From positions 186,001 to 250,000 of the forward strand of contig JAHBVX010000010.1 in NCBI GenBank assembly GCA_019637295.1: a DNA stretch of 64,000 bases. The letters run 5' to 3'. The notes under the pieces were generated by a model, which searched no databases, had not been told where the DNA came from, and was given only the letters and a program-made list of their open reading frames with translations. Source of the stretch: Polyangiaceae bacterium (lineage in GTDB: Bacteria; Myxococcota_A; Polyangia; Polyangiales; Polyangiaceae). Of the stretch, positions 1 through 64,000 are shown piece after piece. The position numbers and the translations under genes were made by a program. Position 1 is the stretch's first letter; the number at the start of each line of letters is the position of its first letter.

Positions 1-2
1 TT

Positions 3-434
3 GCCCGCATGTCGAGCAGCTTCCCCGAGGACGCTGCGGAGCCGTTGCCTGCCTTGCGCGAGTTCTTCTCGCGACGGCTCGCGATGGTCAGCCAGTACCC
101 CGAGATGATGCGCCTCGCGTTCAACGATCGGCTCGCGGAGGTCGCTGGGATCGACGGAGCGCGCACGGTCTCCGACATGGTGGAGCGCTCCGTGGGGTTC
201 GTTCGCGACTGCCTGCTACGGGCACGACGCAAAGGCGAGATCAGCCAGGACGTGTCCGTCGACGTGTTGGTCTGGACCGTCACGGGTGTGCTGCGCGGCG
301 CAGCGGGGGCACGCGGTGGGGGCGCCACCACTACGCAGCTGTCACCAGAGCAGGTCTGGACGGACCTCGAGAGGTTGCTGCGGGCCGAACCAACGACGTC
401 GCGGGCTGCCCGCAAGTTTGTGAAGAAGAAGTAG
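3..434 (+). CDS. TetR-family regulator, C-terminal part (5' end outside window)
   Basis: The reading frame is open to the window edge, so the ATG at 9 is probably internal and the N-terminal helix-turn-helix lies upstream. What is visible is about 140 residues of helical sequence (LREFFSRRLAMVSQYPEMMRLAF, then a segment running VERSVGFVRDCLLRARRKGEI, then a hydrophobic VDVLVWTVTGVLRG). This pattern is typical of TetR C-terminal ligand/dimer domains, including the G(E/D)I turn before the last helices. The tail is basic (RAARKFVKKK). It ends 19 bases before the cytochrome c lipoprotein. Without the HTH, the family call rests on the C-terminal pattern alone. Confidence 0.6.
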   Translation, partial: ARMSSSFPEDAAEPLPALREFFSRRLAMVSQYPEMMRLAFNDRLAEVAGIDGARTVSDMVERSVGFVRDCLLRARRKGEISQDVSVDVLVWTVTGVLRGAAGARGGGATTTQLSPEQVWTDLERLLRAEPTTSRAARKFVKKK

Positions 435-453
435 TACCGAACAGGAGTTGCTC

Positions 454-951
454 ATGACCTCAAGCTCACTTCGCACCGCGTATGCCCTGCTCGCGCTCGC
501 CGCGGCGCTCACGTCGTGCAAGTCGCATCCGCAAGAGCCCGGCGCCGACCTTCACGCCGACCACGCCGGGAGCGCCCCCGCCACGGCCGCAGCCACCGCG
601 GCGCTACCGCCCGCTCAGAACGCGGTACAGGCCGAGATGCGTCTGTTGCACGAGGCCACCCGCGACTGGGTGTCGGCCATCGCCAACAACACGCTCGAGG
701 CGATCCCAACGGGCATCCACAAAGTTCACCAGGCCCGCACGGCGACCGAGAAGGCGCTGGAGAAGGGCGAGTACGAGCTGCCCAAGAAGGGAGGCACGCT
801 CGACGACTTCAAGAAGCAGGACGAGGAGTTCCACGACGAGCTCGTGGCGCTGCTGAAGGCGTCCAAGGCCAATGATCTGGCCGCGACCACCAAGCAACTC
901 GGCGTCGTGCTCGAGGGGTGCACGAGCTGCCACACCAAGTACCGGTTCTGA
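454..951 (+). CDS. Class II cytochrome c-like lipoprotein
   Basis: 165 aa. The ATG at 454 is chosen over the in-frame TTG at 448 because AGGAG at 443-447 sits 6 bases before it. The N-terminus is a lipoprotein signal (hydrophobic ALLALAAAL, lipobox LTSC), followed by a His/Ala-rich linker and an all-helical domain that ends in a single haem site, CTSCHTKYR, at the extreme C-terminus. That position and the trailing aromatic/Arg are characteristic of class II (c'/c556-like) cytochromes, which bind haem through the two Cys and the His. It probably sits in the periplasm anchored to a membrane and moves electrons or binds a small ligand. It lies just upstream of the perR-katG unit, so a role in redox stress is possible but not shown. 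Confidence 0.85.
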   Translation: MTSSSLRTAYALLALAAALTSCKSHPQEPGADLHADHAGSAPATAAATAALPPAQNAVQAEMRLLHEATRDWVSAIANNTLEAIPTGIHKVHQARTATEKALEKGEYELPKKGGTLDDFKKQDEEFHDELVALLKASKANDLAATTKQLGVVLEGCTSCHTKYRF

Positions 952-1015
952 CGTATCCGGCGGAGCTGGCGCGAGCATCTCGCGCGGTCCGACTTGACGT
1001 CGGGGGCACCCCCAA

Positions 1016-1049
1016 CTACGTTGTTGCAGCTGATTCGTATTTAGGAATT

Positions 1050-1065
<16 letters not shown>
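1016..1065. promoter_or_regulatory. Inverted repeat flanking an AT-rich core over the perR start
   Basis: CTACGTTGTTGC at 1016-1027 is matched by GCAATAACGTAG at 1054-1065 (11 of 12 positions pair). The 26 bases between them are strikingly AT-rich for this genome and end at the perR ATG (1050). It is a candidate autoregulatory operator or leader hairpin for perR-katG. It does not closely match the Bacillus PerR box. Confidence 0.5.
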
Positions 1066-3679
<2,614 letters not shown>

Positions 3680-3707
3680 CTTGGTTCGTGCTGTCGGTGC
3701 GACGCGG

Positions 3708-3720
3708 GCACGGCGCGTGC
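3708..3720. terminator. Possible weak bidirectional hairpin between katG and the GST gene
   Basis: GCACG-GCG-CGTGC forms a perfect 5-bp stem with a 3-base loop in the 49-base gap between two convergent genes. There is no T tract on either strand, so intrinsic termination is doubtful; Rho-type or bidirectional stem-loop ends are common in GC-rich genomes. Confidence 0.25.
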
Positions 3721-3728
3721 GTGGCAGC

Positions 3729-4568
3729 TCAGGCGATGTCGCTCGCGTCGTGGCGCTCCGGTACGCGCTCGTCCTCCGGGCCCCAAACCCGGTTCACGCG
3801 CGCGCCGCGGCGCACCGCGGGGCGCTCCTGGATCTCACGGGCCCAGCGGGCGACGTGCGTGTAGGCGCCTACAGCGAGGAACTCCTGCGCGCCGTAGAGC
3901 TCCCCGAGCACCAGGTTGCCGTACCAGGGATAGCTGGCGATGTCGGCGAGGGTGTACTCGTCGCCGCACAGAAACCGCCGTGACGAGAGGTTCCGGTCGA
4001 GCACGTCGAGCTGACGCTTGACCTCCATCGCGTAGCGATTGATCGCGTACTCGAGCTTCTCGGGAGCGTAGGCGTAGAAGTGTCCGAAGCCGCCGGCCAG
4101 GAAGGGCGCGGCCCCCATCTGCCAGAACAGCCAGGACAGGCACTCCGCGCGCTCGCCCGGCGCGGTCGGCAGGAAGGCCCCGAACTTCTCCGAGAGGTAC
4201 AGCAGGATGGCTCCCGACTCGAACACCCGCGTGGGCGGCGAGGTGCTGCGGTCGAGCAGCGCGGGGATCTTCGAGTTTGGGTTCACGGCGACGAAGCCGC
4301 TGCCGAACTGGTCGCCGCCGAGGATGTCGATCAAGTGTGCGTCGTACTCCGCCCCGGACTCGCCGAGGGCGAGCAGCTCCTCGAGCAGGATCGTGACCTT
4401 GACGCCGTTGGGCGTGGCCACCGAGTATAGCTGCAGGGGATGCTTGCCGACCGGCAGCTCCTTGTCATGGGTCGGACCCGCGACGGGCCGGTTGATGCCG
4501 GCGAATCGGCCGCCGCTCGCTTGGTCCCAGACCCAGACGCGCGGTGGTGTGTACGGTGTGGTCGTCAT
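3729..4568 (-). CDS. yghU: Glutathione S-transferase, YghU/disulfide-bond reductase type
   Basis: 279 aa from the ATG at 4568 (MTTTPYTPP); the extra upstream frame to 4673 would run into the accC promoter. The N-terminal extension (VWVWDQASGGRFAGINRPVAGPTHD) is typical of the YghU subgroup. A thioredoxin-fold domain follows, with the TPNGVKVTILLEE helix, NPNSKIPAL and the E-S-GAILLYL glutathione-binding turn, then a helical C-terminal domain containing FLCGDEYTLADIASYPW. YghU proteins use two glutathiones and show disulfide reductase and peroxidase activity rather than classical transferase activity. Convergent with katG, it completes a peroxide-defence neighbourhood. Confidence 0.88.
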   Translation of the reverse strand: MTTTPYTPPRVWVWDQASGGRFAGINRPVAGPTHDKELPVGKHPLQLYSVATPNGVKVTILLEELLALGESGAEYDAHLIDILGGDQFGSGFVAVNPNSKIPALLDRSTSPPTRVFESGAILLYLSEKFGAFLPTAPGERAECLSWLFWQMGAAPFLAGGFGHFYAYAPEKLEYAINRYAMEVKRQLDVLDRNLSSRRFLCGDEYTLADIASYPWYGNLVLGELYGAQEFLAVGAYTHVARWAREIQERPAVRRGARVNRVWGPEDERVPERHDASDIA

Positions 4569-4642
4569 CACCGGCGAGGGTCTCCGGCTTTCCCCGAGTT
4601 GGCAATGGCGGACGGAGGTCGTGCTAGCCTCGGCGCCGACGC

Positions 4643-6016
4643 ATGACTGCCCCGGTCCGAACCGACGCCCCACCGCTCACGTTTCGCCGCGTCTTCATCG
4701 CCAATCGCGGCGAGGTCGCGGCTCGGGTCGCGCGCACCTGCGACGCCCACGGCATCACGCCGGTGTTCGCCGTGTCCGAGGCAGACCGCGATGTGCCCTA
4801 CGCGCGCGGGCGAGAGACGGTGTGCCTCGGGCCCGCGCGCTCGGCCGACAGCTACCTCGACGCCATGCGCGTGGTGCAGGCCGCCAAGCAGGCCGGCTGC
4901 AGCGCCCTGCACCCAGGCTGGGGCTTCCTGTCGGAGAACCCGCGCTTCGCCGCGCTGTGCGAGGCCCACGGCATCACGTTCATCGGTCCGCCGCCGCACG
5001 TCACCGCGCTGATGGGCAAGAAGACCCCCGCCAAGCGCGCCATGGCCGAGGCGGGGCTCCCGGTCATACCCGGTAGCGACGGAGTGCTCGGGGACATCGC
5101 CGAGCTCGAGCAGCTCGCAGGGCGGATCGGCTTCCCGCTGTTGATCAAGGCCGAGAGCGGCGGTGGCGGCCGAGGGATGCGCATCGCGCGCTCGCCCGCC
5201 GAGCTCGCCGAGGCGTTCGCGTCTGCGCAGCAGGAGGCGCAGGGCGCCTTCGGCGACCCGCGCGTGTACGTCGAGAAGCTGATCGAGGGCGGGCGCCACG
5301 TGGAGATCCAGATCTTGGCGGACCGCTACGGCAACGTCGTTCACCTGGGGGAGCGTGACTGCACGGTGCAGCGCAAGCACCAGAAGCTGCTCGAAGAGTC
5401 TCCCTCGCCGTCTCTGGACGACACGGCGCGAGCGCGCATTTGCGAGCTGGCAGCGCGAGCTGCCGGGGCGATCGGCTACGTGGGCGCCGGAACCATGGAG
5501 ATGCTGTTGGATCAGGACGGCGAGCTGCGGTTCATGGAAATGAACACGCGGCTACAGGTGGAGCATCCCGTCACGGAGATGCGAACCGGCGTGGACCTGG
5601 TGTGGGAGCAGCTCCGGATCGCCGCCGGCCACCCCCTGGGCTACACCCAAGCCGCCATCGCGCCGCGCGGTCACAGCATCGAGTGCCGCATCAACGCCGA
5701 GGATCCCGACGACGACTTCCGGCCGTCCCCCGGTACCATCACGCGCTGGCAACCGCCCCCGGCGAGCGACGACCTGCGCATCGAGACCCACGTGGCGGCC
5801 GGGTACACCGTGCCGCCCCACTACGACAGCCTGATCTGCAAGCTGATCGCCCACGCTCCTACCCGCGCGGAGGCCATCGAGCGCCTGCTCGGCGGCCTCG
5901 CTGAGCTGCGCTGCGAGGGCATCCGCACGACCGCCGCCCTGCACCAGCGGGTGCTCGGGAGCGCGGAGTTTCGTGACAATCGCTACGACACGCGCGCCAT
6001 CCCTGGCGTGCCGTGA
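4643..6016 (+). CDS. accC: Biotin carboxylase (acetyl/propionyl-CoA carboxylase subunit A type)
   Basis: 457 aa, the size of a stand-alone biotin carboxylase. Domains in order are the N-terminal Rossmann-like domain (RRVFIANRGEVAARV), an ATP-grasp domain with the Gly-rich loop ESGGGGRGM (about residues 171-179), the catalytic block MEMNTRLQVEHPVTE, and the C-terminal domain (INAEDP...F.PSPG). It carboxylates biotin on a carrier protein using ATP and bicarbonate. No biotin-carrier domain is attached, and no accB or carboxyltransferase gene is nearby, so it must partner with subunits encoded elsewhere or act in a separate acyl-CoA carboxylase. It is transcribed divergently from the GST with 74 bases between starts. 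Confidence 0.93.
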   Translation: MTAPVRTDAPPLTFRRVFIANRGEVAARVARTCDAHGITPVFAVSEADRDVPYARGRETVCLGPARSADSYLDAMRVVQAAKQAGCSALHPGWGFLSENPRFAALCEAHGITFIGPPPHVTALMGKKTPAKRAMAEAGLPVIPGSDGVLGDIAELEQLAGRIGFPLLIKAESGGGGRGMRIARSPAELAEAFASAQQEAQGAFGDPRVYVEKLIEGGRHVEIQILADRYGNVVHLGERDCTVQRKHQKLLEESPSPSLDDTARARICELAARAAGAIGYVGAGTMEMLLDQDGELRFMEMNTRLQVEHPVTEMRTGVDLVWEQLRIAAGHPLGYTQAAIAPRGHSIECRINAEDPDDDFRPSPGTITRWQPPPASDDLRIETHVAAGYTVPPHYDSLICKLIAHAPTRAEAIERLLGGLAELRCEGIRTTAALHQRVLGSAEFRDNRYDTRAIPGVP

Positions 6017-6069
6017 GGCGCGCTTCGGCGGGCTCGACAGACGCCTCGGAGTCGGATTACCCTCCGCCC

Positions 6070-6804
6070 ATGTCGAGGGCGGCAGTCGGCGTCGTGATGT
6101 TATTTGCGCTTCTGGCGTGCAAGGGCACGAGCTCCTCTTCATCCTCGGGCACGAGCAGCTCCGCCAGCCCGGAGTCGAGCGCCGGCGAGGAGCCCGTGGG
6201 CGCGCTCGATGGCGTCACGCCTGCAGAGCTCGCGGCGCGCGCCAAGGCGGCCGGCTACTCAGAGGAAAGCACGAACGACGACCGGGACGATGGCATGGTC
6301 CATCACACGCTCGAGCTCGAGAGCGACAAGAACTACGCTTACGTCACCTTCGTCGACCTGGGCGTGGAGTCGGAGAAGAGCCACGCCGCGGCGATGGGAG
6401 AGAACACGGCGCTGGTGGTTCACTTCGACGAGGCGCCCAGCCAGGTCACCGCCCCCAAGCTGCGCGACGACATCTTGGCCGCGAGCCCCCTCGACGGGCT
6501 CGCTCCGGACGCGCTGAAGCAGGCGCTCTCGAAGCTGGGCTTCAAAGTGTCGCAGACGTGGAAGGACAGCGAAGACGGCGTCACCCGGACCCGCGTGATC
6601 GCGGATCGCAAGGGCGACGACGCTACGGTCTGGCTGTTCGACTTCCGCGCAGCGAAGGGCGAAGGCCGCGTGGCGGTCGGGACGCGCCGCTTCCTCAACG
6701 TCATGGCGTGCTACGACTGCACCAAGCGCAAAGAAGGCCTGCTGACGGACATGACCCACCGCCGCCGCGCTCGGAAGCTGCTCAGCCAGCTCACGAAGCC
6801 GTGA
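6070..6804 (+). CDS. Hypothetical lipoprotein
   Basis: 244 aa from the ATG at 6070; the longer frame lacks a sensible N-terminus. A short signal ends in the lipobox LLACKG, followed by a Ser-rich linker. The mature part has no family I recognise. It is acidic in the first half (NDDRDDG, ELESDKNYAYVTFVDLG) and ends in a basic segment (HRRRARKLLSQL). A late CYDCTKRK offers a CxxC pair. It starts 53 bases after accC and may be read from the same promoter, but no functional link is evident. Confidence 0.7.
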   Translation: MSRAAVGVVMLFALLACKGTSSSSSSGTSSSASPESSAGEEPVGALDGVTPAELAARAKAAGYSEESTNDDRDDGMVHHTLELESDKNYAYVTFVDLGVESEKSHAAAMGENTALVVHFDEAPSQVTAPKLRDDILAASPLDGLAPDALKQALSKLGFKVSQTWKDSEDGVTRTRVIADRKGDDATVWLFDFRAAKGEGRVAVGTRRFLNVMACYDCTKRKEGLLTDMTHRRRARKLLSQLTKP

Positions 6805-6872
6805 TCGACCCCTCGGGGACCTCGGGGACCTCGCCTGTTGCATGATCGGCGCCGTGTAGGCACGATCGGCGC

Positions 6873-7616
6873 ATGAAGCTCCGTCACGGCCTGCTGGGTC
6901 TCGCGCTCTTGACGCTCACGGGGGCCGCCGCCGCGGACCTGCCGCCACCGGACGGCACCAAGTTCGTCTCCTTCGAGTTTCGAGTCGAGAACCTGACCGC
7001 GTTCACGGAGCACGTGCTCCTGGCCTACCCGTGCAGCAGCTCGAACGGCATGCCCGTCGCGGCCCATGTGCGACTGGAGGAGGGCAAGGTCGTGCGCGTC
7101 GGACGTCGCGGCGGCAACTGCAAGCTCTACTCCATGAAGAAGTCCGCCTACGAGCAGTGGGCGAAGAGCTACACCGCCGGCGGGCAGTCGCAGGATCCGG
7201 CGCTCGAGGCCCTGTTCAAGAGCGCGCAGGTGGTGGAGTGCGCGGGCAGCCCGACCCTCACGTCGTCGCTGCCGTCTACTGACCCGCGGGACGTGGTGTC
7301 CGAGTCGCTGCGCGCGGAGAGGATCGACGACCGGGTGTGCCGCGTCACCACCGTGGCCGCCAAGGATGGTCCGCCGCTCGCGCCGCCGCCGACGGCGGCG
7401 ACGGCGACGGCAACGGCAACGGCAGCAGCGACCGCGACGCCCGCCCCCGCGGAGCCGCCGCGCGCACCCAGCGACGCGCCCGCACAACCCGAGGCCAAGT
7501 CGGGCGGCTGTGCGGGCTGCTCGCTGCCCGCACGCGCGCCGGCGCCGTCCGGGTGGCTAGCGGCCTTGGTGCTCGCCATCGGGCTCCGCCGCGTCCGCGC
7601 CCGCCGGCCGGAGTGA
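6873..7616 (+). CDS. Secreted protein with MYXO-CTERM-like anchor
   Basis: 247 aa. It has a Sec signal (LLGLALLTLTGAAAADLPPP, cleavage near AAA-D), a globular domain of about 140 residues with scattered Cys (YPCSSSN, GGNCKLY, VVECAGS, DRVCRVT), an Ala/Thr/Pro low-complexity linker, and a tail of GGCAGCS, a hydrophobic helix (WLAALVLAIG) and an Arg cluster (LRRVRARR). That tripartite tail is the MYXO-CTERM surface-sorting pattern of Myxococcota. It implies export, C-terminal processing and attachment to the outer surface. Function of the body is unknown. It begins a run of close or overlapping genes that continues to 10807. Confidence 0.8.
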   Translation: MKLRHGLLGLALLTLTGAAAADLPPPDGTKFVSFEFRVENLTAFTEHVLLAYPCSSSNGMPVAAHVRLEEGKVVRVGRRGGNCKLYSMKKSAYEQWAKSYTAGGQSQDPALEALFKSAQVVECAGSPTLTSSLPSTDPRDVVSESLRAERIDDRVCRVTTVAAKDGPPLAPPPTAATATATATAAATATPAPAEPPRAPSDAPAQPEAKSGGCAGCSLPARAPAPSGWLAALVLAIGLRRVRARRPE

Positions 7617-7629
7617 CGGTCGCACGGCG

Positions 7630-8961
7630 ATGTCGCCGCTCTCGTGTCGCGCGGTGCTCGTGGCAGCGCTGGGGCTCGTGCTGTTCGCCTCGCGCACCCA
7701 AGGCCCGTATCACTTCGACGACTGGCTCACGCCCGTGGGCGATCCGGCGAGCCAGTCCTTGTCCGCGTTCGCGTCGAACCTCACCCGCACCCTCAGGCCG
7801 CTGTCCAAGCTGACCTTCGCCCTCGAAGCCAGCCTGGGCTTCAGTGACGCGCCCGAGCTACGTCGCGTCGTCTCGGCGCTGCTTCACGCTGCGACGAGCG
7901 GGCTGCTCTGCGCACTCGCGGCACGACTGGGCGCGGGGCTCTGGGCTGCGACCATCGCCGCGGGCGTGTACGCGGTGCACCCCATCCACGCCGAGATGGT
8001 GTGGGCGCTCGCGGGGCGAGGGGCGCTGCTCGCGACGCTGCTGCTGGTGGCGGCGTTGCTCGCTCAGCTCCGGGGCCGCCCTTGGGCGGCCGCCGCCGCG
8101 CTGCTGGCGGCGTGCCTCGCGCGGGAGACGGCCGTGTTCGGGCTCTTGCCCCTGGCTGCCCTGGAGCTCGCGCGACGCCCTGCCGGTGTCGTCGCCGCGC
8201 TGCGGCGCCTCGAGCCGAGCGCGACGGCGGTGCTGCTGGCCCTCGCGTTCGTGGTGCAGAACGCGCGCTACCGTCAGCTAATCGAGTACAGCGCCCGCGG
8301 TCGGCCCTGGGCCTACAGCAGCGTGGGACAGCTCGAGGCCATCCCGCATGGACTGTCGCTCTACGCAAGGCCCGGCGCGCTATCGCTCGATCACGGCGTG
8401 GCGCTCACGCACAGCACAGCGTCGATCGCGTTCTGGCTGGGGCTGCTCACGTTGTTCGGCCTCGTCGCCTTGACAGGTTGGGCCGCACTCCGCAGACGCA
8501 CGCTGCTCGCCGTGGGCTGCAGCTTCATGCTCGCCGCGCTGCTGCCTACCCAGTCGGTCGTCCCCAAGCTCGATCCGCTCACGGAACGGCCCTTGGCCAG
8601 CGCGCTAGTGGGTGCGCTGCTGCTCGTGGCGCTCGGGCTCCGCGCCGCCCTCGCTCGGCCGCGCGCTCGTCGCCTGCTGGCCGCAGGCTGCGCCATGGTC
8701 ACCCTCGCCCTCGCGCACGCGACCTGGTCGCGGGGCACGCTGTATCGCTCGGACCTGGCGTTGTGGCGCGACGCCGCCGCCAAGTCCGTCAGCAACCCCC
8801 GGCCCCACTACAACCTGGCCCACGCACTGCTGGATGCAGGGCGCCGGCGGGAGGCCGCCGAGGCGCTCCGGCGCGCGCGCTCGATCGATCCCTTCGACTC
8901 GGAGCTGCGCGCGCTTGCGGCGCGCGTGGAGGAGGAGCTAGCGTCCGCCCCCGAGCCATGA
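7630..8961 (+). CDS. Multi-spanning membrane protein, TMTC/PMT-like with C-terminal TPR
   Basis: 443 aa, 13 bases after the previous gene. About nine to ten hydrophobic helices are visible. The early loop FDDWLTPVGDP and the block HPIHAEMVWALAGRGALLATLLL resemble bacterial relatives of TMTC/GT-C O-mannosyltransferases, where HP-H-E and a following AGR are conserved and an acidic loop residue acts with the lipid-linked sugar. The last about 60 residues (KSVSNPRPHYNLAHALLDAGRRREAAEALRRARSIDP) are a TPR. In TMTC proteins TPRs also follow the membrane part. A role in sugar transfer to exported proteins is inference. The stop overlaps the next start (ATGA). Confidence 0.72.
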   Translation: MSPLSCRAVLVAALGLVLFASRTQGPYHFDDWLTPVGDPASQSLSAFASNLTRTLRPLSKLTFALEASLGFSDAPELRRVVSALLHAATSGLLCALAARLGAGLWAATIAAGVYAVHPIHAEMVWALAGRGALLATLLLVAALLAQLRGRPWAAAAALLAACLARETAVFGLLPLAALELARRPAGVVAALRRLEPSATAVLLALAFVVQNARYRQLIEYSARGRPWAYSSVGQLEAIPHGLSLYARPGALSLDHGVALTHSTASIAFWLGLLTLFGLVALTGWAALRRRTLLAVGCSFMLAALLPTQSVVPKLDPLTERPLASALVGALLLVALGLRAALARPRARRLLAAGCAMVTLALAHATWSRGTLYRSDLALWRDAAAKSVSNPRPHYNLAHALLDAGRRREAAEALRRARSIDPFDSELRALAARVEEELASAPEP

Positions 8962-9746
8962 GCTTCCTCGACTTCGTGTTGCGGTTGAGCGCTGCCGCTG
9001 GTGTGGCGGCCTCCGCGGCGCTCGTCGTGGCCGCGCCGTCGGAGGCCAGCGCCGTGTTCGACTGCTTGCCCCCCATGAACTGCCGAGGGGTCCAGCAGTG
9101 CTGCAAGCCGCCCCGGCCCGAGCTCTTGCTCCAGATCGCACGCGCCGAGCTGCGCAGGGATTTCTATGCATCGCGGAGCAACCGCGACGAGGCCTTTGGC
9201 AAGGGCGCGTGGGACTCGGGGCACCACCTCGAGCAGGCCTTCGAGGCCTACGTCTCGCAGCATCAAGACCGGGCCGCCAAGCAGCGGCTCGGTATCAGGA
9301 GCAACGTGGTGTTCGACGACGTGCCGACGTTGGTCACGGACGGCGAGTGCAACATCTCCGTCGAGTCGACCAAGGCGCCGCTCTCCATCCTGGACATCCC
9401 CAGGGTGTTCGACGACGCGGACCACCCGCTCACTCGCGCCAACGTGTGCAAGGAGGCGGTCGTGGCGGCGATCCTGCACGAGGACGACCACCAGGACCGC
9501 TGTCGGGCGAAGAAGGCGGGGCTGCTCCCGCCGTCGAAGGAGCGCAGCTGGGCGCGGCGCGAGCTCGACGACCACGCGGACGCCGAGCAGCAGGCCTACG
9601 CCCGTGAGGCAGATGTGCTCCGACGCTACCGGAACCAAGCCCGACGGCGCTGCACCGTCGCCAAGCTCCTGTCCGCAGACAAGTTCAAGGACGCGAAGAA
9701 GAAGCTCCAGGCGCTGAAGGCCATGCGACAGCCGAGGACCTGGTGA
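8958..9746 (+). CDS. Secreted protein with HExxH motif, possible metallopeptidase
   Basis: 262 aa; the ATG at 8958 overlaps the upstream stop. It has a signal peptide (LRLSAAAGVAASAALVVAAPSEASA), then a Cys-rich start (DCLPPMNCRGVQQCCKP) and a helical body. AAILHEDDHQDRC contains H-E-D-D-H, the zincin HExxH pattern, followed about 30 residues later by RRELDDHADAEQQAYARE, which offers E/H/D candidates for a third zinc ligand. The C-terminus is Lys/Arg-rich. No named peptidase family is recognised, so catalysis is unproven. Its placement directly after a TMTC-like gene and before a lipoprotein suggests the four products work in the same envelope process. Confidence 0.7.
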   Translation: MSFLDFVLRLSAAAGVAASAALVVAAPSEASAVFDCLPPMNCRGVQQCCKPPRPELLLQIARAELRRDFYASRSNRDEAFGKGAWDSGHHLEQAFEAYVSQHQDRAAKQRLGIRSNVVFDDVPTLVTDGECNISVESTKAPLSILDIPRVFDDADHPLTRANVCKEAVVAAILHEDDHQDRCRAKKAGLLPPSKERSWARRELDDHADAEQQAYAREADVLRRYRNQARRRCTVAKLLSADKFKDAKKKLQALKAMRQPRTW

Positions 9747-10807
9747 GCGCCGCGCTGCTCTTGCGCCGCGCGGCTCGCAGGCCCTCGCTGATCGCCGCGC
9801 TGGTCCTCGGCGTGTCGGTCGGCAGCCATGCCTGCGGAGGCGCGGGCGCTGGCCAGGGTGCACAGAGCCCGGGCAGCGCCGGCCCGGGCGGCGCCGTCGC
9901 CGGCCAAGCGTGCGTCGATCAGCTCCCGCTCGAAGCCTGCGTGGACTACGCCCTCGAGCGCGAGGCCGTCGTCGAGATGCTCGAAGAGATGGAGGCGGCG
10001 CGAGACCAGCGCAGCGTCCCCGTGGCCGAAGAGGCGCTGTCGAGCGGCGATCCCGTCGTCGTCGCCGCGGGCTTGCGACTGGTCGGTCCCTTCGTGGACA
10101 AGGATGAGCGCGCGGCGGCCCTCGTCGCTCCTCACATCACGAGCCCGTACCTCACCACCAGCGATCTGGCGGCCGCGGCCCTGTCGCGCACGCAGAAATA
10201 CGGAACGCTCGGCAGCCAGTACCGGCAGGGCCACGGTGACCTCACGGAGCTCGACCCGTGGGCGAAGGCGGCCCCCGTCGCGCTCGGGGCGATGGGCTTC
10301 CCCCAGCGGTATCCGTCCGCCACGGCGTACCCCCCGGGAGACTCGCCCACCAGCGCGGGCTTCGCCAGCAACGACCCAGTCGACGCGGTCCTCGCTCACT
10401 ATCGCGGCGCTCTGAGCGTGGAGCCCATCGCGGTCACGGAGCTCGAGACCCGGCTGCAGGCCCAGAGCACTCAGGGCTTCGAGGCGGTCGGCAAGCAGAT
10501 GCAGGCGCTTCAGGAGGAGTACTCCCGCACGCAGGATCCCAAGCTGCTCGAGCGCATGCAACAGCTCGGTCAGTCCCTGAGTACGAAGGCCCAGCTCTCT
10601 CTGAGCACCGCCGTCTTGCCCTTGGGCGAGTCCCGAGCAGACGCCCGCGCGTTCGTGGTCGAGCAGCTCGGCGAGGCGCCCGTGCGCGTGGTCGTCGTGT
10701 ATCGCGAGGTGCTCCTCGCCCGCTCCGTGGTGCTCTACCTGTGGAGCGCGGCCAAGTACCCACCCATCCCACAGCTGCGCAAGTCGCTGCGGCCGGTCAG
10801 CTTCTGA
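9743..10807 (+). CDS. Hypothetical lipoprotein with repeat-like helical domain
   Basis: 354 aa; a GTG start overlaps the previous stop (GTGA). A lipoprotein signal ending in SHACGG is followed by a Gly/Ser linker. The helical stretch RSVPVAEEALSSGDPVVVAAGLRLV resembles a HEAT-like unit. A coiled-coil-prone segment around residues 230-285 follows (ETRLQAQSTQGFEAVGKQMQ, then LQEEYSRTQDPKLLERMQQL). The end is a compact domain with two strands of Val/Leu (VRVVVVYREVLLARSVVLYLW). No family recognised. It is the last gene of the 6873-10807 series. Confidence 0.7.
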   Translation: MSAALLLRRAARRPSLIAALVLGVSVGSHACGGAGAGQGAQSPGSAGPGGAVAGQACVDQLPLEACVDYALEREAVVEMLEEMEAARDQRSVPVAEEALSSGDPVVVAAGLRLVGPFVDKDERAAALVAPHITSPYLTTSDLAAAALSRTQKYGTLGSQYRQGHGDLTELDPWAKAAPVALGAMGFPQRYPSATAYPPGDSPTSAGFASNDPVDAVLAHYRGALSVEPIAVTELETRLQAQSTQGFEAVGKQMQALQEEYSRTQDPKLLERMQQLGQSLSTKAQLSLSTAVLPLGESRADARAFVVEQLGEAPVRVVVVYREVLLARSVVLYLWSAAKYPPIPQLRKSLRPVSF

Positions 10808-10879
10808 CCTGCCGAGCTCGCGTCGAACCCACGAAGGCTTGGCGCGCGCCGCCGAGTCGTGTTGAGGTGTGCCGACGCG

Positions 10880-11473
10880 ATGCCGGCTACCAAGACTCGC
10901 TGCGCCTGGGCTGGGAGCGACCCAGCGTACGTCGCGTATCACGACACTGAGTGGGGGGTGCCCGTCCACGAGGACCAACTACTGTTCGAGTTCTTGGTGC
11001 TGGAGGGGGCGCAAGCCGGTCTGTCGTGGCTCACCATCTTGAAGAAGCGTGACAACTACCGGCGCGCGTTCGCTGGGTTCGACCCCAAGAAGGTGGCGCG
11101 CTTCGGTGACGCGAAGCTCGCGCAGTTGCTCGGGGACGCAGGCATCGTCCGCAACCGACTGAAGCTCACGTCGGCCGTGCGCAACGCGCGAGCGTTCCTC
11201 GACGTACAGAAGGATTTCGGCAGCTTCGCCGCGTATCAGTGGGGCTTCGTGGGCGGCGAGCCAGTGCAGAACAGCTGGCAGTCCACGAAGGAGCTGCCCG
11301 CGCGCACGGAGCTGTCCGACACCTTCAGCCGGGACCTGAAGCGTCGAGGATTCAACTTCGTGGGTTCGACCATCATCTACGCCCACATGCAGGCCGTGGG
11401 CATGGTCAATGACCACGTGGTCGGCTGCTTCCGGCATCGGCAGGTGGCCAAGCTGGGCAAGGGGCGGCGCTGA
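10880..11473 (+). CDS. tag: DNA-3-methyladenine glycosylase I
   Basis: 197 aa, normal for Tag. The ATG at 10880 gives the conserved start KTRCAW. The zinc ligands of Tag are all present: the Cys in TRCAW, the His in AYHDTEWG, and the His and Cys in NDHVVGCF. The substrate pocket motif (EGAQAGLSWLTILKKR) and helix-hairpin-helix region (GFDPKKVARFG) are intact. It excises 3-methyladenine from alkylated DNA in the cytoplasm. It stands alone, 72 bases after a lipoprotein gene and convergent with the next unit. Confidence 0.95.
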   Translation: MPATKTRCAWAGSDPAYVAYHDTEWGVPVHEDQLLFEFLVLEGAQAGLSWLTILKKRDNYRRAFAGFDPKKVARFGDAKLAQLLGDAGIVRNRLKLTSAVRNARAFLDVQKDFGSFAAYQWGFVGGEPVQNSWQSTKELPARTELSDTFSRDLKRRGFNFVGSTIIYAHMQAVGMVNDHVVGCFRHRQVAKLGKGRR

Positions 11474-11588
11474 CACGGCTCGTCGTGAGGCTGAAGTGGT
11501 AGCCGCAGTAGGCACACGTCAGCGGCGGCGTCGCGGGGCCCGGCGCGCCGCACCCGGGGCAGAGGTTCGCAGCGAGCACGAGGGCCAT
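11406..11588 (-). CDS. Small zinc-ribbon protein (possibly truncated)
   Basis: 60 aa. Residues 10-32 hold CPGCGAP and CAYCGYHF, a two-CxxC zinc ribbon of the kind used in nucleic-acid or protein-binding small proteins. It starts 36 bases after the membrane protein gene at 11625 on the same strand, so it could be the second gene of that unit. After the ribbon the sequence becomes Pro/Ala-rich and runs 68 bases into the tag gene on the other strand, which suggests the original C-terminus is lost. The start codon has no strong ribosome site. Confidence 0.45.
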   Translation of the reverse strand: MALVLAANLCPGCGAPGPATPPLTCAYCGYHFSLTTSRVSAAPCPAWPPADAGSSRPRGH

Positions 11589-11624
11589 GATAGCGCACCC
11601 GGCGTCGGCGCAGGGTCGCGCTGC

Positions 11625-12689
11625 TCAACGGTAAGCGTCGCGGCCCGGACCGTTCGCCAGCGTGGCGCACAGCTCGATGGCGCGGCGAAGCTGGCGCGCG
11701 CTGCTGCAGATCCCCGGCCACGTGACGCGCACGCGCTGGGCGTCGACGCGGATCCAGGTTGGCCCGAGGCGGTCGACGAGCTGGAGCACTTCTCGCGTCA
11801 TCGCCCGCGCTGCCCAATCCGGAGCTCTCCCGTAGAGCTGGTAGCCCTCCGGCAGCACCACACCAGAGGCGGGCTGCAGGTCGCGGGAGCGTGCCCTCGA
11901 CTCGCACGTCAGCTCGAGCTCAGCGATGCGCCGGCCAGCGAGCTGCGCGGTAGCCAGCGTGTCGTAGCCTTCCCCTCGCTCGACGATCTTCACCCCGATG
12001 GGCACGCCGTCGAGCTCCACCGTGAGCACGGGCCAGTCGTCCTTGGTCTTCACGGTCCCGCCGAGGGAGCGGGCGACGCGCCTCCAGGTTCGGCGCAGCT
12101 CCCGCGTCCCGTCGGCGAAGGCCGCCGCGGCCCAAGCCAGCGCCTCGAGCCGCTCGTAGTCGTGCAGTAGGATCGCCGCCTTCACCACGACGCGGCCCTT
12201 GTCGAGTTGAAAGCTGAACCCGTCGCGCGCGACGATGCGCTCGCGCACCACGCGGTTCAGCCACACCCGCGCCACGTCGGGGTCGCTGGCTTTGACCGTG
12301 AAAACGTCATCGAACCCGCGGTCACCGATCTCCACGTCCTGAAACCCGAGCGCGGTTCCGAGCGCGCTCAAGGGGCTGATGGGATCCACGGTGATGGACA
12401 GCTGCTCCGGCGCTCGAGCGCTGGCGCGCGCGCGGGTATACGTCGTGCTGTTCTCGCCGCCCGTGTCATAGTGGTCGAGCTCCACCCTGACACCCTCCAG
12501 CGTCGCGACGATGCGGCGAGGAATCGGGGGAGACCAGTCGCTCTCCGCGGGGGTGAAGGTACCCCCGAGCTCCTCCGCCGCGTACCTCCACGCGACGTCC
12601 GCCGCGGCCCGCACCCGCTGTTGGTGTCGCCACGCCCAGATCAGGAGCCCGATGAATGTCAAGACGGCGAGCCCGAAGAAGGGTTCCAT
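11625..12689 (-). CDS. Hypothetical membrane-anchored protein
   Basis: 354 aa. One N-terminal transmembrane helix (FFGLAVLTFIGLLIWAW) and a basic patch are followed by a large soluble region with two similar halves. Each half contains a GGTFT/GGTVK strand, a P-rich loop, an EL/VELD strand and a HYDTGGE/VERGEGYDT segment, which suggests an internal duplication of a beta-rich domain. No family recognised. The product is likely held at the cytoplasmic membrane. It may be co-transcribed with the small zinc-ribbon ORF downstream. Confidence 0.7.
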   Translation of the reverse strand: MEPFFGLAVLTFIGLLIWAWRHQQRVRAAADVAWRYAAEELGGTFTPAESDWSPPIPRRIVATLEGVRVELDHYDTGGENSTTYTRARASARAPEQLSITVDPISPLSALGTALGFQDVEIGDRGFDDVFTVKASDPDVARVWLNRVVRERIVARDGFSFQLDKGRVVVKAAILLHDYERLEALAWAAAAFADGTRELRRTWRRVARSLGGTVKTKDDWPVLTVELDGVPIGVKIVERGEGYDTLATAQLAGRRIAELELTCESRARSRDLQPASGVVLPEGYQLYGRAPDWAARAMTREVLQLVDRLGPTWIRVDAQRVRVTWPGICSSARQLRRAIELCATLANGPGRDAYR

Positions 12690-12780
12690 TCACCGGATCC
12701 TGTCACGGGGACGGTGCGTGGCGAAGCTCCGCGTGCTCATCGCGGTGGATACAGCAACTTGGCCTACGGTTTGGGCGACC

Positions 12781-13101
12781 ATGGCCGCCAAACCGCGGAT
12801 CTTCACGACATCGTTCGCGAGCGTGTACCCGCTCTATCTGCAGAAGGCTGCGAAGGAGGGGCGGACGAAGGAAGAGGTCGACGAGACGATCACGTGGCTC
12901 AGGGGCTACAGCGATGAGCGGCTTCAGCGCGCCATCGACACCGAGGTCTTCGAAGCGTTCTTCGCCGCTCCCGCGGCGCCCGAGGCAGCTGCTAGTTCCG
13001 CAGCACGATCTGGAACTTGGCGCGCTCTCGGAACAGCTCGGGTCGACCGAAGTCGATGCGTGCGCGCAGGGTGCGCGGCTTCTCGGACGGCGTCGCGCTG
13101 A
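12781..13101 (+). pseudogene. DUF2200 protein, C-terminal half lost
   Basis: The first about 64 residues (KPRIFTTSFASVYPLYLQK, KEGRTKEEVDETITWLRGY, VFEAFFAAP) are a clear DUF2200 match from family knowledge. Intact members are about 110-120 aa and continue with a conserved block (VCG.RVEEIEDPLMQKIRYLDK). None of that is present in any frame here. After the Ala-rich stretch the frame reads antisense through the convergent gene at 12992 until 13101. The gene therefore looks cut off at about 12980. DUF2200 has no assigned function. Confidence 0.75.
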
Positions 13102-13530
13102 ACGCGCAGGTCAGGCGTCGCTCGCAGTCCCGCCGCTTCGACCCGGGCTCTTCGCCGCCGCCCGAGTAGTTACAGATCCAGATCCCCCTTGCCCGGTGGT
13201 GCAGGCAGACCGCTCCACGCTGCGTCCATCCTCGAGTAGCTCGAGCCGGATCGAGCCGTTGGGCAGCTCCTTGGGGCCGACCCACACGGCGTCGAAGTAG
13301 AGGTGCAGACTGTTCGTCTCCGGGGGGTAGGGCATCTCGCCTTCGAAGCCCCGGCTTGGATCTCCGCGAAGCTCCCAGCGTCCGAGCGTCTCGCCTCGCA
13401 GGTTCGCGATCAGGACCGCCACGACGATGACGGTCGGTACGAGCACGACGGCGCCGAGGACCACGCCCATCACGAACCCCGGCCGCCGTCGTCGGGGTAC
13501 TGGCGCTTGGGGCTGGTCAGGCACTCGCAC
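12992..13530 (-). pseudogene. Membrane-anchored hypothetical protein with a frameshift in a G run
   Basis: The first part (13530 to about 13190) has a Pro/Arg-rich start, one transmembrane helix (FVMGVVLGAVVLVPTVIVVAVLIANL) and a beta-rich domain. The second part, in another frame (to 12992), continues plausibly with IWICNYSGGGEEPGSKRRDC and ends FREKFQ-like before a stop. Adding one G to the five-G run (plus-strand C run near 13185-13189) would join them into one protein of about 178 aa with Cys residues on both sides. This is either a recent frameshift or a read error; the sequence alone cannot decide. Confidence 0.6.
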
Positions 13531-13649
13531 GACGGATACTACAGACGTGGTCTCGTGGCGCCGCCTTTGTCGGCGAGACGCGGAACCGGAGAGGAACGCC
13601 TAGCGGCAGCCCCTTGTCGCCGCGCCGTGGTCGCGACAAGCTACGCGCC

Positions 13650-14939
13650 ATGTCGCGAGCTTGGCTCTCTCTCTGCGTGGCGCTCGGATCCGTGGGCTGC
13701 TCGTCGTTGCTCGGTCTCGGAGACTTCGAGGACCAGCAGGATGCCAGCGCGGGAGGGACTTCGAGCGGCGGCGGCGGTGTCGGAGGAGGCAGCGGAGGTA
13801 GCAGTGGAGCGGCGGGAGCGGCCGGGAGCGGAGGGACACCGGCGGTCCACTGTGCACCTTGGAACTCGGTCAAGCAGCTCGTGTTCCAGTTCCCGGCCAA
13901 CACGCAGACCGAGAGCAGGATCTTCGGGGGCCCGACCGTGGACCATGCCCTCGCGCTCACGCGAGTCGCTGGCCAGTGGTCCGCACGCCTGATCACCAGC
14001 CAGGGCCCCGCGGAGCAGACGACCTTCTCCGACCTGGAGGCGGACGTGGCGACCTTCAACCAGGCCACGGTGACGCTGCATGGCATGGTGGGCGATGTGC
14101 CGACCTCGCGGCCCTTCACGCCGCAGAACAACCAGCTCGAGCCGGGTGTCGACGTCGCGCTGCCCACGGATCCAACCTGTCCGGAGATCATGCGCAACGT
14201 GTTCACGGTCGGGGATCAGCACGTCCACTACGCAGCCGTGTGTCGCAACAACCCGGAGACCTTCTCGCGGATCTACACCGCGTCTTCCGGTGCCGCCGGA
14301 GTCACCGTCGTCGCCGAGGGCGCCGCCGGAGGGTACAGCAACCCTGAGTTCAAGCTTCAGGGTATCAGCGTGGACGACACGGGTGCCTCCGTGGACGCCG
14401 TCATAGCGGCCGGAGACCAGCTCGGTTCGGCCATGACCTACTACCTATCGGGCGTGGGCTTCGTTCCTGCGCCCCTGAGCCCCGCCTTGCCTGGCGGCGG
14501 AGTCGCGCACGTCGGGGCCGCGTCGCAGGCTGGCACTACGCCGGGGTTCTTGCTCCTGGTGGCGAACGTCGCGGTCGCGCCGCCGAGCGCCGCCCTGTTC
14601 GCGGGCGTCGTCACCACGCCAACCGACTTGGACAACCTGACGAAGGTCGATGTGGAGCTGGGCACCACGCTCCCAGCCGTCGGCAAGATGGCTCATGATC
14701 AGAACTACGTGTGGATGCCCATCGCAGGGGGTGGCACCCCGGAGGCGAAGGCCATCTTCCTGGCCCGCGGCACGGGGGAGTTCCGCGGCATACCCACGCT
14801 GTTCACGCCGGAGACAGGCGAGACCGTGGTCGGCGTGCAGCTCGCGCGGATCAAGGAGCTCACGGGTTACGTCGCGCTGGTGACGGTCCAGACCGCGACG
14901 AACATCAACATCTACTCGCTGCGGCTGGCCTGCTTGTGA
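13650..14939 (+). CDS. Hypothetical surface lipoprotein
   Basis: 429 aa from the ATG at 13650. A lipoprotein signal (SLCVALGSVGCSS) is followed by a long Gly/Ser/Ala linker (residues about 32-72), the usual myxobacterial outer-membrane lipoprotein layout. The remaining 350 residues look like a beta-rich, repeat-type domain (repeated short blocks ending in G-x-D/G and aromatic-rich strands), without catalytic motifs that I can identify. It ends 40 bases before the convergent PEGA protein gene. Confidence 0.75.
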   Translation: MSRAWLSLCVALGSVGCSSLLGLGDFEDQQDASAGGTSSGGGGVGGGSGGSSGAAGAAGSGGTPAVHCAPWNSVKQLVFQFPANTQTESRIFGGPTVDHALALTRVAGQWSARLITSQGPAEQTTFSDLEADVATFNQATVTLHGMVGDVPTSRPFTPQNNQLEPGVDVALPTDPTCPEIMRNVFTVGDQHVHYAAVCRNNPETFSRIYTASSGAAGVTVVAEGAAGGYSNPEFKLQGISVDDTGASVDAVIAAGDQLGSAMTYYLSGVGFVPAPLSPALPGGGVAHVGAASQAGTTPGFLLLVANVAVAPPSAALFAGVVTTPTDLDNLTKVDVELGTTLPAVGKMAHDQNYVWMPIAGGGTPEAKAIFLARGTGEFRGIPTLFTPETGETVVGVQLARIKELTGYVALVTVQTATNINIYSLRLACL

Positions 14940-14979
14940 GCTGACGGCCGGAGCCGAGACTCCCGAGCAAGACGCGCGC

Positions 14980-15984
14980 TCAGAACGCGCCGGTCAGGCC
15001 GACCCCGCCTCCCGACGTCCCGACGAACGGCACGACCCGGGGCCGCGTAGTGCGGCGCCGAGCGCTCGCTTCAGCGCCGGAGTCGGCGACCAGGAAGTAG
15101 ATCCCCGCCCCCAACGCGGCGACGCCGACCCCGACGCCGATGGTCGAGAGCAGCGCCTTGGTCTCGGCCGCGTCGATCTCCTTGCGGCCGGCGGGCGTGC
15201 ACTGCTTGTTCGGGCACAACGCGGCGTCGTTCTCCGCGGCGTTGGCTTGGGACTGCGCAAGGGCGCCGAACGTCACGCCGGTGCCCAACGCCACGACGCC
15301 CACACCGGCCAGGACGTAGCCGAGGGTCTTGCTGCCTGCGGGAGCTCGGTCCAGCGTTACGTCTCCGCCAGCCGACCCACCTGCACCGGAGTCTCCGACC
15401 CCATTGGCCCCGGGCTTCAGTGGGGGGATGGCGACAGACTGCGAGTCCCCGTCGGGGCCGACCGTGACGCTGCCTCGGTACGGCTCGTAGCCCGGAGCGG
15501 TCGCTTCGATGGTGTGCTCACCCGGATCGACGGCCACGGGCACACCGAAGGCCCCGGCGGTCAAGACGACGTCCCCGCGCTTCACCTCCAGGCCCGGCGG
15601 TCGTTCGCCGGGCAGCGTGATCGTCAGCCGGGAGAGCTTCGACTCCAGCCGCTCGGCCCCCTCCCGTGCGCTGGTCTCGTGCGCGGTGCGCCCGGCCGTT
15701 CGCGCGGCCGTGATCGTCTGGCGGAAGAGCGCCCAGGCCGACGCGGTCATTCCTCGCTTCTCGTAGCAGAGCGCCAGGTTCAGCATCGTGCCGGGCGACG
15801 GATCCTCCCGATTGCTCGCGTCGAAGCGCTCGCACGCGCCGGCGAAGTCTCCCGCCTCCATGAGCCTTCGTCCCTCGACGAAGAGCGTCTCGGCGAGCGC
15901 CTTGTCTCCAGCGAGAGCTGGCGCCCCCAGCGAGAGCGCGAAGGCGACGGCGGCGAGGCGGACCCAGCGGAGACTAGCGTTCAT
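14980..15984 (-). CDS. Secreted TPR-PEGA domain protein
   Basis: 334 aa. It has a signal peptide (VRLAAVAFALSLGAPALAG), two TPR-like helices (ALAETLFVEGRRLMEAGDFAGA, PGTMLNLALCYEKRG), then a PEGA-like beta domain (LEVKRGDVVL...VPVAVDPGEHTIEATAPGYEPY) near residues 130-175. A Gly-rich linker precedes two hydrophobic helices (LGYVLAGVGVVALGTGVTFGA and ALLSTIGVGVGVAALGAGIYFLV). This arrangement is very common in Polyangiales next to Ser/Thr kinase genes. Its start overlaps the end of the kinase gene by 11 bases, so they form an operon. Its function is probably in a membrane-bound sensing or assembly complex; the ligand is unknown. Confidence 0.85.
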   Translation of the reverse strand: MNASLRWVRLAAVAFALSLGAPALAGDKALAETLFVEGRRLMEAGDFAGACERFDASNREDPSPGTMLNLALCYEKRGMTASAWALFRQTITAARTAGRTAHETSAREGAERLESKLSRLTITLPGERPPGLEVKRGDVVLTAGAFGVPVAVDPGEHTIEATAPGYEPYRGSVTVGPDGDSQSVAIPPLKPGANGVGDSGAGGSAGGDVTLDRAPAGSKTLGYVLAGVGVVALGTGVTFGALAQSQANAAENDAALCPNKQCTPAGRKEIDAAETKALLSTIGVGVGVAALGAGIYFLVADSGAEASARRRTTRPRVVPFVGTSGGGVGLTGAF

Positions 15985-17443
15985 TCAGATCGACCTTTGG
16001 GGGGGGAGGCGGAGACTTCGCCGTCGGCGGCGTCGGTGGCGTCGGTGGCGTGGGGGGTGTGGGCGGGCTCGGGGGCGTGGGCGCGACGACCTTGACCACT
16101 CGAGAGGTCTTGATCGGCTCCAGGGCGGCGGGCTGGGCGCTGGCGGTGGGAGGATCGGCTGCTACTTCGATCTCGGGGCTCGCGGTCGGAGCGACGGTCT
16201 CGCTCGCGACGGGGAGCGACGAGGCGGCCAGCGGCGGCTCGCCCGCGGCAGTCGCCGGCACGTCCGGAGGTGCGCGACCCGAGCGCGACAGCACCAGGGC
16301 CACCACCGCGAGCGCGAACAGCGGCACCCCCACCAGCAGCGCGACCAGCAGCGGCGACGACCGCTTGGCGGTGAGGTTGGGGTTGGTCGCCACCTGCGCG
16401 AACTGCTGGTTCGCGGTCGAGGCGGCGACGTGAGGAGATGTCGGGCTCAGCGGGGTGCTCGGTGCGCGTGGTGGCAAACCGGGAGAGAGCCCCGAGAGCC
16501 GCGCGATGCGCTGCACCACGGGCTGGGCCGAGGCGGGGGCGAAGGGCGCGAGGGCGAGGGCGAGCTCACCCACGCTCTGGTAGCGCTGGTCGAGGTTGCG
16601 AGCGAACGCGCGCTCGACGACGGCGACGAGCCCTGGGTCCAACCCCGGCCGCGCATCGTTCAGCGGACGCGGGGTGCCCGTTGCGATCTCCACGACCAAC
16701 GCGGGGAAGGTGTCCGCGTCGAAGGGGAATGCGTTGCACAGTAGCTGATAGAGCGTCACCCCCAGCGCGTACACGTCCGTGCGGTGATCCACCGAGCGCG
16801 ACTGGCGAATTTGCTCCGGCGACATGTACAGCGCACTACCCAGCGTGGCTGTCGTGCGCGTGAGCTGGTGGTCTCCTTCGTTCCTCGCGTCCATCACCTT
16901 GGAGATGCCGAAGTCGAGCACCTTCACGAACGGAGAACCGTCGGCATGCCGGGTCACGAACAGATTGGCGGGCTTGATGTCCCGGTGCACGATGCCGTGG
17001 GAGTGCGCCTCCGCGATCGCGTCGCACGCCTGGAGCACCAGATCGACGGCGTCCACCGGCGCCATGGGGCCGTGATTGTCCAGGAGCTGGGACGCGTCCT
17101 CCCCCTGCAAGAACTCCATCACCATGTAGGGAGCGCCGTTCTCGAGGGTGCCCACGTCGCTCACCTTCGCGACGTGGGGACTCTTGATCCGCACTGCGGC
17201 CCGCGCCTCACGCAAGAAGCGCTCGGCCGCTTCCTCGTGCTCGGCGAACCCGGGCAGTAGGAACTTCATCGCGACGCGCTCGCCGAGCGCGACGTGCGTG
17301 GCTTCGAGCACGACTCCCATGCCGCCCTGCCCAATCAGGCGCTCGACGCGGTACTTGCCAACCAAGACTTCGCCGGGTTGGATGGAGACGAGGGGATCCA
17401 CGCGCAGATGGTGCCGCCAAGCCGTCGCGGCGGCAAGGCCCAC
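15974..17443 (-). CDS. Membrane Ser/Thr protein kinase (PknB-type)
   Basis: 489 aa from the GTG at 17443; a second GTG at 17401 would remove 14 residues and neither has a strong ribosome site. The kinase domain spans about residues 30-300. It has the Gly loop IGQGGMGVV, catalytic K60 (VAMKFL), HRDIKPAN with D155, DFG at 177-179 and the APE-like SPEQ. A Pro/Ser linker, one transmembrane helix (about 360-382) and an outer Ala/Pro/Thr-rich tail with repeated PPTP follow. It phosphorylates proteins on Ser/Thr at the inner face of the membrane. The PEGA protein overlapping its 3' end is a likely partner. Confidence 0.93.
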   Translation of the reverse strand: MGLAAATAWRHHLRVDPLVSIQPGEVLVGKYRVERLIGQGGMGVVLEATHVALGERVAMKFLLPGFAEHEEAAERFLREARAAVRIKSPHVAKVSDVGTLENGAPYMVMEFLQGEDASQLLDNHGPMAPVDAVDLVLQACDAIAEAHSHGIVHRDIKPANLFVTRHADGSPFVKVLDFGISKVMDARNEGDHQLTRTTATLGSALYMSPEQIRQSRSVDHRTDVYALGVTLYQLLCNAFPFDADTFPALVVEIATGTPRPLNDARPGLDPGLVAVVERAFARNLDQRYQSVGELALALAPFAPASAQPVVQRIARLSGLSPGLPPRAPSTPLSPTSPHVAASTANQQFAQVATNPNLTAKRSSPLLVALLVGVPLFALAVVALVLSRSGRAPPDVPATAAGEPPLAASSLPVASETVAPTASPEIEVAADPPTASAQPAALEPIKTSRVVKVVAPTPPSPPTPPTPPTPPTPPTAKSPPPPPKVDLNER

Positions 17444-17521
17444 GCCGTTCGGGCCGTCACGGCGCGCTGACGCTGCCGCTCGCGGGGAATGCGGGGGGCG
17501 GCGGGAGCGTAGGAGCGCTCC

Positions 17522-18087
17522 ATGAGAGCCCCACGCTACGGTAGGCTCCTGACGGCCGCGTTGTCCGCCGTGTGGTTGGGCGCCTGCGCGGGTGCCGAGC
17601 GTGTGGCCACTCAGCCAGCGCCCGAACAGCGCACCCTGACGGTGCTGACCTACAACGTCAACTACGGCCTGCAGGGTGACGAGTCGGGCGTCGGTGCCAT
17701 ACGCGACGCGAAGGCAGATGTCGTGTTACTGCAGGAGACGACGCACCGTTGGGAGGCTGCAATCGAAGCCCAGCTCGTGGACGAGTACCCGACCCGTAGA
17801 TACCTGCGCGCGCCGGTCGCGGGCGGCATGGCTGTGGTTCGGGCGGAGGCGCCCTCGCCTTCCTGGAGCAGCGCGGCTACAAGAGCGCCCGCGGCGAGTT
17901 CGGCGGCGAGAGCGCGACCTGGCGCTGGACCACGAGCGTCGGGACGGTTCGTGCCGAGCTCGACCACATCGTGTACGGACCCGGACTCGAACCGCTGTCG
18001 GTCAACGTGGTCGCCGCCGGTCGTTCGGACCACCTGCCCGTCATCGGTCGCTTCGTCCTGACCAAGGGTTCGGCCACGCTGTTGTAG
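17522..18087 (+). pseudogene. Endonuclease/exonuclease/phosphatase (EEP) family gene with internal deletion
   Basis: The 5' part is a good EEP start: lipoprotein-like signal (WLGACAG), LTYNVNYGL, DVVLLQETT and GGMAVV. The 3' part, in a different frame, is a good EEP end: ALAFLEQRGY, SATWRWTTS, ELDHIVYG, AAGRSDHLPVIGRF, then TAG at 18085. The two meet near 17845-17855. Everything between them in intact relatives, including the catalytic GDFN block, is missing. So both sequence loss and a frame change have occurred, and the product cannot be an active phosphodiesterase. The in-frame product from the first part stops at 18061. Confidence 0.85.
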
Positions 18088-18200
18088 TCAGGCCGAAACC
18101 AGGTGCCGAAGGAGCGGGCGACGGACAGCTTGGCAAGCGTGCACGAACCGCTCTCGAGCCTCCTGCCCTGTAGGGCCACGGCCGTGCTAGCAGATCGTCC

Positions 18201-18857
18201 GTGACGCTTCTCTCCGTTCGCGGCGTGAGCCTGAGCGTGCCAGGCCGACGGCTGCTTCGTGACCTGGAGCTGAACGTGCCGCACGCGGGCTGGGTCGGTG
18301 TCGCGGGGCCCAGCGGTTCGGGGAAGACTCGGCTCCTCCGCGCCATCGCGGGGCTCTGCGACGCGGACGCCGGCGAGTTTCGCTTGCGCGGCACGGACCG
18401 GCAGGAGATGGCGTACCCGGAGTGGCGGCGCCGGGTGAGCTACGTCGGCCAGCGGGCGGTGTTCTTGAAGGGGACGGTGCGGTTCAACCTCGAGCGCCCG
18501 TTTTCCTACGCGTCAGTCGGAGCGCGCTTCGACGTCGCGGCGGCGGCCCGAGAGCTCGAGCAACTGCGGCTTCCTCGGACCGTACTGGAGCAGGACGCGC
18601 GAAGTCTCTCGGTCGGCGAGCAGCAGCGTGTGGCGCTGCTCCGAACCGTGAGCATCGCGCCGGATGTCGTGCTGCTCGACGAGCCCACCAGTGCGCTCGA
18701 TGAAGAGAGCGTGTCCGCCGTCGAGACGTGGCTCAGGGCTCGCGCCGAGGCGGGCCTGTCCGGGGTGATCGTGAGCCACGATGCGACGCAGCTGACTCGA
18801 CTGACGACCACGCAGCTGAATCTGACGGACTTCTCGCCAGGGGTGCTCGGTGCCTGA
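18201..18857 (+). CDS. fetA: ABC transporter ATP-binding protein, FetA-like iron exporter
   Basis: 218 aa from a GTG start. It shows Walker A GPSGSGKT, the Q-loop YVGQRAVF, the signature LSVGEQQRV, Walker B VVLLDEPTSALD and the switch His in VSHD. The small size and the pairing with a UPF0014 permease identify it as the ATPase of the FetAB type, which in E. coli exports iron and improves survival of peroxide stress. The next gene starts inside its last codons (8-base overlap). FetAB fits with the PerR-KatG block at the left end of the window, though they are 14 kb apart. Confidence 0.85.
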   Translation: MTLLSVRGVSLSVPGRRLLRDLELNVPHAGWVGVAGPSGSGKTRLLRAIAGLCDADAGEFRLRGTDRQEMAYPEWRRRVSYVGQRAVFLKGTVRFNLERPFSYASVGARFDVAAAARELEQLRLPRTVLEQDARSLSVGEQQRVALLRTVSIAPDVVLLDEPTSALDEESVSAVETWLRARAEAGLSGVIVSHDATQLTRLTTTQLNLTDFSPGVLGA

Positions 18858-19659
18858 GCGAGGCGCGCTGCCGATCGGGGTCGCCCAGCTCGGTATGGCC
18901 GCGCTGCTCGTGCTGTGCGCGGGCGCCGTGAGCGTCGGCATGCGCCTCCGCCTGGAGCGCACACTCGCAATCGCGTCGGCGCGCACGGTGCTGCAGTTGT
19001 CCCTCGTCGGCTATGTGCTCGCCTGGGTATTTCGCGTCGAATCCCCCTGGATCTTGGCTGGCGTCCTGCTGATCATGACGGCGGTCGCCGGACACGCCGC
19101 CGTCGCGCGGTCGACCCGACGCTTCGCTGGCGCAGGGGTGGGTGCGTTCCTGACGTTGGTGCTGACGGGACTGGTCACGACCTTCACCGTGACGGGCGTG
19201 ATTCTCGGCGTGCGTCCTTGGTATCACGCTCAGTACGTGGTCCCGCTGCTGGGCATGGTGCTCGGTAATTCGCTCACCGGCGTGTCGCTCTCCCTGGACA
19301 CGCTGCTCGCGGACCTGGACGAGCAACGAGACCGCGTCGAGATGGAACTCGCCCTGGGCGCGACGCGCTGGGAGGCTGCGCGAGGTCCGCTGCGAGAAGC
19401 CGTGCGCCGCGGCATGATCCCGATATTGAACAGCATGACAGTGGTGGGGATCGTGTCCCTGCCGGGCATGATGACCGGGCAGATCCTGGAGGGGGCGGAT
19501 CCTCTCACGGCAGTCAGGTATCAGATCGTGGTCATGTTCATGATCGCCGCCGCCACGGCGCTCGGCTGCATGGGGCTGACCCTCTTCGTCTATTCCAGGC
19601 TATTCAACGAGCGCCATCAGCTTCGCACCGAGCGTATCGAACGGGCAAAAGGCGGTTGA
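18850..19659 (+). CDS. fetB: ABC transporter permease, FetB/UPF0014 family
   Basis: 269 aa from a GTG start, overlapping fetA. It has seven to eight hydrophobic helices. Family marks are ARTVLQLSLVGYVL, PLLGMVLGNSLTGVSLSLD, the E-x-ALGAT block that couples to the ATPase, IPILNSMTVVGIVSLPGMMTGQIL and a C-terminal basic tail (RLFNERHQLRTERIERAKGG). It forms the membrane channel of the exporter with FetA. Iron as substrate rests on the E. coli homologue, not on anything visible here. Confidence 0.88.
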   Translation: MPERGALPIGVAQLGMAALLVLCAGAVSVGMRLRLERTLAIASARTVLQLSLVGYVLAWVFRVESPWILAGVLLIMTAVAGHAAVARSTRRFAGAGVGAFLTLVLTGLVTTFTVTGVILGVRPWYHAQYVVPLLGMVLGNSLTGVSLSLDTLLADLDEQRDRVEMELALGATRWEAARGPLREAVRRGMIPILNSMTVVGIVSLPGMMTGQILEGADPLTAVRYQIVVMFMIAAATALGCMGLTLFVYSRLFNERHQLRTERIERAKGG

Positions 19660-19697
19660 TGCAAGTGCTGGCGGGATCGGGCTCGAGCGCTTTCTCT

Positions 19698-20366
19698 TCA
19701 GCTGGCGTCGGCGAAGACGCTGAGCGCTAGCCAGCCCGGGAAGGCGCGCTTCAGGGCGGCGTTCCCCTCCAGCACCACGCTGCGCTCCCGGATGCATTGC
19801 CTGAGCGTGCGCCTGCCCAGCCAGACCTCAGTGAGCGTTCTGACGTCGGTGTCCACGCTCAGATCCACCTTGAACCCGGGGTTCTTGAGGCAAAGATCGA
19901 TCACGGTCGCGCTGACGCACAACCAGAACCGTCGTTCGCCTTCGCGGGCGTCCGAGAACCGAAACAAGACGACCGTCCGGACCTTCGGTAGGTTCTCCGC
20001 GCGCAGGCGTCGCTGCATGTCCCACATCAAGAGTTTCGGATCGAGGTGGTCGTCGGGCAGACCCCGGTTTGCGAAGCGCTTTCCCCAGAACCCGATGCCC
20101 TCGAGGATTGGCCGGAGTTGCTCACCCGCTTCGGTCAAGGAGTACTCGGGTCCAGCTCGGCCTTCTCGGCGCTCGATGAGCCCGACGTCCTGAAGCGTAC
20201 GCAGCCTCTGCGACAGCAGCGTGCGCGACATCAGCGGCACGCCGTGCTGCAGCTGGGAGAACCTCGTGCTCCCCATCAGCAGCTCGCGCACCACGAGCAG
20301 CGTCCATCGCTCCGCGAGGATCTCGAGCGCTTGCGCGATGGGACAGAACTGGCCGTAGGTCTTCAT
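19698..20366 (-). CDS. HxlR-family transcriptional regulator with C-terminal SCP2-like domain
   Basis: 222 aa from the ATG at 20366; the long upstream extension of this frame overlaps the next gene. The N-terminus starts with Cys in GQFCPIAQALEILAERWTLLVVRELL, the HxlR winged-helix signature (P-x-x-x-x-L-x-x-x-W-x-x-x-I/V-x-x-L), with SRTLLSQRLRTLQDVGLIER as the recognition part. Residues 110-222 look like an SCP2/sterol-carrier-like domain, a known HxlR variant that may sense a lipid or acyl ligand. It is divergent from the acyl-CoA dehydrogenase, 104 bases apart, so that gene is its most likely target. Confidence 0.9.
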   Translation of the reverse strand: MKTYGQFCPIAQALEILAERWTLLVVRELLMGSTRFSQLQHGVPLMSRTLLSQRLRTLQDVGLIERREGRAGPEYSLTEAGEQLRPILEGIGFWGKRFANRGLPDDHLDPKLLMWDMQRRLRAENLPKVRTVVLFRFSDAREGERRFWLCVSATVIDLCLKNPGFKVDLSVDTDVRTLTEVWLGRRTLRQCIRERSVVLEGNAALKRAFPGWLALSVFADAS

Positions 20367-20402
20367 ACGCGCATTGTGCCGCCCCTCGCCCGGTCCCGGT
20401 GG

Positions 20403-20420
20403 TCCATTTTCCGTACTGGA
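20403..20420. promoter_or_regulatory. Candidate operator between HxlR gene and acyl-CoA dehydrogenase
   Basis: TCCA at 20403-20406 and TGGA at 20417-20420 form an imperfect dyad in the middle of the 104-base divergent spacer; one more pair inside also matches. The spacing suits a small winged-helix dimer. Support is positional only. Confidence 0.3.
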
Positions 20421-20470
20421 TGCCACACTCCTGGAGCCGCAGGTTCGGATCGCCCCACAGGAGGACTCCG

Positions 20471-21592
20471 ATGGCCCAAGATTGGAAGCAAGTAGCCCTG
20501 AACCTCGGCACAGCGTTCGGCGAACGTGCGGCAGCGTTCGACCTACAGGACCGCTTCGTCGCAGAGAACTACGCCGATTTGAAGCGCTCGAGGGTGTTCT
20601 CGATGCTCGTTCCCGAGACCCTCGGTGGCGGGGGCGCATCCTTCGCGGAGGTGTGCGAGTTCCTGCGCGAGCTCGGTCGCCACTGCGCCTCCACGGCGCT
20701 CGCGCTCTCCATGCATCAGCACTTGGTCGCCGCCACGGTGTTTCGCCACAACAAGGGTCAACCCGGCGCCAAGCTCCTCGAGAAGGTCGCCGCGACCGAA
20801 GCCGTGCTGGTGAGCACGGGCGCAACGGATTGGATCGACTCCAACGGCTCCGCCGAGCCGGTCGAAGGCGGCTATCGCGTCAGCGGTCGAAAGCTGTTCG
20901 GCAGCGGCTCGCCAGCAGCGGACGTGATGATCACCAGCTTCGCCGCCGACCGCGAGCCAGAGGGACCGAGCGTCATCCACTGTCCGGTGCCGCTGACAGC
21001 GGAGGGTGTCAGCCGTCTCGACGACTGGCACACGCTCGGGATGCGCGGCACCGGCTCACACACGGTGGTACTGAAGGACGTCTTCGTGCCGACCGAGGCG
21101 GTCGCGCTCAAGCGTCCGAAGCACCAGTGGCATGCCGCGTGGGACGTGGTGCTCGGTCTGGCACCGCCCATCTACATGGCGCCCTACCTGGGCCTGGCGG
21201 AGGCGGCCGCCGCGCAGGCGCTCGACCACGCCAGGACCCGGGACAAGTCGACTCCCGCGCTGCTCGCCGCGGGACAGCTGGAGAACGCGCTGACGACGGC
21301 GCAGCTCGCGTGGCAAGACATGCTGCGTCTCGCCGGCAACTTCGACTTCTCGCCGAGCATCGAGGGCAGCAACGCCCAGCTCGTGCGCAAGACGCTCGTC
21401 AGCAACGCAGTGAAACAGACCGTCGAGCACGCGCTCGAGCTGGTGGGCGGAGCGGCCTTCTATCGCCACCTGCCCTTCGAGCGGATGTGGCGCGACGTTC
21501 AGGCCGCGAACTACCACCCGCTTCCCGAGAAGAAACAACACGTGTTCAGCGGCCGCCTCCGGCTCGGAGCAGAAGCTCCCTGGGACGTGTGA
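20471..21592 (+). CDS. Acyl-CoA dehydrogenase
   Basis: 373 aa from the ATG at 20471, which follows AGGAGG at about 20459-20464. The fold order is an N-terminal helical domain (VPETLGGGGASFAEVCEFLRELG), a middle beta domain (STGATDWIDSNG... YRVSGRKLFGSGSPAADVMITS; WHTLGMRGTGSHTVVLKDVFVP) and a C-terminal helical bundle with VELVGGAAFYR-like FAD contact and LPFERMWRDVQAA. It transfers electrons from an acyl thioester or similar substrate to FAD. The canonical catalytic Glu is not obvious, so substrate and even strict dehydrogenase activity are open. Expression is probably controlled by the divergent HxlR regulator. Confidence 0.88.
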   Translation: MAQDWKQVALNLGTAFGERAAAFDLQDRFVAENYADLKRSRVFSMLVPETLGGGGASFAEVCEFLRELGRHCASTALALSMHQHLVAATVFRHNKGQPGAKLLEKVAATEAVLVSTGATDWIDSNGSAEPVEGGYRVSGRKLFGSGSPAADVMITSFAADREPEGPSVIHCPVPLTAEGVSRLDDWHTLGMRGTGSHTVVLKDVFVPTEAVALKRPKHQWHAAWDVVLGLAPPIYMAPYLGLAEAAAAQALDHARTRDKSTPALLAAGQLENALTTAQLAWQDMLRLAGNFDFSPSIEGSNAQLVRKTLVSNAVKQTVEHALELVGGAAFYRHLPFERMWRDVQAANYHPLPEKKQHVFSGRLRLGAEAPWDV

Positions 21593-21652
21593 CCGTCGGG
21601 CGAAGGAGACCGTCAAGCTCGAAGCCCGGCGAAGACTGCAGCGCGCATGAGG

Positions 21653-23782
21653 TCAGTTGGGTCGAGCTGACCAGAGTGACCCCGGTTGAGGAGCAGGCAC
21701 GACAGCCCCGGAGCCGAGCGGTGGGTGCACGGCGAGGATCGACACTTGAGTCTCCGACAGCACTCGCGGCCTTCGCAGGCTGACCACTCCGGCTCCAAGC
21801 CCCCACCTGGCGTGCATGCCCAGCACGACCAGATCGTAGCCGCGCTGACACTCTTCGAGCACCGCATCGGTAGGCGAGGCGTGCTCGACCCGTCGTACGC
21901 GAACCGGGCCCCCGGCGAGGTCCAGCTCCGAGAGGGAACGACCCTCATCGTCGGGCGACACCACGTGCAGGAGAGTCAGGCTCGTTCCAGGGCTCCGCGC
22001 GATGCGACGAGCAAGGTCGACCGCTGCCAGATCCTCGGGACCGCCGGCGTGCGCAACCAGCACGCGCGAGAGCTTCCCGAGTCCCACGTCAACCAGGACT
22101 CCAACTGGGCAGTGTGCCCCGGCGACGACCTCGCTCACGGTGCCGCTCAGCCGTCCTTCGAGCAAGAGCGGCTTGTGTGCTCCCAGGAGAATGAGCGAAG
22201 CCTGTCTTGCTTCAGCTGTTCGGCAGATGTGGACTGCTGGCTCCGCCGAGGCGAACGCGAGCGGGCGTACCTCCAGCCTCAGCTCCTGCGCGCGCGCCAA
22301 GAGTGGCGCCAGTGGCCCTGTGCTCTGCTCGTTCTCGCTCCGTCGCAGCTCCACCGAGGGCCGATCCGTTGGATTCCAGAGGTGAAGCGCCAGCAGGTTT
22401 GCTGGCTCATCGCGCTCACCCATCAACGCCGCGGCGACCGTGGCGAGGCTGGGACCCACGGTTGCATCCGAGACGCACATCATCACGGTGAACGGCGGGG
22501 CATCGTCGGCGCTTGCCTGTGCCGGCTCGACCAGGCGGTCGCGAGCTATCTCGTGGTCCGGGTAGAACCAGCGCAAGATTGGCGTGGTGGCAAAGGTCGT
22601 GACCAGCGCCATGATCACCAACATCGTGAACATCGTCGGTGAGATAACGCCGAGGTCCAGCCCGAGATTGAGCACGATGAGCTCCATCAGCCCTCGGGTG
22701 TTCATGAGGATCCCGATCGCGCCCGCCTCCCGCCACCGCAGCCCGGTCAGTCGCGCGGCCAGCGCGCTGCCGCCGAACTTGCCGGCGGTGGCCAACAGGA
22801 TCACGAGGCCGGTCACTAGCCATTCTCGTGGTTGACTGACGAGACCGATCTCCGTGCGCAGGCCGCTGTGGGCGAAGAACAGCGGCAGGAGCAGTACGAT
22901 TGCGACGGTCTCGAGCTTGTCGGCGAGCGCCTCCGCGAGCTTGCCATCCTTGGGCAGGATGGCGCCAAACATGAAGGCTCCAAAGAGAGCGTGGATCCCG
23001 ATCAGCTCGGTCACTGTGCTGGAAAGCAGCAAGAAGAGCAGCGTGATCGCGACGACGGTGGGCGTCAGCCCCTCACGGCTGGCGACTCTGGACGCGAGTC
23101 GACCGAGGAAGGGCCGCGCGACGAACAGCATCGCGACGATGAAGGCGACGGCAAAGCCCGAGGTCCACACTGCGTGCACGAGACCTTGTGCGCGAGCCAC
23201 CGCCACGACAAAGGCGAGGATGCACCATGCGGTAACATCATCGATGGCGGCGCAAGCGATCGCGATGGCACCAACCCGCGACGTGAGCAGGTGGCGCTCC
23301 GAAAGGATCCGTGCCAGTACCGGAAATGCCGTCACGCTCATGGCGGCACCGAAGAACAGGACGAAGGAGACGAACGGGACCTCGGGAGACGAGTAGGAGT
23401 CGTAGAGCCACCACGCCGCTCCGGCGCCCAGCGCGAAGGGGAAGATGATGCTGGTGTGGCTGATTGCGATCGATGAATGCGTCCGCCCGCGCAGCAGCTT
23501 CGGGTCGAGCTCGAGGCCGACCAGAAACATGAAGAGCACGAGCCCGATCTCGCTCAGCATCCTCAGTACCGGCAGTGAGGTGGCCGGGAACAGCCCTGCC
23601 ATTCCCTCGGGCCAGAGCCAGCCCAAGAGTGATGGCCCGAGTACGATGCCCGCCAACACCTCCGCGATGACGAGCGGTTGACCGAGCCAGCGCGTCACGA
23701 AACCAAGCCCCCGCGAGACCACCAGGATGGCGGCGATCTGTACGAGCAAGAGCGTCAGCGCATTGAACTCGAGGTGCGGCAC
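21653..23782 (-). CDS. CPA2 cation/proton antiporter with C-terminal universal-stress domains
   Basis: 709 aa. Residues 1-400 form a KefB/NhaA-fold antiporter with 12 or so helices and the ion-binding pair D181-D182 (AIDDVTAW). The soluble tail from about 430 to 690 is not a TrkA-N domain as in Kef. It resembles two tandem universal stress protein (USP) units: FTVMMCVSD...LILLGAHKPLLLEGRLSGTVSEVV and LSRVLVAHAGG...DLVVLGMHARWG. The G-x-x-G-ST pattern for ATP binding is partly kept in the first unit. It exchanges Na+ or K+ for protons at the inner membrane, possibly gated by nucleotide. Antiporter-USP fusions are known in bacteria. Confidence 0.88.
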   Translation of the reverse strand: MPHLEFNALTLLLVQIAAILVVSRGLGFVTRWLGQPLVIAEVLAGIVLGPSLLGWLWPEGMAGLFPATSLPVLRMLSEIGLVLFMFLVGLELDPKLLRGRTHSSIAISHTSIIFPFALGAGAAWWLYDSYSSPEVPFVSFVLFFGAAMSVTAFPVLARILSERHLLTSRVGAIAIACAAIDDVTAWCILAFVVAVARAQGLVHAVWTSGFAVAFIVAMLFVARPFLGRLASRVASREGLTPTVVAITLLFLLLSSTVTELIGIHALFGAFMFGAILPKDGKLAEALADKLETVAIVLLLPLFFAHSGLRTEIGLVSQPREWLVTGLVILLATAGKFGGSALAARLTGLRWREAGAIGILMNTRGLMELIVLNLGLDLGVISPTMFTMLVIMALVTTFATTPILRWFYPDHEIARDRLVEPAQASADDAPPFTVMMCVSDATVGPSLATVAAALMGERDEPANLLALHLWNPTDRPSVELRRSENEQSTGPLAPLLARAQELRLEVRPLAFASAEPAVHICRTAEARQASLILLGAHKPLLLEGRLSGTVSEVVAGAHCPVGVLVDVGLGKLSRVLVAHAGGPEDLAAVDLARRIARSPGTSLTLLHVVSPDDEGRSLSELDLAGGPVRVRRVEHASPTDAVLEECQRGYDLVVLGMHARWGLGAGVVSLRRPRVLSETQVSILAVHPPLGSGAVVPAPQPGSLWSARPN

Positions 23783-23994
23783 GGGCTGGGGCTCAGTAGA
23801 CGCTGGCCCTTTAAGTCCCCTCGCCGCGCAGCGTCAAGGTTGCGCGCCGGTCTGGCCCTGAGCCACCAAGCGCGCCGAGTTACGCCTCAGTTCACCTCAG
23901 AGGACCTTGGCACCGCTTGGTGCCTCGACTGGCTACCTTGGTCGTCGATCGGGGAAACGCGAGGGAAAGCCCGCGAGAACGAAAGGTAGACTCA

Positions 23995-25689
23995 ATGAAC
24001 GCTCTCAATCTCCTCAGGCGAACGAAGTTGGCATCTTGGGCGCTGGTCGCCGTGGCGCTGTGCGCCTGCGGGGGGTCGGGCGACGATCCCGCAGGCGGGA
24101 CCGCTGGCGGCGCCGGGACCGGCGCGACAGGCACCGGCTCGGGGGGAGGGAGCAGCGGCACGACCTGCGCGACGGCATGCGACCACCAGGTTGCGACCCA
24201 AACCGCGTGTGGGGTGACCGTGACCCCTGCCACCCACGAGCAGCGTCTCTCACGCGACGTGGACCTGGCCGCGAGCCTCGTTCAGTCAGGACAGATCGAT
24301 GACGCGATGGCGATCGCGCGCGAGGTCGAGGCACAGCTACCCGCGCTACAGGACGCGCCCGAACAGGCGCGGTTCGGTGTGGCGTGGGTGCTCTACGTGG
24401 TGGGGGACCTGGATCGAGCGCGCGGGGTGCTGGCCACCCTCGGCACACCGAGCGCCCACAGCCCGGGCGGTGCGCTCCCGTCGCGAGTCCTGCTCCTGCG
24501 GGGCGCGCTCGCGCTCGACGGGGGTGACATTGAGTTGGTGCACGCGAGCTGCGAGCAGCTCGACGCGATCGCGCACTCCAACTTCGAGCGAACCTACACG
24601 CGGATCCAGCGTTTGCTCGTGGAGCTCGCGAGCGGTAGATATGAGGCAGTGCTCGGCGGGGTCGATGAGATGCTGGCAGCAGCTCGCGACCTCGAGCGCG
24701 TGGATCTCGAGGTCGCCATCGAGACCGCGCGCGTCCGAGCGCTGGCGGAGCTCGGCGAGCCGCCGGACCCCAGCAACGCGGACGAGCAACCCACCTCCCG
24801 GCTGGAGGACATGTTCGCGCTGGCGGTGCTTCACCACCGCTTGCTCTGGGACGCTGACGCTCCCGCGCCAACCCTCGCGCTGCCCGGGCATCCCGAGATC
24901 GCGGCGACAGCGCACCTGACCGAGGCCACGCGGTTCCTGGCCGCCGGCAAGGCAGCGCTGGCTGCCGAGCCGGCTCAGGCCGGGGCCGCGCTCGCGCGCC
25001 AGTTCGGTTACCGCGTGGTCGAGGCAGACGCGACGTCCCTGCTTCGGGAAGCGCGCTTCGTGGCCGGGCAGCTGGACGATTGGCGCTCGCTCGTTCATCG
25101 CCCGCCAGCCGTGGAGCTCCCTTCCCATGCAGATCTCTCGCGGGTCGAGCTCGCCGTGACCGGTGACGATGGTTTCGACCTCGGTGCGCTCGACTTGCTG
25201 GCACACACCGCGACGGAGCGTGCGCGTCGCCGCGCCGCGGCGCTGCTCGGCGAAGAAGCCCGTCTCGACCTTCGCGACGCGGCGTTCGTCGAGGCGGCGC
25301 GGGCCATCGCGGGCTGCCACGTCCACCACCGCGCGTCGAATCCCGCCGGCGGACAGGCGAGCGGCCCCGTCCTGGATCTCGATCCGCGGCGCCGCCTGGT
25401 CTGGGTCTCGCGGCGACGGATCGCGTTCGCCCGGCGCCCGCTCTTGTGGATCATCCTCGACCTGCTCGCGACCAGCCCAGCCCCGGTCGACAAGGAGCGC
25501 CTGCTGCGCGAGGCCTGGAGTGTGGATGTGTAACACCCGCTCCGCCATGACGCGCGGGTGCACACGGCGATCTCGGCGCTGCGCAAGGCACTCGGCGAGG
25601 ACAGCGGCGCGCCCATCGTCGTGGGTTCGACCGAAGGCTACAGCATCGGGCCGACGTGGCGGGTACGCCGCCTATCACCCGCTGAGTGA
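23995..25689 (+). pseudogene. Chimeric gene: lipoprotein N-terminus fused to a winged-helix regulator, with a premature stop
   Basis: The frame starts as a lipoprotein (MNALNLLRR, lipobox CAC, Gly/Thr linker, Cys-rich CATACDHQ..TAC to about residue 78). At about position 24230 it becomes a cytoplasmic-looking helical/TPR-like region of about 330 residues. A C-terminal winged-helix domain follows (LDLDPRRRLVWVSRRRIAFARRPLLWIILDLL...KERLLREAWSVDV). TAA at 25531-25533 interrupts this domain. The same frame continues to TGA at 25687-25689 with HPLRHDARVHTAISALRKAL and STEGYSIG, exactly the rest of the domain, where relatives have Tyr at the stop position. A DNA-binding domain on an exported lipoprotein makes no sense, so a fusion by deletion plus a nonsense change is the simplest reading. 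Confidence 0.8.
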
Positions 25690-25756
25690 CCTGTCCCCGG
25701 GCGCCCGTCCTAGCAGGCTCGCTCCCGGGCCGCGGGTGGCCGCGTGAGCTTCGTGC

Positions 25757-25909
25757 TCAATCGAGCACCCTGCGTCCCTGGATGATCCGGACGAGAACGG
25801 AGATCACCGCCAGCACCAGCAGGAGATGCAGGAATCCTCCCAGGGTGTGAGAGCTGAGCATCCCCAGTGCCCACAGCAGGAACAGAACGAGCGCGATGGT
25901 CCACAACAT
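25757..25909 (-). CDS. Small membrane protein, Lmo0937 family
   Basis: 50 aa, start ATG at 25909 with GAGAGG about 6 bases upstream. The sequence is almost entirely two hydrophobic helices: WTIALVLFLLWALGMLSS, the conserved HTLGGFLHLLLVLAVISVL, and a basic end IRIIQGRR-like. The TLGG(F/L)IHLLL and IxQGRR blocks are the Lmo0937-family marks from family knowledge. These proteins are often strongly induced by stress, with unknown mechanism. It lies upstream of, and on the same strand as, nothing closer than the CBS gene (50 bases away), with which it probably shares stress regulation. Confidence 0.85.
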   Translation of the reverse strand: MLWTIALVLFLLWALGMLSSHTLGGFLHLLLVLAVISVLVRIIQGRRVLD

Positions 25910-25958
25910 GATTGCCTCTCTGCGGCGCTGGCGCCGAGTTACGGTTGAAGCCTAGAGG

Positions 25959-26393
25959 TCAGCAGGCGTGGCTGATGTAGTAGGTGAGCTGCTCGAGCGC
26001 GTGCCCTTGTACGGTCAACTTCCGCTTGACCAAGTCCCCGACGGAGACGATCCCGTGAAGCCGCCCGTGGTGCAGGACGGGCAAGTGGCGAAGGCGTCGA
26101 CTGATCATCAGCTCCAGACAGCGGTCGATGTGCTCAGCCGAGTCGACCGTGCAGTCGATGGGGGACATGATCTCGGCGACGCGGGTAGCTCTGGACGTGC
26201 GCCCGTGCAGCGCGACCTTGCGCAGGTAGTCGCGCTCGGTGACGATGCCAGTGAGGTGCTCGCCGTCCATCACGAGCAGGGAGCCCACCTCGTGGTGGAC
26301 CATGTCGGCGATGGCCTCGAACACGAGCGCGTTCGGTGCGATGGTGTAAACCTGTGTGCCCTTGTAGCGAAGGACGTCGATGACTTGGTCCAT
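25959..26393 (-). CDS. Stand-alone CBS-pair protein
   Basis: 144 aa from the ATG at 26393. It holds two CBS motifs: residues about 10-65 (VYTIAPNALVFEAIADMVHHEVGSLLVMD, GIVTERDYLRK) and about 75-130 (IMSPIDCTVDSAEHIDRCLELMISRRLRHLPVLHHGRLHGIVSVGDLVK). CBS pairs bind adenine nucleotides and often act as energy or stress sensors. The product is cytoplasmic. It sits in a small stress-type group with the Lmo0937 protein, the antiporter-USP gene and the mgtA remnant. Confidence 0.9.
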   Translation of the reverse strand: MDQVIDVLRYKGTQVYTIAPNALVFEAIADMVHHEVGSLLVMDGEHLTGIVTERDYLRKVALHGRTSRATRVAEIMSPIDCTVDSAEHIDRCLELMISRRLRHLPVLHHGRLHGIVSVGDLVKRKLTVQGHALEQLTYYISHAC

Positions 26394-26609
26394 GGGTGCC
26401 GATGAAGCAGCGAACGTGCCAGCCTGCAGAAGCGCTGCATTGGTGCGCGGCTGGTGCGCGGTCGGATGCTCCGCGCCTAGCGAGGAGCGCGGCGAAATGA
26501 AACGCGCGTGGCAGTTTGCCCCACGCCGATTCAGGCGGCGCGAGCGCGATGGTCGCACGCCGTCAGTCGAGCTGCGCAGCGTCGCGCTTGCCGCTGGCAT
26601 CGCCGGGAC

Positions 26610-27008
26610 ATGGGGTTCATCCGGCGCTTCATGACCGTCATCGGACCGGTGAGTTCCGCCTTCGACCTGGCGACCTTCGCCCTTCTCCTCCACCTGTTCT
26701 CCGGTCGAGAGCCCCTCTTTCAGACGGGGTGGTTCGTCGAGTCGCTGGCGACGCAGGTGCTGGTCATCTTCGTCATCCGCACCCAAGGCAATCCGTTTCG
26801 CTCTCGCCCCAGTCGCGCGCTCGCTGTCACGTCACTCGCGGTGGTAGCGACCGCGTTGCTCATTCCCTTCACCCCCGTGGGGGGGCTGCTCGGCTTCGAG
26901 CCGCTCCCGCCGATCTTCTTTGTCATTCTCCTGCCGCTCGTTGCAACGTACCTCCTAGCCGTCGAACTCGTGAAACGGTGGCTCTACCGGCGATACTCGC
27001 TGGCGTAG
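26610..27008 (+). pseudogene. 3' remnant of an Mg2+-transporting P-type ATPase (MgtA type)
   Basis: The 132 residues from GFIRRFMTVIGPVSSAFDL to KRWLYRR match the C-terminal transmembrane bundle of MgtA/MgtB, with the diagnostic ALFQTGWFVESLATQ-type block (here PLFQTGWFVESLATQVLVI) and VIRTQGNPFRSRPSR. The rest of the about 850-residue pump, including the DKTGT phosphorylation site, is absent; upstream sequence in all frames is unrelated. It cannot pump ions. An ATG exists at 26610 but expression is unlikely. Confidence 0.88.
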
Positions 27009-27107
27009 AATCCTTGCCGCGGTGTCCGAGGGAGAACCAACGTGTCTTCGGCTGCGCCACCCAAAGCGCTGCCGCGCTGTCCGGCGGATGTACGCGGTCC
27101 GTGACTT

Positions 27108-27123
27108 CAGGCGCGGGCGCCTG
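27108..27123. terminator. Hairpin between the mgtA remnant and the PAP2 gene
   Basis: CAGGCG-CGGG-CGCCTG is a perfect 6-bp GC stem with a 4-base loop, 5 bases past the PAP2 stop and 100 bases past the mgtA remnant stop. It lacks a T tract, so it would be a weak or Rho-assisted end. Confidence 0.35.
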
Positions 27124-27128
27124 GGTCA

Positions 27129-28037
27129 TCACAGCAACCCAAGCACCCCCAGACCGAGGTGCGTGCCGTTGCCGTAGGGCGTGAGCAGCCATGTGCGTTG
27201 GCGCGCGGGCGCGGCGCCCCCAAAGCCATAGTGCAACAAGCTGGGCAAGAGATAGCCCGAGCCGATGCCCACCGCCGCGCCAACGAACACGTCGGAAAAG
27301 TAGTGATTCTTGGTCGTGATGCGCGACGTAGCGACCCAGGTCGCTGCCGCCAGCGCGCCGACGCAGGCCACAGGATCGCCCAAGCCCCCGTACAGCTCGA
27401 GGTGCTGGTGATGCACGCAAGTCAGACCAGCTCCGGTGAACGCGGCCAAGGTGTGGCCACTGACGAAGCTCTGGCCGTCTTGCACGTCATCGCCGCAGGC
27501 TGGATCGTAGTCGGGATCGGTCGCGCAGTCGTCGACGTATGGACGGCGGCGCCCCACGCGCTTCTGGGTCAGCGTCGCGATGGCGCCGCTGAGCGCAAAG
27601 GACTGCCAGTCGATCAAGAGCATCTGCATTGCGACATCTCCGCTTCCCCGGGCGCCCCAGGCGATCCCGACGTCGATCACCGGGTAGGCGAAGAGGGCGT
27701 AGAAGGCCATGTCTCCGGTAGACACCAGCTGGTAGCGGGCATCGCGATCGCTGACGGTCAGCGCATCGACCACGGCGTCGTCAATCAGCACGCCTCCCCT
27801 CGGGCCGTCCTTGTTCTGCTCCAACCACAGCGTGTTGGCAACGAACGCTCCGGTCAGTGCGGTTGCCGCGACGCCCTCGAGCAGGCGGAACCGTGGCCAA
27901 TCGTCGTTCCAAACCACGGGTTCAGCGGCGGGCGCGGAGCTACAGACGAGCCATGCGGCCAAGAGCGCGCGTGCGCGCACAAGGGCGCGAGGCCGGAGGC
28001 CGCAGCGAACCCTCGGTCGGCCCCCCGCCGAATACAT
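27129..28037 (-). CDS. PAP2-family phosphatase-like exported protein
   Basis: 302 aa from the ATG at 28037; the GTG at 27980 gives a cleaner signal peptide (RARALLAAWLVCSSAPAAEP) and is a good alternative. Several hydrophobic segments follow. PAP2 motif 2 (FVSGHTLAAF) and motif 3 (SRITTKNHYFSD, i.e. SR-x5-H-x3-D) are intact. Motif 1 reads QKRVGRRRP, where the usual first Lys of K-x6-RP is Gln with Lys one position on. The family removes phosphate from lipids such as phosphatidic acid or undecaprenyl pyrophosphate, or from small molecules. The gene follows two serine tRNA genes on the same strand, only 7 bases beyond the nearer one. Confidence 0.85.
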   Translation of the reverse strand: MYSAGGRPRVRCGLRPRALVRARALLAAWLVCSSAPAAEPVVWNDDWPRFRLLEGVAATALTGAFVANTLWLEQNKDGPRGGVLIDDAVVDALTVSDRDARYQLVSTGDMAFYALFAYPVIDVGIAWGARGSGDVAMQMLLIDWQSFALSGAIATLTQKRVGRRRPYVDDCATDPDYDPACGDDVQDGQSFVSGHTLAAFTGAGLTCVHHQHLELYGGLGDPVACVGALAAATWVATSRITTKNHYFSDVFVGAAVGIGSGYLLPSLLHYGFGGAAPARQRTWLLTPYGNGTHLGLGVLGLL

Positions 28038-28044
28038 CTTCTTG

Positions 28045-28131
28045 CGGAGACGGAGGGATTCGAACCCTCGGTACCCTTGCAGGTACACATGATTTCCAAT
28101 CATGCACCTTCGACCACTCGGTCACGTCTCC
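28045..28131 (-). tRNA. tRNA-Ser (anticodon GGA)
   Basis: 87 bases. The acceptor GGAGACG pairs with CGTCTCC and is followed by discriminator G. The anticodon stem CATGA/TCATG closes the loop TTGGAAA, so the anticodon is GGA (reads UCC/UCU). A long variable arm (TGTACC..GGTACC) marks a class II serine tRNA, and the T loop GGTTCGAATCC is standard. CCA is not encoded. Confidence 0.96.
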
Positions 28132-28186
28132 TGGCCCGCGACAGCGACCCTTCAGGATCGTGCGCAGGTGCGGCTCAGGCCGCCGG

Positions 28187-28273
28187 CGGAGAGAGTGGGA
28201 TTCGAACCCACGGTACCCTTGCGGGTACACCTGATTTCGAATCAGGCACCTTCGGCCACTCGGTCATCTCTCC
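28187..28273 (-). tRNA. tRNA-Ser (anticodon CGA)
   Basis: 87 bases. The acceptor GGAGAGA pairs with TCTCTCC, discriminator G. The anticodon stem CCTGA/TCAGG closes the loop TTCGAAA, so the anticodon is CGA (reads UCG). It has a long variable arm and standard T loop. It lies 55 bases upstream of the tRNA-Ser(GGA), same strand, so the pair is probably one transcript. Confidence 0.96.
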
Positions 28274-28475
28274 GCGGCGGAATCTGACAGTCGATTTCGC
28301 TTCTGTCAATCGGGTACGGCACGGGAACGATGGCGCGCAAGTGGTGGAAAATGCGCCGTTCTGTCGGGAAGACGCGGAAGCGTCGAGCTGGGTTGACACG
28401 GCGCGTCATCGTGCGCACTCAGGTGGGGTCCGCAAGGGCGTGCGTCTGCGTCGGCCGCGCCGAACTGGAGTGCCC

Positions 28476-28661
28476 GTGTTCGAGCCGTTGTTCAGCCTTC
28501 TCGGTCCCCTGGTGTCGGGAGCCCTCCTGGTGGCGGTGCTGGCCGCGCCGTTGCTCGTCGCCGTTCCTCATCTGGCGCGGCTCGGCGCGTGTCGCGTGGT
28601 CGCAGCTGCCGCGGCGCGGCTCGCGGAGTCGGTCGATCCCACCCGTCGATTGCTGCGCTGA
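28476..28661 (+). CDS. Possible small membrane protein
   Basis: 61 codons from a GTG at 28476 with GGAG at 28466-28469, a good spacing. The translation has one or two hydrophobic helices (LLGPLVSGALLVAVLAAPLLVAVP) followed by an Arg-dotted amphipathic tail. No family recognised. It is the only sensible reading in the 440 bases between the tRNA genes and 28716, and it could still be chance, given how often GC-rich DNA encodes Ala/Leu/Val runs. Confidence 0.35.
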   Translation: MFEPLFSLLGPLVSGALLVAVLAAPLLVAVPHLARLGACRVVAAAAARLAESVDPTRRLLR

Positions 28662-28715
28662 CCAGGCGGCGCACCGGTTCGGCGTCGGCAAACGCTCCAG
28701 CGTCGCGCCGTTCGC

Positions 28716-29051
28716 TCACTGCCAGGGCAGCTGCCCGTGCCACCAGGCCCAGTACAGCATCGGGCCGAAGCAACACACGACGCCGAGCCAGAACACGGCG
28801 TAGGCCAAGAGGCCTCTCGGGTGGGTTCGCACGAGCACGGGGTAGGCGAGCGCCATGACCGCGACCGCCAAGAGCGCTCGCCACGAGTGGCTCTCGAGCG
28901 CGCGATCGAGCGCGCGCCCGCCGCGCCGCGGTAGGGCGCCCTGGAGCGCGTTCCGGAGCAGCCCGCCGCCGAGCAGCAGGGCAGGGATGCCGAGCAGCAT
29001 CACCACGAACGTAACGCGGAAGAGCGGAGGGGCGCCGTCCACCGGTGACAC
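28716..29051 (-). CDS. Small hypothetical membrane protein
   Basis: 111 aa from a GTG start. Three hydrophobic helices are visible (VTFVVMLLGIPALLLGGGLL, WRALLAVAVMALAYPVLV, LLAYAVFWLGVVCCFGPMLYWAWW). No family recognised. It begins 23 bases after the cupin-LRR gene on the same strand and is probably its operon partner. Confidence 0.6.
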   Translation of the reverse strand: MSPVDGAPPLFRVTFVVMLLGIPALLLGGGLLRNALQGALPRRGGRALDRALESHSWRALLAVAVMALAYPVLVRTHPRGLLAYAVFWLGVVCCFGPMLYWAWWHGQLPWQ

Positions 29052-29074
29052 GATACCCGAAGTTCAACCTCGCT

Positions 29075-30094
29075 TCACGTCACGATCTCGCACTGTGGTC
29101 GCTGTTCGCGCAAGCGCGCGACGGCGTCGACCGGAAGAGCGTCGCCGCTGAGCACCACCTGCTCGAGCGCGGTCATGCGGCCAAGCTCGCTGAGCGCTCG
29201 GGCCGTGATGCTCGTACCTCGGAGCTGCAGCGTCTTGAGACGCGGCAGGTGGGCCGCCAGCCAGGCGATCCCCTGGTCGCCGATGCGGGTCTCCTTCAGC
29301 CGCAGGTGCTCGAGCTTGGCGAGGGGAGCGAGGTGAACGAGCCCGGCGTCGGTGATCTCGGTGGCGCTCAGATCCAAGCTCGAGAGCCCGGTCAGCGCGC
29401 CCACGACGCGCAGCACGTCGTCAGTCACGTCCGTCGTCTGCAGCGACAGCCTCGCGAGGCGGGGCATGCGCGCGAGCGCCTGCAACTCCTCGGCGCGGAC
29501 GTGGACGCCGTGGGAGTGAACGGCGTCCGCGTAGAAGTGGTGGCGACGTCCCATGAACTCGATCGCGAGCGGCGCGTCTGGCGCACGGGCTCGGAGCTCG
29601 CGCACCGCCGCCGGCAGGCCGTCGTGTGGGCCCAAGTCGCGCGCGGGGGCGTCGTGCCAGTGCCCCGCTCCGAGCTCGGCGTTTCGCTTCGGGTGCAGAG
29701 GGTAGTGAATGCGGTTACTCGGCTTGCTCGCTTCGCCCACGACCAGCAGCACCACCTCGTCGTCGCTGTCGTTGATGAAGGTGTGTGCGAGGCCCGTCCC
29801 CGCGGGAAACCCGACCGCGGTGCCGGGATACACGGCGAATAGCTCGCCGTCGATCCAGACCTGCGGGCAACCCTCGACCACGAACACGAACTCCTCCTCG
29901 TCGCTCTCGGCGTGAGGCCAGGAAGTGCGTCGGCCCGGCGGCAACCGCTCGTAGTGAACACCGATGCGGGTGAGTCCCGTCGCGCGGCCGAGCGGCGCGC
30001 CCACACTGAGCAGCTCGTCGCTGCCCGGGTACGAGGCGTCGTCCTGTCCGACGACGTCGCGCCAGTGCTTGATGAACGAGGGTCGGTCGGTCAT
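29075..30094 (-). CDS. Cupin domain fused to leucine-rich repeats
   Basis: 339 aa from the ATG at 30094 (another ATG lies 15 bases upstream). Residues about 45-120 are a cupin (LPPGRRTSWPHAESDEEEFVFVVEG, W.DGE, GFPAGTGLAHTFINDSDDEVVLLVVGE) with the His and Glu expected of a metal-binding cupin. From about 200 to 325 come five leucine-rich repeats of the short bacterial type (LARLSLQTTDVTDDVL, LSSLDLSATEITDAGL, LEHLRLKETRIGDQGI, LKTLQLRGTSITARAL). The linker contains a FMGRRHHFYADAVHSHG segment. A small-ligand sensor tied to a protein-interaction scaffold is one reading; no pathway is evident. Confidence 0.8.
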   Translation of the reverse strand: MTDRPSFIKHWRDVVGQDDASYPGSDELLSVGAPLGRATGLTRIGVHYERLPPGRRTSWPHAESDEEEFVFVVEGCPQVWIDGELFAVYPGTAVGFPAGTGLAHTFINDSDDEVVLLVVGEASKPSNRIHYPLHPKRNAELGAGHWHDAPARDLGPHDGLPAAVRELRARAPDAPLAIEFMGRRHHFYADAVHSHGVHVRAEELQALARMPRLARLSLQTTDVTDDVLRVVGALTGLSSLDLSATEITDAGLVHLAPLAKLEHLRLKETRIGDQGIAWLAAHLPRLKTLQLRGTSITARALSELGRMTALEQVVLSGDALPVDAVARLREQRPQCEIVT

Positions 30095-30560
30095 GCTTCG
30101 GCGTGCCATGGCGCCGGCTCGGCGGGTAGCGCCGAGGCGTCTTGCGCGCAGGATCTTCAGCTCGAGCGGCGAGAGAACCACGCTTGCTGGTGCCGCCCGC
30201 ACTCTGCGCGGCTGGGACGACGTGGGACGCCTCGCTGCTCGCGTTGCCTTACGCTCGGCGAACGTCACGAGAAGCTGGTCGTCCGGCATCGTCGCGTTCT
30301 CGCTCGCTCGCGACCCAAGGTGGGTCGTCGTCGCTCGCGCTCGCGCGAAGAACGTCTTGCGCGCATGTCGACTTGGCTGGACAGCATTTTCGACGCACCG
30401 CGCGCACGGTCCGCAGGTGGATGTGGATGAGCGCGCGACGGGCCCTGCGCGGCGCGCTGGCGCGCTTTCGCGTCCGCGATGACTTTCGTGTCGCTCACGA
30501 CCGCGATCGCCGCGCAGCGGCCGGCTCAGAGGCGCCAAATTTCGCGTGCCATGCGAGGGC
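30095..30560. other. Gene-poor stretch
   Basis: No convincing gene on either strand. The frames present are Arg/Ala/Ser-rich shadows. The cupin-LRR frame stays open upstream to an ATG at 30289, but that extension is basic low-complexity sequence, not cupin. Confidence 0.5.
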
Positions 30561-31443
30561 ATGCACGAAAGCACTCTGCGCGAAGCGGTTCGTCCGCTGT
30601 CCCACGCCAACGTCGTCACCCTCCACCGGCCCTTCGAGTCGTTGATCGAGACGCAGCCCACCGCCATGCAGCACGCTGGCGACGTAGGCCCAGGGCCGGT
30701 CACGGCCGCTACGCCGACCACGCCCGTCACGTCCACCACGCCCGCGACGCCCGCGACGCCCGCGACGCCGGCCACGTCCACCACGCCCGCGACATCGATG
30801 GTCGCCGACTACGTGCCGGCGCTGCCGACGCGCGAGCTCATCGAGCGCGTGCGCGCGCTGCTCGCCGACCAGCGGCGGGCCGAGCGGCTGCTCTGCCGCT
30901 ACCTGGCGGATCTGGCCGAGCGGGTCCGGGGCCGCAGCGATCCAGAGCTCGGCGCCTACGCGGACGAGCTGCATGCCGCGAGGTGCTGCTTTGGTTTTGG
31001 GTGTCCGGCAGACGCGGGAACGGCTCCGGGTCGGGTTTGCGCTGCGCACGCTGCCCGCGATCGAGCGCGCGTTCGTCGATGGCGACCTGTCGTACTCGCG
31101 GGTGCGCGAGGTGACGCGCGTGGCCACGACCGAGACCGAGCTTCAGTGGCTCGAGCTCGCGCAGCGCCTCGACATGCGCGCGCTCGAACGCCGGGTGGCG
31201 GGAGTGGAGGAGGCCGCGCGCATGGCGGCTGGAGCGATGACGACTACAGCGGCATTCCAATGCATGGTCATGCCCGTCAGGGTCATGTCGAACTTCGCGG
31301 CGAGGTCTGAGATCTACGCTTCCGCACGTTCGAGCTGGTCCAGGACGCCACGCCGGGTCGCATCCGAGAGCGCGGCGAACGAGTCTCTCCGCCCAAACCT
31401 CAATAGTCCGGTCGCAGGCTCACGCGTTCGAGCTCGCGACTGA
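30561..31443 (+). pseudogene. HNH-nuclease-type (DUF222-like) gene, frameshifted and lacking the HNH end
   Basis: The first frame (ATG 30561) has a Thr/Pro repeat linker and then ELIERVRALLADQRRAERLLCRYLADLAER and YADELHAARCC. From about 30975 the homologous continuation is in the next frame: TRERLRVGFALRTLPAIERAF, DGDLSYSRVREVTRVATTET, LELAQRLDMRALERRVAGVEE. Together these are the N-terminal region of the large myxobacterial/actinobacterial DUF222-like HNH endonuclease group. After about 31230 the similarity fades in all frames, and no HNH (H..C..C) block is found before 31443. So there is at least one frameshift and a lost catalytic end. Confidence 0.75.
30707..30800 (+). repeat. Degenerate short tandem repeat (Thr-Pro-Ala coding)
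   Basis: A 9-base unit (near ACGCCCGCG) and 12-base variants with ACGTCCACC are repeated about ten times, encoding TPATPATPA and TPVTSTTPA. It is low-complexity coding sequence in the HNH-type pseudogene and prone to slippage. Confidence 0.8.
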
Positions 31444-31837
31444 CGGCCCGCTGGAACATGCCGGGACCGACCCAGGAATAGACGCAGATCGCCAGCCAGC
31501 CGAACTGGGCGCCGGAGGCCATCATCGGATAGCCGTGTTGCTCGGCCAGGCTGGTCAGGAGGCGGTAGAAGACGAACGCGCAGATCAGCACCGTGATCTG
31601 CCGGCGGTCCCCGAGGCCGCCCATGTACGCACTATAGCGCCACCACAGCCCCAGCCACAGGCTCTGCCGAGCCTTGATCGAGGCCGACAGCGTGAGCGCA
31701 CCGTGCTGATCCGAGTTCGCTCGCAGCGCCCACAGCGCATGCTCCCGGGCGCCTTCGACGGAGTCGCCCGGGTTGGAAAGGGCGAACCGCCGCTCAACGC
31801 ATGCCCGGATCCTCCTCCAAGACGTGGCGTGCAGCAC
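31400..31837 (-). CDS. Hypothetical membrane protein
   Basis: 145 aa. It overlaps the 3' end of the large kinase gene by 44 bases on the same strand if the ATG at 31837 is used. The first 60 residues include a TPR-like snippet (GAREHALWALRANSD). Two hydrophobic segments follow (ITVLICAFVFYRLLTSLA and FGWLAICVYSWVGPGMF). It might be the C-terminal part of a larger TPR membrane protein whose start was lost. No family assigned. Confidence 0.5.
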   Translation of the reverse strand: MLHATSWRRIRACVERRFALSNPGDSVEGAREHALWALRANSDQHGALTLSASIKARQSLWLGLWWRYSAYMGGLGDRRQITVLICAFVFYRLLTSLAEQHGYPMMASGAQFGWLAICVYSWVGPGMFQRAVSRELERVSLRPDY

Positions 31838-34800
31838 CGACGTACTGGAGATCTTCCAGGGCTTGCGCGACGAGCCTGCCTCCGCCCGCCGAGCCGATGC
31901 GTATGCCGCGCTGATAGCGCGAAATGGCGCGAGAGCATCGTTGGTCGTATCGCGTCGCTGTCAGCTCGGCGTCTCGAAGCAGCACGAGTGCGCGATGGCG
32001 CTGCCCCAGAGCATCGGCGGCGTAGGCCCAAGCGCGCAACGCGACAGATGCTGCAAAGGGGGGAGCGTCCAAGGCCCGGCGGGCCCAGCGCTCGACTCGC
32101 GCCCCGGAGGCATCTCGCGACCCCGACCGCAGCGCCGCAGCCTCGGCGAGGGCAAGGTGCGCCGCGAGCGCGCCGGCGAAGTACGTGCGCATTGGGAAGA
32201 ATGCCGCACCCTCGCGCAGCGCCTGCCGCAGTCGCGCGTAGACCTGCTCCGGATCCCCCCAGAACAGATCCGCATACCCGGAGAAGAGCTCCTGGATCAG
32301 GTGATGAAACCGTGGCGCCGGCTCGCTACGGCGCCGCTCCCGCAGTCGGCGCCGCGCCGCGTCGTGTGTGACGCGATCCCCACAGTAGAAGGAGTGGACG
32401 ACGCGGTGGATGAGCGTGTGCGCCTCCATCGCTCCTTGTGCGTCGGGGCATGCCGCTTCGAACTCGTCCGCTGCGACGCCTAGCTCGAAGACGCGCTCCG
32501 CGGACAGGAGCGCTCCGCAGCGATTGGACAGGATGAGCAGGTGAGTGTGGGTCCGTGCGTGGCCGGACTGCTCAAGTTGCCGCGCGACCGGCTCGAGGTC
32601 TCGCGCAGCCCGCACGAACTCTCCGCGGCGCATGTGCTCGAGCGCAGTGACTGCCGTATCGAGCGCGGAGACCTGAGGCTCCGATGCCAGGGGCGCTGCC
32701 CGTGCGCGAGCTGCTCTCAGGTATCGACGTGCCAGGGCGGCTTCGCCCCGCTGCGCATCGGCTGCGACCGCCAGGAACGCAAGCACATAGTCTGACAGTG
32801 CACCGTTCTCCGGTTGCCCGCCGGCGTCCGCACGGTCCCGCACCCGGTGCGCGAAGCTGACTGCCAGCGTGGGGTCTTCCCAGCTCAGGAGCAACGCGAT
32901 CTCGGCGTTCCGTGAGCGGTCCTCGCGCGCTCGGGTCGTATCCAGCGGCTCGTGCAGGGCAGCCCGCGGGGTTGGAGGGCCGGCGATGAAGAAGCGCGTC
33001 GCCTCCAGCAGCGTACCCAGCCGTCCCCGGGCGAGCGGCCTCGAGCCCGACTGCACGAGCATCCTGTTCAGCGCTCGCACCCCACCGTCGATGTCACCCG
33101 CCATCAAGAGCGCGTAGGCCCGGTCGAACGCGGAGCTTGCGTTCGCGTTCGTGCCGAGCACACCCACGGCGTCGGCGTAACGACCCGCCCGTACCAGGGC
33201 CGTCGCGCGGTGACGCCGCGCTTCCGCACGCCGCGCGGGCGCGCTCGCGCGTTCGGCAACTGCCCACAGGTCCGCCGCAAGTGCGTAGGCCATGCGACCC
33301 GTCGCGCGATCCGCCTCGATCTCCGCTCGGCTGGCAGCTTCCTCGGCACGGCCCGCGCCAAGCAGGTGCCGGACCAGGCGCAATGCATCCGCGTTGGGTT
33401 GCGCCAGCAGTGCGTTCACGAGCGTCTCGTGGCCGCGACGCACACCATCGTCTCCGAGGGACTCCAGCACGGCGTCGCGGGCCATGTCGTGGTGCAGGTC
33501 GAGCAGCCCCTCCGAGAGCGACCTCCCGGACCGGCGGACGATGGCGAGCGACGCCAGATCCCTCGCGGCATCGTCGACTCGACCAAACGACACGCCCATG
33601 GCGCGGGCGAGCTCGCTCAGCGTGATCCAGGAACTGGTGGCCGCCAGCACACCGAGCAACGTGCGATGTGTCGGGGGTAGGGCGCCTAGAGTGAGAGCAA
33701 GCGCCGCCATCGGGCCACAGTCCGCCTCGCGCGCGTTGGCGGCCATTCTCCCTGCGACCTCCGCCAGGTAGGCGCGCCCTGCGCACAGCTCCCCCACGGT
33801 CTCGGCCTGCTCCCGCGACAGTGCGCCGCCGGAAGCCCGAATCGCGATTTCGGCCAGAGCGCTCGAGTCGAGAGCAAGCACCTCGGTGGTTCGACAGTGG
33901 CGCCACCTGCGACACCCTTGTGCCGCCGGAGCGTCGGGAGTGTCCGAACGAAGTGTCGCGACGAGCTTCACTCGTTCGGGCGCCATGGTGCAAAGGTGCT
34001 GCAACAGCGCCATCGAGTCGCCGTCGGCCCACTGCAGGTCGTCGATGCTCAGGAGGAGCGTCCCGGAGTCTCGAGCGACGACCGACAACACGCGAACCAG
34101 CGCGCCGAAAGCCTCCCCCCGGTTGTCGGAGTTGGTGCCGGGAGTCTTCGCGTCGAGCACCGGGAACAGCTTTGCGGCGCGGGCGAGGTCCGCCGAACAC
34201 TCCGCGAGAAGCTCGCCCTGACCGAGCATGCGCGCCAGCGCGTCGACTATCCCGTCGAGCGCGTTGAACGGGATCATCTCGTTCTGCCGCGCGCGGGCGT
34301 GCAGCACTACGCCGCCGCGCGCGCGGACGTGGTCCTCGGCCCAACGCAGCAGCGTCGTCTTTCCCACGCCGCTCATGCCCTCGAAGATCCATGCGCCGAA
34401 CCCGGGGCCGGCGGCCAGCCGCTCCGCCACCGCGCCGAGGAGCTCACCTCGACCAATCAACTCGGAGTGGCCGATTGATGTGCGCTCGAGCCGCGCTGCT
34501 CGCCCACCGATGGCAGGAAGAACTCGGGCTGCCAAGTCCGTCAGGGACGGCCGGGTCTCGGGTGGTTTCGCGAGCAGAGCGTCCACCGCGCTCGTCAACG
34601 CCACCGGTAGCTCGGGGGCGACAGTCGTCAGCAGGGGAGGGCGCTCCAGGACATGACGCATCAGCACGCCCTGTGGAGTATTCGCCACGAACGGCGGGGC
34701 GCCGGTGATCACCTCGAACAGTGTTGCTCCTAGCGAGTACAGATCCATCGCCACGCTCGGTGGCGCTCCGTGAACTTGCTCCGGAGCCATGTAGGTGGGC

Positions 34801-35453
34801 GTACCCACCACCTCTCCGCCGGGCGCGGACAGTTCGGCCAGAATGCCGAAGTCCACCACCACGGTGGTTCCGTCTTGCTCGACGAGGATGTTGGAAGGCT
34901 TGAGATCTCGGTGGACGAGCCCTCGGGCGTGCAGATGCGCCAAGGCTTCGAGCAGCCCCGGGAGCGCCTTGGCCAGTCGGTCCAAGACGAACGACTCCCC
35001 GCTAGCCCGCGGCCCGCGACCGAGCTCGTGCACGTCCGACGTGACACCGCCCGGCCAGGTGTCTGCGACCACCGTCGTGGCAAGCGGCGCGGACGATTCT
35101 ACGGCCGCTGGGTGGCACCCAGGACGACACCATGTGAGCAAGTCCACCCCCGTGACGGCCCGCATCGTGAAGAACACGCCAGCCTGGTCTTCTCCGAGAT
35201 CGTAGACCGGCACGAGGTGGGGGTGGCGGAGCTCTGCGACGGCGCGGAACTCCTGCTTGAGGCGCGTCCACGCACGGGCAGCGTCGCTGCGCCCGGGCCT
35301 CGGAGACCCCAGGCAGCGCTTGCGCGCGACCGATTCGCCGCGAACCGCGTCGTACACGAGGTCGACCGACCCCATACCGCCCTCGCCGAGGCATCGCTCC
35401 GTTCGATAGCGGCGAGGGTCCCGGTTGGGATCGCTGGCCGACTCGGCTGGCAT
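31794..35453 (-). CDS. Ser/Thr kinase fused to an AAA-type ATPase and TPR-like tail (PknK-like)
   Basis: 1219 aa from the ATG at 35453 (MPAESASDPN). A GTG at 35549 overlapping the guaB stop (GTGA) would add 32 residues and may couple the two genes. Kinase domain: GEGGMGSV, K45, HRDLKPSN (D183), DFG at 201-203, TPTYMAPEQ. ATPase domain: P-loop GMSGVGKTT at about 359-367 and Walker B-like LLLSIDDLQWAD. The remaining about 650 residues are helical TPR-like repeats, ending without a DNA-binding domain. This is the kinase plus STAND/AAA layout common in Myxococcota, thought to integrate signals and phosphorylate regulators. A 60-residue insert separates kinase strands before HRD. Confidence 0.9.
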   Translation of the reverse strand: MPAESASDPNRDPRRYRTERCLGEGGMGSVDLVYDAVRGESVARKRCLGSPRPGRSDAARAWTRLKQEFRAVAELRHPHLVPVYDLGEDQAGVFFTMRAVTGVDLLTWCRPGCHPAAVESSAPLATTVVADTWPGGVTSDVHELGRGPRASGESFVLDRLAKALPGLLEALAHLHARGLVHRDLKPSNILVEQDGTTVVVDFGILAELSAPGGEVVGTPTYMAPEQVHGAPPSVAMDLYSLGATLFEVITGAPPFVANTPQGVLMRHVLERPPLLTTVAPELPVALTSAVDALLAKPPETRPSLTDLAARVLPAIGGRAARLERTSIGHSELIGRGELLGAVAERLAAGPGFGAWIFEGMSGVGKTTLLRWAEDHVRARGGVVLHARARQNEMIPFNALDGIVDALARMLGQGELLAECSADLARAAKLFPVLDAKTPGTNSDNRGEAFGALVRVLSVVARDSGTLLLSIDDLQWADGDSMALLQHLCTMAPERVKLVATLRSDTPDAPAAQGCRRWRHCRTTEVLALDSSALAEIAIRASGGALSREQAETVGELCAGRAYLAEVAGRMAANAREADCGPMAALALTLGALPPTHRTLLGVLAATSSWITLSELARAMGVSFGRVDDAARDLASLAIVRRSGRSLSEGLLDLHHDMARDAVLESLGDDGVRRGHETLVNALLAQPNADALRLVRHLLGAGRAEEAASRAEIEADRATGRMAYALAADLWAVAERASAPARRAEARRHRATALVRAGRYADAVGVLGTNANASSAFDRAYALLMAGDIDGGVRALNRMLVQSGSRPLARGRLGTLLEATRFFIAGPPTPRAALHEPLDTTRAREDRSRNAEIALLLSWEDPTLAVSFAHRVRDRADAGGQPENGALSDYVLAFLAVAADAQRGEAALARRYLRAARARAAPLASEPQVSALDTAVTALEHMRRGEFVRAARDLEPVARQLEQSGHARTHTHLLILSNRCGALLSAERVFELGVAADEFEAACPDAQGAMEAHTLIHRVVHSFYCGDRVTHDAARRRLRERRRSEPAPRFHHLIQELFSGYADLFWGDPEQVYARLRQALREGAAFFPMRTYFAGALAAHLALAEAAALRSGSRDASGARVERWARRALDAPPFAASVALRAWAYAADALGQRHRALVLLRDAELTATRYDQRCSRAISRYQRGIRIGSAGGGRLVAQALEDLQYVGAARHVLEEDPGMR

Positions 35454-35545
35454 GTGCCCAGGGTAGTTCGTCGCGGCGTTCGGCGAAAGGTGGGCCGAAC
35501 CAACTCGACGCGTCTCCGGACGAAGTCGCGTCGGGCCAGCCAGGG

Positions 35546-37000
<1,455 letters not shown>

Positions 37001-37059
37001 TCAGCCTACCAGACGGCCCCGGGGGCGGCCAGGGTCGGCGCGGGCCCCGCGACCACCGG

Positions 37060-37080
37060 CGGGGGGGCCAGGGGCGGGGG
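37060..37080. other. G-rich tract with quadruplex-forming pattern
   Basis: A run of seven G, then four G and five G with short breaks (CCA, C) lies between the divergent guaB and protease genes. The pattern satisfies four G3 tracts with short loops. It may affect promoter activity or only reflect base composition. Confidence 0.4.
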
Positions 37081-37153
37081 CCCAATCTCCCGGGAGCCAA
37101 CGGCCGTGACTCATGCTAGAACGCCTCACGCTCGCGGCACGGGAGACTCACGC

Positions 37154-38374
37154 ATGATGCGCCTACGGACGGCAGTCGCTCTGGTATCGATCTTCGGGGT
37201 TGGTTGCGGCGCGCAGCCGGACGGTCCCGACGACACGACGGGTCACCTCGCGCAGCCGATCGTGGACGGGTACGTGGACGACGCCGACAAGGCTGTCGTG
37301 GGGCTGGCCATCAACGGCGAGTCCCTCGGCTTCAACTTCTTCTCCGGGCACTGCAGCGGCTCGCTCATCGCGCCGAACCTGGTGCTCACGGCGCGGCACT
37401 GCATCGCGCTCACGCAGGGTGGCGCGCAAGGCGGCGGCATCATCTGCGGCCAGACGAACTTCGGCCTCCAGGGTCCGGGCGAGGTGTTCCGGGTCACGAC
37501 CGAGACCGTGCGACCCACCGCGGACGGGCCCTCGTTCTACAAGGGCACCGGCACCGTCGTGGTCCCCGAGAACTCGACGGACATCTGCGGTCACGACGTG
37601 GCGCTCATCGTGCTCGAGGGCGCCGGCATCCCGGCCAGCGAGGCGACCCCGATCATCCCCAAGATCGACGCGACGCCCATCACGAACGACGCCTACTCCG
37701 CCGCGGGCTACGGTCTGACAGATCCGAACGACAATGCGTCGAGCGGCACGCGCATGCGCGTGGACGGCAACTTCGTCACCTGCGCGGGCAGCGCGTGCGC
37801 GTCGCAGCTCGGCGGCGATTCGGTCAAAGACTCGGAGTGGCTCGGCAACAGCCGAACCTGTCCGGGTGACTCCGGCGGGCCGGCCCTGGACAGCGAGGGT
37901 CGCGTGATGGGCGTCCTCTCCCGCGGTCCCCAGGGCTGCTTCGCGAGCGTGTACGGCGACGTGGCCTCGTGGAAGGACATGATCATCGACACCGCGCTCG
38001 CCGCGGCCGAGAGCGGCGGCTACGATCCGCCCTTCTGGGCCACGACCGGCTCGAGCACGCCGCCGCCGCCGCCCGTCACGGATCCGCTGGGCGAGTCCTG
38101 CACCGAGCCGTGTCGCAACGAACATCCGTGCTACATCAGCGGCGGCAAGACGACCGGTATCTGTGTTCCGCTCTGCGGCGCGGGCTGCCCGGACGAGTAC
38201 GGTTGCGACACGAAGTTGGGCGTGTGCTTGCCCCAAGCGGAGCTCGACGCCCGCAGCAAGGGCGACGCGGACAGCAGCGGTGGCTGTGAAGCCGCCGGCC
38301 CGGCGCGCCCGGTGCCCTGGGTGGTGGGTCTGGTCGGCCTCGCGCTGCTGCTGCTCGGGCGCCGCCGGCGCTGA
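37154..38374 (+). CDS. Trypsin-like serine protease with lipobox and MYXO-CTERM-like tail
   Basis: 406 aa. The N-terminus MMRLRTAVALVSIFGVGCGAQ carries a possible lipobox (GVGC). The peptidase domain (about 35-290) has the S1 triad: His in LTARHCI, Asp in CGHDVALIVLE and Ser in RTCPGDSGGPAL. The start IVDGYVDDADKAVVGL resembles the IVGG activation end. A Pro linker is followed by a Cys-rich region (CTEPCRNEHPCY...CVPLCGAGCPDEYGC) and a tail SGGCEAAG, hydrophobic WVVGLVGLALLLLG and RRRR, the MYXO-CTERM pattern without the second close Cys. It is expected at the cell surface or secreted, acting on external protein. Confidence 0.92.
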   Translation: MMRLRTAVALVSIFGVGCGAQPDGPDDTTGHLAQPIVDGYVDDADKAVVGLAINGESLGFNFFSGHCSGSLIAPNLVLTARHCIALTQGGAQGGGIICGQTNFGLQGPGEVFRVTTETVRPTADGPSFYKGTGTVVVPENSTDICGHDVALIVLEGAGIPASEATPIIPKIDATPITNDAYSAAGYGLTDPNDNASSGTRMRVDGNFVTCAGSACASQLGGDSVKDSEWLGNSRTCPGDSGGPALDSEGRVMGVLSRGPQGCFASVYGDVASWKDMIIDTALAAAESGGYDPPFWATTGSSTPPPPPVTDPLGESCTEPCRNEHPCYISGGKTTGICVPLCGAGCPDEYGCDTKLGVCLPQAELDARSKGDADSSGGCEAAGPARPVPWVVGLVGLALLLLGRRRR

Positions 38375-38457
38375 ACGAAAGCGCCACCCTTTCGCCTGAT
38401 TCTGGCGGCTTCTTGTGGAGCCCGAGCGGCCCGCGGCCGTGTTACGGTAGGGCCGCC

Positions 38458-38859
38458 ATGGTGAAGAACGCGGACGACCTCCGGGGGCTGCTCATTCAAC
38501 TGGATCGACGCTTCGATCAAGCCGACGACGGCACCTTCTTGGTCAGCGTGGGCGCGGGGCAAGCCCCCGTGGCCCTGCTCATCGCGCATCCGGTGCTCGT
38601 GGCCCAGGTGGGCGTGGGACCCGCGCCCAAGGGCGACACCGAGCTGGCCGCGAAGGTGTTTCGGCAGCTGCTCGAGCACAACGCCATCGATCTGCTGCAC
38701 GCCTCCTACGCGCTAGAGGGTGACGACATCGTGCTCAGCGCGGCGCTAGAGCTCGAGAGCCTGGACATGAACGAGCTCGAGGCCGTGCTCGCGGACATCG
38801 GCATGGCGATGTCCAGCCACGTCTCTGGTCTCAAGGCCATGATCGAACAGAAGGTCTGA
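38458..38859 (+). CDS. YbjN-like/chaperone-fold protein
   Basis: 133 aa from the ATG at 38458. The pattern (DDLRGLLIQLDRRFDQADDGTFLV, a hydrophobic ALLIAHPVLVAQVGVG, then KVFRQLLEHNAIDLLHASYALEGDDIVLSAALELESLDMNELEAVLADIGMA) matches the YbjN/CesT-like alpha-beta fold. Relatives are cytoplasmic and often sit next to PspA. Twelve bases separate it from pspA, so the two are one transcript. A role as PspA partner is inference. Confidence 0.75.
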   Translation: MVKNADDLRGLLIQLDRRFDQADDGTFLVSVGAGQAPVALLIAHPVLVAQVGVGPAPKGDTELAAKVFRQLLEHNAIDLLHASYALEGDDIVLSAALELESLDMNELEAVLADIGMAMSSHVSGLKAMIEQKV

Positions 38860-38871
38860 CGGAGTCTCCCC

Positions 38872-39689
<818 letters not shown>

Positions 39690-39693
<4 letters not shown>

Positions 39694-41600
39694 CGCGAGC
39701 GCACGCGCTGCTCGCCGCGCTGGTCGTCTCGGTGAGTGGCGTCGCGCCTGCGTTGGGCAGCGAGGCCTCGCTCGACGCGATGCCGCTGCACGGCGAGAAG
39801 GTGCGCGTCGACGGCGTGTTCAAGGAGTGGAAGGGGCGCATGACGCGCCTGTCCCACCAAGTGCAAGGCACCGCGATCCGCGTGGAGGGCATGGTCGGCT
39901 ATGACGACTCGTTCCTGTACGTGGCCATCGACGCGGCGGACACCAAGCTCGCGCGCACCGAGGGCGCCGGCAGCGGCGAAGACCACGCGTTGCTCATCCT
40001 CGGCTTCCCGGACGAGAGTGGTCAGCTCAAGACGCGACGGTTGTTCCTCTACCCGGGTGACCCGGGGAAGGTCGCCGGCGTGGTCAAGGTGGACGGCAAG
40101 GTCGTCAGCGGTGCGACGCTGGTGGAAGCGCCGAGCAAGGGCGGAATCACGTTCGAGGCGAAGGTGCCGTGGTCGGCGTTCCCCGAGGCGAGCCGCGTCC
40201 GCGTCGGGCTACGGGCGGCGCTGCGCTACACGGACGCCGCCGCTCCGGGTCGCATCGCGGGCGTCGTCGCGACGAGTCCAGCGACAGCGGGCCTCAGCCT
40301 GCCGCGTCTGCCGCTCGAGGCGGAACAAGGCCTGCAGGCGTCGCTGCTCGGGCCCAAGCGTCTGGGGACGAAGCCCGCCTTCAGCGCCCTGGTCAACGTG
40401 GCCGGCGACGGGATGCTGGAGCAGGTCGCGGTCTACGGCAGCTACCTGACCATCACCGGGCCCAAGTATCGCGGCGGCAAGCAGTTCTACTTCTCGGATC
40501 TCTCCGCTCTGGCCGTACCGCGGGTGCTCGTCGCCGACTTCGACGGCGATGGGCGCTCGGAGATCGTGCTCGTGCGCAGGCTCGGCAGCAAGGAGAAGTA
40601 TCGCGACGTGCTCGAGGTTCGCCAGGTCGGCGCGGACGAAGTCCCGACCCTGATCTTCTCGCACGAGATATCGATCGTGACCAAGGATGGTCGCATCGAG
40701 AACGAGCTGAGCGTGACCAAACACGGCGGCAAGGCCGCGCTCGTCGTCGCGCAGGGCAAGTCGAGCGGCTTCGAGCCGGACACCTACGCCGAGCCCCGCG
40801 CCGGCGACATGCCGCCCACGCTGCTCCCATGGGAGAGCGTCCAGAGCCGCACCTACGGCTGGAGCGGCTCGGGCTTCGGTTTGCTGGACGAGAAGGCGGG
40901 GGCGCCCAGCGCCAAGCCGAAGAAGCCCGCGGTCAGCGAGGGGCCACCGCCGCCGCCACCGCCGCGCCCTCCGACGGCGGACGAGCTGCAAGATCGACTC
41001 TACGCCCTCTACCGCAAAGACCGCGGCGTTGGACAGAAGGCTCCGCGCTTCGACTTCGTGACGGACGTCGCCGGGGACGCCGCCATGGAGCGAGTGCTCG
41101 TGCACGATCGCGACATCGTCGTGTTCGGCAAGGGGTACCGCGGCGGCACGAGCTTCGCGTACATCACCGTGGGCGTCGCCGACGCCAAGGACATCTTGGA
41201 CGTGACCGCGCGCGACGTGACCGGCGACGGCAAGGCCGAGATCGTCGTGCGCGCGGTGCTGCACGCCAAAGCCAGCAAGGAGCTGGGCGGCGACGTGGTC
41301 ACACGCCACGCGCTGTTCGTCTACCGGGCCACGGACACGGGCGTCGGTCGCGTGTTCGCTGCGGAGACCGGGCGTGCCCTGGGTGAGAATCGGATCCTGG
41401 GCGCGGTAGCGTTCTTGCCCTCGGCGCGCGGACTGCGCATCGAGCTGCGGGCTGGGCGCGCCGTGGGCTGGACGGAGAAGACCTACCCGTTCCCGACCGA
41501 CACGACCGCCGCTGGTGGACTCGAGCCCCTGCTGCTCCCGTGGGCCGGTCAGAGCGCCCGGGTCTACGTGTGGACCGGCAGTCAGTTCGCGGGCCAGTGA
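39690..41600 (+). CDS. Exported protein with CBM9-like and FG-GAP-like segments
   Basis: 636 aa; the ATG overlaps the pspA stop (ATGA). After a signal peptide (LLAALVVSVSGVAPALG) comes a CBM9/DOMON-like region (VRVDGVFKEWKGRM...YDDSFLYVAIDAADTKL..., about 28-200). Then there are two related modules split by a Pro-rich linker (about 410-425). Each has an FG-GAP/integrin-like calcium loop: LVADFDGDGRSEIVLVRR and VTARDVTGDGKAEIVVRA, each followed by SR/AR-x-YxW-(S/T)GS-x-F. The duplicated C-terminal modules suggest a beta-propeller-like or repeated surface domain. No known function. Its tight coupling to pspA is unexpected for an exported protein and worth noting. Confidence 0.8.
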
Positions 41601-41604
41601 GCTT

Positions 41605-41871
41605 TCAGCCCAGGGCCTTGCCTATCGCGTCGCGCAGCTTGGTGCAGCAGGACTCGTAGCGGATGTCCGCGTTGCCGGTGGCGTCCACGTGTAGACGCAC
41701 GTCCGAGGGCGCCTTGTGGTGGACCGGACAGCGCACGGGCGCGAGCAGGCCGCCGACGTTGCGCCCCATCTCCGTGAGCGCCGAGACGACGCGCTGGTCG
41801 CTGACGCTGGCGAGCGGCACGTCCCGACCGCGAAAGTTGACGGTGACCGCCACCGGGACCGGCGTGCTCAT
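41605..41871 (-). CDS. Hypothetical protein
   Basis: 88 aa from the ATG at 41871, which overlaps the stop of the PilZ gene (ATGA). It is a compact alpha-beta sequence with RCPVHHK and ESCCTKL, which could bind a metal through Cys/His. No family recognised. The operon position suggests a role with the PilZ protein. Confidence 0.7.
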   Translation of the reverse strand: MSTPVPVAVTVNFRGRDVPLASVSDQRVVSALTEMGRNVGGLLAPVRCPVHHKAPSDVRLHVDATGNADIRYESCCTKLRDAIGKALG

Positions 41872-42227
41872 CCCTCTTTGCCGTAGGTCTGCGCCTGACG
41901 CTCGGCGACGGCGGCGATGTGCTCGGCGAGCTCCGGGTGCGGCGCCACCATCACGATCGCGACCTTGGACCGCCACAGGCTGTTCTCCTCCGGGCCCAGG
42001 GCTTCGTGACGCACGACCTTGCCGGGCACGGTGATCACGTGACCCTCCTTGACGAAGCAGCGAATGCTCAGGTTCTGGCCGACCTCGAGGGTGGCGCGCG
42101 TGAGTAGCAAGAGCCCCGTGGCGCTGCCGTCATGCGTGATGGCGCTGCGCACGGGACCCTCTCCCAAGTCGAGCTCGGCGCCGAGGTATGCGTTGTGTCG
42201 GGGGGCGATGCGTCGGTCTTCCGTCAT
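41868..42227 (-). CDS. PilZ domain protein (c-di-GMP binding)
   Basis: 119 aa. The c-di-GMP motif RxxxR is present in DRRIAPRHNAYLGAEL and the D/NxSxxG part as HDGSATGL, about 30 residues later, in a single PilZ beta-barrel. Such small PilZ proteins relay second-messenger levels to motility, polysaccharide or gene control. It is followed by the overlapping 88-aa gene and preceded by a hydrolase gene on the same strand 37 bases away. Confidence 0.88.
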   Translation of the reverse strand: MTEDRRIAPRHNAYLGAELDLGEGPVRSAITHDGSATGLLLLTRATLEVGQNLSIRCFVKEGHVITVPGKVVRHEALGPEENSLWRSKVAIVMVAPHPELAEHIAAVAERQAQTYGKEG

Positions 42228-42264
42228 GGCTACCGCCGGAGCCTACACCGCGCGGGCGAGGCGG

Positions 42265-43344
42265 TCAGCGTCGTGGGGGTCGCCGCTCGGTCAGGCCCAA
42301 TTCCCCCAGGAATCGACCGACCTTGCGGAAGGCGTCGGCCCTGCCCACCTGCAGCAGGTGGCCGCCGGCCCAGGAGTGCAGCGGGACGCCGAAGTGGTGC
42401 GCGAGCCGGCGGGCGTGCTCCACCGGCGTGATGCGATCTGCGCGGGCGCCGATCACCATCAGGCGCTCGGGTGGCAAGCGCGGCGGGCGATGCACCGGGC
42501 TCACGATGCGGTGCACGGACTCGAGGGCGGCGTGCTGAAGGGCGGTCTGCTCGTGGTCCTTGCCCAGGCGGCCGTGGTAGCGGGCGAAGTCAGCCACGGA
42601 GGCGAGCGGGATGATCGGGATCGCGAAGGCGAGTTGGTCCTCCAGCGTGGCGGCGAGCGCGGTGCTGTAGCCCCCGAGGCTCATGCCCATGACCCCCACC
42701 GCGGGGTGCCCTCGCTCCGAGAGGTAGCGAACCAGTTCGCGCAGGTCCGTCATGGCCTGACGAAAGCCCTCGTTCGTCATGCGCGGATCGCTCGACGGGA
42801 ACGGCGGGGCAGCGCGTTTCGGATCCGCGCGGGGTCCGTGGAACGGCAGCACGAAGAGCGCCACGTCGAGGCCCATGCGCATGAGCCACTCGATGGGCCA
42901 CACGCGCTGCTCCATGTTGAACGCACCGCCGAGGTAGCCGTGGATCAAGATGGCGACCGGTCGTGGCTCGCCGCGGGTGAGCAGCCGCGCGGTGGCGACG
43001 TGATTCTGCAGAAAGCGCCCATAACGAGGCTCGAGCTCGGGCAAGAAGGTGTGCTCGATGCTGGGCCAGCACAGGTCGAAGACCCGATCGCCAGCCGTGG
43101 TCCAGCGCACCACCCGCTCCTGAGGTTCGATGGCGCGGGGCGACGGGAAGAAGCCGCCGTCCCCCTGCTCGGGGTACAGGCGCTTCATCTCGTCGAGCGC
43201 AGCCAGCCTCGCGCCGTGCCCCAGGGACTCGGCGGGGTTCTTGCGGCGCCGGCCCGCGGAGGCGCGCTCAGCCGCGAGCGTCACGGCGCGATCCACGGCG
43301 ACGGCGGCCGATGACACGAGCAGGCGGGCGGAGCGCTTGAGCAC
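42265..43344 (-). CDS. Alpha/beta hydrolase
   Basis: 359 aa. A hydrophobic N-terminal helix may anchor it, and an about 120-residue lead region precedes the hydrolase core. The oxyanion region is VAILIHGYLGG; the nucleophile elbow is VGVMGMSLGGYSTA (Ser); the acid is Asp in VIGARADRITP; the His is in SWAGGHLLQVGR. All three triad residues are visible. Residues HGPRADPKR and PFHGP hint at a short-chain or lipid-like ester substrate, which is unspecific. It heads the three-gene minus-strand group ending at 41605. Confidence 0.88.
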   Translation of the reverse strand: MLKRSARLLVSSAAVAVDRAVTLAAERASAGRRRKNPAESLGHGARLAALDEMKRLYPEQGDGGFFPSPRAIEPQERVVRWTTAGDRVFDLCWPSIEHTFLPELEPRYGRFLQNHVATARLLTRGEPRPVAILIHGYLGGAFNMEQRVWPIEWLMRMGLDVALFVLPFHGPRADPKRAAPPFPSSDPRMTNEGFRQAMTDLRELVRYLSERGHPAVGVMGMSLGGYSTALAATLEDQLAFAIPIIPLASVADFARYHGRLGKDHEQTALQHAALESVHRIVSPVHRPPRLPPERLMVIGARADRITPVEHARRLAHHFGVPLHSWAGGHLLQVGRADAFRKVGRFLGELGLTERRPPRR

Positions 43345-43355
43345 GACGCCGTAGT

Positions 43356-45086
43356 CTAGACTCCCGCAGCCGGCTTGCCCAGCTTGCCGCCCGAGAACGC
43401 TTTGGTGAACTCCAGCCGCTGTTCCACCGTACCGAGCAGCACCAAGGATGCTTCTTCCGCGAGGACGCTGCTGGCCGCCGGAGAACTCTCGGACTGATCC
43501 CCGCGGCGGATGGCGATTACGTTCATTCCGGTCTTGGCGCCGATGCCGCTCTCCATCAGCGTCTTGCCTGCCAGGCAGGGGGGCACCGGGACGACGAAGA
43601 ACTCCACCGCCTCCCCGATCAACACCAGCTCACGATTCTGCAGCACGCTGATGAGCAGCTTGGCTGCCAGGCCGCTCTCGCTGAGCACGAAGTCGGCGCC
43701 CGCCCGGTGGATCGCCTCCAGGTTGCGTTCGTGCGTCACGCGGCTCACGATATGGGACTTGGGGTTGAGGCGACGGCAGTACACCGTCAAGAAGATGTTC
43801 GCGGCGTCGTCATGAGTCGTCAGCACTACCGACGGAGCCTTTCCGATCTCGGCCTGCCTCATGACATCGAAGTTCGAAGCGTCGCCGATCACGACCTTGT
43901 CGGCGAGGCCCTCGAGCTTGGAGCGCAGGCCCTCGTCCTCCTCGACCACGGTCACGTCGATCCCGCGCTCCTTGAGCGCTTGGATAACGGAGCGACCCAC
44001 CTTGCCACCGCCGATCACGATCACCGAGTTGTCATTCGCCTGATAGATCACGAACATGGCGTTGAGCTCGTCAATCTGGTCCTCCGTGCCCACCACGACC
44101 GCGACGCTGCTCTCCTCGAGCACCGCGTCGGGCCGAGCGGGGCGCAAGCGGCCCCGGTCCCAGTACGCCACGATGTTGACGCCGCACAGCTCGCGCAGGC
44201 GCGTGTCGCGCACCGTGCGCCCGGCCATCGCCGTCCCGCGCAGCGGCAGCTCAGCGATCAGCAGGTCCTCGTAGCGTCCGACGACGTGTGCGCACAGGGC
44301 GCCCGCGTTCACCCGGACGGCCAGCTGCTGGCCGAGCCGCTCCTTCAGCGCCACCACGTGGGTGGCGCCGGCCATCTGCAAGATGTCCACGGCGTTCGGG
44401 TCTTCGGCGACCGCCGTCAGCAGAGTGTCCGGCGCGTGCTCGCGCATCGTCAGCGTGACGTTGGTGTTGCCCGGGTCACTGAGGTTGGCGACCACGAGCC
44501 GCGCGTGCTCGGCTCGCGCGTTGCGCCAGGTGTCGACGCTCTCGGGCTCTCCCACGAGCACGCGCACGCCGTCGCCGTGCAGCGCCACCGCACGCGTCGG
44601 ATCCGGCTCCAACACCACATACGGGATCTGCCGCACGTCAAGCCGTAAGATCAACGCTTGTGCGATGGAGTCGTACTCGCACAAGATCACGTGATCCCGC
44701 TCGTCCTCGGGCAGCTCCCGCGGCGCGCGGAAGCGCAGCTGCGCCTCTAGCCACGGCGCGTAGAAGTTGCGGATGAAGGTGAAGGGCAACACGATCAGGA
44801 GCAGCACGACCCCCGTGAGCAACACGAGGATGCTGAAGGCGCGGCCCAGATCCGTGTGGAAGGTGATGTCCCCGAACCCGAGGGTCGTCATCACCGTCAA
44901 CGTCCAGTAGAACCCGGTGAGCCACGAGTGCTCCTGCCCCTCGTAGACCATCAGCGCGTGGAACGTCAGGCTGTAGGCGACGATGGTGCCGATCAGCACC
45001 AGCACGTAGCGATAGAACGCCTTCAGGTTCTTCCGCAGATCGCGCTGCTGAAGCACCGCCATCATCTGCGACGTCAAAAACTTCAC
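43356..45086 (-). CDS. Potassium channel with two RCK/TrkA domains
   Basis: 576 aa from the GTG at 45086, preceded by GGAG at good spacing; the earlier TTG adds an Arg/Pro-rich stretch without helix. Two transmembrane helices (YVLVLIGTIVAYSLTFHALM and FSILVLLTGVVLLLIVLPFTFI) flank the pore loop with the filter TTLGFGD. Two RCK units follow: VILCEYDSIAQALILRL... (degenerate dinucleotide loop) and VIVIGGGKVGRSVIQALKERG (intact GxGxxG-like loop) ending in D/E (VVEEDE), plus TrkA-C-like ends. It is a ligand-gated K+ channel of the MthK/Kch class; the second RCK probably binds NAD or similar. Confidence 0.93.
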   Translation of the reverse strand: MKFLTSQMMAVLQQRDLRKNLKAFYRYVLVLIGTIVAYSLTFHALMVYEGQEHSWLTGFYWTLTVMTTLGFGDITFHTDLGRAFSILVLLTGVVLLLIVLPFTFIRNFYAPWLEAQLRFRAPRELPEDERDHVILCEYDSIAQALILRLDVRQIPYVVLEPDPTRAVALHGDGVRVLVGEPESVDTWRNARAEHARLVVANLSDPGNTNVTLTMREHAPDTLLTAVAEDPNAVDILQMAGATHVVALKERLGQQLAVRVNAGALCAHVVGRYEDLLIAELPLRGTAMAGRTVRDTRLRELCGVNIVAYWDRGRLRPARPDAVLEESSVAVVVGTEDQIDELNAMFVIYQANDNSVIVIGGGKVGRSVIQALKERGIDVTVVEEDEGLRSKLEGLADKVVIGDASNFDVMRQAEIGKAPSVVLTTHDDAANIFLTVYCRRLNPKSHIVSRVTHERNLEAIHRAGADFVLSESGLAAKLLISVLQNRELVLIGEAVEFFVVPVPPCLAGKTLMESGIGAKTGMNVIAIRRGDQSESSPAASSVLAEEASLVLLGTVEQRLEFTKAFSGGKLGKPAAGV

Positions 45087-45213
45087 GGCATGACTCCGGG
45101 CGGTCCGCGGCCTCTTTTGCGACGCGGGCCGCCGCCGCGTCAATCCGGGGCGCTCGTCGGCCGTCGGCGCTGGTGACAAAAAGCTTGAATTTTCAGCAGT
45201 TGCCCGCTCGCGG

Positions 45214-46116
<903 letters not shown>

Positions 46117-46125
46117 GGGCGGGCC

Positions 46126-47034
46126 TCAGGATTGACCGCCGGCGGTGAGCCGGCGGCGGAGCGAGCTCGAGAGCAAGTTCAGGACCAGGGTCATCAGGAA
46201 CAGACCGAGACCCACCGCGAAGATGGTGCGGTACTCGGTGGTGCCCGTGGGGGTGTCGCCGAGGCTGACCTGCACGATGTACGCGGTCATGGTCGCGATG
46301 GGCACCCGTGGATCGAGGGTCAGCGTGGGCTGCTGGCCGGCGGCGATGGCGACCACCATCGTCTCCCCGATGGCGCGCGAGAAACCGAGGATCACCGACG
46401 CGCCAATACCCGAAACGGCCGCGGGCACCACGACTCGGAACGTCGTCGCCAGGCGACCGGCGCCCAGCGCGTACGCGCCCTCCCGGAGACTCGGTGGCAC
46501 GGCGAACAGCGCGTCCTCGCTGAGCGAGGCGACGATGGGCACGATCATGAGCCCCATCACGATTCCCGGGCTGAGCGCGTTGAAGCCCGCCAGGCCGGGT
46601 ACGACCCGCTGCAAGAGCGGCGTCAGGAACGTGAGCGCGAAGTAGCCGTACACCACGGTGGGAACCCCAGCCAGCACCTCCAGCGCCGGCTTGAGGAGCT
46701 GCCGAGCGCGGGGCGTCGCGAACTCGCTCAGGTAGATCGCCGCGAACAATCCCGTAGGCAGCGCGACCGCCGCGGCGATCGCCGTGGTGAGCAGCGTGCC
46801 CGTCAGCAGCGGCCAGATGCCGTAGTGCTTGTCCGCGAACAGCGGGGTCCACTGGGTGTCGCCCAGGAACTGCCAGGGAGACACCTCGGCGAAGAAGCCC
46901 CAGCTCTGCGAGACGAGCACGAACACGATGCCGGCCGTCACGAAGATGCTGAGCGCGCCACACACCAAGAACGCGCTGCGGGCGACTCGCTCGCTCCAGG
47001 GCTCGCGACCGATGATGGAGACGTCCTTGGACAT
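46126..47034 (-). CDS. pstC: Phosphate ABC transporter permease PstC
   Basis: 302 aa, six helices. Family marks are [86 protein letters not shown]. It forms the phosphate channel with PstA. It follows pstS by 8 bases and is followed by pstA in the same transcript. Confidence 0.97.
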
Positions 47035-47042
47035 CGCGCGCT

Positions 47043-48041
47043 TCAGGAGCCTTCGAGCAGCTTCTCGATGGACACGCCGATTTGCGAGCCCTTGCCGCCG
47101 AACAGCGAACCGGTCACGCGCTTGTGAGCGCGGGCCTTGGCGAGCTCGTAGCCGCGAGAGGGGAGCGGGATGTAGTGCACGTCCTTGACCAGCTCCTCGC
47201 CCCGGGTCATGTAGAAATCCACGAATTTCGCGACGATCGGCTTGTCCAGGGACTTGGTCGAGACGTAGATGAACACCGGGCGGCTCAGGGGCTGATAGGT
47301 CCCGGTGCGGATCGTCTCCATCGTGGGCTCCGTCGGGGCGTCGCCGTTGTCCGCCTTCTCGTCGTCCACGGGGATGGCGCGCAGCTTGCTCTTGCTGTTC
47401 TCGTAGTACGCGAAGCCCAGGAAGCCGAGGGTGTACGGGTCGGCGGCCACGCCCTGCACGATGACGTTGTCGTCCTCGCTCGAGGTGAAGTCACCTCGGC
47501 TCGAGTGCTCCTTGCCCACCACCGCCTCGGTAAAGTAGTCGTAGGTTCCGGAATCTACGCCAGCCCCGAACAGGCGAAGCGGCTTGTCTGGCCAGCCCTC
47601 GCGGACCTCGCTCCACTTGGTGACCTTCCCCTGCGCCTCGGGCTCGAAGATCTTCTTCAGCTCCTTCACCGTGATGTGCTTGGCCCAGTCGTTCTTGGGG
47701 TTCGCGATGATCGTGATGCCGTCGAAGGCGATGGGCAGCTCGACGTACTCGACGCCGTGCTTCTTGCAGAGCTCCACCTCGCTGGGCTTGATCGGCCGAG
47801 AAGCGTCCGAGATGTCCGTCTCGCCCGTGCAGAACTTCTTGAAGCCGCCGCCCGTGCCCGAGATACCGACCGTGACTCTCGCTCCGGCGTTCTCCTTCTG
47901 GAACTCTTCGGCGACCGCCTCGGTGATGGGAAACACCGTGCTCGAGCCGTCGATGCTGATGACCTCGGCGCTCTTCTTGCTGCAGCCGAGCAGCAGGGCG
48001 ACGGCTGCGCAGGCCGCGAGGGCGGAATGCTGGGTAGACAT
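47043..48041 (-). CDS. pstS: Phosphate-binding lipoprotein PstS
   Basis: 332 aa with a lipoprotein signal ([15 protein letters not shown]). It is a type II periplasmic binding protein with phosphate contacts at [11 protein letters not shown] (residues near 30), [22 protein letters not shown] and [14 protein letters not shown]. The Cys in [10 protein letters not shown] and the CKKH are typical of the deltaproteobacterial type. It captures phosphate at the outer face of the membrane and hands it to PstCA. It is first in the pstSCA unit, reading away from a shared promoter region with a Pho box. Confidence 0.97.
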
Positions 48042-48100
48042 GGGGGGCTCCTGTTCTTGCCTTGGCGCCCGGCAACCTGCTCGGACCCGGCGTCCGCGTC

Positions 48101-48118
48101 GTGGCGACTTCGTGACAG
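48101..48118 (-). promoter_or_regulatory. Possible second Pho box facing pstS
   Basis: Read on the minus strand, CTGTCAC at 48118-48112 is followed after four bases by TCGCCAC, which matches the repeat at 4 of 7 positions. It would serve pstSCA, but the second half is poor. Confidence 0.3.
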
Positions 48119-48138
48119 CTGAGAAACATCTGCCCGGT

Positions 48139-48156
48139 CTGTCACTCGTTTGTCAC
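48139..48156 (+). promoter_or_regulatory. Pho box (PhoB-type operator)
   Basis: CTGTCAC, four bases TCGT, then TTGTCAC: two 7-base direct repeats at 11-base spacing, the classic Pho box arrangement, 81 bases before the likely pstB start and 98 before pstS on the other side. Phosphate-starvation control by a PhoB-type regulator is expected. Confidence 0.75.
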
Positions 48157-48236
48157 ACAGAAGTCGTGGACTCGCCCCGCGCCGGCCCTGCCCGGCTGCT
48201 AGACCCAAGCTTGCCTCCAACCGAGCACGATGCCCT

Positions 48237-49112
48237 ATGATTGCGTCCACCGAACTACTGCCCATGGCTCGCCCCGCTGAGTCCAAGTCGCAGGGCCGAG
48301 CCGAGCCCCGCCTCGAGTCCAGACCCGACGCTACCCGAGGGGTGGCCCTGGCGGCGGCGCCCATCAAGATGCGAGCCGAGCAGCTGCGGGCGTACTTCGG
48401 AGCGACGGAGGTGTTGCACGGTATCGATCTGCCCATCGTGGATCGCAAGGTCACCGCCATCATCGGACCATCGGGCTGCGGGAAGTCCACGTTCATCCGC
48501 TGCCTCAACCGCATGCACGAGGTGGTGCCGGGGGCCCGCGTCGCGGGCCGAGTCGTATTGGAGAAGCAAGACGTCTACGACAAGGCCGTCGACCCGGTTC
48601 GCCTGCGCCGACGCGTCGGGATGGTGTTTCAGAAGCCGAACCCGTTTCCCACCATGACCATCCGCGACAACGTGCTCGCAGGGCTCAAGCTCAACGGCGT
48701 GCGTCCCGCCGATCCGAAGGCGTTGGTCGAGAGCGCCCTGCGTCAGGTCGCGCTTTGGGACGAGGTCAAGGACGGCCTCGACCGCTCCGGGACGAGCCTG
48801 TCGGGGGGCCAGCAGCAGCGGCTGTGCATCGCTCGTGCGCTGGCCCTCGAGCCCGAGGTCCTGCTGATGGACGAACCCTGCTCGGCCCTCGACCCCATCG
48901 CCACGGCCCGAGTGGAGGAGCTGATCCACGAGCTGCGGGAGCGCTACACCATCGTGATCGTGACCCACAACATGCAGCAGGCCGCGAGGGTGGCCAATTT
49001 CACGGCCTTTTTCTACATGGGCGAGGTCATCGAGCACGACGAGACCAACGTGATCTTCACCCGGCCTGCCGAGAAGCGGACCGAGGACTACATCACGGGT
49101 CGCTTCGGCTGA
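48237..49112 (+). CDS. pstB: Phosphate ABC transporter ATPase PstB
   Basis: 291 aa from the ATG at 48237; ATGs at 48264 and 48369 are alternatives, and the last one starts where most PstB proteins begin ([21 protein letters not shown]). Walker [11 protein letters not shown] loop VFQKPNPFP, signature [15 protein letters not shown], Walker [14 protein letters not shown] and switch VTHNMQQA are all present. The [10 protein letters not shown] and [10 protein letters not shown] forms are specific to PstB. It powers phosphate import by PstSCA, encoded divergently. Confidence 0.96.
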
Positions 49113-49199
49113 GCGGGGCTACGAGCGCGACAGTCCCCGCGCCCTTGGGCGACGGCGGCGGAAGGTGCTATCACGAGCTGAGCCCCACCGGTTCAGCTC

Positions 49200-49889
49200 A
49201 TGGACTTGAGACACACCGACCGAGAGTACGAAGCCGAGCTACGAAAGCTGCGCGAGTCCATCCTGCTGATGGGCGCCAAGGTGGAGGAGCTGGTGGGCAC
49301 GGCGCTCAAGGCGTTCACCACCCGCGATGGCCCGCTGGCTCGCCGCACCATGGGGTTGGACCGCGACGTGGATCAGCTCGAGCTCGACATCGACGAGCTG
49401 TGCCTGCGCATCCTCGCGCGCCGTCAGCCCGTGGCCTCGGATCTCCGCTTCATCACCACCACCATGAAGCTGGTGACGGATCTCGAGCGCATCGGCGATC
49501 TGGGGGTGAACGTGTGCGAGCGCGTGACCGAGCTGGTCGAGGAGCCGCCGCTGACGGCGGTCGGAACCATCGAGAAGATGGGAGAGGTAGCTAGCCAGAT
49601 GCTCCACGACGCCCTCGACGCCTTCGTTGACTCGGACGCGGAGAAGGCCGAAGAGGTCATCGAACGTGACAGCATCGTGGACGCCACCTACGCGCAGCTC
49701 TTCCCAGAGCTCGTCAACGTGATGATGGACGACCCGCAGTGCGTGCATCGAGCCACGCGGCTGCAGTCCATCGGCAAGTACATCGAGCGCATCGCGGACC
49801 ACTCCACGAACGTCGCCGAGATGGTGGTGTTCATGGTGCGCGGTCAAGACGTCCGACACGCTTGGGTGCTCAGCCAAGGCGAGAGTTGA
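49200..49889 (+). CDS. phoU: PhoU phosphate signalling regulator
   Basis: 229 aa. It forms two three-helix bundles with the PhoU metal motifs: DLERIGDLGVNVCE (about 100-113) and SIGKYIERIADHSTNVAE (about 190-207), each with the E/D-x-x-x-D pattern. PhoU links Pst transport to the PhoR/PhoB system and keeps Pho genes off when phosphate is ample. It follows pstB by 87 bases. No phoR/phoB gene is in the window. Confidence 0.96.
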   Translation: MDLRHTDREYEAELRKLRESILLMGAKVEELVGTALKAFTTRDGPLARRTMGLDRDVDQLELDIDELCLRILARRQPVASDLRFITTTMKLVTDLERIGDLGVNVCERVTELVEEPPLTAVGTIEKMGEVASQMLHDALDAFVDSDAEKAEEVIERDSIVDATYAQLFPELVNVMMDDPQCVHRATRLQSIGKYIERIADHSTNVAEMVVFMVRGQDVRHAWVLSQGES

Positions 49890-50013
49890 CGCCCCTCGCG
49901 GTCGGGGATGTCGGTCTCCTGTCGGTCCGACGCGGCCACGACGGCTGAGCGCGCCAGGGCACGGCGGGGTCCGTGCCTGTCACCAGGTCGCGAAACGTGC
50001 TTGAATTGCGTCA

Positions 50014-50688
50014 GTGAAGCGCCGTCTTGCTGCTCTGCTCTGGCTGCTGGCGGGGTGCCAGTCGGTGCTCGGGATCGAGGAGGGGAGACCACTGCAGGAC
50101 GCGGGCCTCGAGGCCGCGACAGACGCCGCCGTCGACTCGGCCCTGCAGGACGGCGCCACGGCCAAGTGCCCGAACGACTGCGACGACGGGGACCCTTGCA
50201 CCGCCGACGTGTGCAGCCTCGCGGGTTGCGAGCACAGCGTCACCCCGGGCGCTTCTTGCAGCGATGGCAACGTCTGTAACGGCGCCGAGATCTGCGACGC
50301 CCAAGGCGTGTGTCAGCCGGGCCAGCCCCTGGCGCTGGATGATGGCAACAGCTGCACTACGGACGTGTGCGATCCGGCGAACGGCGTCAGTCACATCCCG
50401 GTGCAGCACTCGCCGGCCAAGATCTGCGCCAACACTCAGGCTCAGTGCCCCGCGGGCTACTTCCGGAGCAAGACCCTGATCTGCGATCCCGAGTGCGGGA
50501 CGAACTGCCCCTACTGCGTGAACGGGTTTCTGTGCGAGCGCGCGTGTCTCGCCACGGTGCAGGCGTGCTGCAGTGACAACTGCGCGACGGCGTGCCCTAG
50601 CGGATACACCAAGACGAGCGAGTTTCAGACCACCACCTGCGGCTGCGCCACGGTGGCCGGTCCCGCGGTCGTGTGTACCCGCAGCTAG
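50014..50688 (+). CDS. Cys-rich lipoprotein
   Basis: 224 aa from a GTG start. The lipobox is LLAGCQS. The mature part has the CDDGDPCTADVC and CDDGNSCTTDVC-like units (here DDGNSCTTDVCDPANG), a myxobacterial Cys-rich repeat with many disulfides, then a second set (CDPECGTNCPYCVNGFLCERACLATVQACC). More than 25 Cys in all. It is an outer-surface adhesion or structural protein by analogy. No enzyme motif is seen. Confidence 0.78.
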   Translation: MKRRLAALLWLLAGCQSVLGIEEGRPLQDAGLEAATDAAVDSALQDGATAKCPNDCDDGDPCTADVCSLAGCEHSVTPGASCSDGNVCNGAEICDAQGVCQPGQPLALDDGNSCTTDVCDPANGVSHIPVQHSPAKICANTQAQCPAGYFRSKTLICDPECGTNCPYCVNGFLCERACLATVQACCSDNCATACPSGYTKTSEFQTTTCGCATVAGPAVVCTRS

Positions 50689-50757
50689 AGGTCGGCGAAG
50701 AATCGACCTCCAGCGACAGCATGAAGGAGCCGTCGAACCCGCGACAGCTCTCGAGGG

Positions 50758-52560
50758 CTAGCCTCCCGCGTCGAGTCGCATGCGAACGGCGGCCAGGGAG
50801 CGCGCGAGCCCCTTGAGCTGCGCTTCGAAGGCCTCGCGTGGGGCGTCCGGTGCGAGCCACCCCTCCCGCAGCGCGGTCTCGGTGAGCTCTTCCGTCAACA
50901 CCAGCTCACCAGCGCCGGCGGCGCCCTGCAGGCGCGCCGCGATGTTGACGGTCTGACCGAAGTAGTCCAACACGCCGTTGGCGGTTACCACGTAGCACGC
51001 GCCGGCGTGCAGGCCGATCTTGAGCGTCACGCCCGTGGCGTCTTCGCTCCCGCGTCGAAACGCCGGAAACCGAGCGTGCATGGCGGCGGCCGCGCGCACG
51101 GCGTCCGCCTCGCTCGCGAAGGCCGCCATCACGGCGTCGCCGATGGTCTTGACGATCGTACCCGAGAACTCGGCGATCACGGCGCGGAGCAGCTCGAAAT
51201 GATCCTGAACCACGCCAAACGCCTTGGCGTCGCCGATCGCCGTGTACAGCGCCGTCGAGCCGGTCAGGTCCGTGAACAACAAAGCGACTCGCGCGATCCG
51301 CAAGGTCAGTCCCGGCCGGAGCACCTCCCTCGCGAACTGGCTACGAAACGCCGGCAGCATGCTGATGTCGTGGGCGGTGGCGGCGTCCCCTGCGAAATCC
51401 ACCCGCTCGAGCTTCACGTGGCGCTCGCGCGCGTGACTGCTCCGCACCCGCAAGAGCGCGCCTGGCCTCACGTCGGCCTGCGCGGGCTCTAGACCCGCCT
51501 CGCTCGCGACTGAGTCGAGCCCCTCGGCGCCATCGTCGTGCACTCGCAAGATCGCGGCCGGCCCGCCGCGAACGAAGAGCCGGTAGCGACCCGCGCTCAG
51601 GGGCGCCGCGAGCTCCACGGTCTGCTCCGGCGGCAAGATGGCCTGGACCAAGACATGCGGCGTCCGAGCCGGCCCACCGATGCAGTAGGGCCCCTCGTCC
51701 ACGGTACGTAGCGAGTCGGGGGGACGAAACGTGGCCTCCACGGCGCGGTCCAAATCGAGATCGTACGAGATGTCGCACAGCTGGCAGTGCGCGTGCGCTC
51801 CGAGGGCGGAGAGCGCGCGCATGCGCTCGGACGCGGTACGACAGCTCGGGCACACCAGATCCCACATCAGCTCGAGCACGCCGGCGCTCACCCCCTGCAA
51901 GCACGCCTCGAGCACCGCGCGGTCGGGCAGGCCCCAGCTGCGCGCCAGCTCGTAGGGCCGAATGCGATCGACGCGTTGATCGGCGCCCGTGCGGATCAGC
52001 TCGACCAGCTTCTGCGCAGCGACGAGCTCGTCGCCGCTCGTGCTGTCGAACAGTCCCTTGGCGAGCCGGTCGAGCCCCTCGGCGTCGATGCGCGAGTCGT
52101 CGCTGGTCAGGACGCCGCCACCACTGGCTTCTTCGTCCATGCGCTCGACGAAGTTGGCCAGGCGCCCGACGAAGCGAGCGACCTGCAGCCGCACTATGGG
52201 CGCGATCACGCCGAACTTGGGCACCACCGCGACGCGCACGGTCACTCGCGTGCCGTCTCCGCTGGGCTCCAGGATGAAGCGATTGTCCATGGTCCGGAGT
52301 AGTCCCCGGCGCACGATGCGCTTGACGCTGAAGCGCTCGGGCTCGACCCACTCGTAGGGGCGCTCCTCGTACTCGAGCGGAAAGCCGCCGGACACGGTCT
52401 TGACCAGGTAGCGAGCCGCCGAGTCGTCGTCGTTCGGCGACAGCTCGATGCGGCCGAGCCCGATGACGCGATTGACGCGCTCGGTATCCGTGATCAATGG
52501 CCAGAGCGCGCGGGCGCTGGCCTTGCACTCTACGCTGCGCTCGACGGCGATTTCACCCAC
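50758..52560 (-). CDS. Adenylate/guanylate cyclase with SRPBCC and DUF5939-type regions
   Basis: 600 aa. Residues 1-145 form an SRPBCC/START-like domain (VERSVECKASARALWPLITDTERVN, EYEERPYEWVEPERFSV). About 160-400 is a DUF5939-like region with a zinc ribbon (CPSC...CQLC). The class III cyclase domain (about 430-590) has the metal Asp in ALLFTDLTGSTALY and KTIGDAVMAAF, and the conserved DYFGQTVNIAARLQ with the transition-state Asn/Arg. The substrate-selecting position is read best as adenylate. A soluble cyclase whose lipid-type domain may bind a ligand. The gene is alone on its strand. Confidence 0.9.
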   Translation of the reverse strand: MGEIAVERSVECKASARALWPLITDTERVNRVIGLGRIELSPNDDDSAARYLVKTVSGGFPLEYEERPYEWVEPERFSVKRIVRRGLLRTMDNRFILEPSGDGTRVTVRVAVVPKFGVIAPIVRLQVARFVGRLANFVERMDEEASGGGVLTSDDSRIDAEGLDRLAKGLFDSTSGDELVAAQKLVELIRTGADQRVDRIRPYELARSWGLPDRAVLEACLQGVSAGVLELMWDLVCPSCRTASERMRALSALGAHAHCQLCDISYDLDLDRAVEATFRPPDSLRTVDEGPYCIGGPARTPHVLVQAILPPEQTVELAAPLSAGRYRLFVRGGPAAILRVHDDGAEGLDSVASEAGLEPAQADVRPGALLRVRSSHARERHVKLERVDFAGDAATAHDISMLPAFRSQFAREVLRPGLTLRIARVALLFTDLTGSTALYTAIGDAKAFGVVQDHFELLRAVIAEFSGTIVKTIGDAVMAAFASEADAVRAAAAMHARFPAFRRGSEDATGVTLKIGLHAGACYVVTANGVLDYFGQTVNIAARLQGAAGAGELVLTEELTETALREGWLAPDAPREAFEAQLKGLARSLAAVRMRLDAGG

Positions 52561-52594
52561 GCGGGGAGCCTACAGGATCTTCAGCCGCGGTCCG

Positions 52595-53275
52595 CTATGG
52601 AGTTGCCGTGGCGCAGCCCAGATACTCGCCGCCACCGCAGGCGCAGCTGCACGGTGGTTTGCCCGCGCACTCGTAGTCGCAGGGGCAGATGCACGAGTCG
52701 CTGAGCGCCTTGCAGTCCGCTCGATCGAAGCACTGGCAGGCCGAGAGCCCCTCGCAGGGCGGAGGCGCGCACTTGGGTTCGCTCACCGTCCAGGCGCCGT
52801 AGACGCACTGCGCTTCGAGACGCGTCGAGCCGTCCGCGCACTGCTCGTACCCGCAATACTGCTGCCCGGAGCCGCACGCGTCGCTCGAGCCGCAGGCGCT
52901 GCCCGGCTCGGGCACCTCACTGGGGCAGGGAGGGGGGGGCGGCGGGTTGCAGGACGCCGGAGTCGCCATCCACTGCCCGTCGAGGCACTGAGCCATGAAG
53001 TCGGTGCAGCACGGGTTCTGGTTCGGGTACGCACACCACGAGCCGCTCGGCAGCGAGCAGCTCGCCCCATTGCTGGGGAAAGAGCTGGGACAGCCCGCCT
53101 GGGCCGAACCGCCGCTGCCGCTCGAACCCCCCGTCGCGCCAGCGCCCGCGGAGCCGCCGCTCGAGTCCCCGGAGGTGCTACCGCCGCAGGCGGCGATCCC
53201 GCTCAGGGCCACAGTGATCAGAAAGGGTGATCGGAGTCGTCGGTGTTGGGCCAAGAGGTGCCGTCCTAGCGGCAC
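52595..53275 (-). CDS. Cys-rich lipoprotein
   Basis: 226 aa from a GTG at 53275; a TTG a few codons later is possible. The lipobox is IAACGG, followed by a Gly/Ser linker. The mature part has at least 24 Cys in pairs (CSLPSGSWCAY, NPCCTDFMAQC, CQCFDRADCKALSDSCICPCDYEC, PPCSCACGGGEYLGC) with a Pro run near residue 110. It looks like a disulfide-stitched surface protein. It is divergent from the TonB-receptor operon and its start overlaps one of the palindromes in the shared spacer. Confidence 0.75.
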   Translation of the reverse strand: MPLGRHLLAQHRRLRSPFLITVALSGIAACGGSTSGDSSGGSAGAGATGGSSGSGGSAQAGCPSSFPSNGASCSLPSGSWCAYPNQNPCCTDFMAQCLDGQWMATPASCNPPPPPPCPSEVPEPGSACGSSDACGSGQQYCGYEQCADGSTRLEAQCVYGAWTVSEPKCAPPPCEGLSACQCFDRADCKALSDSCICPCDYECAGKPPCSCACGGGEYLGCATATP

Positions 53276-53349
53276 AGTTGTGCCGGATGCGAGTCAGTAT
53301 CCCCGTCAATTATCGGTGTGCCAGCGTCAGTTGCACAGTTCGTGCCGGA
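53258..53349. promoter_or_regulatory. Repeated palindromic elements in the divergent spacer
   Basis: GTGCCG (53258) and CGGCAC (53270) form one dyad; CGGCACA-GT-TGTGCCG (53270-53285) is a 7-bp dyad with a 2-base centre. GCACAGTT(C)GTGCCGGA occurs twice (53272-53287 and 53333-53349). Shared by the Cys-rich lipoprotein and the TonB-receptor operon, these look like regulator sites. The binding protein is unknown. Confidence 0.6.
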
Positions 53350-53372
53350 GCTAAACGTGCCAACGGCGTAGC

Positions 53373-53390
53373 ACGAGATTACGATTTCGT
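53373..53390. promoter_or_regulatory. Dyad upstream of the TonB-receptor gene
   Basis: ACGA-AT and AT-TCGT arms mirror each other across 18 bases (12 of 18 positions symmetric), 37 bases before the receptor ATG. A Fur/Zur-like or other operator is possible; it does not fit a specific consensus that I know. Confidence 0.45.
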
Positions 53391-53426
53391 AGCACCGACA
53401 CCCGAGGTCTGCTACTCCGCACGGCG

Positions 53427-55856
53427 ATGCGTCCCGACTCGGGCTTTGCCCTGCTGGCAGCGCTGGCCGTGACGCTGGTCGCAGGGCTCGGGCGGGCGCA
53501 CGAGCTCGAGCCGCCCAGGGCGCTCCACCAACCCACCGCCCCCTGGCCTCCCGGTCACGAGTCGCCCCACGACTTGGTGGTGCCCTTGCGGCTCACCGTC
53601 GCCGCCGATGGCAGCGTCGAGGCCGCCATCGTGGAGGTGAGCCTCGGCGAACCCTTCGACTCGATTGCGATTCGGACCGCGCGAACCTGGCGATTCCGTC
53701 CGGCAATAGGTCCCAATGGCGCGGTGCGCGCCATCGTGCGGGCAGTGGTGCGTTTCGTAGGCGAGCCGCGAGAGCCCGGCAAGCCGTTGGTACACCGGCA
53801 CGCTCCTCACGGCGCACCGCATGTCCATCCCCCAGTTGACGCCGCACCGGACCAGCCCCTCGAGGTGCTCGGACACGGCGAGGAGCAGCACCAGCGAACG
53901 GTCCGCGTGGAGGGACAGCGGCGCGCCCGCGCTGCTTCCGAAGTGGAGCGCTCGCGCAAGGTGCTCTCGGCCGCGCCTCACCGCACGGCGAGCGACTTGC
54001 TGAGGACGATCCCCGGAGTCTTCGTCACGCAGCACAGCGGCGAAGGCAAAGCGCATCAGATCTTCTTCCGCGGCTTCGACTCCGTGCACGGTCAAGACTT
54101 GGAGATCTGGGTCGCCGGCGCGCCTGTCAACGACGTGAGCAACGTGCATGGCCAGGGCTACGCAGACTTGCACTTCTTGATGCCCGAAGTGGTCAAGAGC
54201 CTGCGCGCCGAGCCGGGAGCATTCTCCCCGCGCCAGGGAGACTTCGCGGTCGCCGGAACCCTGCGCTTCGAGCTGGGCTTCGACGAGCCCGGCACGACCG
54301 CCTCCGCGACCGCGGGCACCTTCGGCTCTCGCCGTGGTTTTGTGGCGTTTCGGCCCGTGGGGCAGCCTGAAGACAGCTTTGGCGCGGCGGAGGTGTACCG
54401 AACCGACGGCTTCGGCGACGGCCGAGCGGCGGAGCGCGCCTCCGCCGTGGGTCAGGTGGGCACGCCGCTCGGTCGCGACTCGTCCCTGCGCCTGATGGCC
54501 TCCACCTACGCCGGTCGCTTCGGCAGCGCGGGCGTCGTGCGGCAGGATGACCTGGAGAACGGTCGCATCGACCGCTTCGGAAGCTACGACACCAACCAAG
54601 GCGGACACGCCAGCCGAAGTCAGTTCGTGGCGGAGCTGGAGAGCGGTGGCGACGACTGGCAGCTCTCGGTCGCGCCCTACGTCGTGCGTCGTTCGATGGA
54701 GCTTCGTTCGAACTTCACTGGCTACCTGCAAGACAGCGTCAATGGGGACGCCACGTCGCAGCTCAACGACGCGACCACCCTCGGTCTGACGGCGTCGCTG
54801 CGTCGCCGGGTGGAGATCCTGTCGCGCCAGGACAGCGTCGAGGTCGGCGTCTTCGGCCGCAGCGACTTCATCGAGCAGGCCTACCGGCGGGTGAACGTGC
54901 AAGACGGGAGTGTCGTCGCCACGCCGGTGCTGGCCGACATTCGTGCATCTGGCGTGGGTGGCTACTTCGATGCAAGCGTGCACCCCATCGAGCGGGTCGC
55001 CTTGCGCGGCGGCATGCGGGCGGACGGGTTGTCCTTCTCGACTCGGAACCATGAAGCCGTGGGGGGCGAGACGCGCTCGAGCCAGGGTGTCCACCTCGGC
55101 AACAAGCTCACTCTGGATGTCGCCCTGCTCCCGGGCCTGAGCACCCAGGTCAGCTACGGAGAAGGCTTCCGCTCCCCCCAAGCGCGCAGCCTGGCCAACG
55201 GCCAGACCACCCCCTTCACGCAGGTTTCCGCGGTGGAGGCGGGCGTGCGCTACCAGGACGGCAAACGTCTCCGAGCGTCCCTCGCCGCCTTTCGCACGGG
55301 CCTCAGTGAGGACGTCGTGTTCGACGAGACGACGGCGCGCAACGAAGCCGTGCCCTCAACCCTGCGAATCGGCGGCGTGGCGGACCTCGTCGCCGAACCC
55401 GTCACGTGGTTCACCTCCGCGTTGGGTGCGACCTACACCCAAGCTACGTTTCAGCAGGACGGTGGGCCGCGAGCGGAGAAGGGCGCGTTGGTGCCCTTCG
55501 TCCCACAAATGGTCGTGCGCACGGATGTTGCGGTGCGTGGGGAGCTGGCCCACGTGGGCAGGCGCTCACTGCTCGGCAAGGTGGGCGTTGGCACCAGCAC
55601 CCTCTACCGCCGGCCGCTGCCCTTCGGTGAGTTCGGCGACGACGTCCTCTTGGTCGACGCGCAGGCCAGCGTGCGTCTGAGAGAAGTGGAGCTGAAGCTC
55701 GAGTCCTTCAACGTGCTCGGTGCGCAGTGGAACGACGGCGAGTTCGTGTACGCGTCGAACTTCGAGCGGGCCGCCGCGCCGTCGCTCCTACCGGCACGTC
55801 ACTTGACCGCGGGCGCTCCGCGGACGGTGATGATGTCCTTGTGGGTATACCTATGA
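53427..55856 (+). CDS. TonB-dependent receptor with N-terminal TonB-C-like domain and His-rich segment
   Basis: 809 aa. After a signal peptide, residues about 45-115 resemble a TonB C-terminal domain (VVPLRLTVAADGSVEAAIVEVSLGEPFDSIAIRTARTWRFRPA). A His-rich stretch follows (HRHAPHGAPHVHPP), then the receptor plug (RKVLSAAPHRTASDLLRTIPGVFVTQHSG, RGFD, and QGYADLHFLMPEVVKSLRAEPGAFS) and an about 550-residue barrel ending in an aromatic residue and Leu (SLWVYL). It imports a large or scarce ligand, such as a metal chelate, across the outer membrane. A TonB-like domain on the receptor itself is unusual. It overlaps the next gene (ATGA). Confidence 0.9.
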   Translation: MRPDSGFALLAALAVTLVAGLGRAHELEPPRALHQPTAPWPPGHESPHDLVVPLRLTVAADGSVEAAIVEVSLGEPFDSIAIRTARTWRFRPAIGPNGAVRAIVRAVVRFVGEPREPGKPLVHRHAPHGAPHVHPPVDAAPDQPLEVLGHGEEQHQRTVRVEGQRRARAASEVERSRKVLSAAPHRTASDLLRTIPGVFVTQHSGEGKAHQIFFRGFDSVHGQDLEIWVAGAPVNDVSNVHGQGYADLHFLMPEVVKSLRAEPGAFSPRQGDFAVAGTLRFELGFDEPGTTASATAGTFGSRRGFVAFRPVGQPEDSFGAAEVYRTDGFGDGRAAERASAVGQVGTPLGRDSSLRLMASTYAGRFGSAGVVRQDDLENGRIDRFGSYDTNQGGHASRSQFVAELESGGDDWQLSVAPYVVRRSMELRSNFTGYLQDSVNGDATSQLNDATTLGLTASLRRRVEILSRQDSVEVGVFGRSDFIEQAYRRVNVQDGSVVATPVLADIRASGVGGYFDASVHPIERVALRGGMRADGLSFSTRNHEAVGGETRSSQGVHLGNKLTLDVALLPGLSTQVSYGEGFRSPQARSLANGQTTPFTQVSAVEAGVRYQDGKRLRASLAAFRTGLSEDVVFDETTARNEAVPSTLRIGGVADLVAEPVTWFTSALGATYTQATFQQDGGPRAEKGALVPFVPQMVVRTDVAVRGELAHVGRRSLLGKVGVGTSTLYRRPLPFGEFGDDVLLVDAQASVRLREVELKLESFNVLGAQWNDGEFVYASNFERAAAPSLLPARHLTAGAPRTVMMSLWVYL

Positions 55857-56680
55857 AGTCGCATCGAAGGATGACGGAGCGCCGTTTGGGGCCACGGCCC
55901 GTCGCGCTACTCTGCTCACTGGGCTGCTTCCTGGGCAGTCCTGCCCTCTTGACCCTGCCGGGCTGCAGCAGCCAGAGCGACGCCACCAGCGGAAAGCGCG
56001 TGACGCTCGCCACGCAGTTCAGGTCCGTGGATGTCACCGCCGCGGGCTTCACGACGGGCGCGGGCTACGGCGTGGTGCTGACCCAGGCATTGCTGGCGAC
56101 CGGGCCGCTGTACTACTTCCAAGGCGCGCCCATCGAGGCGCGAGGGCCCGCGCTGTCCGTAGTGAGGTCGGCCTTCGCGCACCCGGGTCACTATCAGCCC
56201 GGGGACAACAACGGCGAGATGCTGAGCGAGTGGTCCGTGGACTTGCTCGCCGGTCCTGCGGACTTCCCCGCCGGTCGAGGAGTGACGGGCCAGTATCGCT
56301 CGGCGACCTTCAGCTTCGGTCAAGGGAGCGCAGGCCCGGTCTCCTCCGCCCTCGACGGCCACGTCGTCTTGGTCGAGGGCAGCGCAACCGTCCTCGGTCA
56401 AGAGCGCCCCTTCGTCGCCTTCGCGGATGTCCAAGACCTGCTCGACGCCACCGGCAAGCTGGTCGTCGAGGGCTGCGCCTTCGAGGAAGCCGAGGTGCGC
56501 GCGAGCGGCACGGTCGTCGTCACCGTCAACCTGCCTCTATGGCTCGATCAAATCGACTTCGCCGCGGTGACGCTGGACGCGTCCGGCACGGCGGTGCTCG
56601 AGCGTGGAACCTCCCCACACAAGGCGTTCATTCACGGACTACGCAAGGCGGCGGCCTACCGCTTCAGCTACGAGAACTGA
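55853..56680 (+). CDS. Lipoprotein of the TonB-receptor operon
   Basis: 275 aa; the ATG overlaps the receptor stop. A long basic N-terminus precedes the signal with lipobox LPGCSS. The mature part is beta-rich (TQFRSVDVTAAGFTTGAGYGVVLTQ, SAFAHPGHYQPGDNNGEMLSEWSVDL, ARGVTGQYRSATFSF, GHVVLVEGSATVLGQERPFVAFADV). His-pairs occur at HPGHYQPGD. No family is recognised. Its translational coupling to the receptor makes it the obvious partner, perhaps a ligand-presenting surface lipoprotein. Confidence 0.8.
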   Translation: MKSHRRMTERRLGPRPVALLCSLGCFLGSPALLTLPGCSSQSDATSGKRVTLATQFRSVDVTAAGFTTGAGYGVVLTQALLATGPLYYFQGAPIEARGPALSVVRSAFAHPGHYQPGDNNGEMLSEWSVDLLAGPADFPAGRGVTGQYRSATFSFGQGSAGPVSSALDGHVVLVEGSATVLGQERPFVAFADVQDLLDATGKLVVEGCAFEEAEVRASGTVVVTVNLPLWLDQIDFAAVTLDASGTAVLERGTSPHKAFIHGLRKAAAYRFSYEN

Positions 56681-56699
56681 CTCAGAGAGAGCCAACCCG

Positions 56700-57554
56700 A
56701 TGAACAGCAGATACTCTGGACTCGTTGCCTTGCTCCTGCTGCCTGCTTGCGGCTTCGATGACGATCCGGCCGGCACTACCGGCAAGGCGGACTTGGCTTT
56801 CACCACCTACGGCGAGGAGTTCGTGGAGGACGGCATCCCCGCTGACGAGATCGAGGACGGTTGGGCGGCGAAGTTCGACAAGTTCCTGGTCGTGCTCGGC
56901 GACGTGCGCGTCGCGGACGACAAAGGCAATGAAGGGGCGCGGTTGAGTGCTCTGACGCTGTTCGACATGACCAAGCCCGGCCCCCACGCCGTCGGTACGG
57001 CGGCTGGCATCGGCGCCAAGCACTGGAACCGCGTCGGGTTTCGCATCCCCGCGGCGACTGCCGATACCACGCTTGGCTCCACGGCCACCCAGGCCGACCT
57101 CGACCTGATGAAGCAGGCCGGATACGCCGTATACGTCACGGGCAGCGCCACTCGGGGCAGCGACACGAAGACCTTCGCCTGGGGCTTCACGGAGAGCACT
57201 ACCTATTCGGAATGCACCGCCGACATCGATGGCAAGGAAGAAGAAGGCGTCGTGCTCGCCAATGGAGCCAAGGTCACCGCGGAGCTGACCATCCACGGTG
57301 ATCACTTCTTCTACGACGACCTGTCCGCCGAGACTGCCGTACTGCGATTCGACGCCATCGCGTCTGCAGACACGAATCAGGATGGTGCGGTGACCCTGGA
57401 GGAGCTGGCTGCGGTCAAGCTGTTCGACATTCCCGCGGGCTCGTATCAGACCGGCGCGGCGAACATCGACGACCTGCGTGGGTTCATCAGCGCGCTAGTC
57501 TCCACCCTGGGACACTTCCGGGGTGAGGGTCACTGCACCCCCACCGTGGAGTAA
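56700..57554 (+). CDS. EF-hand lipoprotein of the TonB-receptor operon
   Basis: 284 aa from the ATG at 56700, 19 bases after the previous gene. The lipobox is LLLPACGF. A beta-rich region starts with GEEFVEDGIPADEIEDGWAAKFDKFLVVLGDVRVAD, followed by a canonical EF-hand near residue 225 (D-T-N-Q-D-G-A-V-T-L-E-E, all calcium ligands in place). One HGDHFFYDD segment adds possible metal ligands. It is probably a surface-exposed calcium- or metal-binding partner of the TonB receptor. It is last in the operon. Confidence 0.82.
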   Translation: MNSRYSGLVALLLLPACGFDDDPAGTTGKADLAFTTYGEEFVEDGIPADEIEDGWAAKFDKFLVVLGDVRVADDKGNEGARLSALTLFDMTKPGPHAVGTAAGIGAKHWNRVGFRIPAATADTTLGSTATQADLDLMKQAGYAVYVTGSATRGSDTKTFAWGFTESTTYSECTADIDGKEEEGVVLANGAKVTAELTIHGDHFFYDDLSAETAVLRFDAIASADTNQDGAVTLEELAAVKLFDIPAGSYQTGAANIDDLRGFISALVSTLGHFRGEGHCTPTVE

Positions 57555-57583
57555 AGTGCGTGGTCAGCGTCGATGAGTGACCG

Positions 57584-58255
57584 TCAGGCGAGCACAAGAG
57601 CGAGCTCCGCGCCGGCGTTCTGCTCCACCACGTCGCCGTGAGCCATGATCAAGCGAGCGATGTCCCAAGTGAGGATGCGCGCGACGCTTGCGTCGAACGC
57701 GGCTCGGTCCTTGACCAACATGCCCCACATGCGGCTCTTGGCCAGCTGGCCGTTGGTGCCCATCAGGGACATCACCAGGCGCGTCATCAGACCCTCGGGG
57801 TGGAGCACGTTGAACACCAGGTCACTGGTGATCAGCGTCCCCGACGGCTGGTGAAAGAACACGACCTCGTTCATCTTGGGTGCGCCCTCTACCAAGACCT
57901 GAACGAGCTCGCCGTCGACCCCAGGCAGCGGGTCGCCCGAGAGAAGACCTGGTAGCGGCAGGTCCGGCCGCTTCTGCGCCAGGCCCGACGGCGCGAACAG
58001 CTTCGCGTCCGGGAACTGCGCGAGGGCGTGCCCCACGAACAGGTGGTGGTACAGGTTGGGCGCGATCACTAAGCGCACCGGGCCGATGGCAGCGACCGCC
58101 GCCTGCGTCTCCGGAGCCATCCGGACCGGGGAGTGCAGCAGGACGTCGCCGGACGCGAGGCGGACCACGGTCATCCGCGTGTCGAGGCGCGCGCCGGCGG
58201 GGAGCTTCACGGGCGCGCTGACGTGCCAGATGTCCTGAGCGAGGGGAACGAGCAT
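57584..58255 (-). CDS. DUF4336 protein (metallo-beta-lactamase-like fold)
   Basis: 223 aa from the ATG at 58255, chosen because GGAGG lies 8 bases upstream and the earlier ATG (58276) falls in the promoter -10. The sequence has the DUF4336 pattern DIWHVSAPVKLPAG..LDTRMTVVRL..GDVLLHSPV, VIAPNLYHHLFVGHALAQFPDAKLFAP, VFFHQPSGTLITSDLVFNV and IMAHGDVV. It belongs to the beta-lactamase-like superfamily but lacks the full HxHxDH zinc site, so activity is uncertain. It is divergent from a MarR gene with a shared operator. Confidence 0.85.
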   Translation of the reverse strand: MLVPLAQDIWHVSAPVKLPAGARLDTRMTVVRLASGDVLLHSPVRMAPETQAAVAAIGPVRLVIAPNLYHHLFVGHALAQFPDAKLFAPSGLAQKRPDLPLPGLLSGDPLPGVDGELVQVLVEGAPKMNEVVFFHQPSGTLITSDLVFNVLHPEGLMTRLVMSLMGTNGQLAKSRMWGMLVKDRAAFDASVARILTWDIARLIMAHGDVVEQNAGAELALVLA

Positions 58256-58275
58256 GGGCGAGACCTCCGGAGCCA

Positions 58276-58316
58276 TTGATAAACCAACTTGACTACTTGG
58301 TCAAGTCTGCTTTACT
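58276..58316. promoter_or_regulatory. Divergent promoters with a MarR operator
   Basis: ACTTGAC (58287-58293) and GTCAAGT (58300-58306) form a perfect 20-bp dyad. On the plus strand TTGACT (58289) and TTTACT (58311) are -35 and -10 with 16 bases between them. On the minus strand TTGACC (58304) and TATCAA (58281) give a 17-base spacing. The dyad covers both -35 boxes. Confidence 0.8.
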
Positions 58317-58323
58317 AGCTGTG

Positions 58324-58809
58324 ATGGCCTCCCGCCGAGCCGCCGAGTCCCTGCAGCTCTTGGAGCAGACCAAGCAGGCCTCGACCCTGCAGCTATTATT
58401 CAAGTGCGCCCGCCTGGTGAACGACGTCGCGGTGTCCCGCGGAGCGCGCCGCGGCGCGCGGGTTCAGCTGCGCGCGGCCCACACCTGGCTCCTGCCCCAC
58501 GTGGATCTCGACGGTACTCGCTCCACCGAGCTGGCGCGCCGCGTCGGCATCAGCAAGCAAGCCGTCGGGCAGCTGGTCGACGATCTGGTGCAGCTGCGCG
58601 TGCTCGAGCGGGTCGCGGACCCGAGCGACGGTCGCGCCAAGCTAGTCCGCTTCACGCCCCATGGCCGGCGCCAGATCCACGCCGGACTGGCCCTGCTCGC
58701 GGAGCTCGGAGCGGAGCTCGAGAGCCACGTGGGCGGCAAGCGAATGAGCGCACTGCACGACGCGCTCGCGGCCATCCTGGAGGTGCTGGCGCGGTCCGAC
58801 GTGCGCTGA
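58324..58809 (+). CDS. MarR-family transcriptional regulator
   Basis: 161 aa from the ATG at 58324 (a GTG precedes it directly). A winged helix-turn-helix covers about residues 45-110 (GTRSTELARRVGISKQAVGQLVDDLVQLRVLERVADPSDGRAKLVRFTPHGRR); the wing has the MarR DxR-like DPSDGRAK. Helices on both sides form the dimer interface. It probably binds the dyad between it and the DUF4336 gene and represses both. The predicted transcript start falls next to the ATG, so the message may be leaderless. Confidence 0.9.
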   Translation: MASRRAAESLQLLEQTKQASTLQLLFKCARLVNDVAVSRGARRGARVQLRAAHTWLLPHVDLDGTRSTELARRVGISKQAVGQLVDDLVQLRVLERVADPSDGRAKLVRFTPHGRRQIHAGLALLAELGAELESHVGGKRMSALHDALAAILEVLARSDVR

Positions 58810-58850
58810 CGTCCTTGACGTGCTCCCGTGACGTGAGCGACGCTACCGCG

Positions 58851-59273
58851 ATGGCAACGAAGAAGACGACAAAGAAGGCTCAGAGCACCCCCAAGAAGCG
58901 GGGCGCCAAACGAACCGCTCGCGCTGCGGCGTCCAAGGCGCCCGCGAAGAAGACCAAGAAGAAGACCAAGAAGAAGGCGCGCAGCGCCGCCAAGCGAGTC
59001 GCTACCCGGGCCAAGAAGGTCGCGCGGCGCGTCGAGAAGGCCGCCAAGAAGGCCGTGCGTCGCGTCAAGAAGGTCGTCCGTCGCGTGAAGACGCGCGCCC
59101 GCAAGCTAGCCGCCGAGGCCACCGCGCCGGCACCGCTGCCCACCGAGATCGAGCCGCCGGGTCCTGGTGCCACGGGCAACTCCGGGCGCACGCGCGGAGC
59201 GTCGCGCGCCGGAACGAGCAGGCGCCCTCGGCGCGTCTCCCCGCGCGTCACCGGCGGCGTGAACCTGCGCTGA
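58851..59273 (+). CDS. Histone H1-like basic protein
   Basis: 140 aa from the ATG at 58851. Almost wholly Lys/Arg/Ala with repeated KKAA/RRVKK units (KAPAKKTKKKTKKK, KKVARRVEKAAKKAVRRVKK). This is like histone H1 C-terminal or bacterial HC1/HC2 type nucleoid proteins. A Pro/Gly-rich tail ends the protein. It should bind DNA non-specifically. It is 41 bases after the MarR gene; co-transcription is possible but meaning is unclear. Low complexity makes homology hard to judge. Confidence 0.8.
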   Translation: MATKKTTKKAQSTPKKRGAKRTARAAASKAPAKKTKKKTKKKARSAAKRVATRAKKVARRVEKAAKKAVRRVKKVVRRVKTRARKLAAEATAPAPLPTEIEPPGPGATGNSGRTRGASRAGTSRRPRRVSPRVTGGVNLR

Positions 59274-59290
59274 ACCTGCGCTGAACCTGC
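59260..59290 (+). repeat. 11-bp tandem repeat, about three copies
   Basis: TGAACCTGCGC is repeated at 59260, 59271 and 59282 (last copy one base off). The histone-like gene's stop codon (59271-59273) is inside the second unit. A short slippage-prone repeat. Confidence 0.8.
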
Positions 59291-59323
59291 CATCGGGGCC
59301 CGGTCCCCGCACGAGGCCTGGCC

Positions 59324-59959
59324 ATGACCGACGCCGTCATCTTCTATCACAACCCCATGTCGCGGGGCCGCATCGTGAGCTGGCTGCTGGAAGAGGTGGG
59401 TGCTCGGTACGAGGTTCACCTGCTCCGCTTCGACCGCGCCGAGCACAAGGCCCCGGAGTTCTTGGCGCTGAACCCCATGGGCAAGCTGCCGGCCATCGTT
59501 CACCGCGGCGTCGTGGTCAGCGAGACCCCCGCCATCTGCGCGTATCTCGCGGACGCGTTTCCGGAGGCGGAGCTCGCCCCGCGCCTCGACGATCCACTCC
59601 GGGGCAGTTATCTGCGCTGGCTGTTCTTCGGCGCCGGCTGCCTGGAGTACGCGATCACCGACCGCATGTTCGAGCGCCCCGCGCCCACTCAACCCGGCAC
59701 CCTCGGTTATGGAACGTTCGAGGCGGTGATGAACACGCTGGAGGCTGCCTTGTCCCCCGGCCCGTTCCTGCTCGGGGAGCGCTTCAGCGCCGCGGACGTG
59801 GTGCTCGGTTCTCAGATCGCGTGGGGTGTCTCCGCCGGAGCCGTGCCGCCGCTCCCGACGTTCAAGGCCTGGCAGGCGGCCTACAAGACGCGGCCCGCGT
59901 TCCTGCGGGCGGTGGCCAAGAACCGCGAGCTGATGGCGCAGCTCGGCTCGAGCGGCTAG
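59324..59959 (+). CDS. Glutathione S-transferase
   Basis: 211 aa. The N-terminal thioredoxin-like domain (VIFYHNPMSRGRIVSWLLEEVGARYEV, NPMGKLPAIVH, VSETPAICAYLAD) has the Ser in NPMSRGR as probable glutathione-activating residue and the E-T/S glutathione site. The helical C-terminal domain ends with FLLGERFSAADVVLGSQIAWG. This is a general GST of the bacterial zeta/beta-like type. It conjugates glutathione or a similar thiol to a substrate I cannot name. It stands alone after the histone-like gene. Confidence 0.9.
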   Translation: MTDAVIFYHNPMSRGRIVSWLLEEVGARYEVHLLRFDRAEHKAPEFLALNPMGKLPAIVHRGVVVSETPAICAYLADAFPEAELAPRLDDPLRGSYLRWLFFGAGCLEYAITDRMFERPAPTQPGTLGYGTFEAVMNTLEAALSPGPFLLGERFSAADVVLGSQIAWGVSAGAVPPLPTFKAWQAAYKTRPAFLRAVAKNRELMAQLGSSG

Positions 59960-59974
59960 CTCCCTTACCCGCCG

Positions 59975-61153
59975 TCAGTCGCTACACCACTTGCAGGCGG
60001 CGTCTTGCGAAGTGCCAGCCAGGCACGCGCTGCAGAAGGCATCCTCGCTGCAAGCCGCACCCTGACAGGCGACGGTAGCGGGCGCCTCCGGGCCGCCGAT
60101 GAAGCTCGAGAGCCAGTCCGTGTACTTGGTGCCCGCCGACTCACGGCCATAAAACAGGTCGTAGGGGTGCAGGCAGTGTACGGGCCCCGGTGACAAGTAG
60201 TAGCGGAAGTTGGGCGTGCCGGCGCTGATGTCCGCGAGAGACTGGAGCATCTTGGGCGACCAGTCCGCCTCTGCGCCGCCCATCGCCGTGTAGTAGCCGG
60301 TCTGATCCTTGTCGAAGGCCGTGGTCTGCTGGGCGAAGCGAGCGTTCGGGAAGTCGGCGGCGATCGCCGTGTAGAGCTCCACGATGTCGAGGGTCAGGAT
60401 GTCCTTGCCCGCCAGGCCGGTCACGAACGTGGGTAGCTGCGCGTTCCAGCTCGGGAAGCTCTCCTTGAAGAAGGACTCGCTCACGATGCCGCAGCCCGAG
60501 TCCGCGACGAGCCGGAGCTTCGCGTCCGGGTATTGCTTGGCGATGAACGCGGCGTGACCGATGGCCCCGTAGGCGCCGGCGCTGCAGCCGGTCACCAAGA
60601 TCTCCTCTGGCTGGTAGCGCTCGTACACCCACGCCAGCACCGTCTGTGCGTTGGTGAAGCCGTTGTGCCGGATGGTGACGTCGGCCGAATACTCCACGGT
60701 GGCGTCGCCCCAGTGCACGTCCCCGGTGCAGTACGGAATGTGGATCAGCGTCCACCCTGCCACTGGGTTCGACGCGTCGTCGAGCTGGTAGATGCCCCGG
60801 TACTGCTTGCCCTCGAACCGCGCCTGCAGCTCGGCAGCGCTCGGCGCCTCGGCCGTGAAGATGGCGTCGGCGATCGAGCAGGTGAAGGCGTTCCAGCACG
60901 CACCGCCACCTTGGAAGTCGATCACCAGCTTCTTGGGGTCGCCTCCCGCCGCGGCGAAGCGGAAGGGTGTGCCCCGGGAGCAGATGGTGGGCGCACCGGG
61001 TTCGACAATCTCGAGCGTGCCCGGCGCCGGGATCGCGGGGCCGGCACCGCTGCCCCCGGAGCCACCCGAGCCCTCGGCGTCGTCGCTGCACCCCCCGGTG
61101 ACGAGCGCGGTCAGGAGCACGAGGGTGGTGGCCAGTCGCGAAGGCAGGTGCAT
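59975..61153 (-). CDS. Pectinacetylesterase/Notum-family lipoprotein
   Basis: 392 aa with lipobox VTGGCSD and Gly/Ser linker. It shows KLVIDFQGGGACWNAFTC (oxyanion region with Trp-Asn), IHIPYCTGDVHWGD, VTGCSAGAYGAIGHA with the catalytic Ser, and DSGCGIV. A later His in SPGPVHCLHPYD is the likely triad His. The family removes acetyl groups from pectin or, in Notum, palmitoleate from Wnt. The C-terminus has a Cys-rich end (CQGAACSEDAFCSACLAG...CKWC). It acts outside the cell, substrate unknown. Confidence 0.9.
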   Translation of the reverse strand: MHLPSRLATTLVLLTALVTGGCSDDAEGSGGSGGSGAGPAIPAPGTLEIVEPGAPTICSRGTPFRFAAAGGDPKKLVIDFQGGGACWNAFTCSIADAIFTAEAPSAAELQARFEGKQYRGIYQLDDASNPVAGWTLIHIPYCTGDVHWGDATVEYSADVTIRHNGFTNAQTVLAWVYERYQPEEILVTGCSAGAYGAIGHAAFIAKQYPDAKLRLVADSGCGIVSESFFKESFPSWNAQLPTFVTGLAGKDILTLDIVELYTAIAADFPNARFAQQTTAFDKDQTGYYTAMGGAEADWSPKMLQSLADISAGTPNFRYYLSPGPVHCLHPYDLFYGRESAGTKYTDWLSSFIGGPEAPATVACQGAACSEDAFCSACLAGTSQDAACKWCSD

Positions 61154-61196
61154 GGCCCGAGCTTAGCGCGAACCGGCCCGCGTCGCGCGACGCAAC

Positions 61197-63077
61197 TCAG
61201 GAGGGGGCGCCGCCGGTGAGCGCGCCGCGCACCGCTCGCAGCAGCGACTGCGCGGCGAAGGGCTTGGGTAAGAAGTGCTCGTCCGGGCGTACGTTGGGCG
61301 CCGAGCCGCCATGGGTGGCGACGTAGCCGGAGGTGAACAGCACCCGCAGCTGGGGGCGGCGCTGGCTCAAGGCATCGGCGACCTGCCGGCCGTCCCCGTC
61401 CGGCAGACCCATGTCGGTGACCAGCAGATCGATCTCGCTCAAGGTCGAGTCGGTCACCTCGAGGGCCTCCCGTACGCAGGACGCCTCCAGGATCCGGTAG
61501 CCGTTGCGCTGCAGGATGCGCACCGCTGCCCGGCGCACGACGGCCTCGTCCTCGACCAGCAGCAGCTGCTCGGTGCCCTGCAGCAGAGTCGGCCCCGGAG
61601 GCGGCGTACTCGAGGCGAGCGCCGAGTCCGTCGCCGCGAGCGGGAGTAGGATCGAGAAGCGGGTGCCTTGTCCCGGCGCGCTGTCGACGCGAATACTGCC
61701 TCCGTTCTGCTGTACGATCCCGTACACGGTCGACAGCCCGAGGCCGGTGCCGTGCGCCTTGGTCGTGAAGAAGGGCTCGAACACGTGACTGCGCGTGGCT
61801 TCATCCATGCCACAGCCCGTGTCGGAGACGACGAGCTGCAGGAAGCCCTTGTCGCCGAGCAGTTGGCCCGCGGGACGCGTGGCTACCTCGAGCGTCCCTC
61901 CATCCGGCATCGCGTCTCGGGCGTTGACCACCAGGTTCATGAGCACCTGCTCGAGGTGACCAGGGTCGACCAGCACCTTGCCCGCGTTCCGTGCGAGGTC
62001 GAGGCGTACCGTCACACGCTCGCCGAGCAGCGTGCGGACCAGCGCCAGCGCGGAGCTCACCGCCTCGTTCACGTCCACCGGACGAGCTCGGACGGGCTGC
62101 TGGCGGCTGAAGGTGAGCAGCTGCCGCGTGAGCTTGGCGCAGCGCTCGGTCATGCCGCGGATCTCGCGCAGATCTTCGCGCTGGCGATCCCCCGTGGTCG
62201 GATCCGCCAGCAGCAGATCCGTGAGGCTCATGACCACCGTGAGGTAGCTGTTGAAGTCGTGGGCGATCCCGCCGGCGAGCTGGCCGACGGCCTGGAGCTT
62301 CTCGGTGTTGCGCATGCCGGCCTCGAGCTCGGCGGTGCGCCGTCGGGCGCGATGGGCAGAGATGGCGAAGGCCAACTCGGTGGCCAGCTGCGCCAGGAGG
62401 CGCGCGGCGCGCTCGTCGAAAGCGTTCTGCCGTCGCGAGCAGACGTTCAGCGTCCCGAGCGAGCCCTCGTCCCCCGGCAAGGGGAGGGAGATCACCGAGC
62501 CGAACTCCCGGCCGCGCTCTTCGTCGCGCCCCTGCTCATCGTGGAGGCGCACCCACGCCAGGTCGTAGCCACCCTCGTTCATCGCGATGCGGCACACCTC
62601 GACCAGCAGGTCCTCCTCGGTCTTGGCGTGGATCACCGCGTGGTTCGTCGCGCTGATCAGCCGCAGCTCCTGGTTGGCGCGCTTGAGGTGCTCTTCGGCC
62701 CTGACGCGGTCGGTGACGTCTCGGTCCACGCCGCGATAGCCGAGCAGCTTGCCCTCGGCGTCCAAGACGGGGACCGCCCGGGTCTCGAGCCACAGCAGTC
62801 GGCCGTCGCGGTGACGGTTGAGATTCACGAGGGACCGGAGCGGCATCGGGCGCTCGAGGTGCGGCTGGAACAGCTCTCGGACCCGCTCCGCTTCCTCGCG
62901 CGGCATGAAATCGAAGGGTGTCTTGCCCACCACCTCGCTGGGCGGATAGCCGAGCAGCTCCTGCACGCTCGGGCTCGCGTAGGTGTAGACCCCCGCCTCG
63001 TCGACCTCCCACAGCCAGTCGCTCGTGGTCTCGACTAGCGCACGGAAGTGCTCTTCTTCTGATGGGCGTTCCGCCAT
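61197..63077 (-). CDS. PAS-GAF hybrid histidine kinase
   Basis: 626 aa, no transmembrane helix. PAS with PAC (about 10-130, LVETTSDWLWEVDEAGVYTYASPSVQELLGY), GAF-like (about 145-255), HisKA (LAGGIAHDFNSYLTVV, His as phospho-acceptor), HATPase (VNARDAMPDGG; DTGCGMD; FEPFFTTKAHGTGLGLSTVYGI), and C-terminal receiver (LLVEDEAVVRR; DLLVTDMGLPDGDG with Asp; KPF). It is a cytoplasmic kinase that senses a small ligand or redox state through PAS/GAF and passes phosphate to its own receiver. No HPt partner or response regulator gene is adjacent. Confidence 0.93.
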   Translation of the reverse strand: MAERPSEEEHFRALVETTSDWLWEVDEAGVYTYASPSVQELLGYPPSEVVGKTPFDFMPREEAERVRELFQPHLERPMPLRSLVNLNRHRDGRLLWLETRAVPVLDAEGKLLGYRGVDRDVTDRVRAEEHLKRANQELRLISATNHAVIHAKTEEDLLVEVCRIAMNEGGYDLAWVRLHDEQGRDEERGREFGSVISLPLPGDEGSLGTLNVCSRRQNAFDERAARLLAQLATELAFAISAHRARRRTAELEAGMRNTEKLQAVGQLAGGIAHDFNSYLTVVMSLTDLLLADPTTGDRQREDLREIRGMTERCAKLTRQLLTFSRQQPVRARPVDVNEAVSSALALVRTLLGERVTVRLDLARNAGKVLVDPGHLEQVLMNLVVNARDAMPDGGTLEVATRPAGQLLGDKGFLQLVVSDTGCGMDEATRSHVFEPFFTTKAHGTGLGLSTVYGIVQQNGGSIRVDSAPGQGTRFSILLPLAATDSALASSTPPPGPTLLQGTEQLLLVEDEAVVRRAAVRILQRNGYRILEASCVREALEVTDSTLSEIDLLVTDMGLPDGDGRQVADALSQRRPQLRVLFTSGYVATHGGSAPNVRPDEHFLPKPFAAQSLLRAVRGALTGGAPS

Positions 63078-63150
63078 GACTCAATCCGACGATCAACTCC
63101 TGAGTATGCCAGCTTCTGACGCAGCGTGGGATTCGGGTGCGGTTCGGGTC

Positions 63151-63175
63151 GAAACTACCCGCTCGGGTCAGTTTC
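63151..63175 (+). promoter_or_regulatory. Hairpin-forming inverted repeat between kinase and sigma genes
   Basis: GAAACT (63151-63156) pairs with AGTTTC (63170-63175), and ACCC with GGGT inside them, leaving one unpaired C. As the genes are divergent, it is more likely an operator or leader structure than a terminator. Confidence 0.4.
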
Positions 63176-63264
63176 ACCGCGGTCCGACCTCGGGGCCACG
63201 ACAGAAAGCGGCACCACGGAGCTGAATACCTCGTGGCACGCGTCCTGCAAACTCGGTACGCACC

Positions 63265-63987
63265 ATGAACGTGAGCGCCGCCCCCACCGCCGAGCAACCC
63301 CGAGACCTGACCTCCCTGTGCGCGATGGTGCGCGCCGCCGCCTTCCGGCTCAAGCGCCGCCTGCCTGCTCACATCGAGGTGGAGGAGCTGATCGGCGCCG
63401 GCAATCTGGGGCTGGCCAAGGCCCTCGCCAACTGGAAGGGCGGCGAGCCGAGCCTGTTCGACGGCTACGCGCTGCGCTGCGCGGTCGGGGCCATGCTGGA
63501 CGAGCTGCGCGCCGCCGACCCGCTCACGCGCACCGAGCGCGGCCTGGCCGCCAACCTGGCCGCCACCGAGCGCAAGCTCACCCGGCGGCTCGGGCGTCAG
63601 CCCGAGACCGAGGAGCTCGCCGCCGAGCTCGGTATTTCGCCCGCCGAGTTCGCGGTGCTGCGCTCGCGCACCACGCGCACGGGCCGGGTGAGCATGGGCG
63701 CGGGTGACTCGCTCCTGCCGGTGGCCAGTCCCGCCCTGCACCCCGAAGCGGAGCTCGAAGAGCACCAGCGCGCCCTGCGCTTCCGCACGGCGCTGGAGGT
63801 GCTGCCGGATCGGCTCCGGACCGTGCTGGACCTCAGCTGTGGAGACGACCTGACGTTGCGTGAGATCGGCGCCCGACTCGGCGTGACCGAGGCGCGGGTC
63901 TGCCAGCTCCGCAAGGAGGCGGTCACCCGCCTCCGGGTGTCCTGCCGCGATACCCAGCTGCCCCCGCCGCCGGCTCAGGCGGCCTGA
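63265..63987 (+). CDS. RNA polymerase sigma factor, FliA/sigma-70 region 2-4 type
   Basis: 240 aa. Region 2 is IEVEELIGAGNLGLAKALANW and SLFDGYALRCAVGAMLDELRAADPL, which follows the FliA/WhiG pattern (F-x-x-Y-A-x-x-R-x-x-G-A-M-x-D-E-L-R). Region 3 is GRQPETEELAAELGISPAEF. Region 4 is LTLREIGARLGVTEARVCQLRKEAVTRLR with the HTH for -35 recognition. It directs polymerase to alternative promoters; in this group that may concern development rather than flagella, as no flagellar gene is seen. The tail is Pro-rich. Confidence 0.9.
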   Translation: MNVSAAPTAEQPRDLTSLCAMVRAAAFRLKRRLPAHIEVEELIGAGNLGLAKALANWKGGEPSLFDGYALRCAVGAMLDELRAADPLTRTERGLAANLAATERKLTRRLGRQPETEELAAELGISPAEFAVLRSRTTRTGRVSMGAGDSLLPVASPALHPEAELEEHQRALRFRTALEVLPDRLRTVLDLSCGDDLTLREIGARLGVTEARVCQLRKEAVTRLRVSCRDTQLPPPPAQAA

Positions 63988-64000
63988 GCCTCACGAGTCG

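Follow-up and report, generated by a model that had tools for sequence, protein, structure and literature searches.

To our knowledge, the passage of nickel across the outer membrane is experimentally known in few bacteria. TonB-dependent receptors for nickel and cobalt are a described group (Rodionov 2006, Schauer 2007/2008, as cited in an excerpt of PMC2773004). In H. pylori, NikR controls outer-membrane nickel uptake (FrpB4, FecA3) together with the energisers ExbB/ExbD, as stated in an excerpt of PMC7055735. The published delta-proteobacterial NikR signal is GTGTTAC-[N13/14]-GTAACAC plus its reversed form (excerpt of PMC545781). Pairs of MbnP and MbnH (MbnPH) adjoin MbnT-like receptors elsewhere (excerpt of PMC3621798). 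Among the matches listed from open-licence literature, no paper dealt with MbnP and nickel or with a myxobacterial nickel receptor.

Gene layout and conservation

The locus lies in a 64,000-nt stretch of DNA from a Polyangiaceae bacterium (GCA_019637295.1, contig JAHBVX010000010.1, positions 186,001-250,000 of the forward strand), which was analysed as a whole and is called the window here. The host is a soil myxobacterium. A TonB-dependent receptor and two lipoproteins are encoded one after the other (Table 1), and the ATG of lipoprotein 1 and the receptor stop overlap by four bases. In 80 named loci retrieved through lipoprotein 2, the receptor was present in 76 and lipoprotein 1 in 78; all three genes occurred together in 76, and 70 of these complete loci had the order receptor, lipoprotein 1, lipoprotein 2 on a single strand, counts that come from loci which are kin of one another and do not represent independent events. 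The receptor and both lipoproteins are real genes and conserved as a unit. The initial annotation had read the three coupled genes as a possible metal-acquisition system and had suggested following their co-occurrence across genomes, with lipoproteins not conserved along with the receptor as an argument against it; they are conserved with it, and metal acquisition is still the best reading, in agreement with operator, NikR and neighbouring genes. As it had also stated, siderophore, cobalamin and ABC-transporter families gave no match in the seven flanking genes scanned (between 50758-53275 and 57584-63077).

The plug (PF07715, 43.4 bits) and the barrel (PF00593, 58 bits) of the receptor both exceeded the Pfam cut-off. 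The three plug histidines are invariant across 49 aligned receptors, reach 99% across 75 and were present in all ten aligned plasmid relatives. The His-rich stretch was correctly placed before the plug by the initial annotation. The built-in TonB-C domain that it had described is marginal, since its Pfam score of 23.2 bits is under the cut-off (24.6) and its TIGR01352 score of 27.6 bits just over (27.1). Given that Pfam TonB_C was found in 18 of the 49 receptors of the family, the domain is optional and was rejected as a defining trait of the system. The MxcH model for the myxochelin receptor (NCBIfam NF038079) also aligned weakly to the N-terminal part (residues 29-235) with 39.7 bits against an equivalog cut-off of 925, and an identity with MxcH was rejected. 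A sequence search of solved structures gave BtuB plug matches.

Table 1. Positions of genes, domains and operator sites in the window
Feature	Position	Strand	Basis
NikR-type operator GTAGCAC-N14-GTAGCAC, 59 to 32 bases before receptor start	53368..53395 (G000:C2:239368-239395)	.	de novo 7-mer
Second, overlapping operator-like pair GTAGCAC-N13-CTGCTAC, 1 mismatch	53389..53415	.	
TonB-dependent receptor, plug and barrel, predicted nickel importer, 809 aa	53427..55856	+	Pfam/NCBIfam scans, alignments
N-terminal TonB-C-like domain of receptor, residues 52-110, optional in family	53580..53756	+	domain scans
His-rich linker HRHAPHGAPHVHPP, receptor residues 123-136	53793..53834	+	receptor translation
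Plug domain, receptor residues 176-278, with His 203, 221, 241	53952..54260	+	Pfam and alignments
Lipoprotein 1, 275 aa, MbnP fold by model, HPGH residues 110-113 (56180-56191)	55853..56680	+	
Lipoprotein 2, 284 aa, MbnP fold by model	56700..57554	+	
EF-hand loop DTNQDGAVTLEE, lipoprotein 2 residues 224-235	57369..57404	+	translation, Pfam, alignment

Operator, regulator and neighbouring nickel genes

A de novo search of 68 receptor upstream regions ranked GTAGCAC/GTGCTAC first among enriched 7-mers, with 27 regions holding it versus 2.3 expected. Exact half-site pairs at N13/N14 were found in 15 of the 68 receptor upstream regions, compared to 5 of 690 upstream regions of other genes in these loci, and pairs with up to two mismatches in 34 and 16, respectively. 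Motif discovery and the first count used the same 68 regions; more independent support comes from the published signal, the CbiM site in the host genome and the co-occurrence with NikR. The window operator has the N14 spacing and its half-sites GTAGCAC are one base off GTAACAC; they form a direct repeat and many relatives have inverted repeats, and binding is as yet only predicted. Due to the overlap of the two pairs, three half-sites stand in a row. Genome-wide, GTRSYAC-N13/14-GTRSYAC was not enriched in the host: the reversed control had 29 sites and the pattern itself 13, eight of them in one repeat array. Upstream of the receptor, boxes for Fur, Zur and E. coli-type NikR did not rise above shuffled sequence. 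Riboswitch control, including by cobalamin, was rejected as well, as 16 cassette loci yielded one 5S rRNA and the window two tRNAs at gathering score, and no riboswitch.

The host genome contains one NikR (PF08753, 110.2 bits; G000:C23:252875-253099) and a one-mismatch operator 24-51 bases upstream of a CbiM gene, and an exact operator lies before the gene of a NicO nickel transporter in S. cellulosum L131. In 64 genomes, the operator was found in 32 of 35 with NikR (the exceptions being L153, L154 and L160) and in 1 of 29 without; when the 19 leader-bearing Myxococcaceae were left out, the figures were 32/35 versus 1/10. A NikR-like gene stands next to the cassette in seven of 120 loci (L075, L098, L103, L108, L110, L113, L151) and not at the window cassette; the 120 loci combine two sets with some places in both, and the seven are not duplicated. 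Plasmid relatives similar in sequence to the window receptor adjoin nikR, HoxN or hydrogenase genes. Sixteen of 20 plasmid records were examined, 12 of them annotated. Nickel, cobalt or cobalamin genes (nikR, HoxN, HupE) were present in eight of these 12 neighbourhoods, among which nikR occurred in five (two from one species), and four had no nickel or cobalt gene. A urease match was absent from the host genome, and a single frame of the NiFe-hydrogenase family was matched only at both ends.

The 68 receptor regions fall into 34 with operator, 19 with a short leader ORF and 15 with neither. The leader ORF is a Myxococcaceae variant directly before the receptor gene. It has a hydrophobic segment, a His-rich and possibly metal-binding stretch and the invariant C-terminus PQGP, and had no match in Pfam. 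NikR was not found in Myxococcaceae among the genomes compared, and by eye no leader was seen among the ORFs listed upstream of the window receptor.

As operator, regulator and neighbour genes all point to nickel, it is the predicted metal, and the substrate that the initial annotation had called unknown thus has a candidate. The operon is predicted from sequence to serve outer-membrane nickel uptake and to be repressed by nickel-loaded NikR, with a probability of roughly 0.78.

Lipoprotein fold and alternative readings

LPGC38 and LPAC17 in the two lipoproteins are lipobox-like sequences by the lipobox rule. Neither protein reached a Pfam or NCBIfam family at cut-off, so far in line with the initial annotation, which had found no recognised family; a profile comparison between the two gave 98.9%. 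In their models, a relative of the lipoproteins can be recognised, namely MbnP, by fold and not by sequence. MbnP (7l6g_D) was the sole clear PDB fold match for both, with Z 11.1 (rmsd 3.9, 187 residues; next best Z 5.7) for lipoprotein 1 and Z 10.1 (rmsd 4.0, 191 residues; next best Z 6.6) for lipoprotein 2, at TM-scores of only 0.30-0.45. When the profiles were compared with MbnP, lipoprotein 2 reached 54% probability (79 columns) and lipoprotein 1 13% (18 columns), and kinship is thus unproven by sequence alone. Against solved structures, the sequence of lipoprotein 1 found nothing and its profile at best E 0.038 (AfpX13), and lipoprotein 2 found calmodulin-type EF-hands. Neither lipoprotein profile was found in the 16 plasmid loci of the nickel/cobalt receptor group, and lipoprotein 2 had no match on plasmids.

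An HxGH motif occurs in 56 of 56 lipoprotein-1 sequences (HPGH in the window), and both HxDH and HxxGEGxC in all 58 lipoprotein-2 sequences, whose invariant residues include H199, D201, H202, H272, E276, C172 and C279. The EF-hand of lipoprotein 2 has the canonical loop sequence noted earlier, but its Pfam score of 17.9 bits is below the cut-off (25.9); the pattern as searched was present in 41 of 58 aligned sequences. It is conceivable, though rather unlikely, that the metal is nickel and the lipoproteins are non-binding structural partners of the receptor (lid, assembly or docking), with His, Cys and EF-hand residues holding calcium or shaping the fold. A disulphide between the invariant C172 and C279 would be possible, and the EF-hand loop suggests calcium. 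However, the strictly invariant His/Asp/Glu clusters (HxDH, HxxGEG, HPGH) would resemble metal sites, and the fold relative is a metal carrier.

MbnP, the partner of MbnH and known from methane-oxidising bacteria, binds copper, which speaks against nickel. The lipoproteins could be copper carriers that diverged from MbnP, and the receptor an MbnT-like importer of copper or a copper chelate, in accordance with their common fold match and with the MbnPH neighbourhoods mentioned at the outset. Six of 58 lipoprotein-2 sequences, excluding the window protein (P0003), reach Pfam MbnP (E up to 0.1, best 3.3e-4). With own profiles, MbnP-MbnH pairs were found next to the cassette in L171, L199 and the Sorangium loci L118, L119, L120 and L131; in L069/L166, apparently one contig, such a pair adjoins the two lipoproteins, and the receptor is missing. 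The L131 and L171 pairs were checked and exceed the NCBIfam cut-offs. A lipoprotein-1 relative is present in 6 of 15 MbnP-centred loci examined (22 places found), and a peroxidase at the Hymenobacter receptor locus L195 matches the own MbnH profile. Yet nickel genes often adjoin receptor relatives, and the operon has a NikR-type operator before it, as it does in four Sorangium loci with MbnPH. WxW was present in 8/8 MbnPs versus 0/58 and 0/56 for lipoproteins 2 and 1. The first Trp of this motif reportedly becomes kynurenine, as Manesis is said to have described in 2021. NCBIfam MbnP was matched by 0 of 56 lipoprotein-1 relatives. In the host genome, Pfam MbnP found nothing and TIGR04039 found no MbnH at cut-off (best 211.4 versus 362.85 bits). 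Copper acquisition is improbable, and a methanobactin locus was considered and set aside.

As a member of the same group, the receptor might instead import cobalt for cobalamin synthesis, which is very improbable. In favour of cobalt, an overproduced receptor operon of the group (META1_1076/1077) suppressed the growth defect of Methylobacterium extorquens under cobalt limitation (excerpt of PMC2773004), the receptor relative H8 lies near cobalamin genes and an operator-like site stands before a CbiM-type transporter gene in the host. Against it, no riboswitch reached gathering score in the 16 cassette loci or the window, and the regulator that tracks the operator is NikR.

Proposed mechanism and comparison with known systems

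For nickel uptake, the following course is proposed. When nickel is scarce, apo-NikR would come off its site at 53368-53395, and transcription of the operon would follow. The receptor would import Ni(II) or a nickel chelate on TonB-ExbB-ExbD energy, and the three plug histidines and the His-rich linker may help to bind the metal. Both lipoproteins are presumably anchored in the outer membrane, where HPGH in lipoprotein 1 and HxDH and HxxGEGxC in lipoprotein 2 are candidate nickel sites. They may either present nickel to the receptor or receive it from the receptor on the periplasmic side. Transport across the inner membrane would then fall to the CbiM-type ABC system, which is encoded elsewhere in the genome behind a NikR-like site of its own.

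A wider reading is tentative. The MbnP fold, that of a kynurenine-dependent copper carrier, might have been recruited as a nickel-binding outer-membrane lipoprotein pair in a NikR-controlled importer across Myxococcota; some metallo-mystery pairs may serve nickel, and the His-rich PQGP leader of Myxococcaceae might be a metal-sensing arrest peptide that replaces NikR. The second part is suggested because Sorangium MbnPH shares the NikR-operator region with the operon, while L171, with MbnPH and cassette but neither NikR nor operator, speaks against it.

For a large part of a phylum, the system supplies a predicted metal, regulator, operator and three genes, and it gives two lipoprotein families without a name a fold and candidate metal ligands. 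As the MbnP fold, hitherto linked to copper, is tied to a nickel regulon, the metal bound by MbnP-like proteins outside methanotrophs becomes directly testable.

The Myxococcaceae leader resembles the CruR leader (DUF2946) of Bordetella bfrG in its hydrophobic segment, its possibly metal-binding stretch, its invariant C-terminus with Pro and its place just before a metal receptor gene, but CruR has CXXC instead of the His-rich stretch and ends in RAPP instead of PQGP (excerpt of PMC9426467). With MbnP (TIGR04052 / PF20243), the window lipoproteins share the modelled overall fold and TonB receptors in the neighbourhood. They differ as two paralogues side by side with other invariant residues and no WxW, in a genome lacking MbnH at cut-off, and neither family model matches them. 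The H. pylori system has outer-membrane nickel uptake under NikR, as is predicted here, whereas the excerpt of PMC7055735 names no lipoprotein partners. In receptor sequence, NikR-type operator and predicted TonB energy, the system resembles the nickel/cobalt TonB-dependent receptors (as cited in the excerpt of PMC2773004). The window receptor has the plug and barrel of this group and its nickel/cobalt regulatory motif or co-localisation, with transport itself predicted; it differs by its two lipoproteins and maybe by the N-terminal TonB-C-like domain. Thus, a known kind of receptor is combined with a new lipoprotein pair that is predicted to bind nickel.

A conserved receptor and lipoprotein cassette

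The TonB-dependent receptor and the two lipoproteins are encoded by a conserved gene unit. Relatives of lipoprotein 1 were found in 48 and relatives of lipoprotein 2 in 74 of 235 genomes of the phylum searched, and a by-eye comparison of the lists placed a separate lipoprotein 2 on the same contig, within ~3 kb, in 44 of the 48 lipoprotein 1 genomes. Named genomes were searched with a lipoprotein 2 alignment; of 163 confirmed loci the best 80 were kept, with titles of Myxococcota or delta-proteobacteria apart from one Comamonas and one labelled only 'bacterium'. These best 80 contained a receptor relative in 76 cases (absent in L115, L156, L166 and L176) and a lipoprotein 1 relative in 78 (absent in L115 and L156); because these loci were selected by lipoprotein 2, they do not show how frequently the receptor stands alone. 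The 76 complete loci had the order receptor-1-2 on one strand 70 times, 1-2-receptor four times and other layouts twice. Median gaps were 20 and 17 bases over 71 receptor-1-2 loci, with starts picked by rules set here. In 16 plasmid loci from Bacteroidota or Proteobacteria, profiles built here detected no lipoprotein relatives. The locus labelled Comamonas sp. KCTC 72670 (L144, BNCN01000020.1) holds a Myxococcus-like cassette with a leader, a short ORF before the receptor, which suggests a wrong label or a mixed assembly.

The receptor matched plug and barrel above the Pfam cut-offs, and its N-terminal TonB-C-like domain was marginal, scoring 23.2 bits with Pfam (cut-off 24.6) and 27.6 bits with NCBIfam (cut-off 27.1). 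Neither lipoprotein reached the cut-off of any Pfam or NCBIfam family, the EF-hand match of lipoprotein 2 being below it in Pfam.

Coordinates of the cassette, its surroundings and features in related loci
Feature	Position	Strand	Remark
TonB-dependent receptor	window 53427-55856	+	
Lipoprotein 1	window 55853-56680	+	start codon overlaps receptor stop
Lipoprotein 2	window 56700-57554	+	
GTAGCAC-N14-GTAGCAC	window 53368-53395		third half-site overlaps
DUF4336 gene and MarR-family regulator	window 57584-58809		divergent; directly downstream of operon
Guanylate/adenylate cyclase with DUF5939 region	window 50758-52560		weak N-terminal polyketide-cyclase-like match
Putative phosphate-uptake (Pst-like) ABC cluster	window 43356-48041		~5 kb upstream; judged by eye from translations
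Frame below MbnH cut-off	G000:C2:268568-269440		own genome, beyond window; 174.1 bits
FmdE-domain gene	L125:8771-9295		exact NikR-type site between this and the next gene
Protein-kinase gene	L125:9352-10989		
Leader ORF	L139:6223-6636		upstream of receptor
Different His-rich ORF	L179:1662-2153		before receptor

NikR-type operator and receptor group

In the 500 bases upstream of the receptor, the half-site GTAGCAC/GTGCTAC ranked top of all 7-mers (27 of 68 regions versus 2.3 expected). Half-site pairs 13 or 14 bases apart occurred in 15 of 68 receptor regions versus 5 of 690 other regions of the same loci, these five matches being three sites, two of them counted twice, once per gene of a divergent pair. 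Allowing for two mismatches at most raised the counts to 34 of 68 and 16 of 690 regions. Of the three control sites, one, in L131, lies in front of a NicO nickel transporter, and another, in L125, is a possible further NikR target. For delta-proteobacterial NikR, a passage of PMC545781 gives the signal GTGTTAC-[N13/14]-GTAACAC, plus its reversed form. GTRSYAC-N13/14-GTRSYAC occurs at 13 places in the own genome, eight of which are one repeat array, and its reversed control at 29; of the four remaining sites other than that of the window, one is 24-51 bases upstream of a CbiM gene that has an ABC ATPase gene after it.

The nickel sensor NikR (PF08753) was searched in 64 cassette-locus genomes, in batches of 14 and 50, leaving out L168, L179 and L180. 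The operator was present in 32 of 35 genomes with NikR (exceptions L153, L154 and L160) and in one of 29 without it (L167). Without the 19 leader-bearing Myxococcaceae, the comparison was 32 of 35 versus one of 10 (Fisher p 2e-6, related genomes treated as independent). The 68 receptor regions comprised 34 with the operator, 19 with the leader and 15 with neither. Both a single NikR and the operator are present in the own genome. A NikR-like gene adjoins the cassette in seven of 120 loci, and Pfam confirmed that of L113 (97.3 bits).

Twenty records of the plasmid collection contained a receptor relative at E up to 1e-20, with 26-48% identity over part of the receptor. An alignment of ten of these relatives with six Myxococcota receptors and that of the window shows a shared plug motif of the form QH...GK..Q.F.RG....HG.D, ten residues, N.....H..G[YW].D. 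Its three histidines are present in all 17, invariant in 49 Myxococcota receptors and conserved to 99% in 75. Sixteen of the 20 plasmid records were examined for neighbours, four without annotation and 12 annotated. Eight of the 12 carry nickel, cobalt or cobalamin genes, namely nikR (H1, H7, H15, H17 and H19; H15 and H19 are one species), HoxN (H4, H7), HupE (H1, H2) and cobalamin genes (H8); none were found in the annotated records H6, H9, H14 and H20. A nickel/cobalt receptor group of such kind is described in a section of PMC2773004, which cites Rodionov 2006 for it, and HupE/UreJ and NiCoT are counted as nickel or cobalt transporters in a section of PMC2667541.

The best reading of the cassette, for which computation gave a conserved gene unit, an operator co-occurring with its regulator, a receptor group and a fold, is nickel. 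Nickel would be the transported metal, would be bound by the lipoproteins, which would be anchored at one face of the outer membrane, and would be passed on to an ABC system of the CbiM type. A single NiFe-hydrogenase-family frame, matched at its two ends only, occurs in the own genome, where urease gave no match.

Lipoprotein fold and copper as the main rival

Profile comparison shows lipoproteins 1 and 2 to be distant paralogues (hhalign 98.9%). Their AlphaFold2 models were confident (mean pLDDT 85.9 and 93.3, respectively), and the sole clear PDB match of each was the copper-binding protein MbnP of Methylosinus trichosporium (7l6g). Foldseek gave best E-values of 6.7e-4 for lipoprotein 1 and 1.4e-4 for lipoprotein 2 (probability 1.0), with low TM-scores of 0.30-0.45. 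VIA-align gave Z 11.1 for lipoprotein 1 (187 residues, 3.9 A; next entry 5.7) and Z 10.1 for lipoprotein 2 (191 residues, 4.0 A; next entry 6.6). Pfam MbnP was matched by six of 58 lipoprotein 2 sequences at E up to 0.1 (best 3.3e-4; that of the window, P0003, not among them) and DUF4382 by two of the 58, while none of 56 lipoprotein 1 sequences matched MbnP in NCBIfam. The MbnP hallmark WxW, present in 8/8 MbnPs, is absent from all 58 lipoprotein 2 and 56 lipoprotein 1 sequences. Lipoprotein 2 has 16 invariant columns, including C172, H199, D201, H202, H272, E276 and C279, and lipoprotein 1 has invariant H110, G112, H113 and G117; these residues are predicted metal sites.

Copper instead of nickel is the main rival. 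MbnP and its partner MbnH adjoin the cassette in four Sorangium loci, L171 and L199 according to profiles built here, which also place the pair beside the two lipoproteins without a receptor in L069/L166, apparently one contig. In L198 the pair accompanies a receptor plus a lipoprotein 1 relative. NCBIfam confirmed the pair in both loci checked, L131 and L171, and a peroxidase in a Hymenobacter plasmid locus matched our MbnH profile. Of 22 MbnP places, 15 were examined as MbnP-centred loci, and six of these had a lipoprotein 1 relative. In Sorangium L118, L119, L120 and L131, the MbnP gene diverges from that of the receptor with a NikR-type site in between, so that the pair may belong to a nickel regulon; L171 has neither NikR nor operator. 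Given this pattern, and as the own genome has no MbnP or MbnH above cut-off, the pair is an occasional companion of the cassette, and nickel is preferred to copper.

Leader ORFs before the receptor

The leader, of ~130-140 residues from its conserved start, occurs in L139 and likewise in L127, L128, L129, L133-L138, L140, L141, L144, L146-L149, L161 and L172. It combines a single hydrophobic segment with a His-rich middle and the C-terminus AMPQGP-stop (EQPQGP in L147), whose residues are kept while the codons wobble. A search of eight Myxococcaceae genomes, scoring 150 first-look candidates in most of them, found it at one place in each, before the receptor; the receptor of Archangium L168 is also preceded by a weak match. 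Three examples had no Pfam match. The leader was present in 19 of 29 tested genomes without NikR versus none of 35 with it. It recalls the CruR copper leader, and the His-rich ORF of L179 ends in RARAPPA, close to the CruR arrest motif RAPP.
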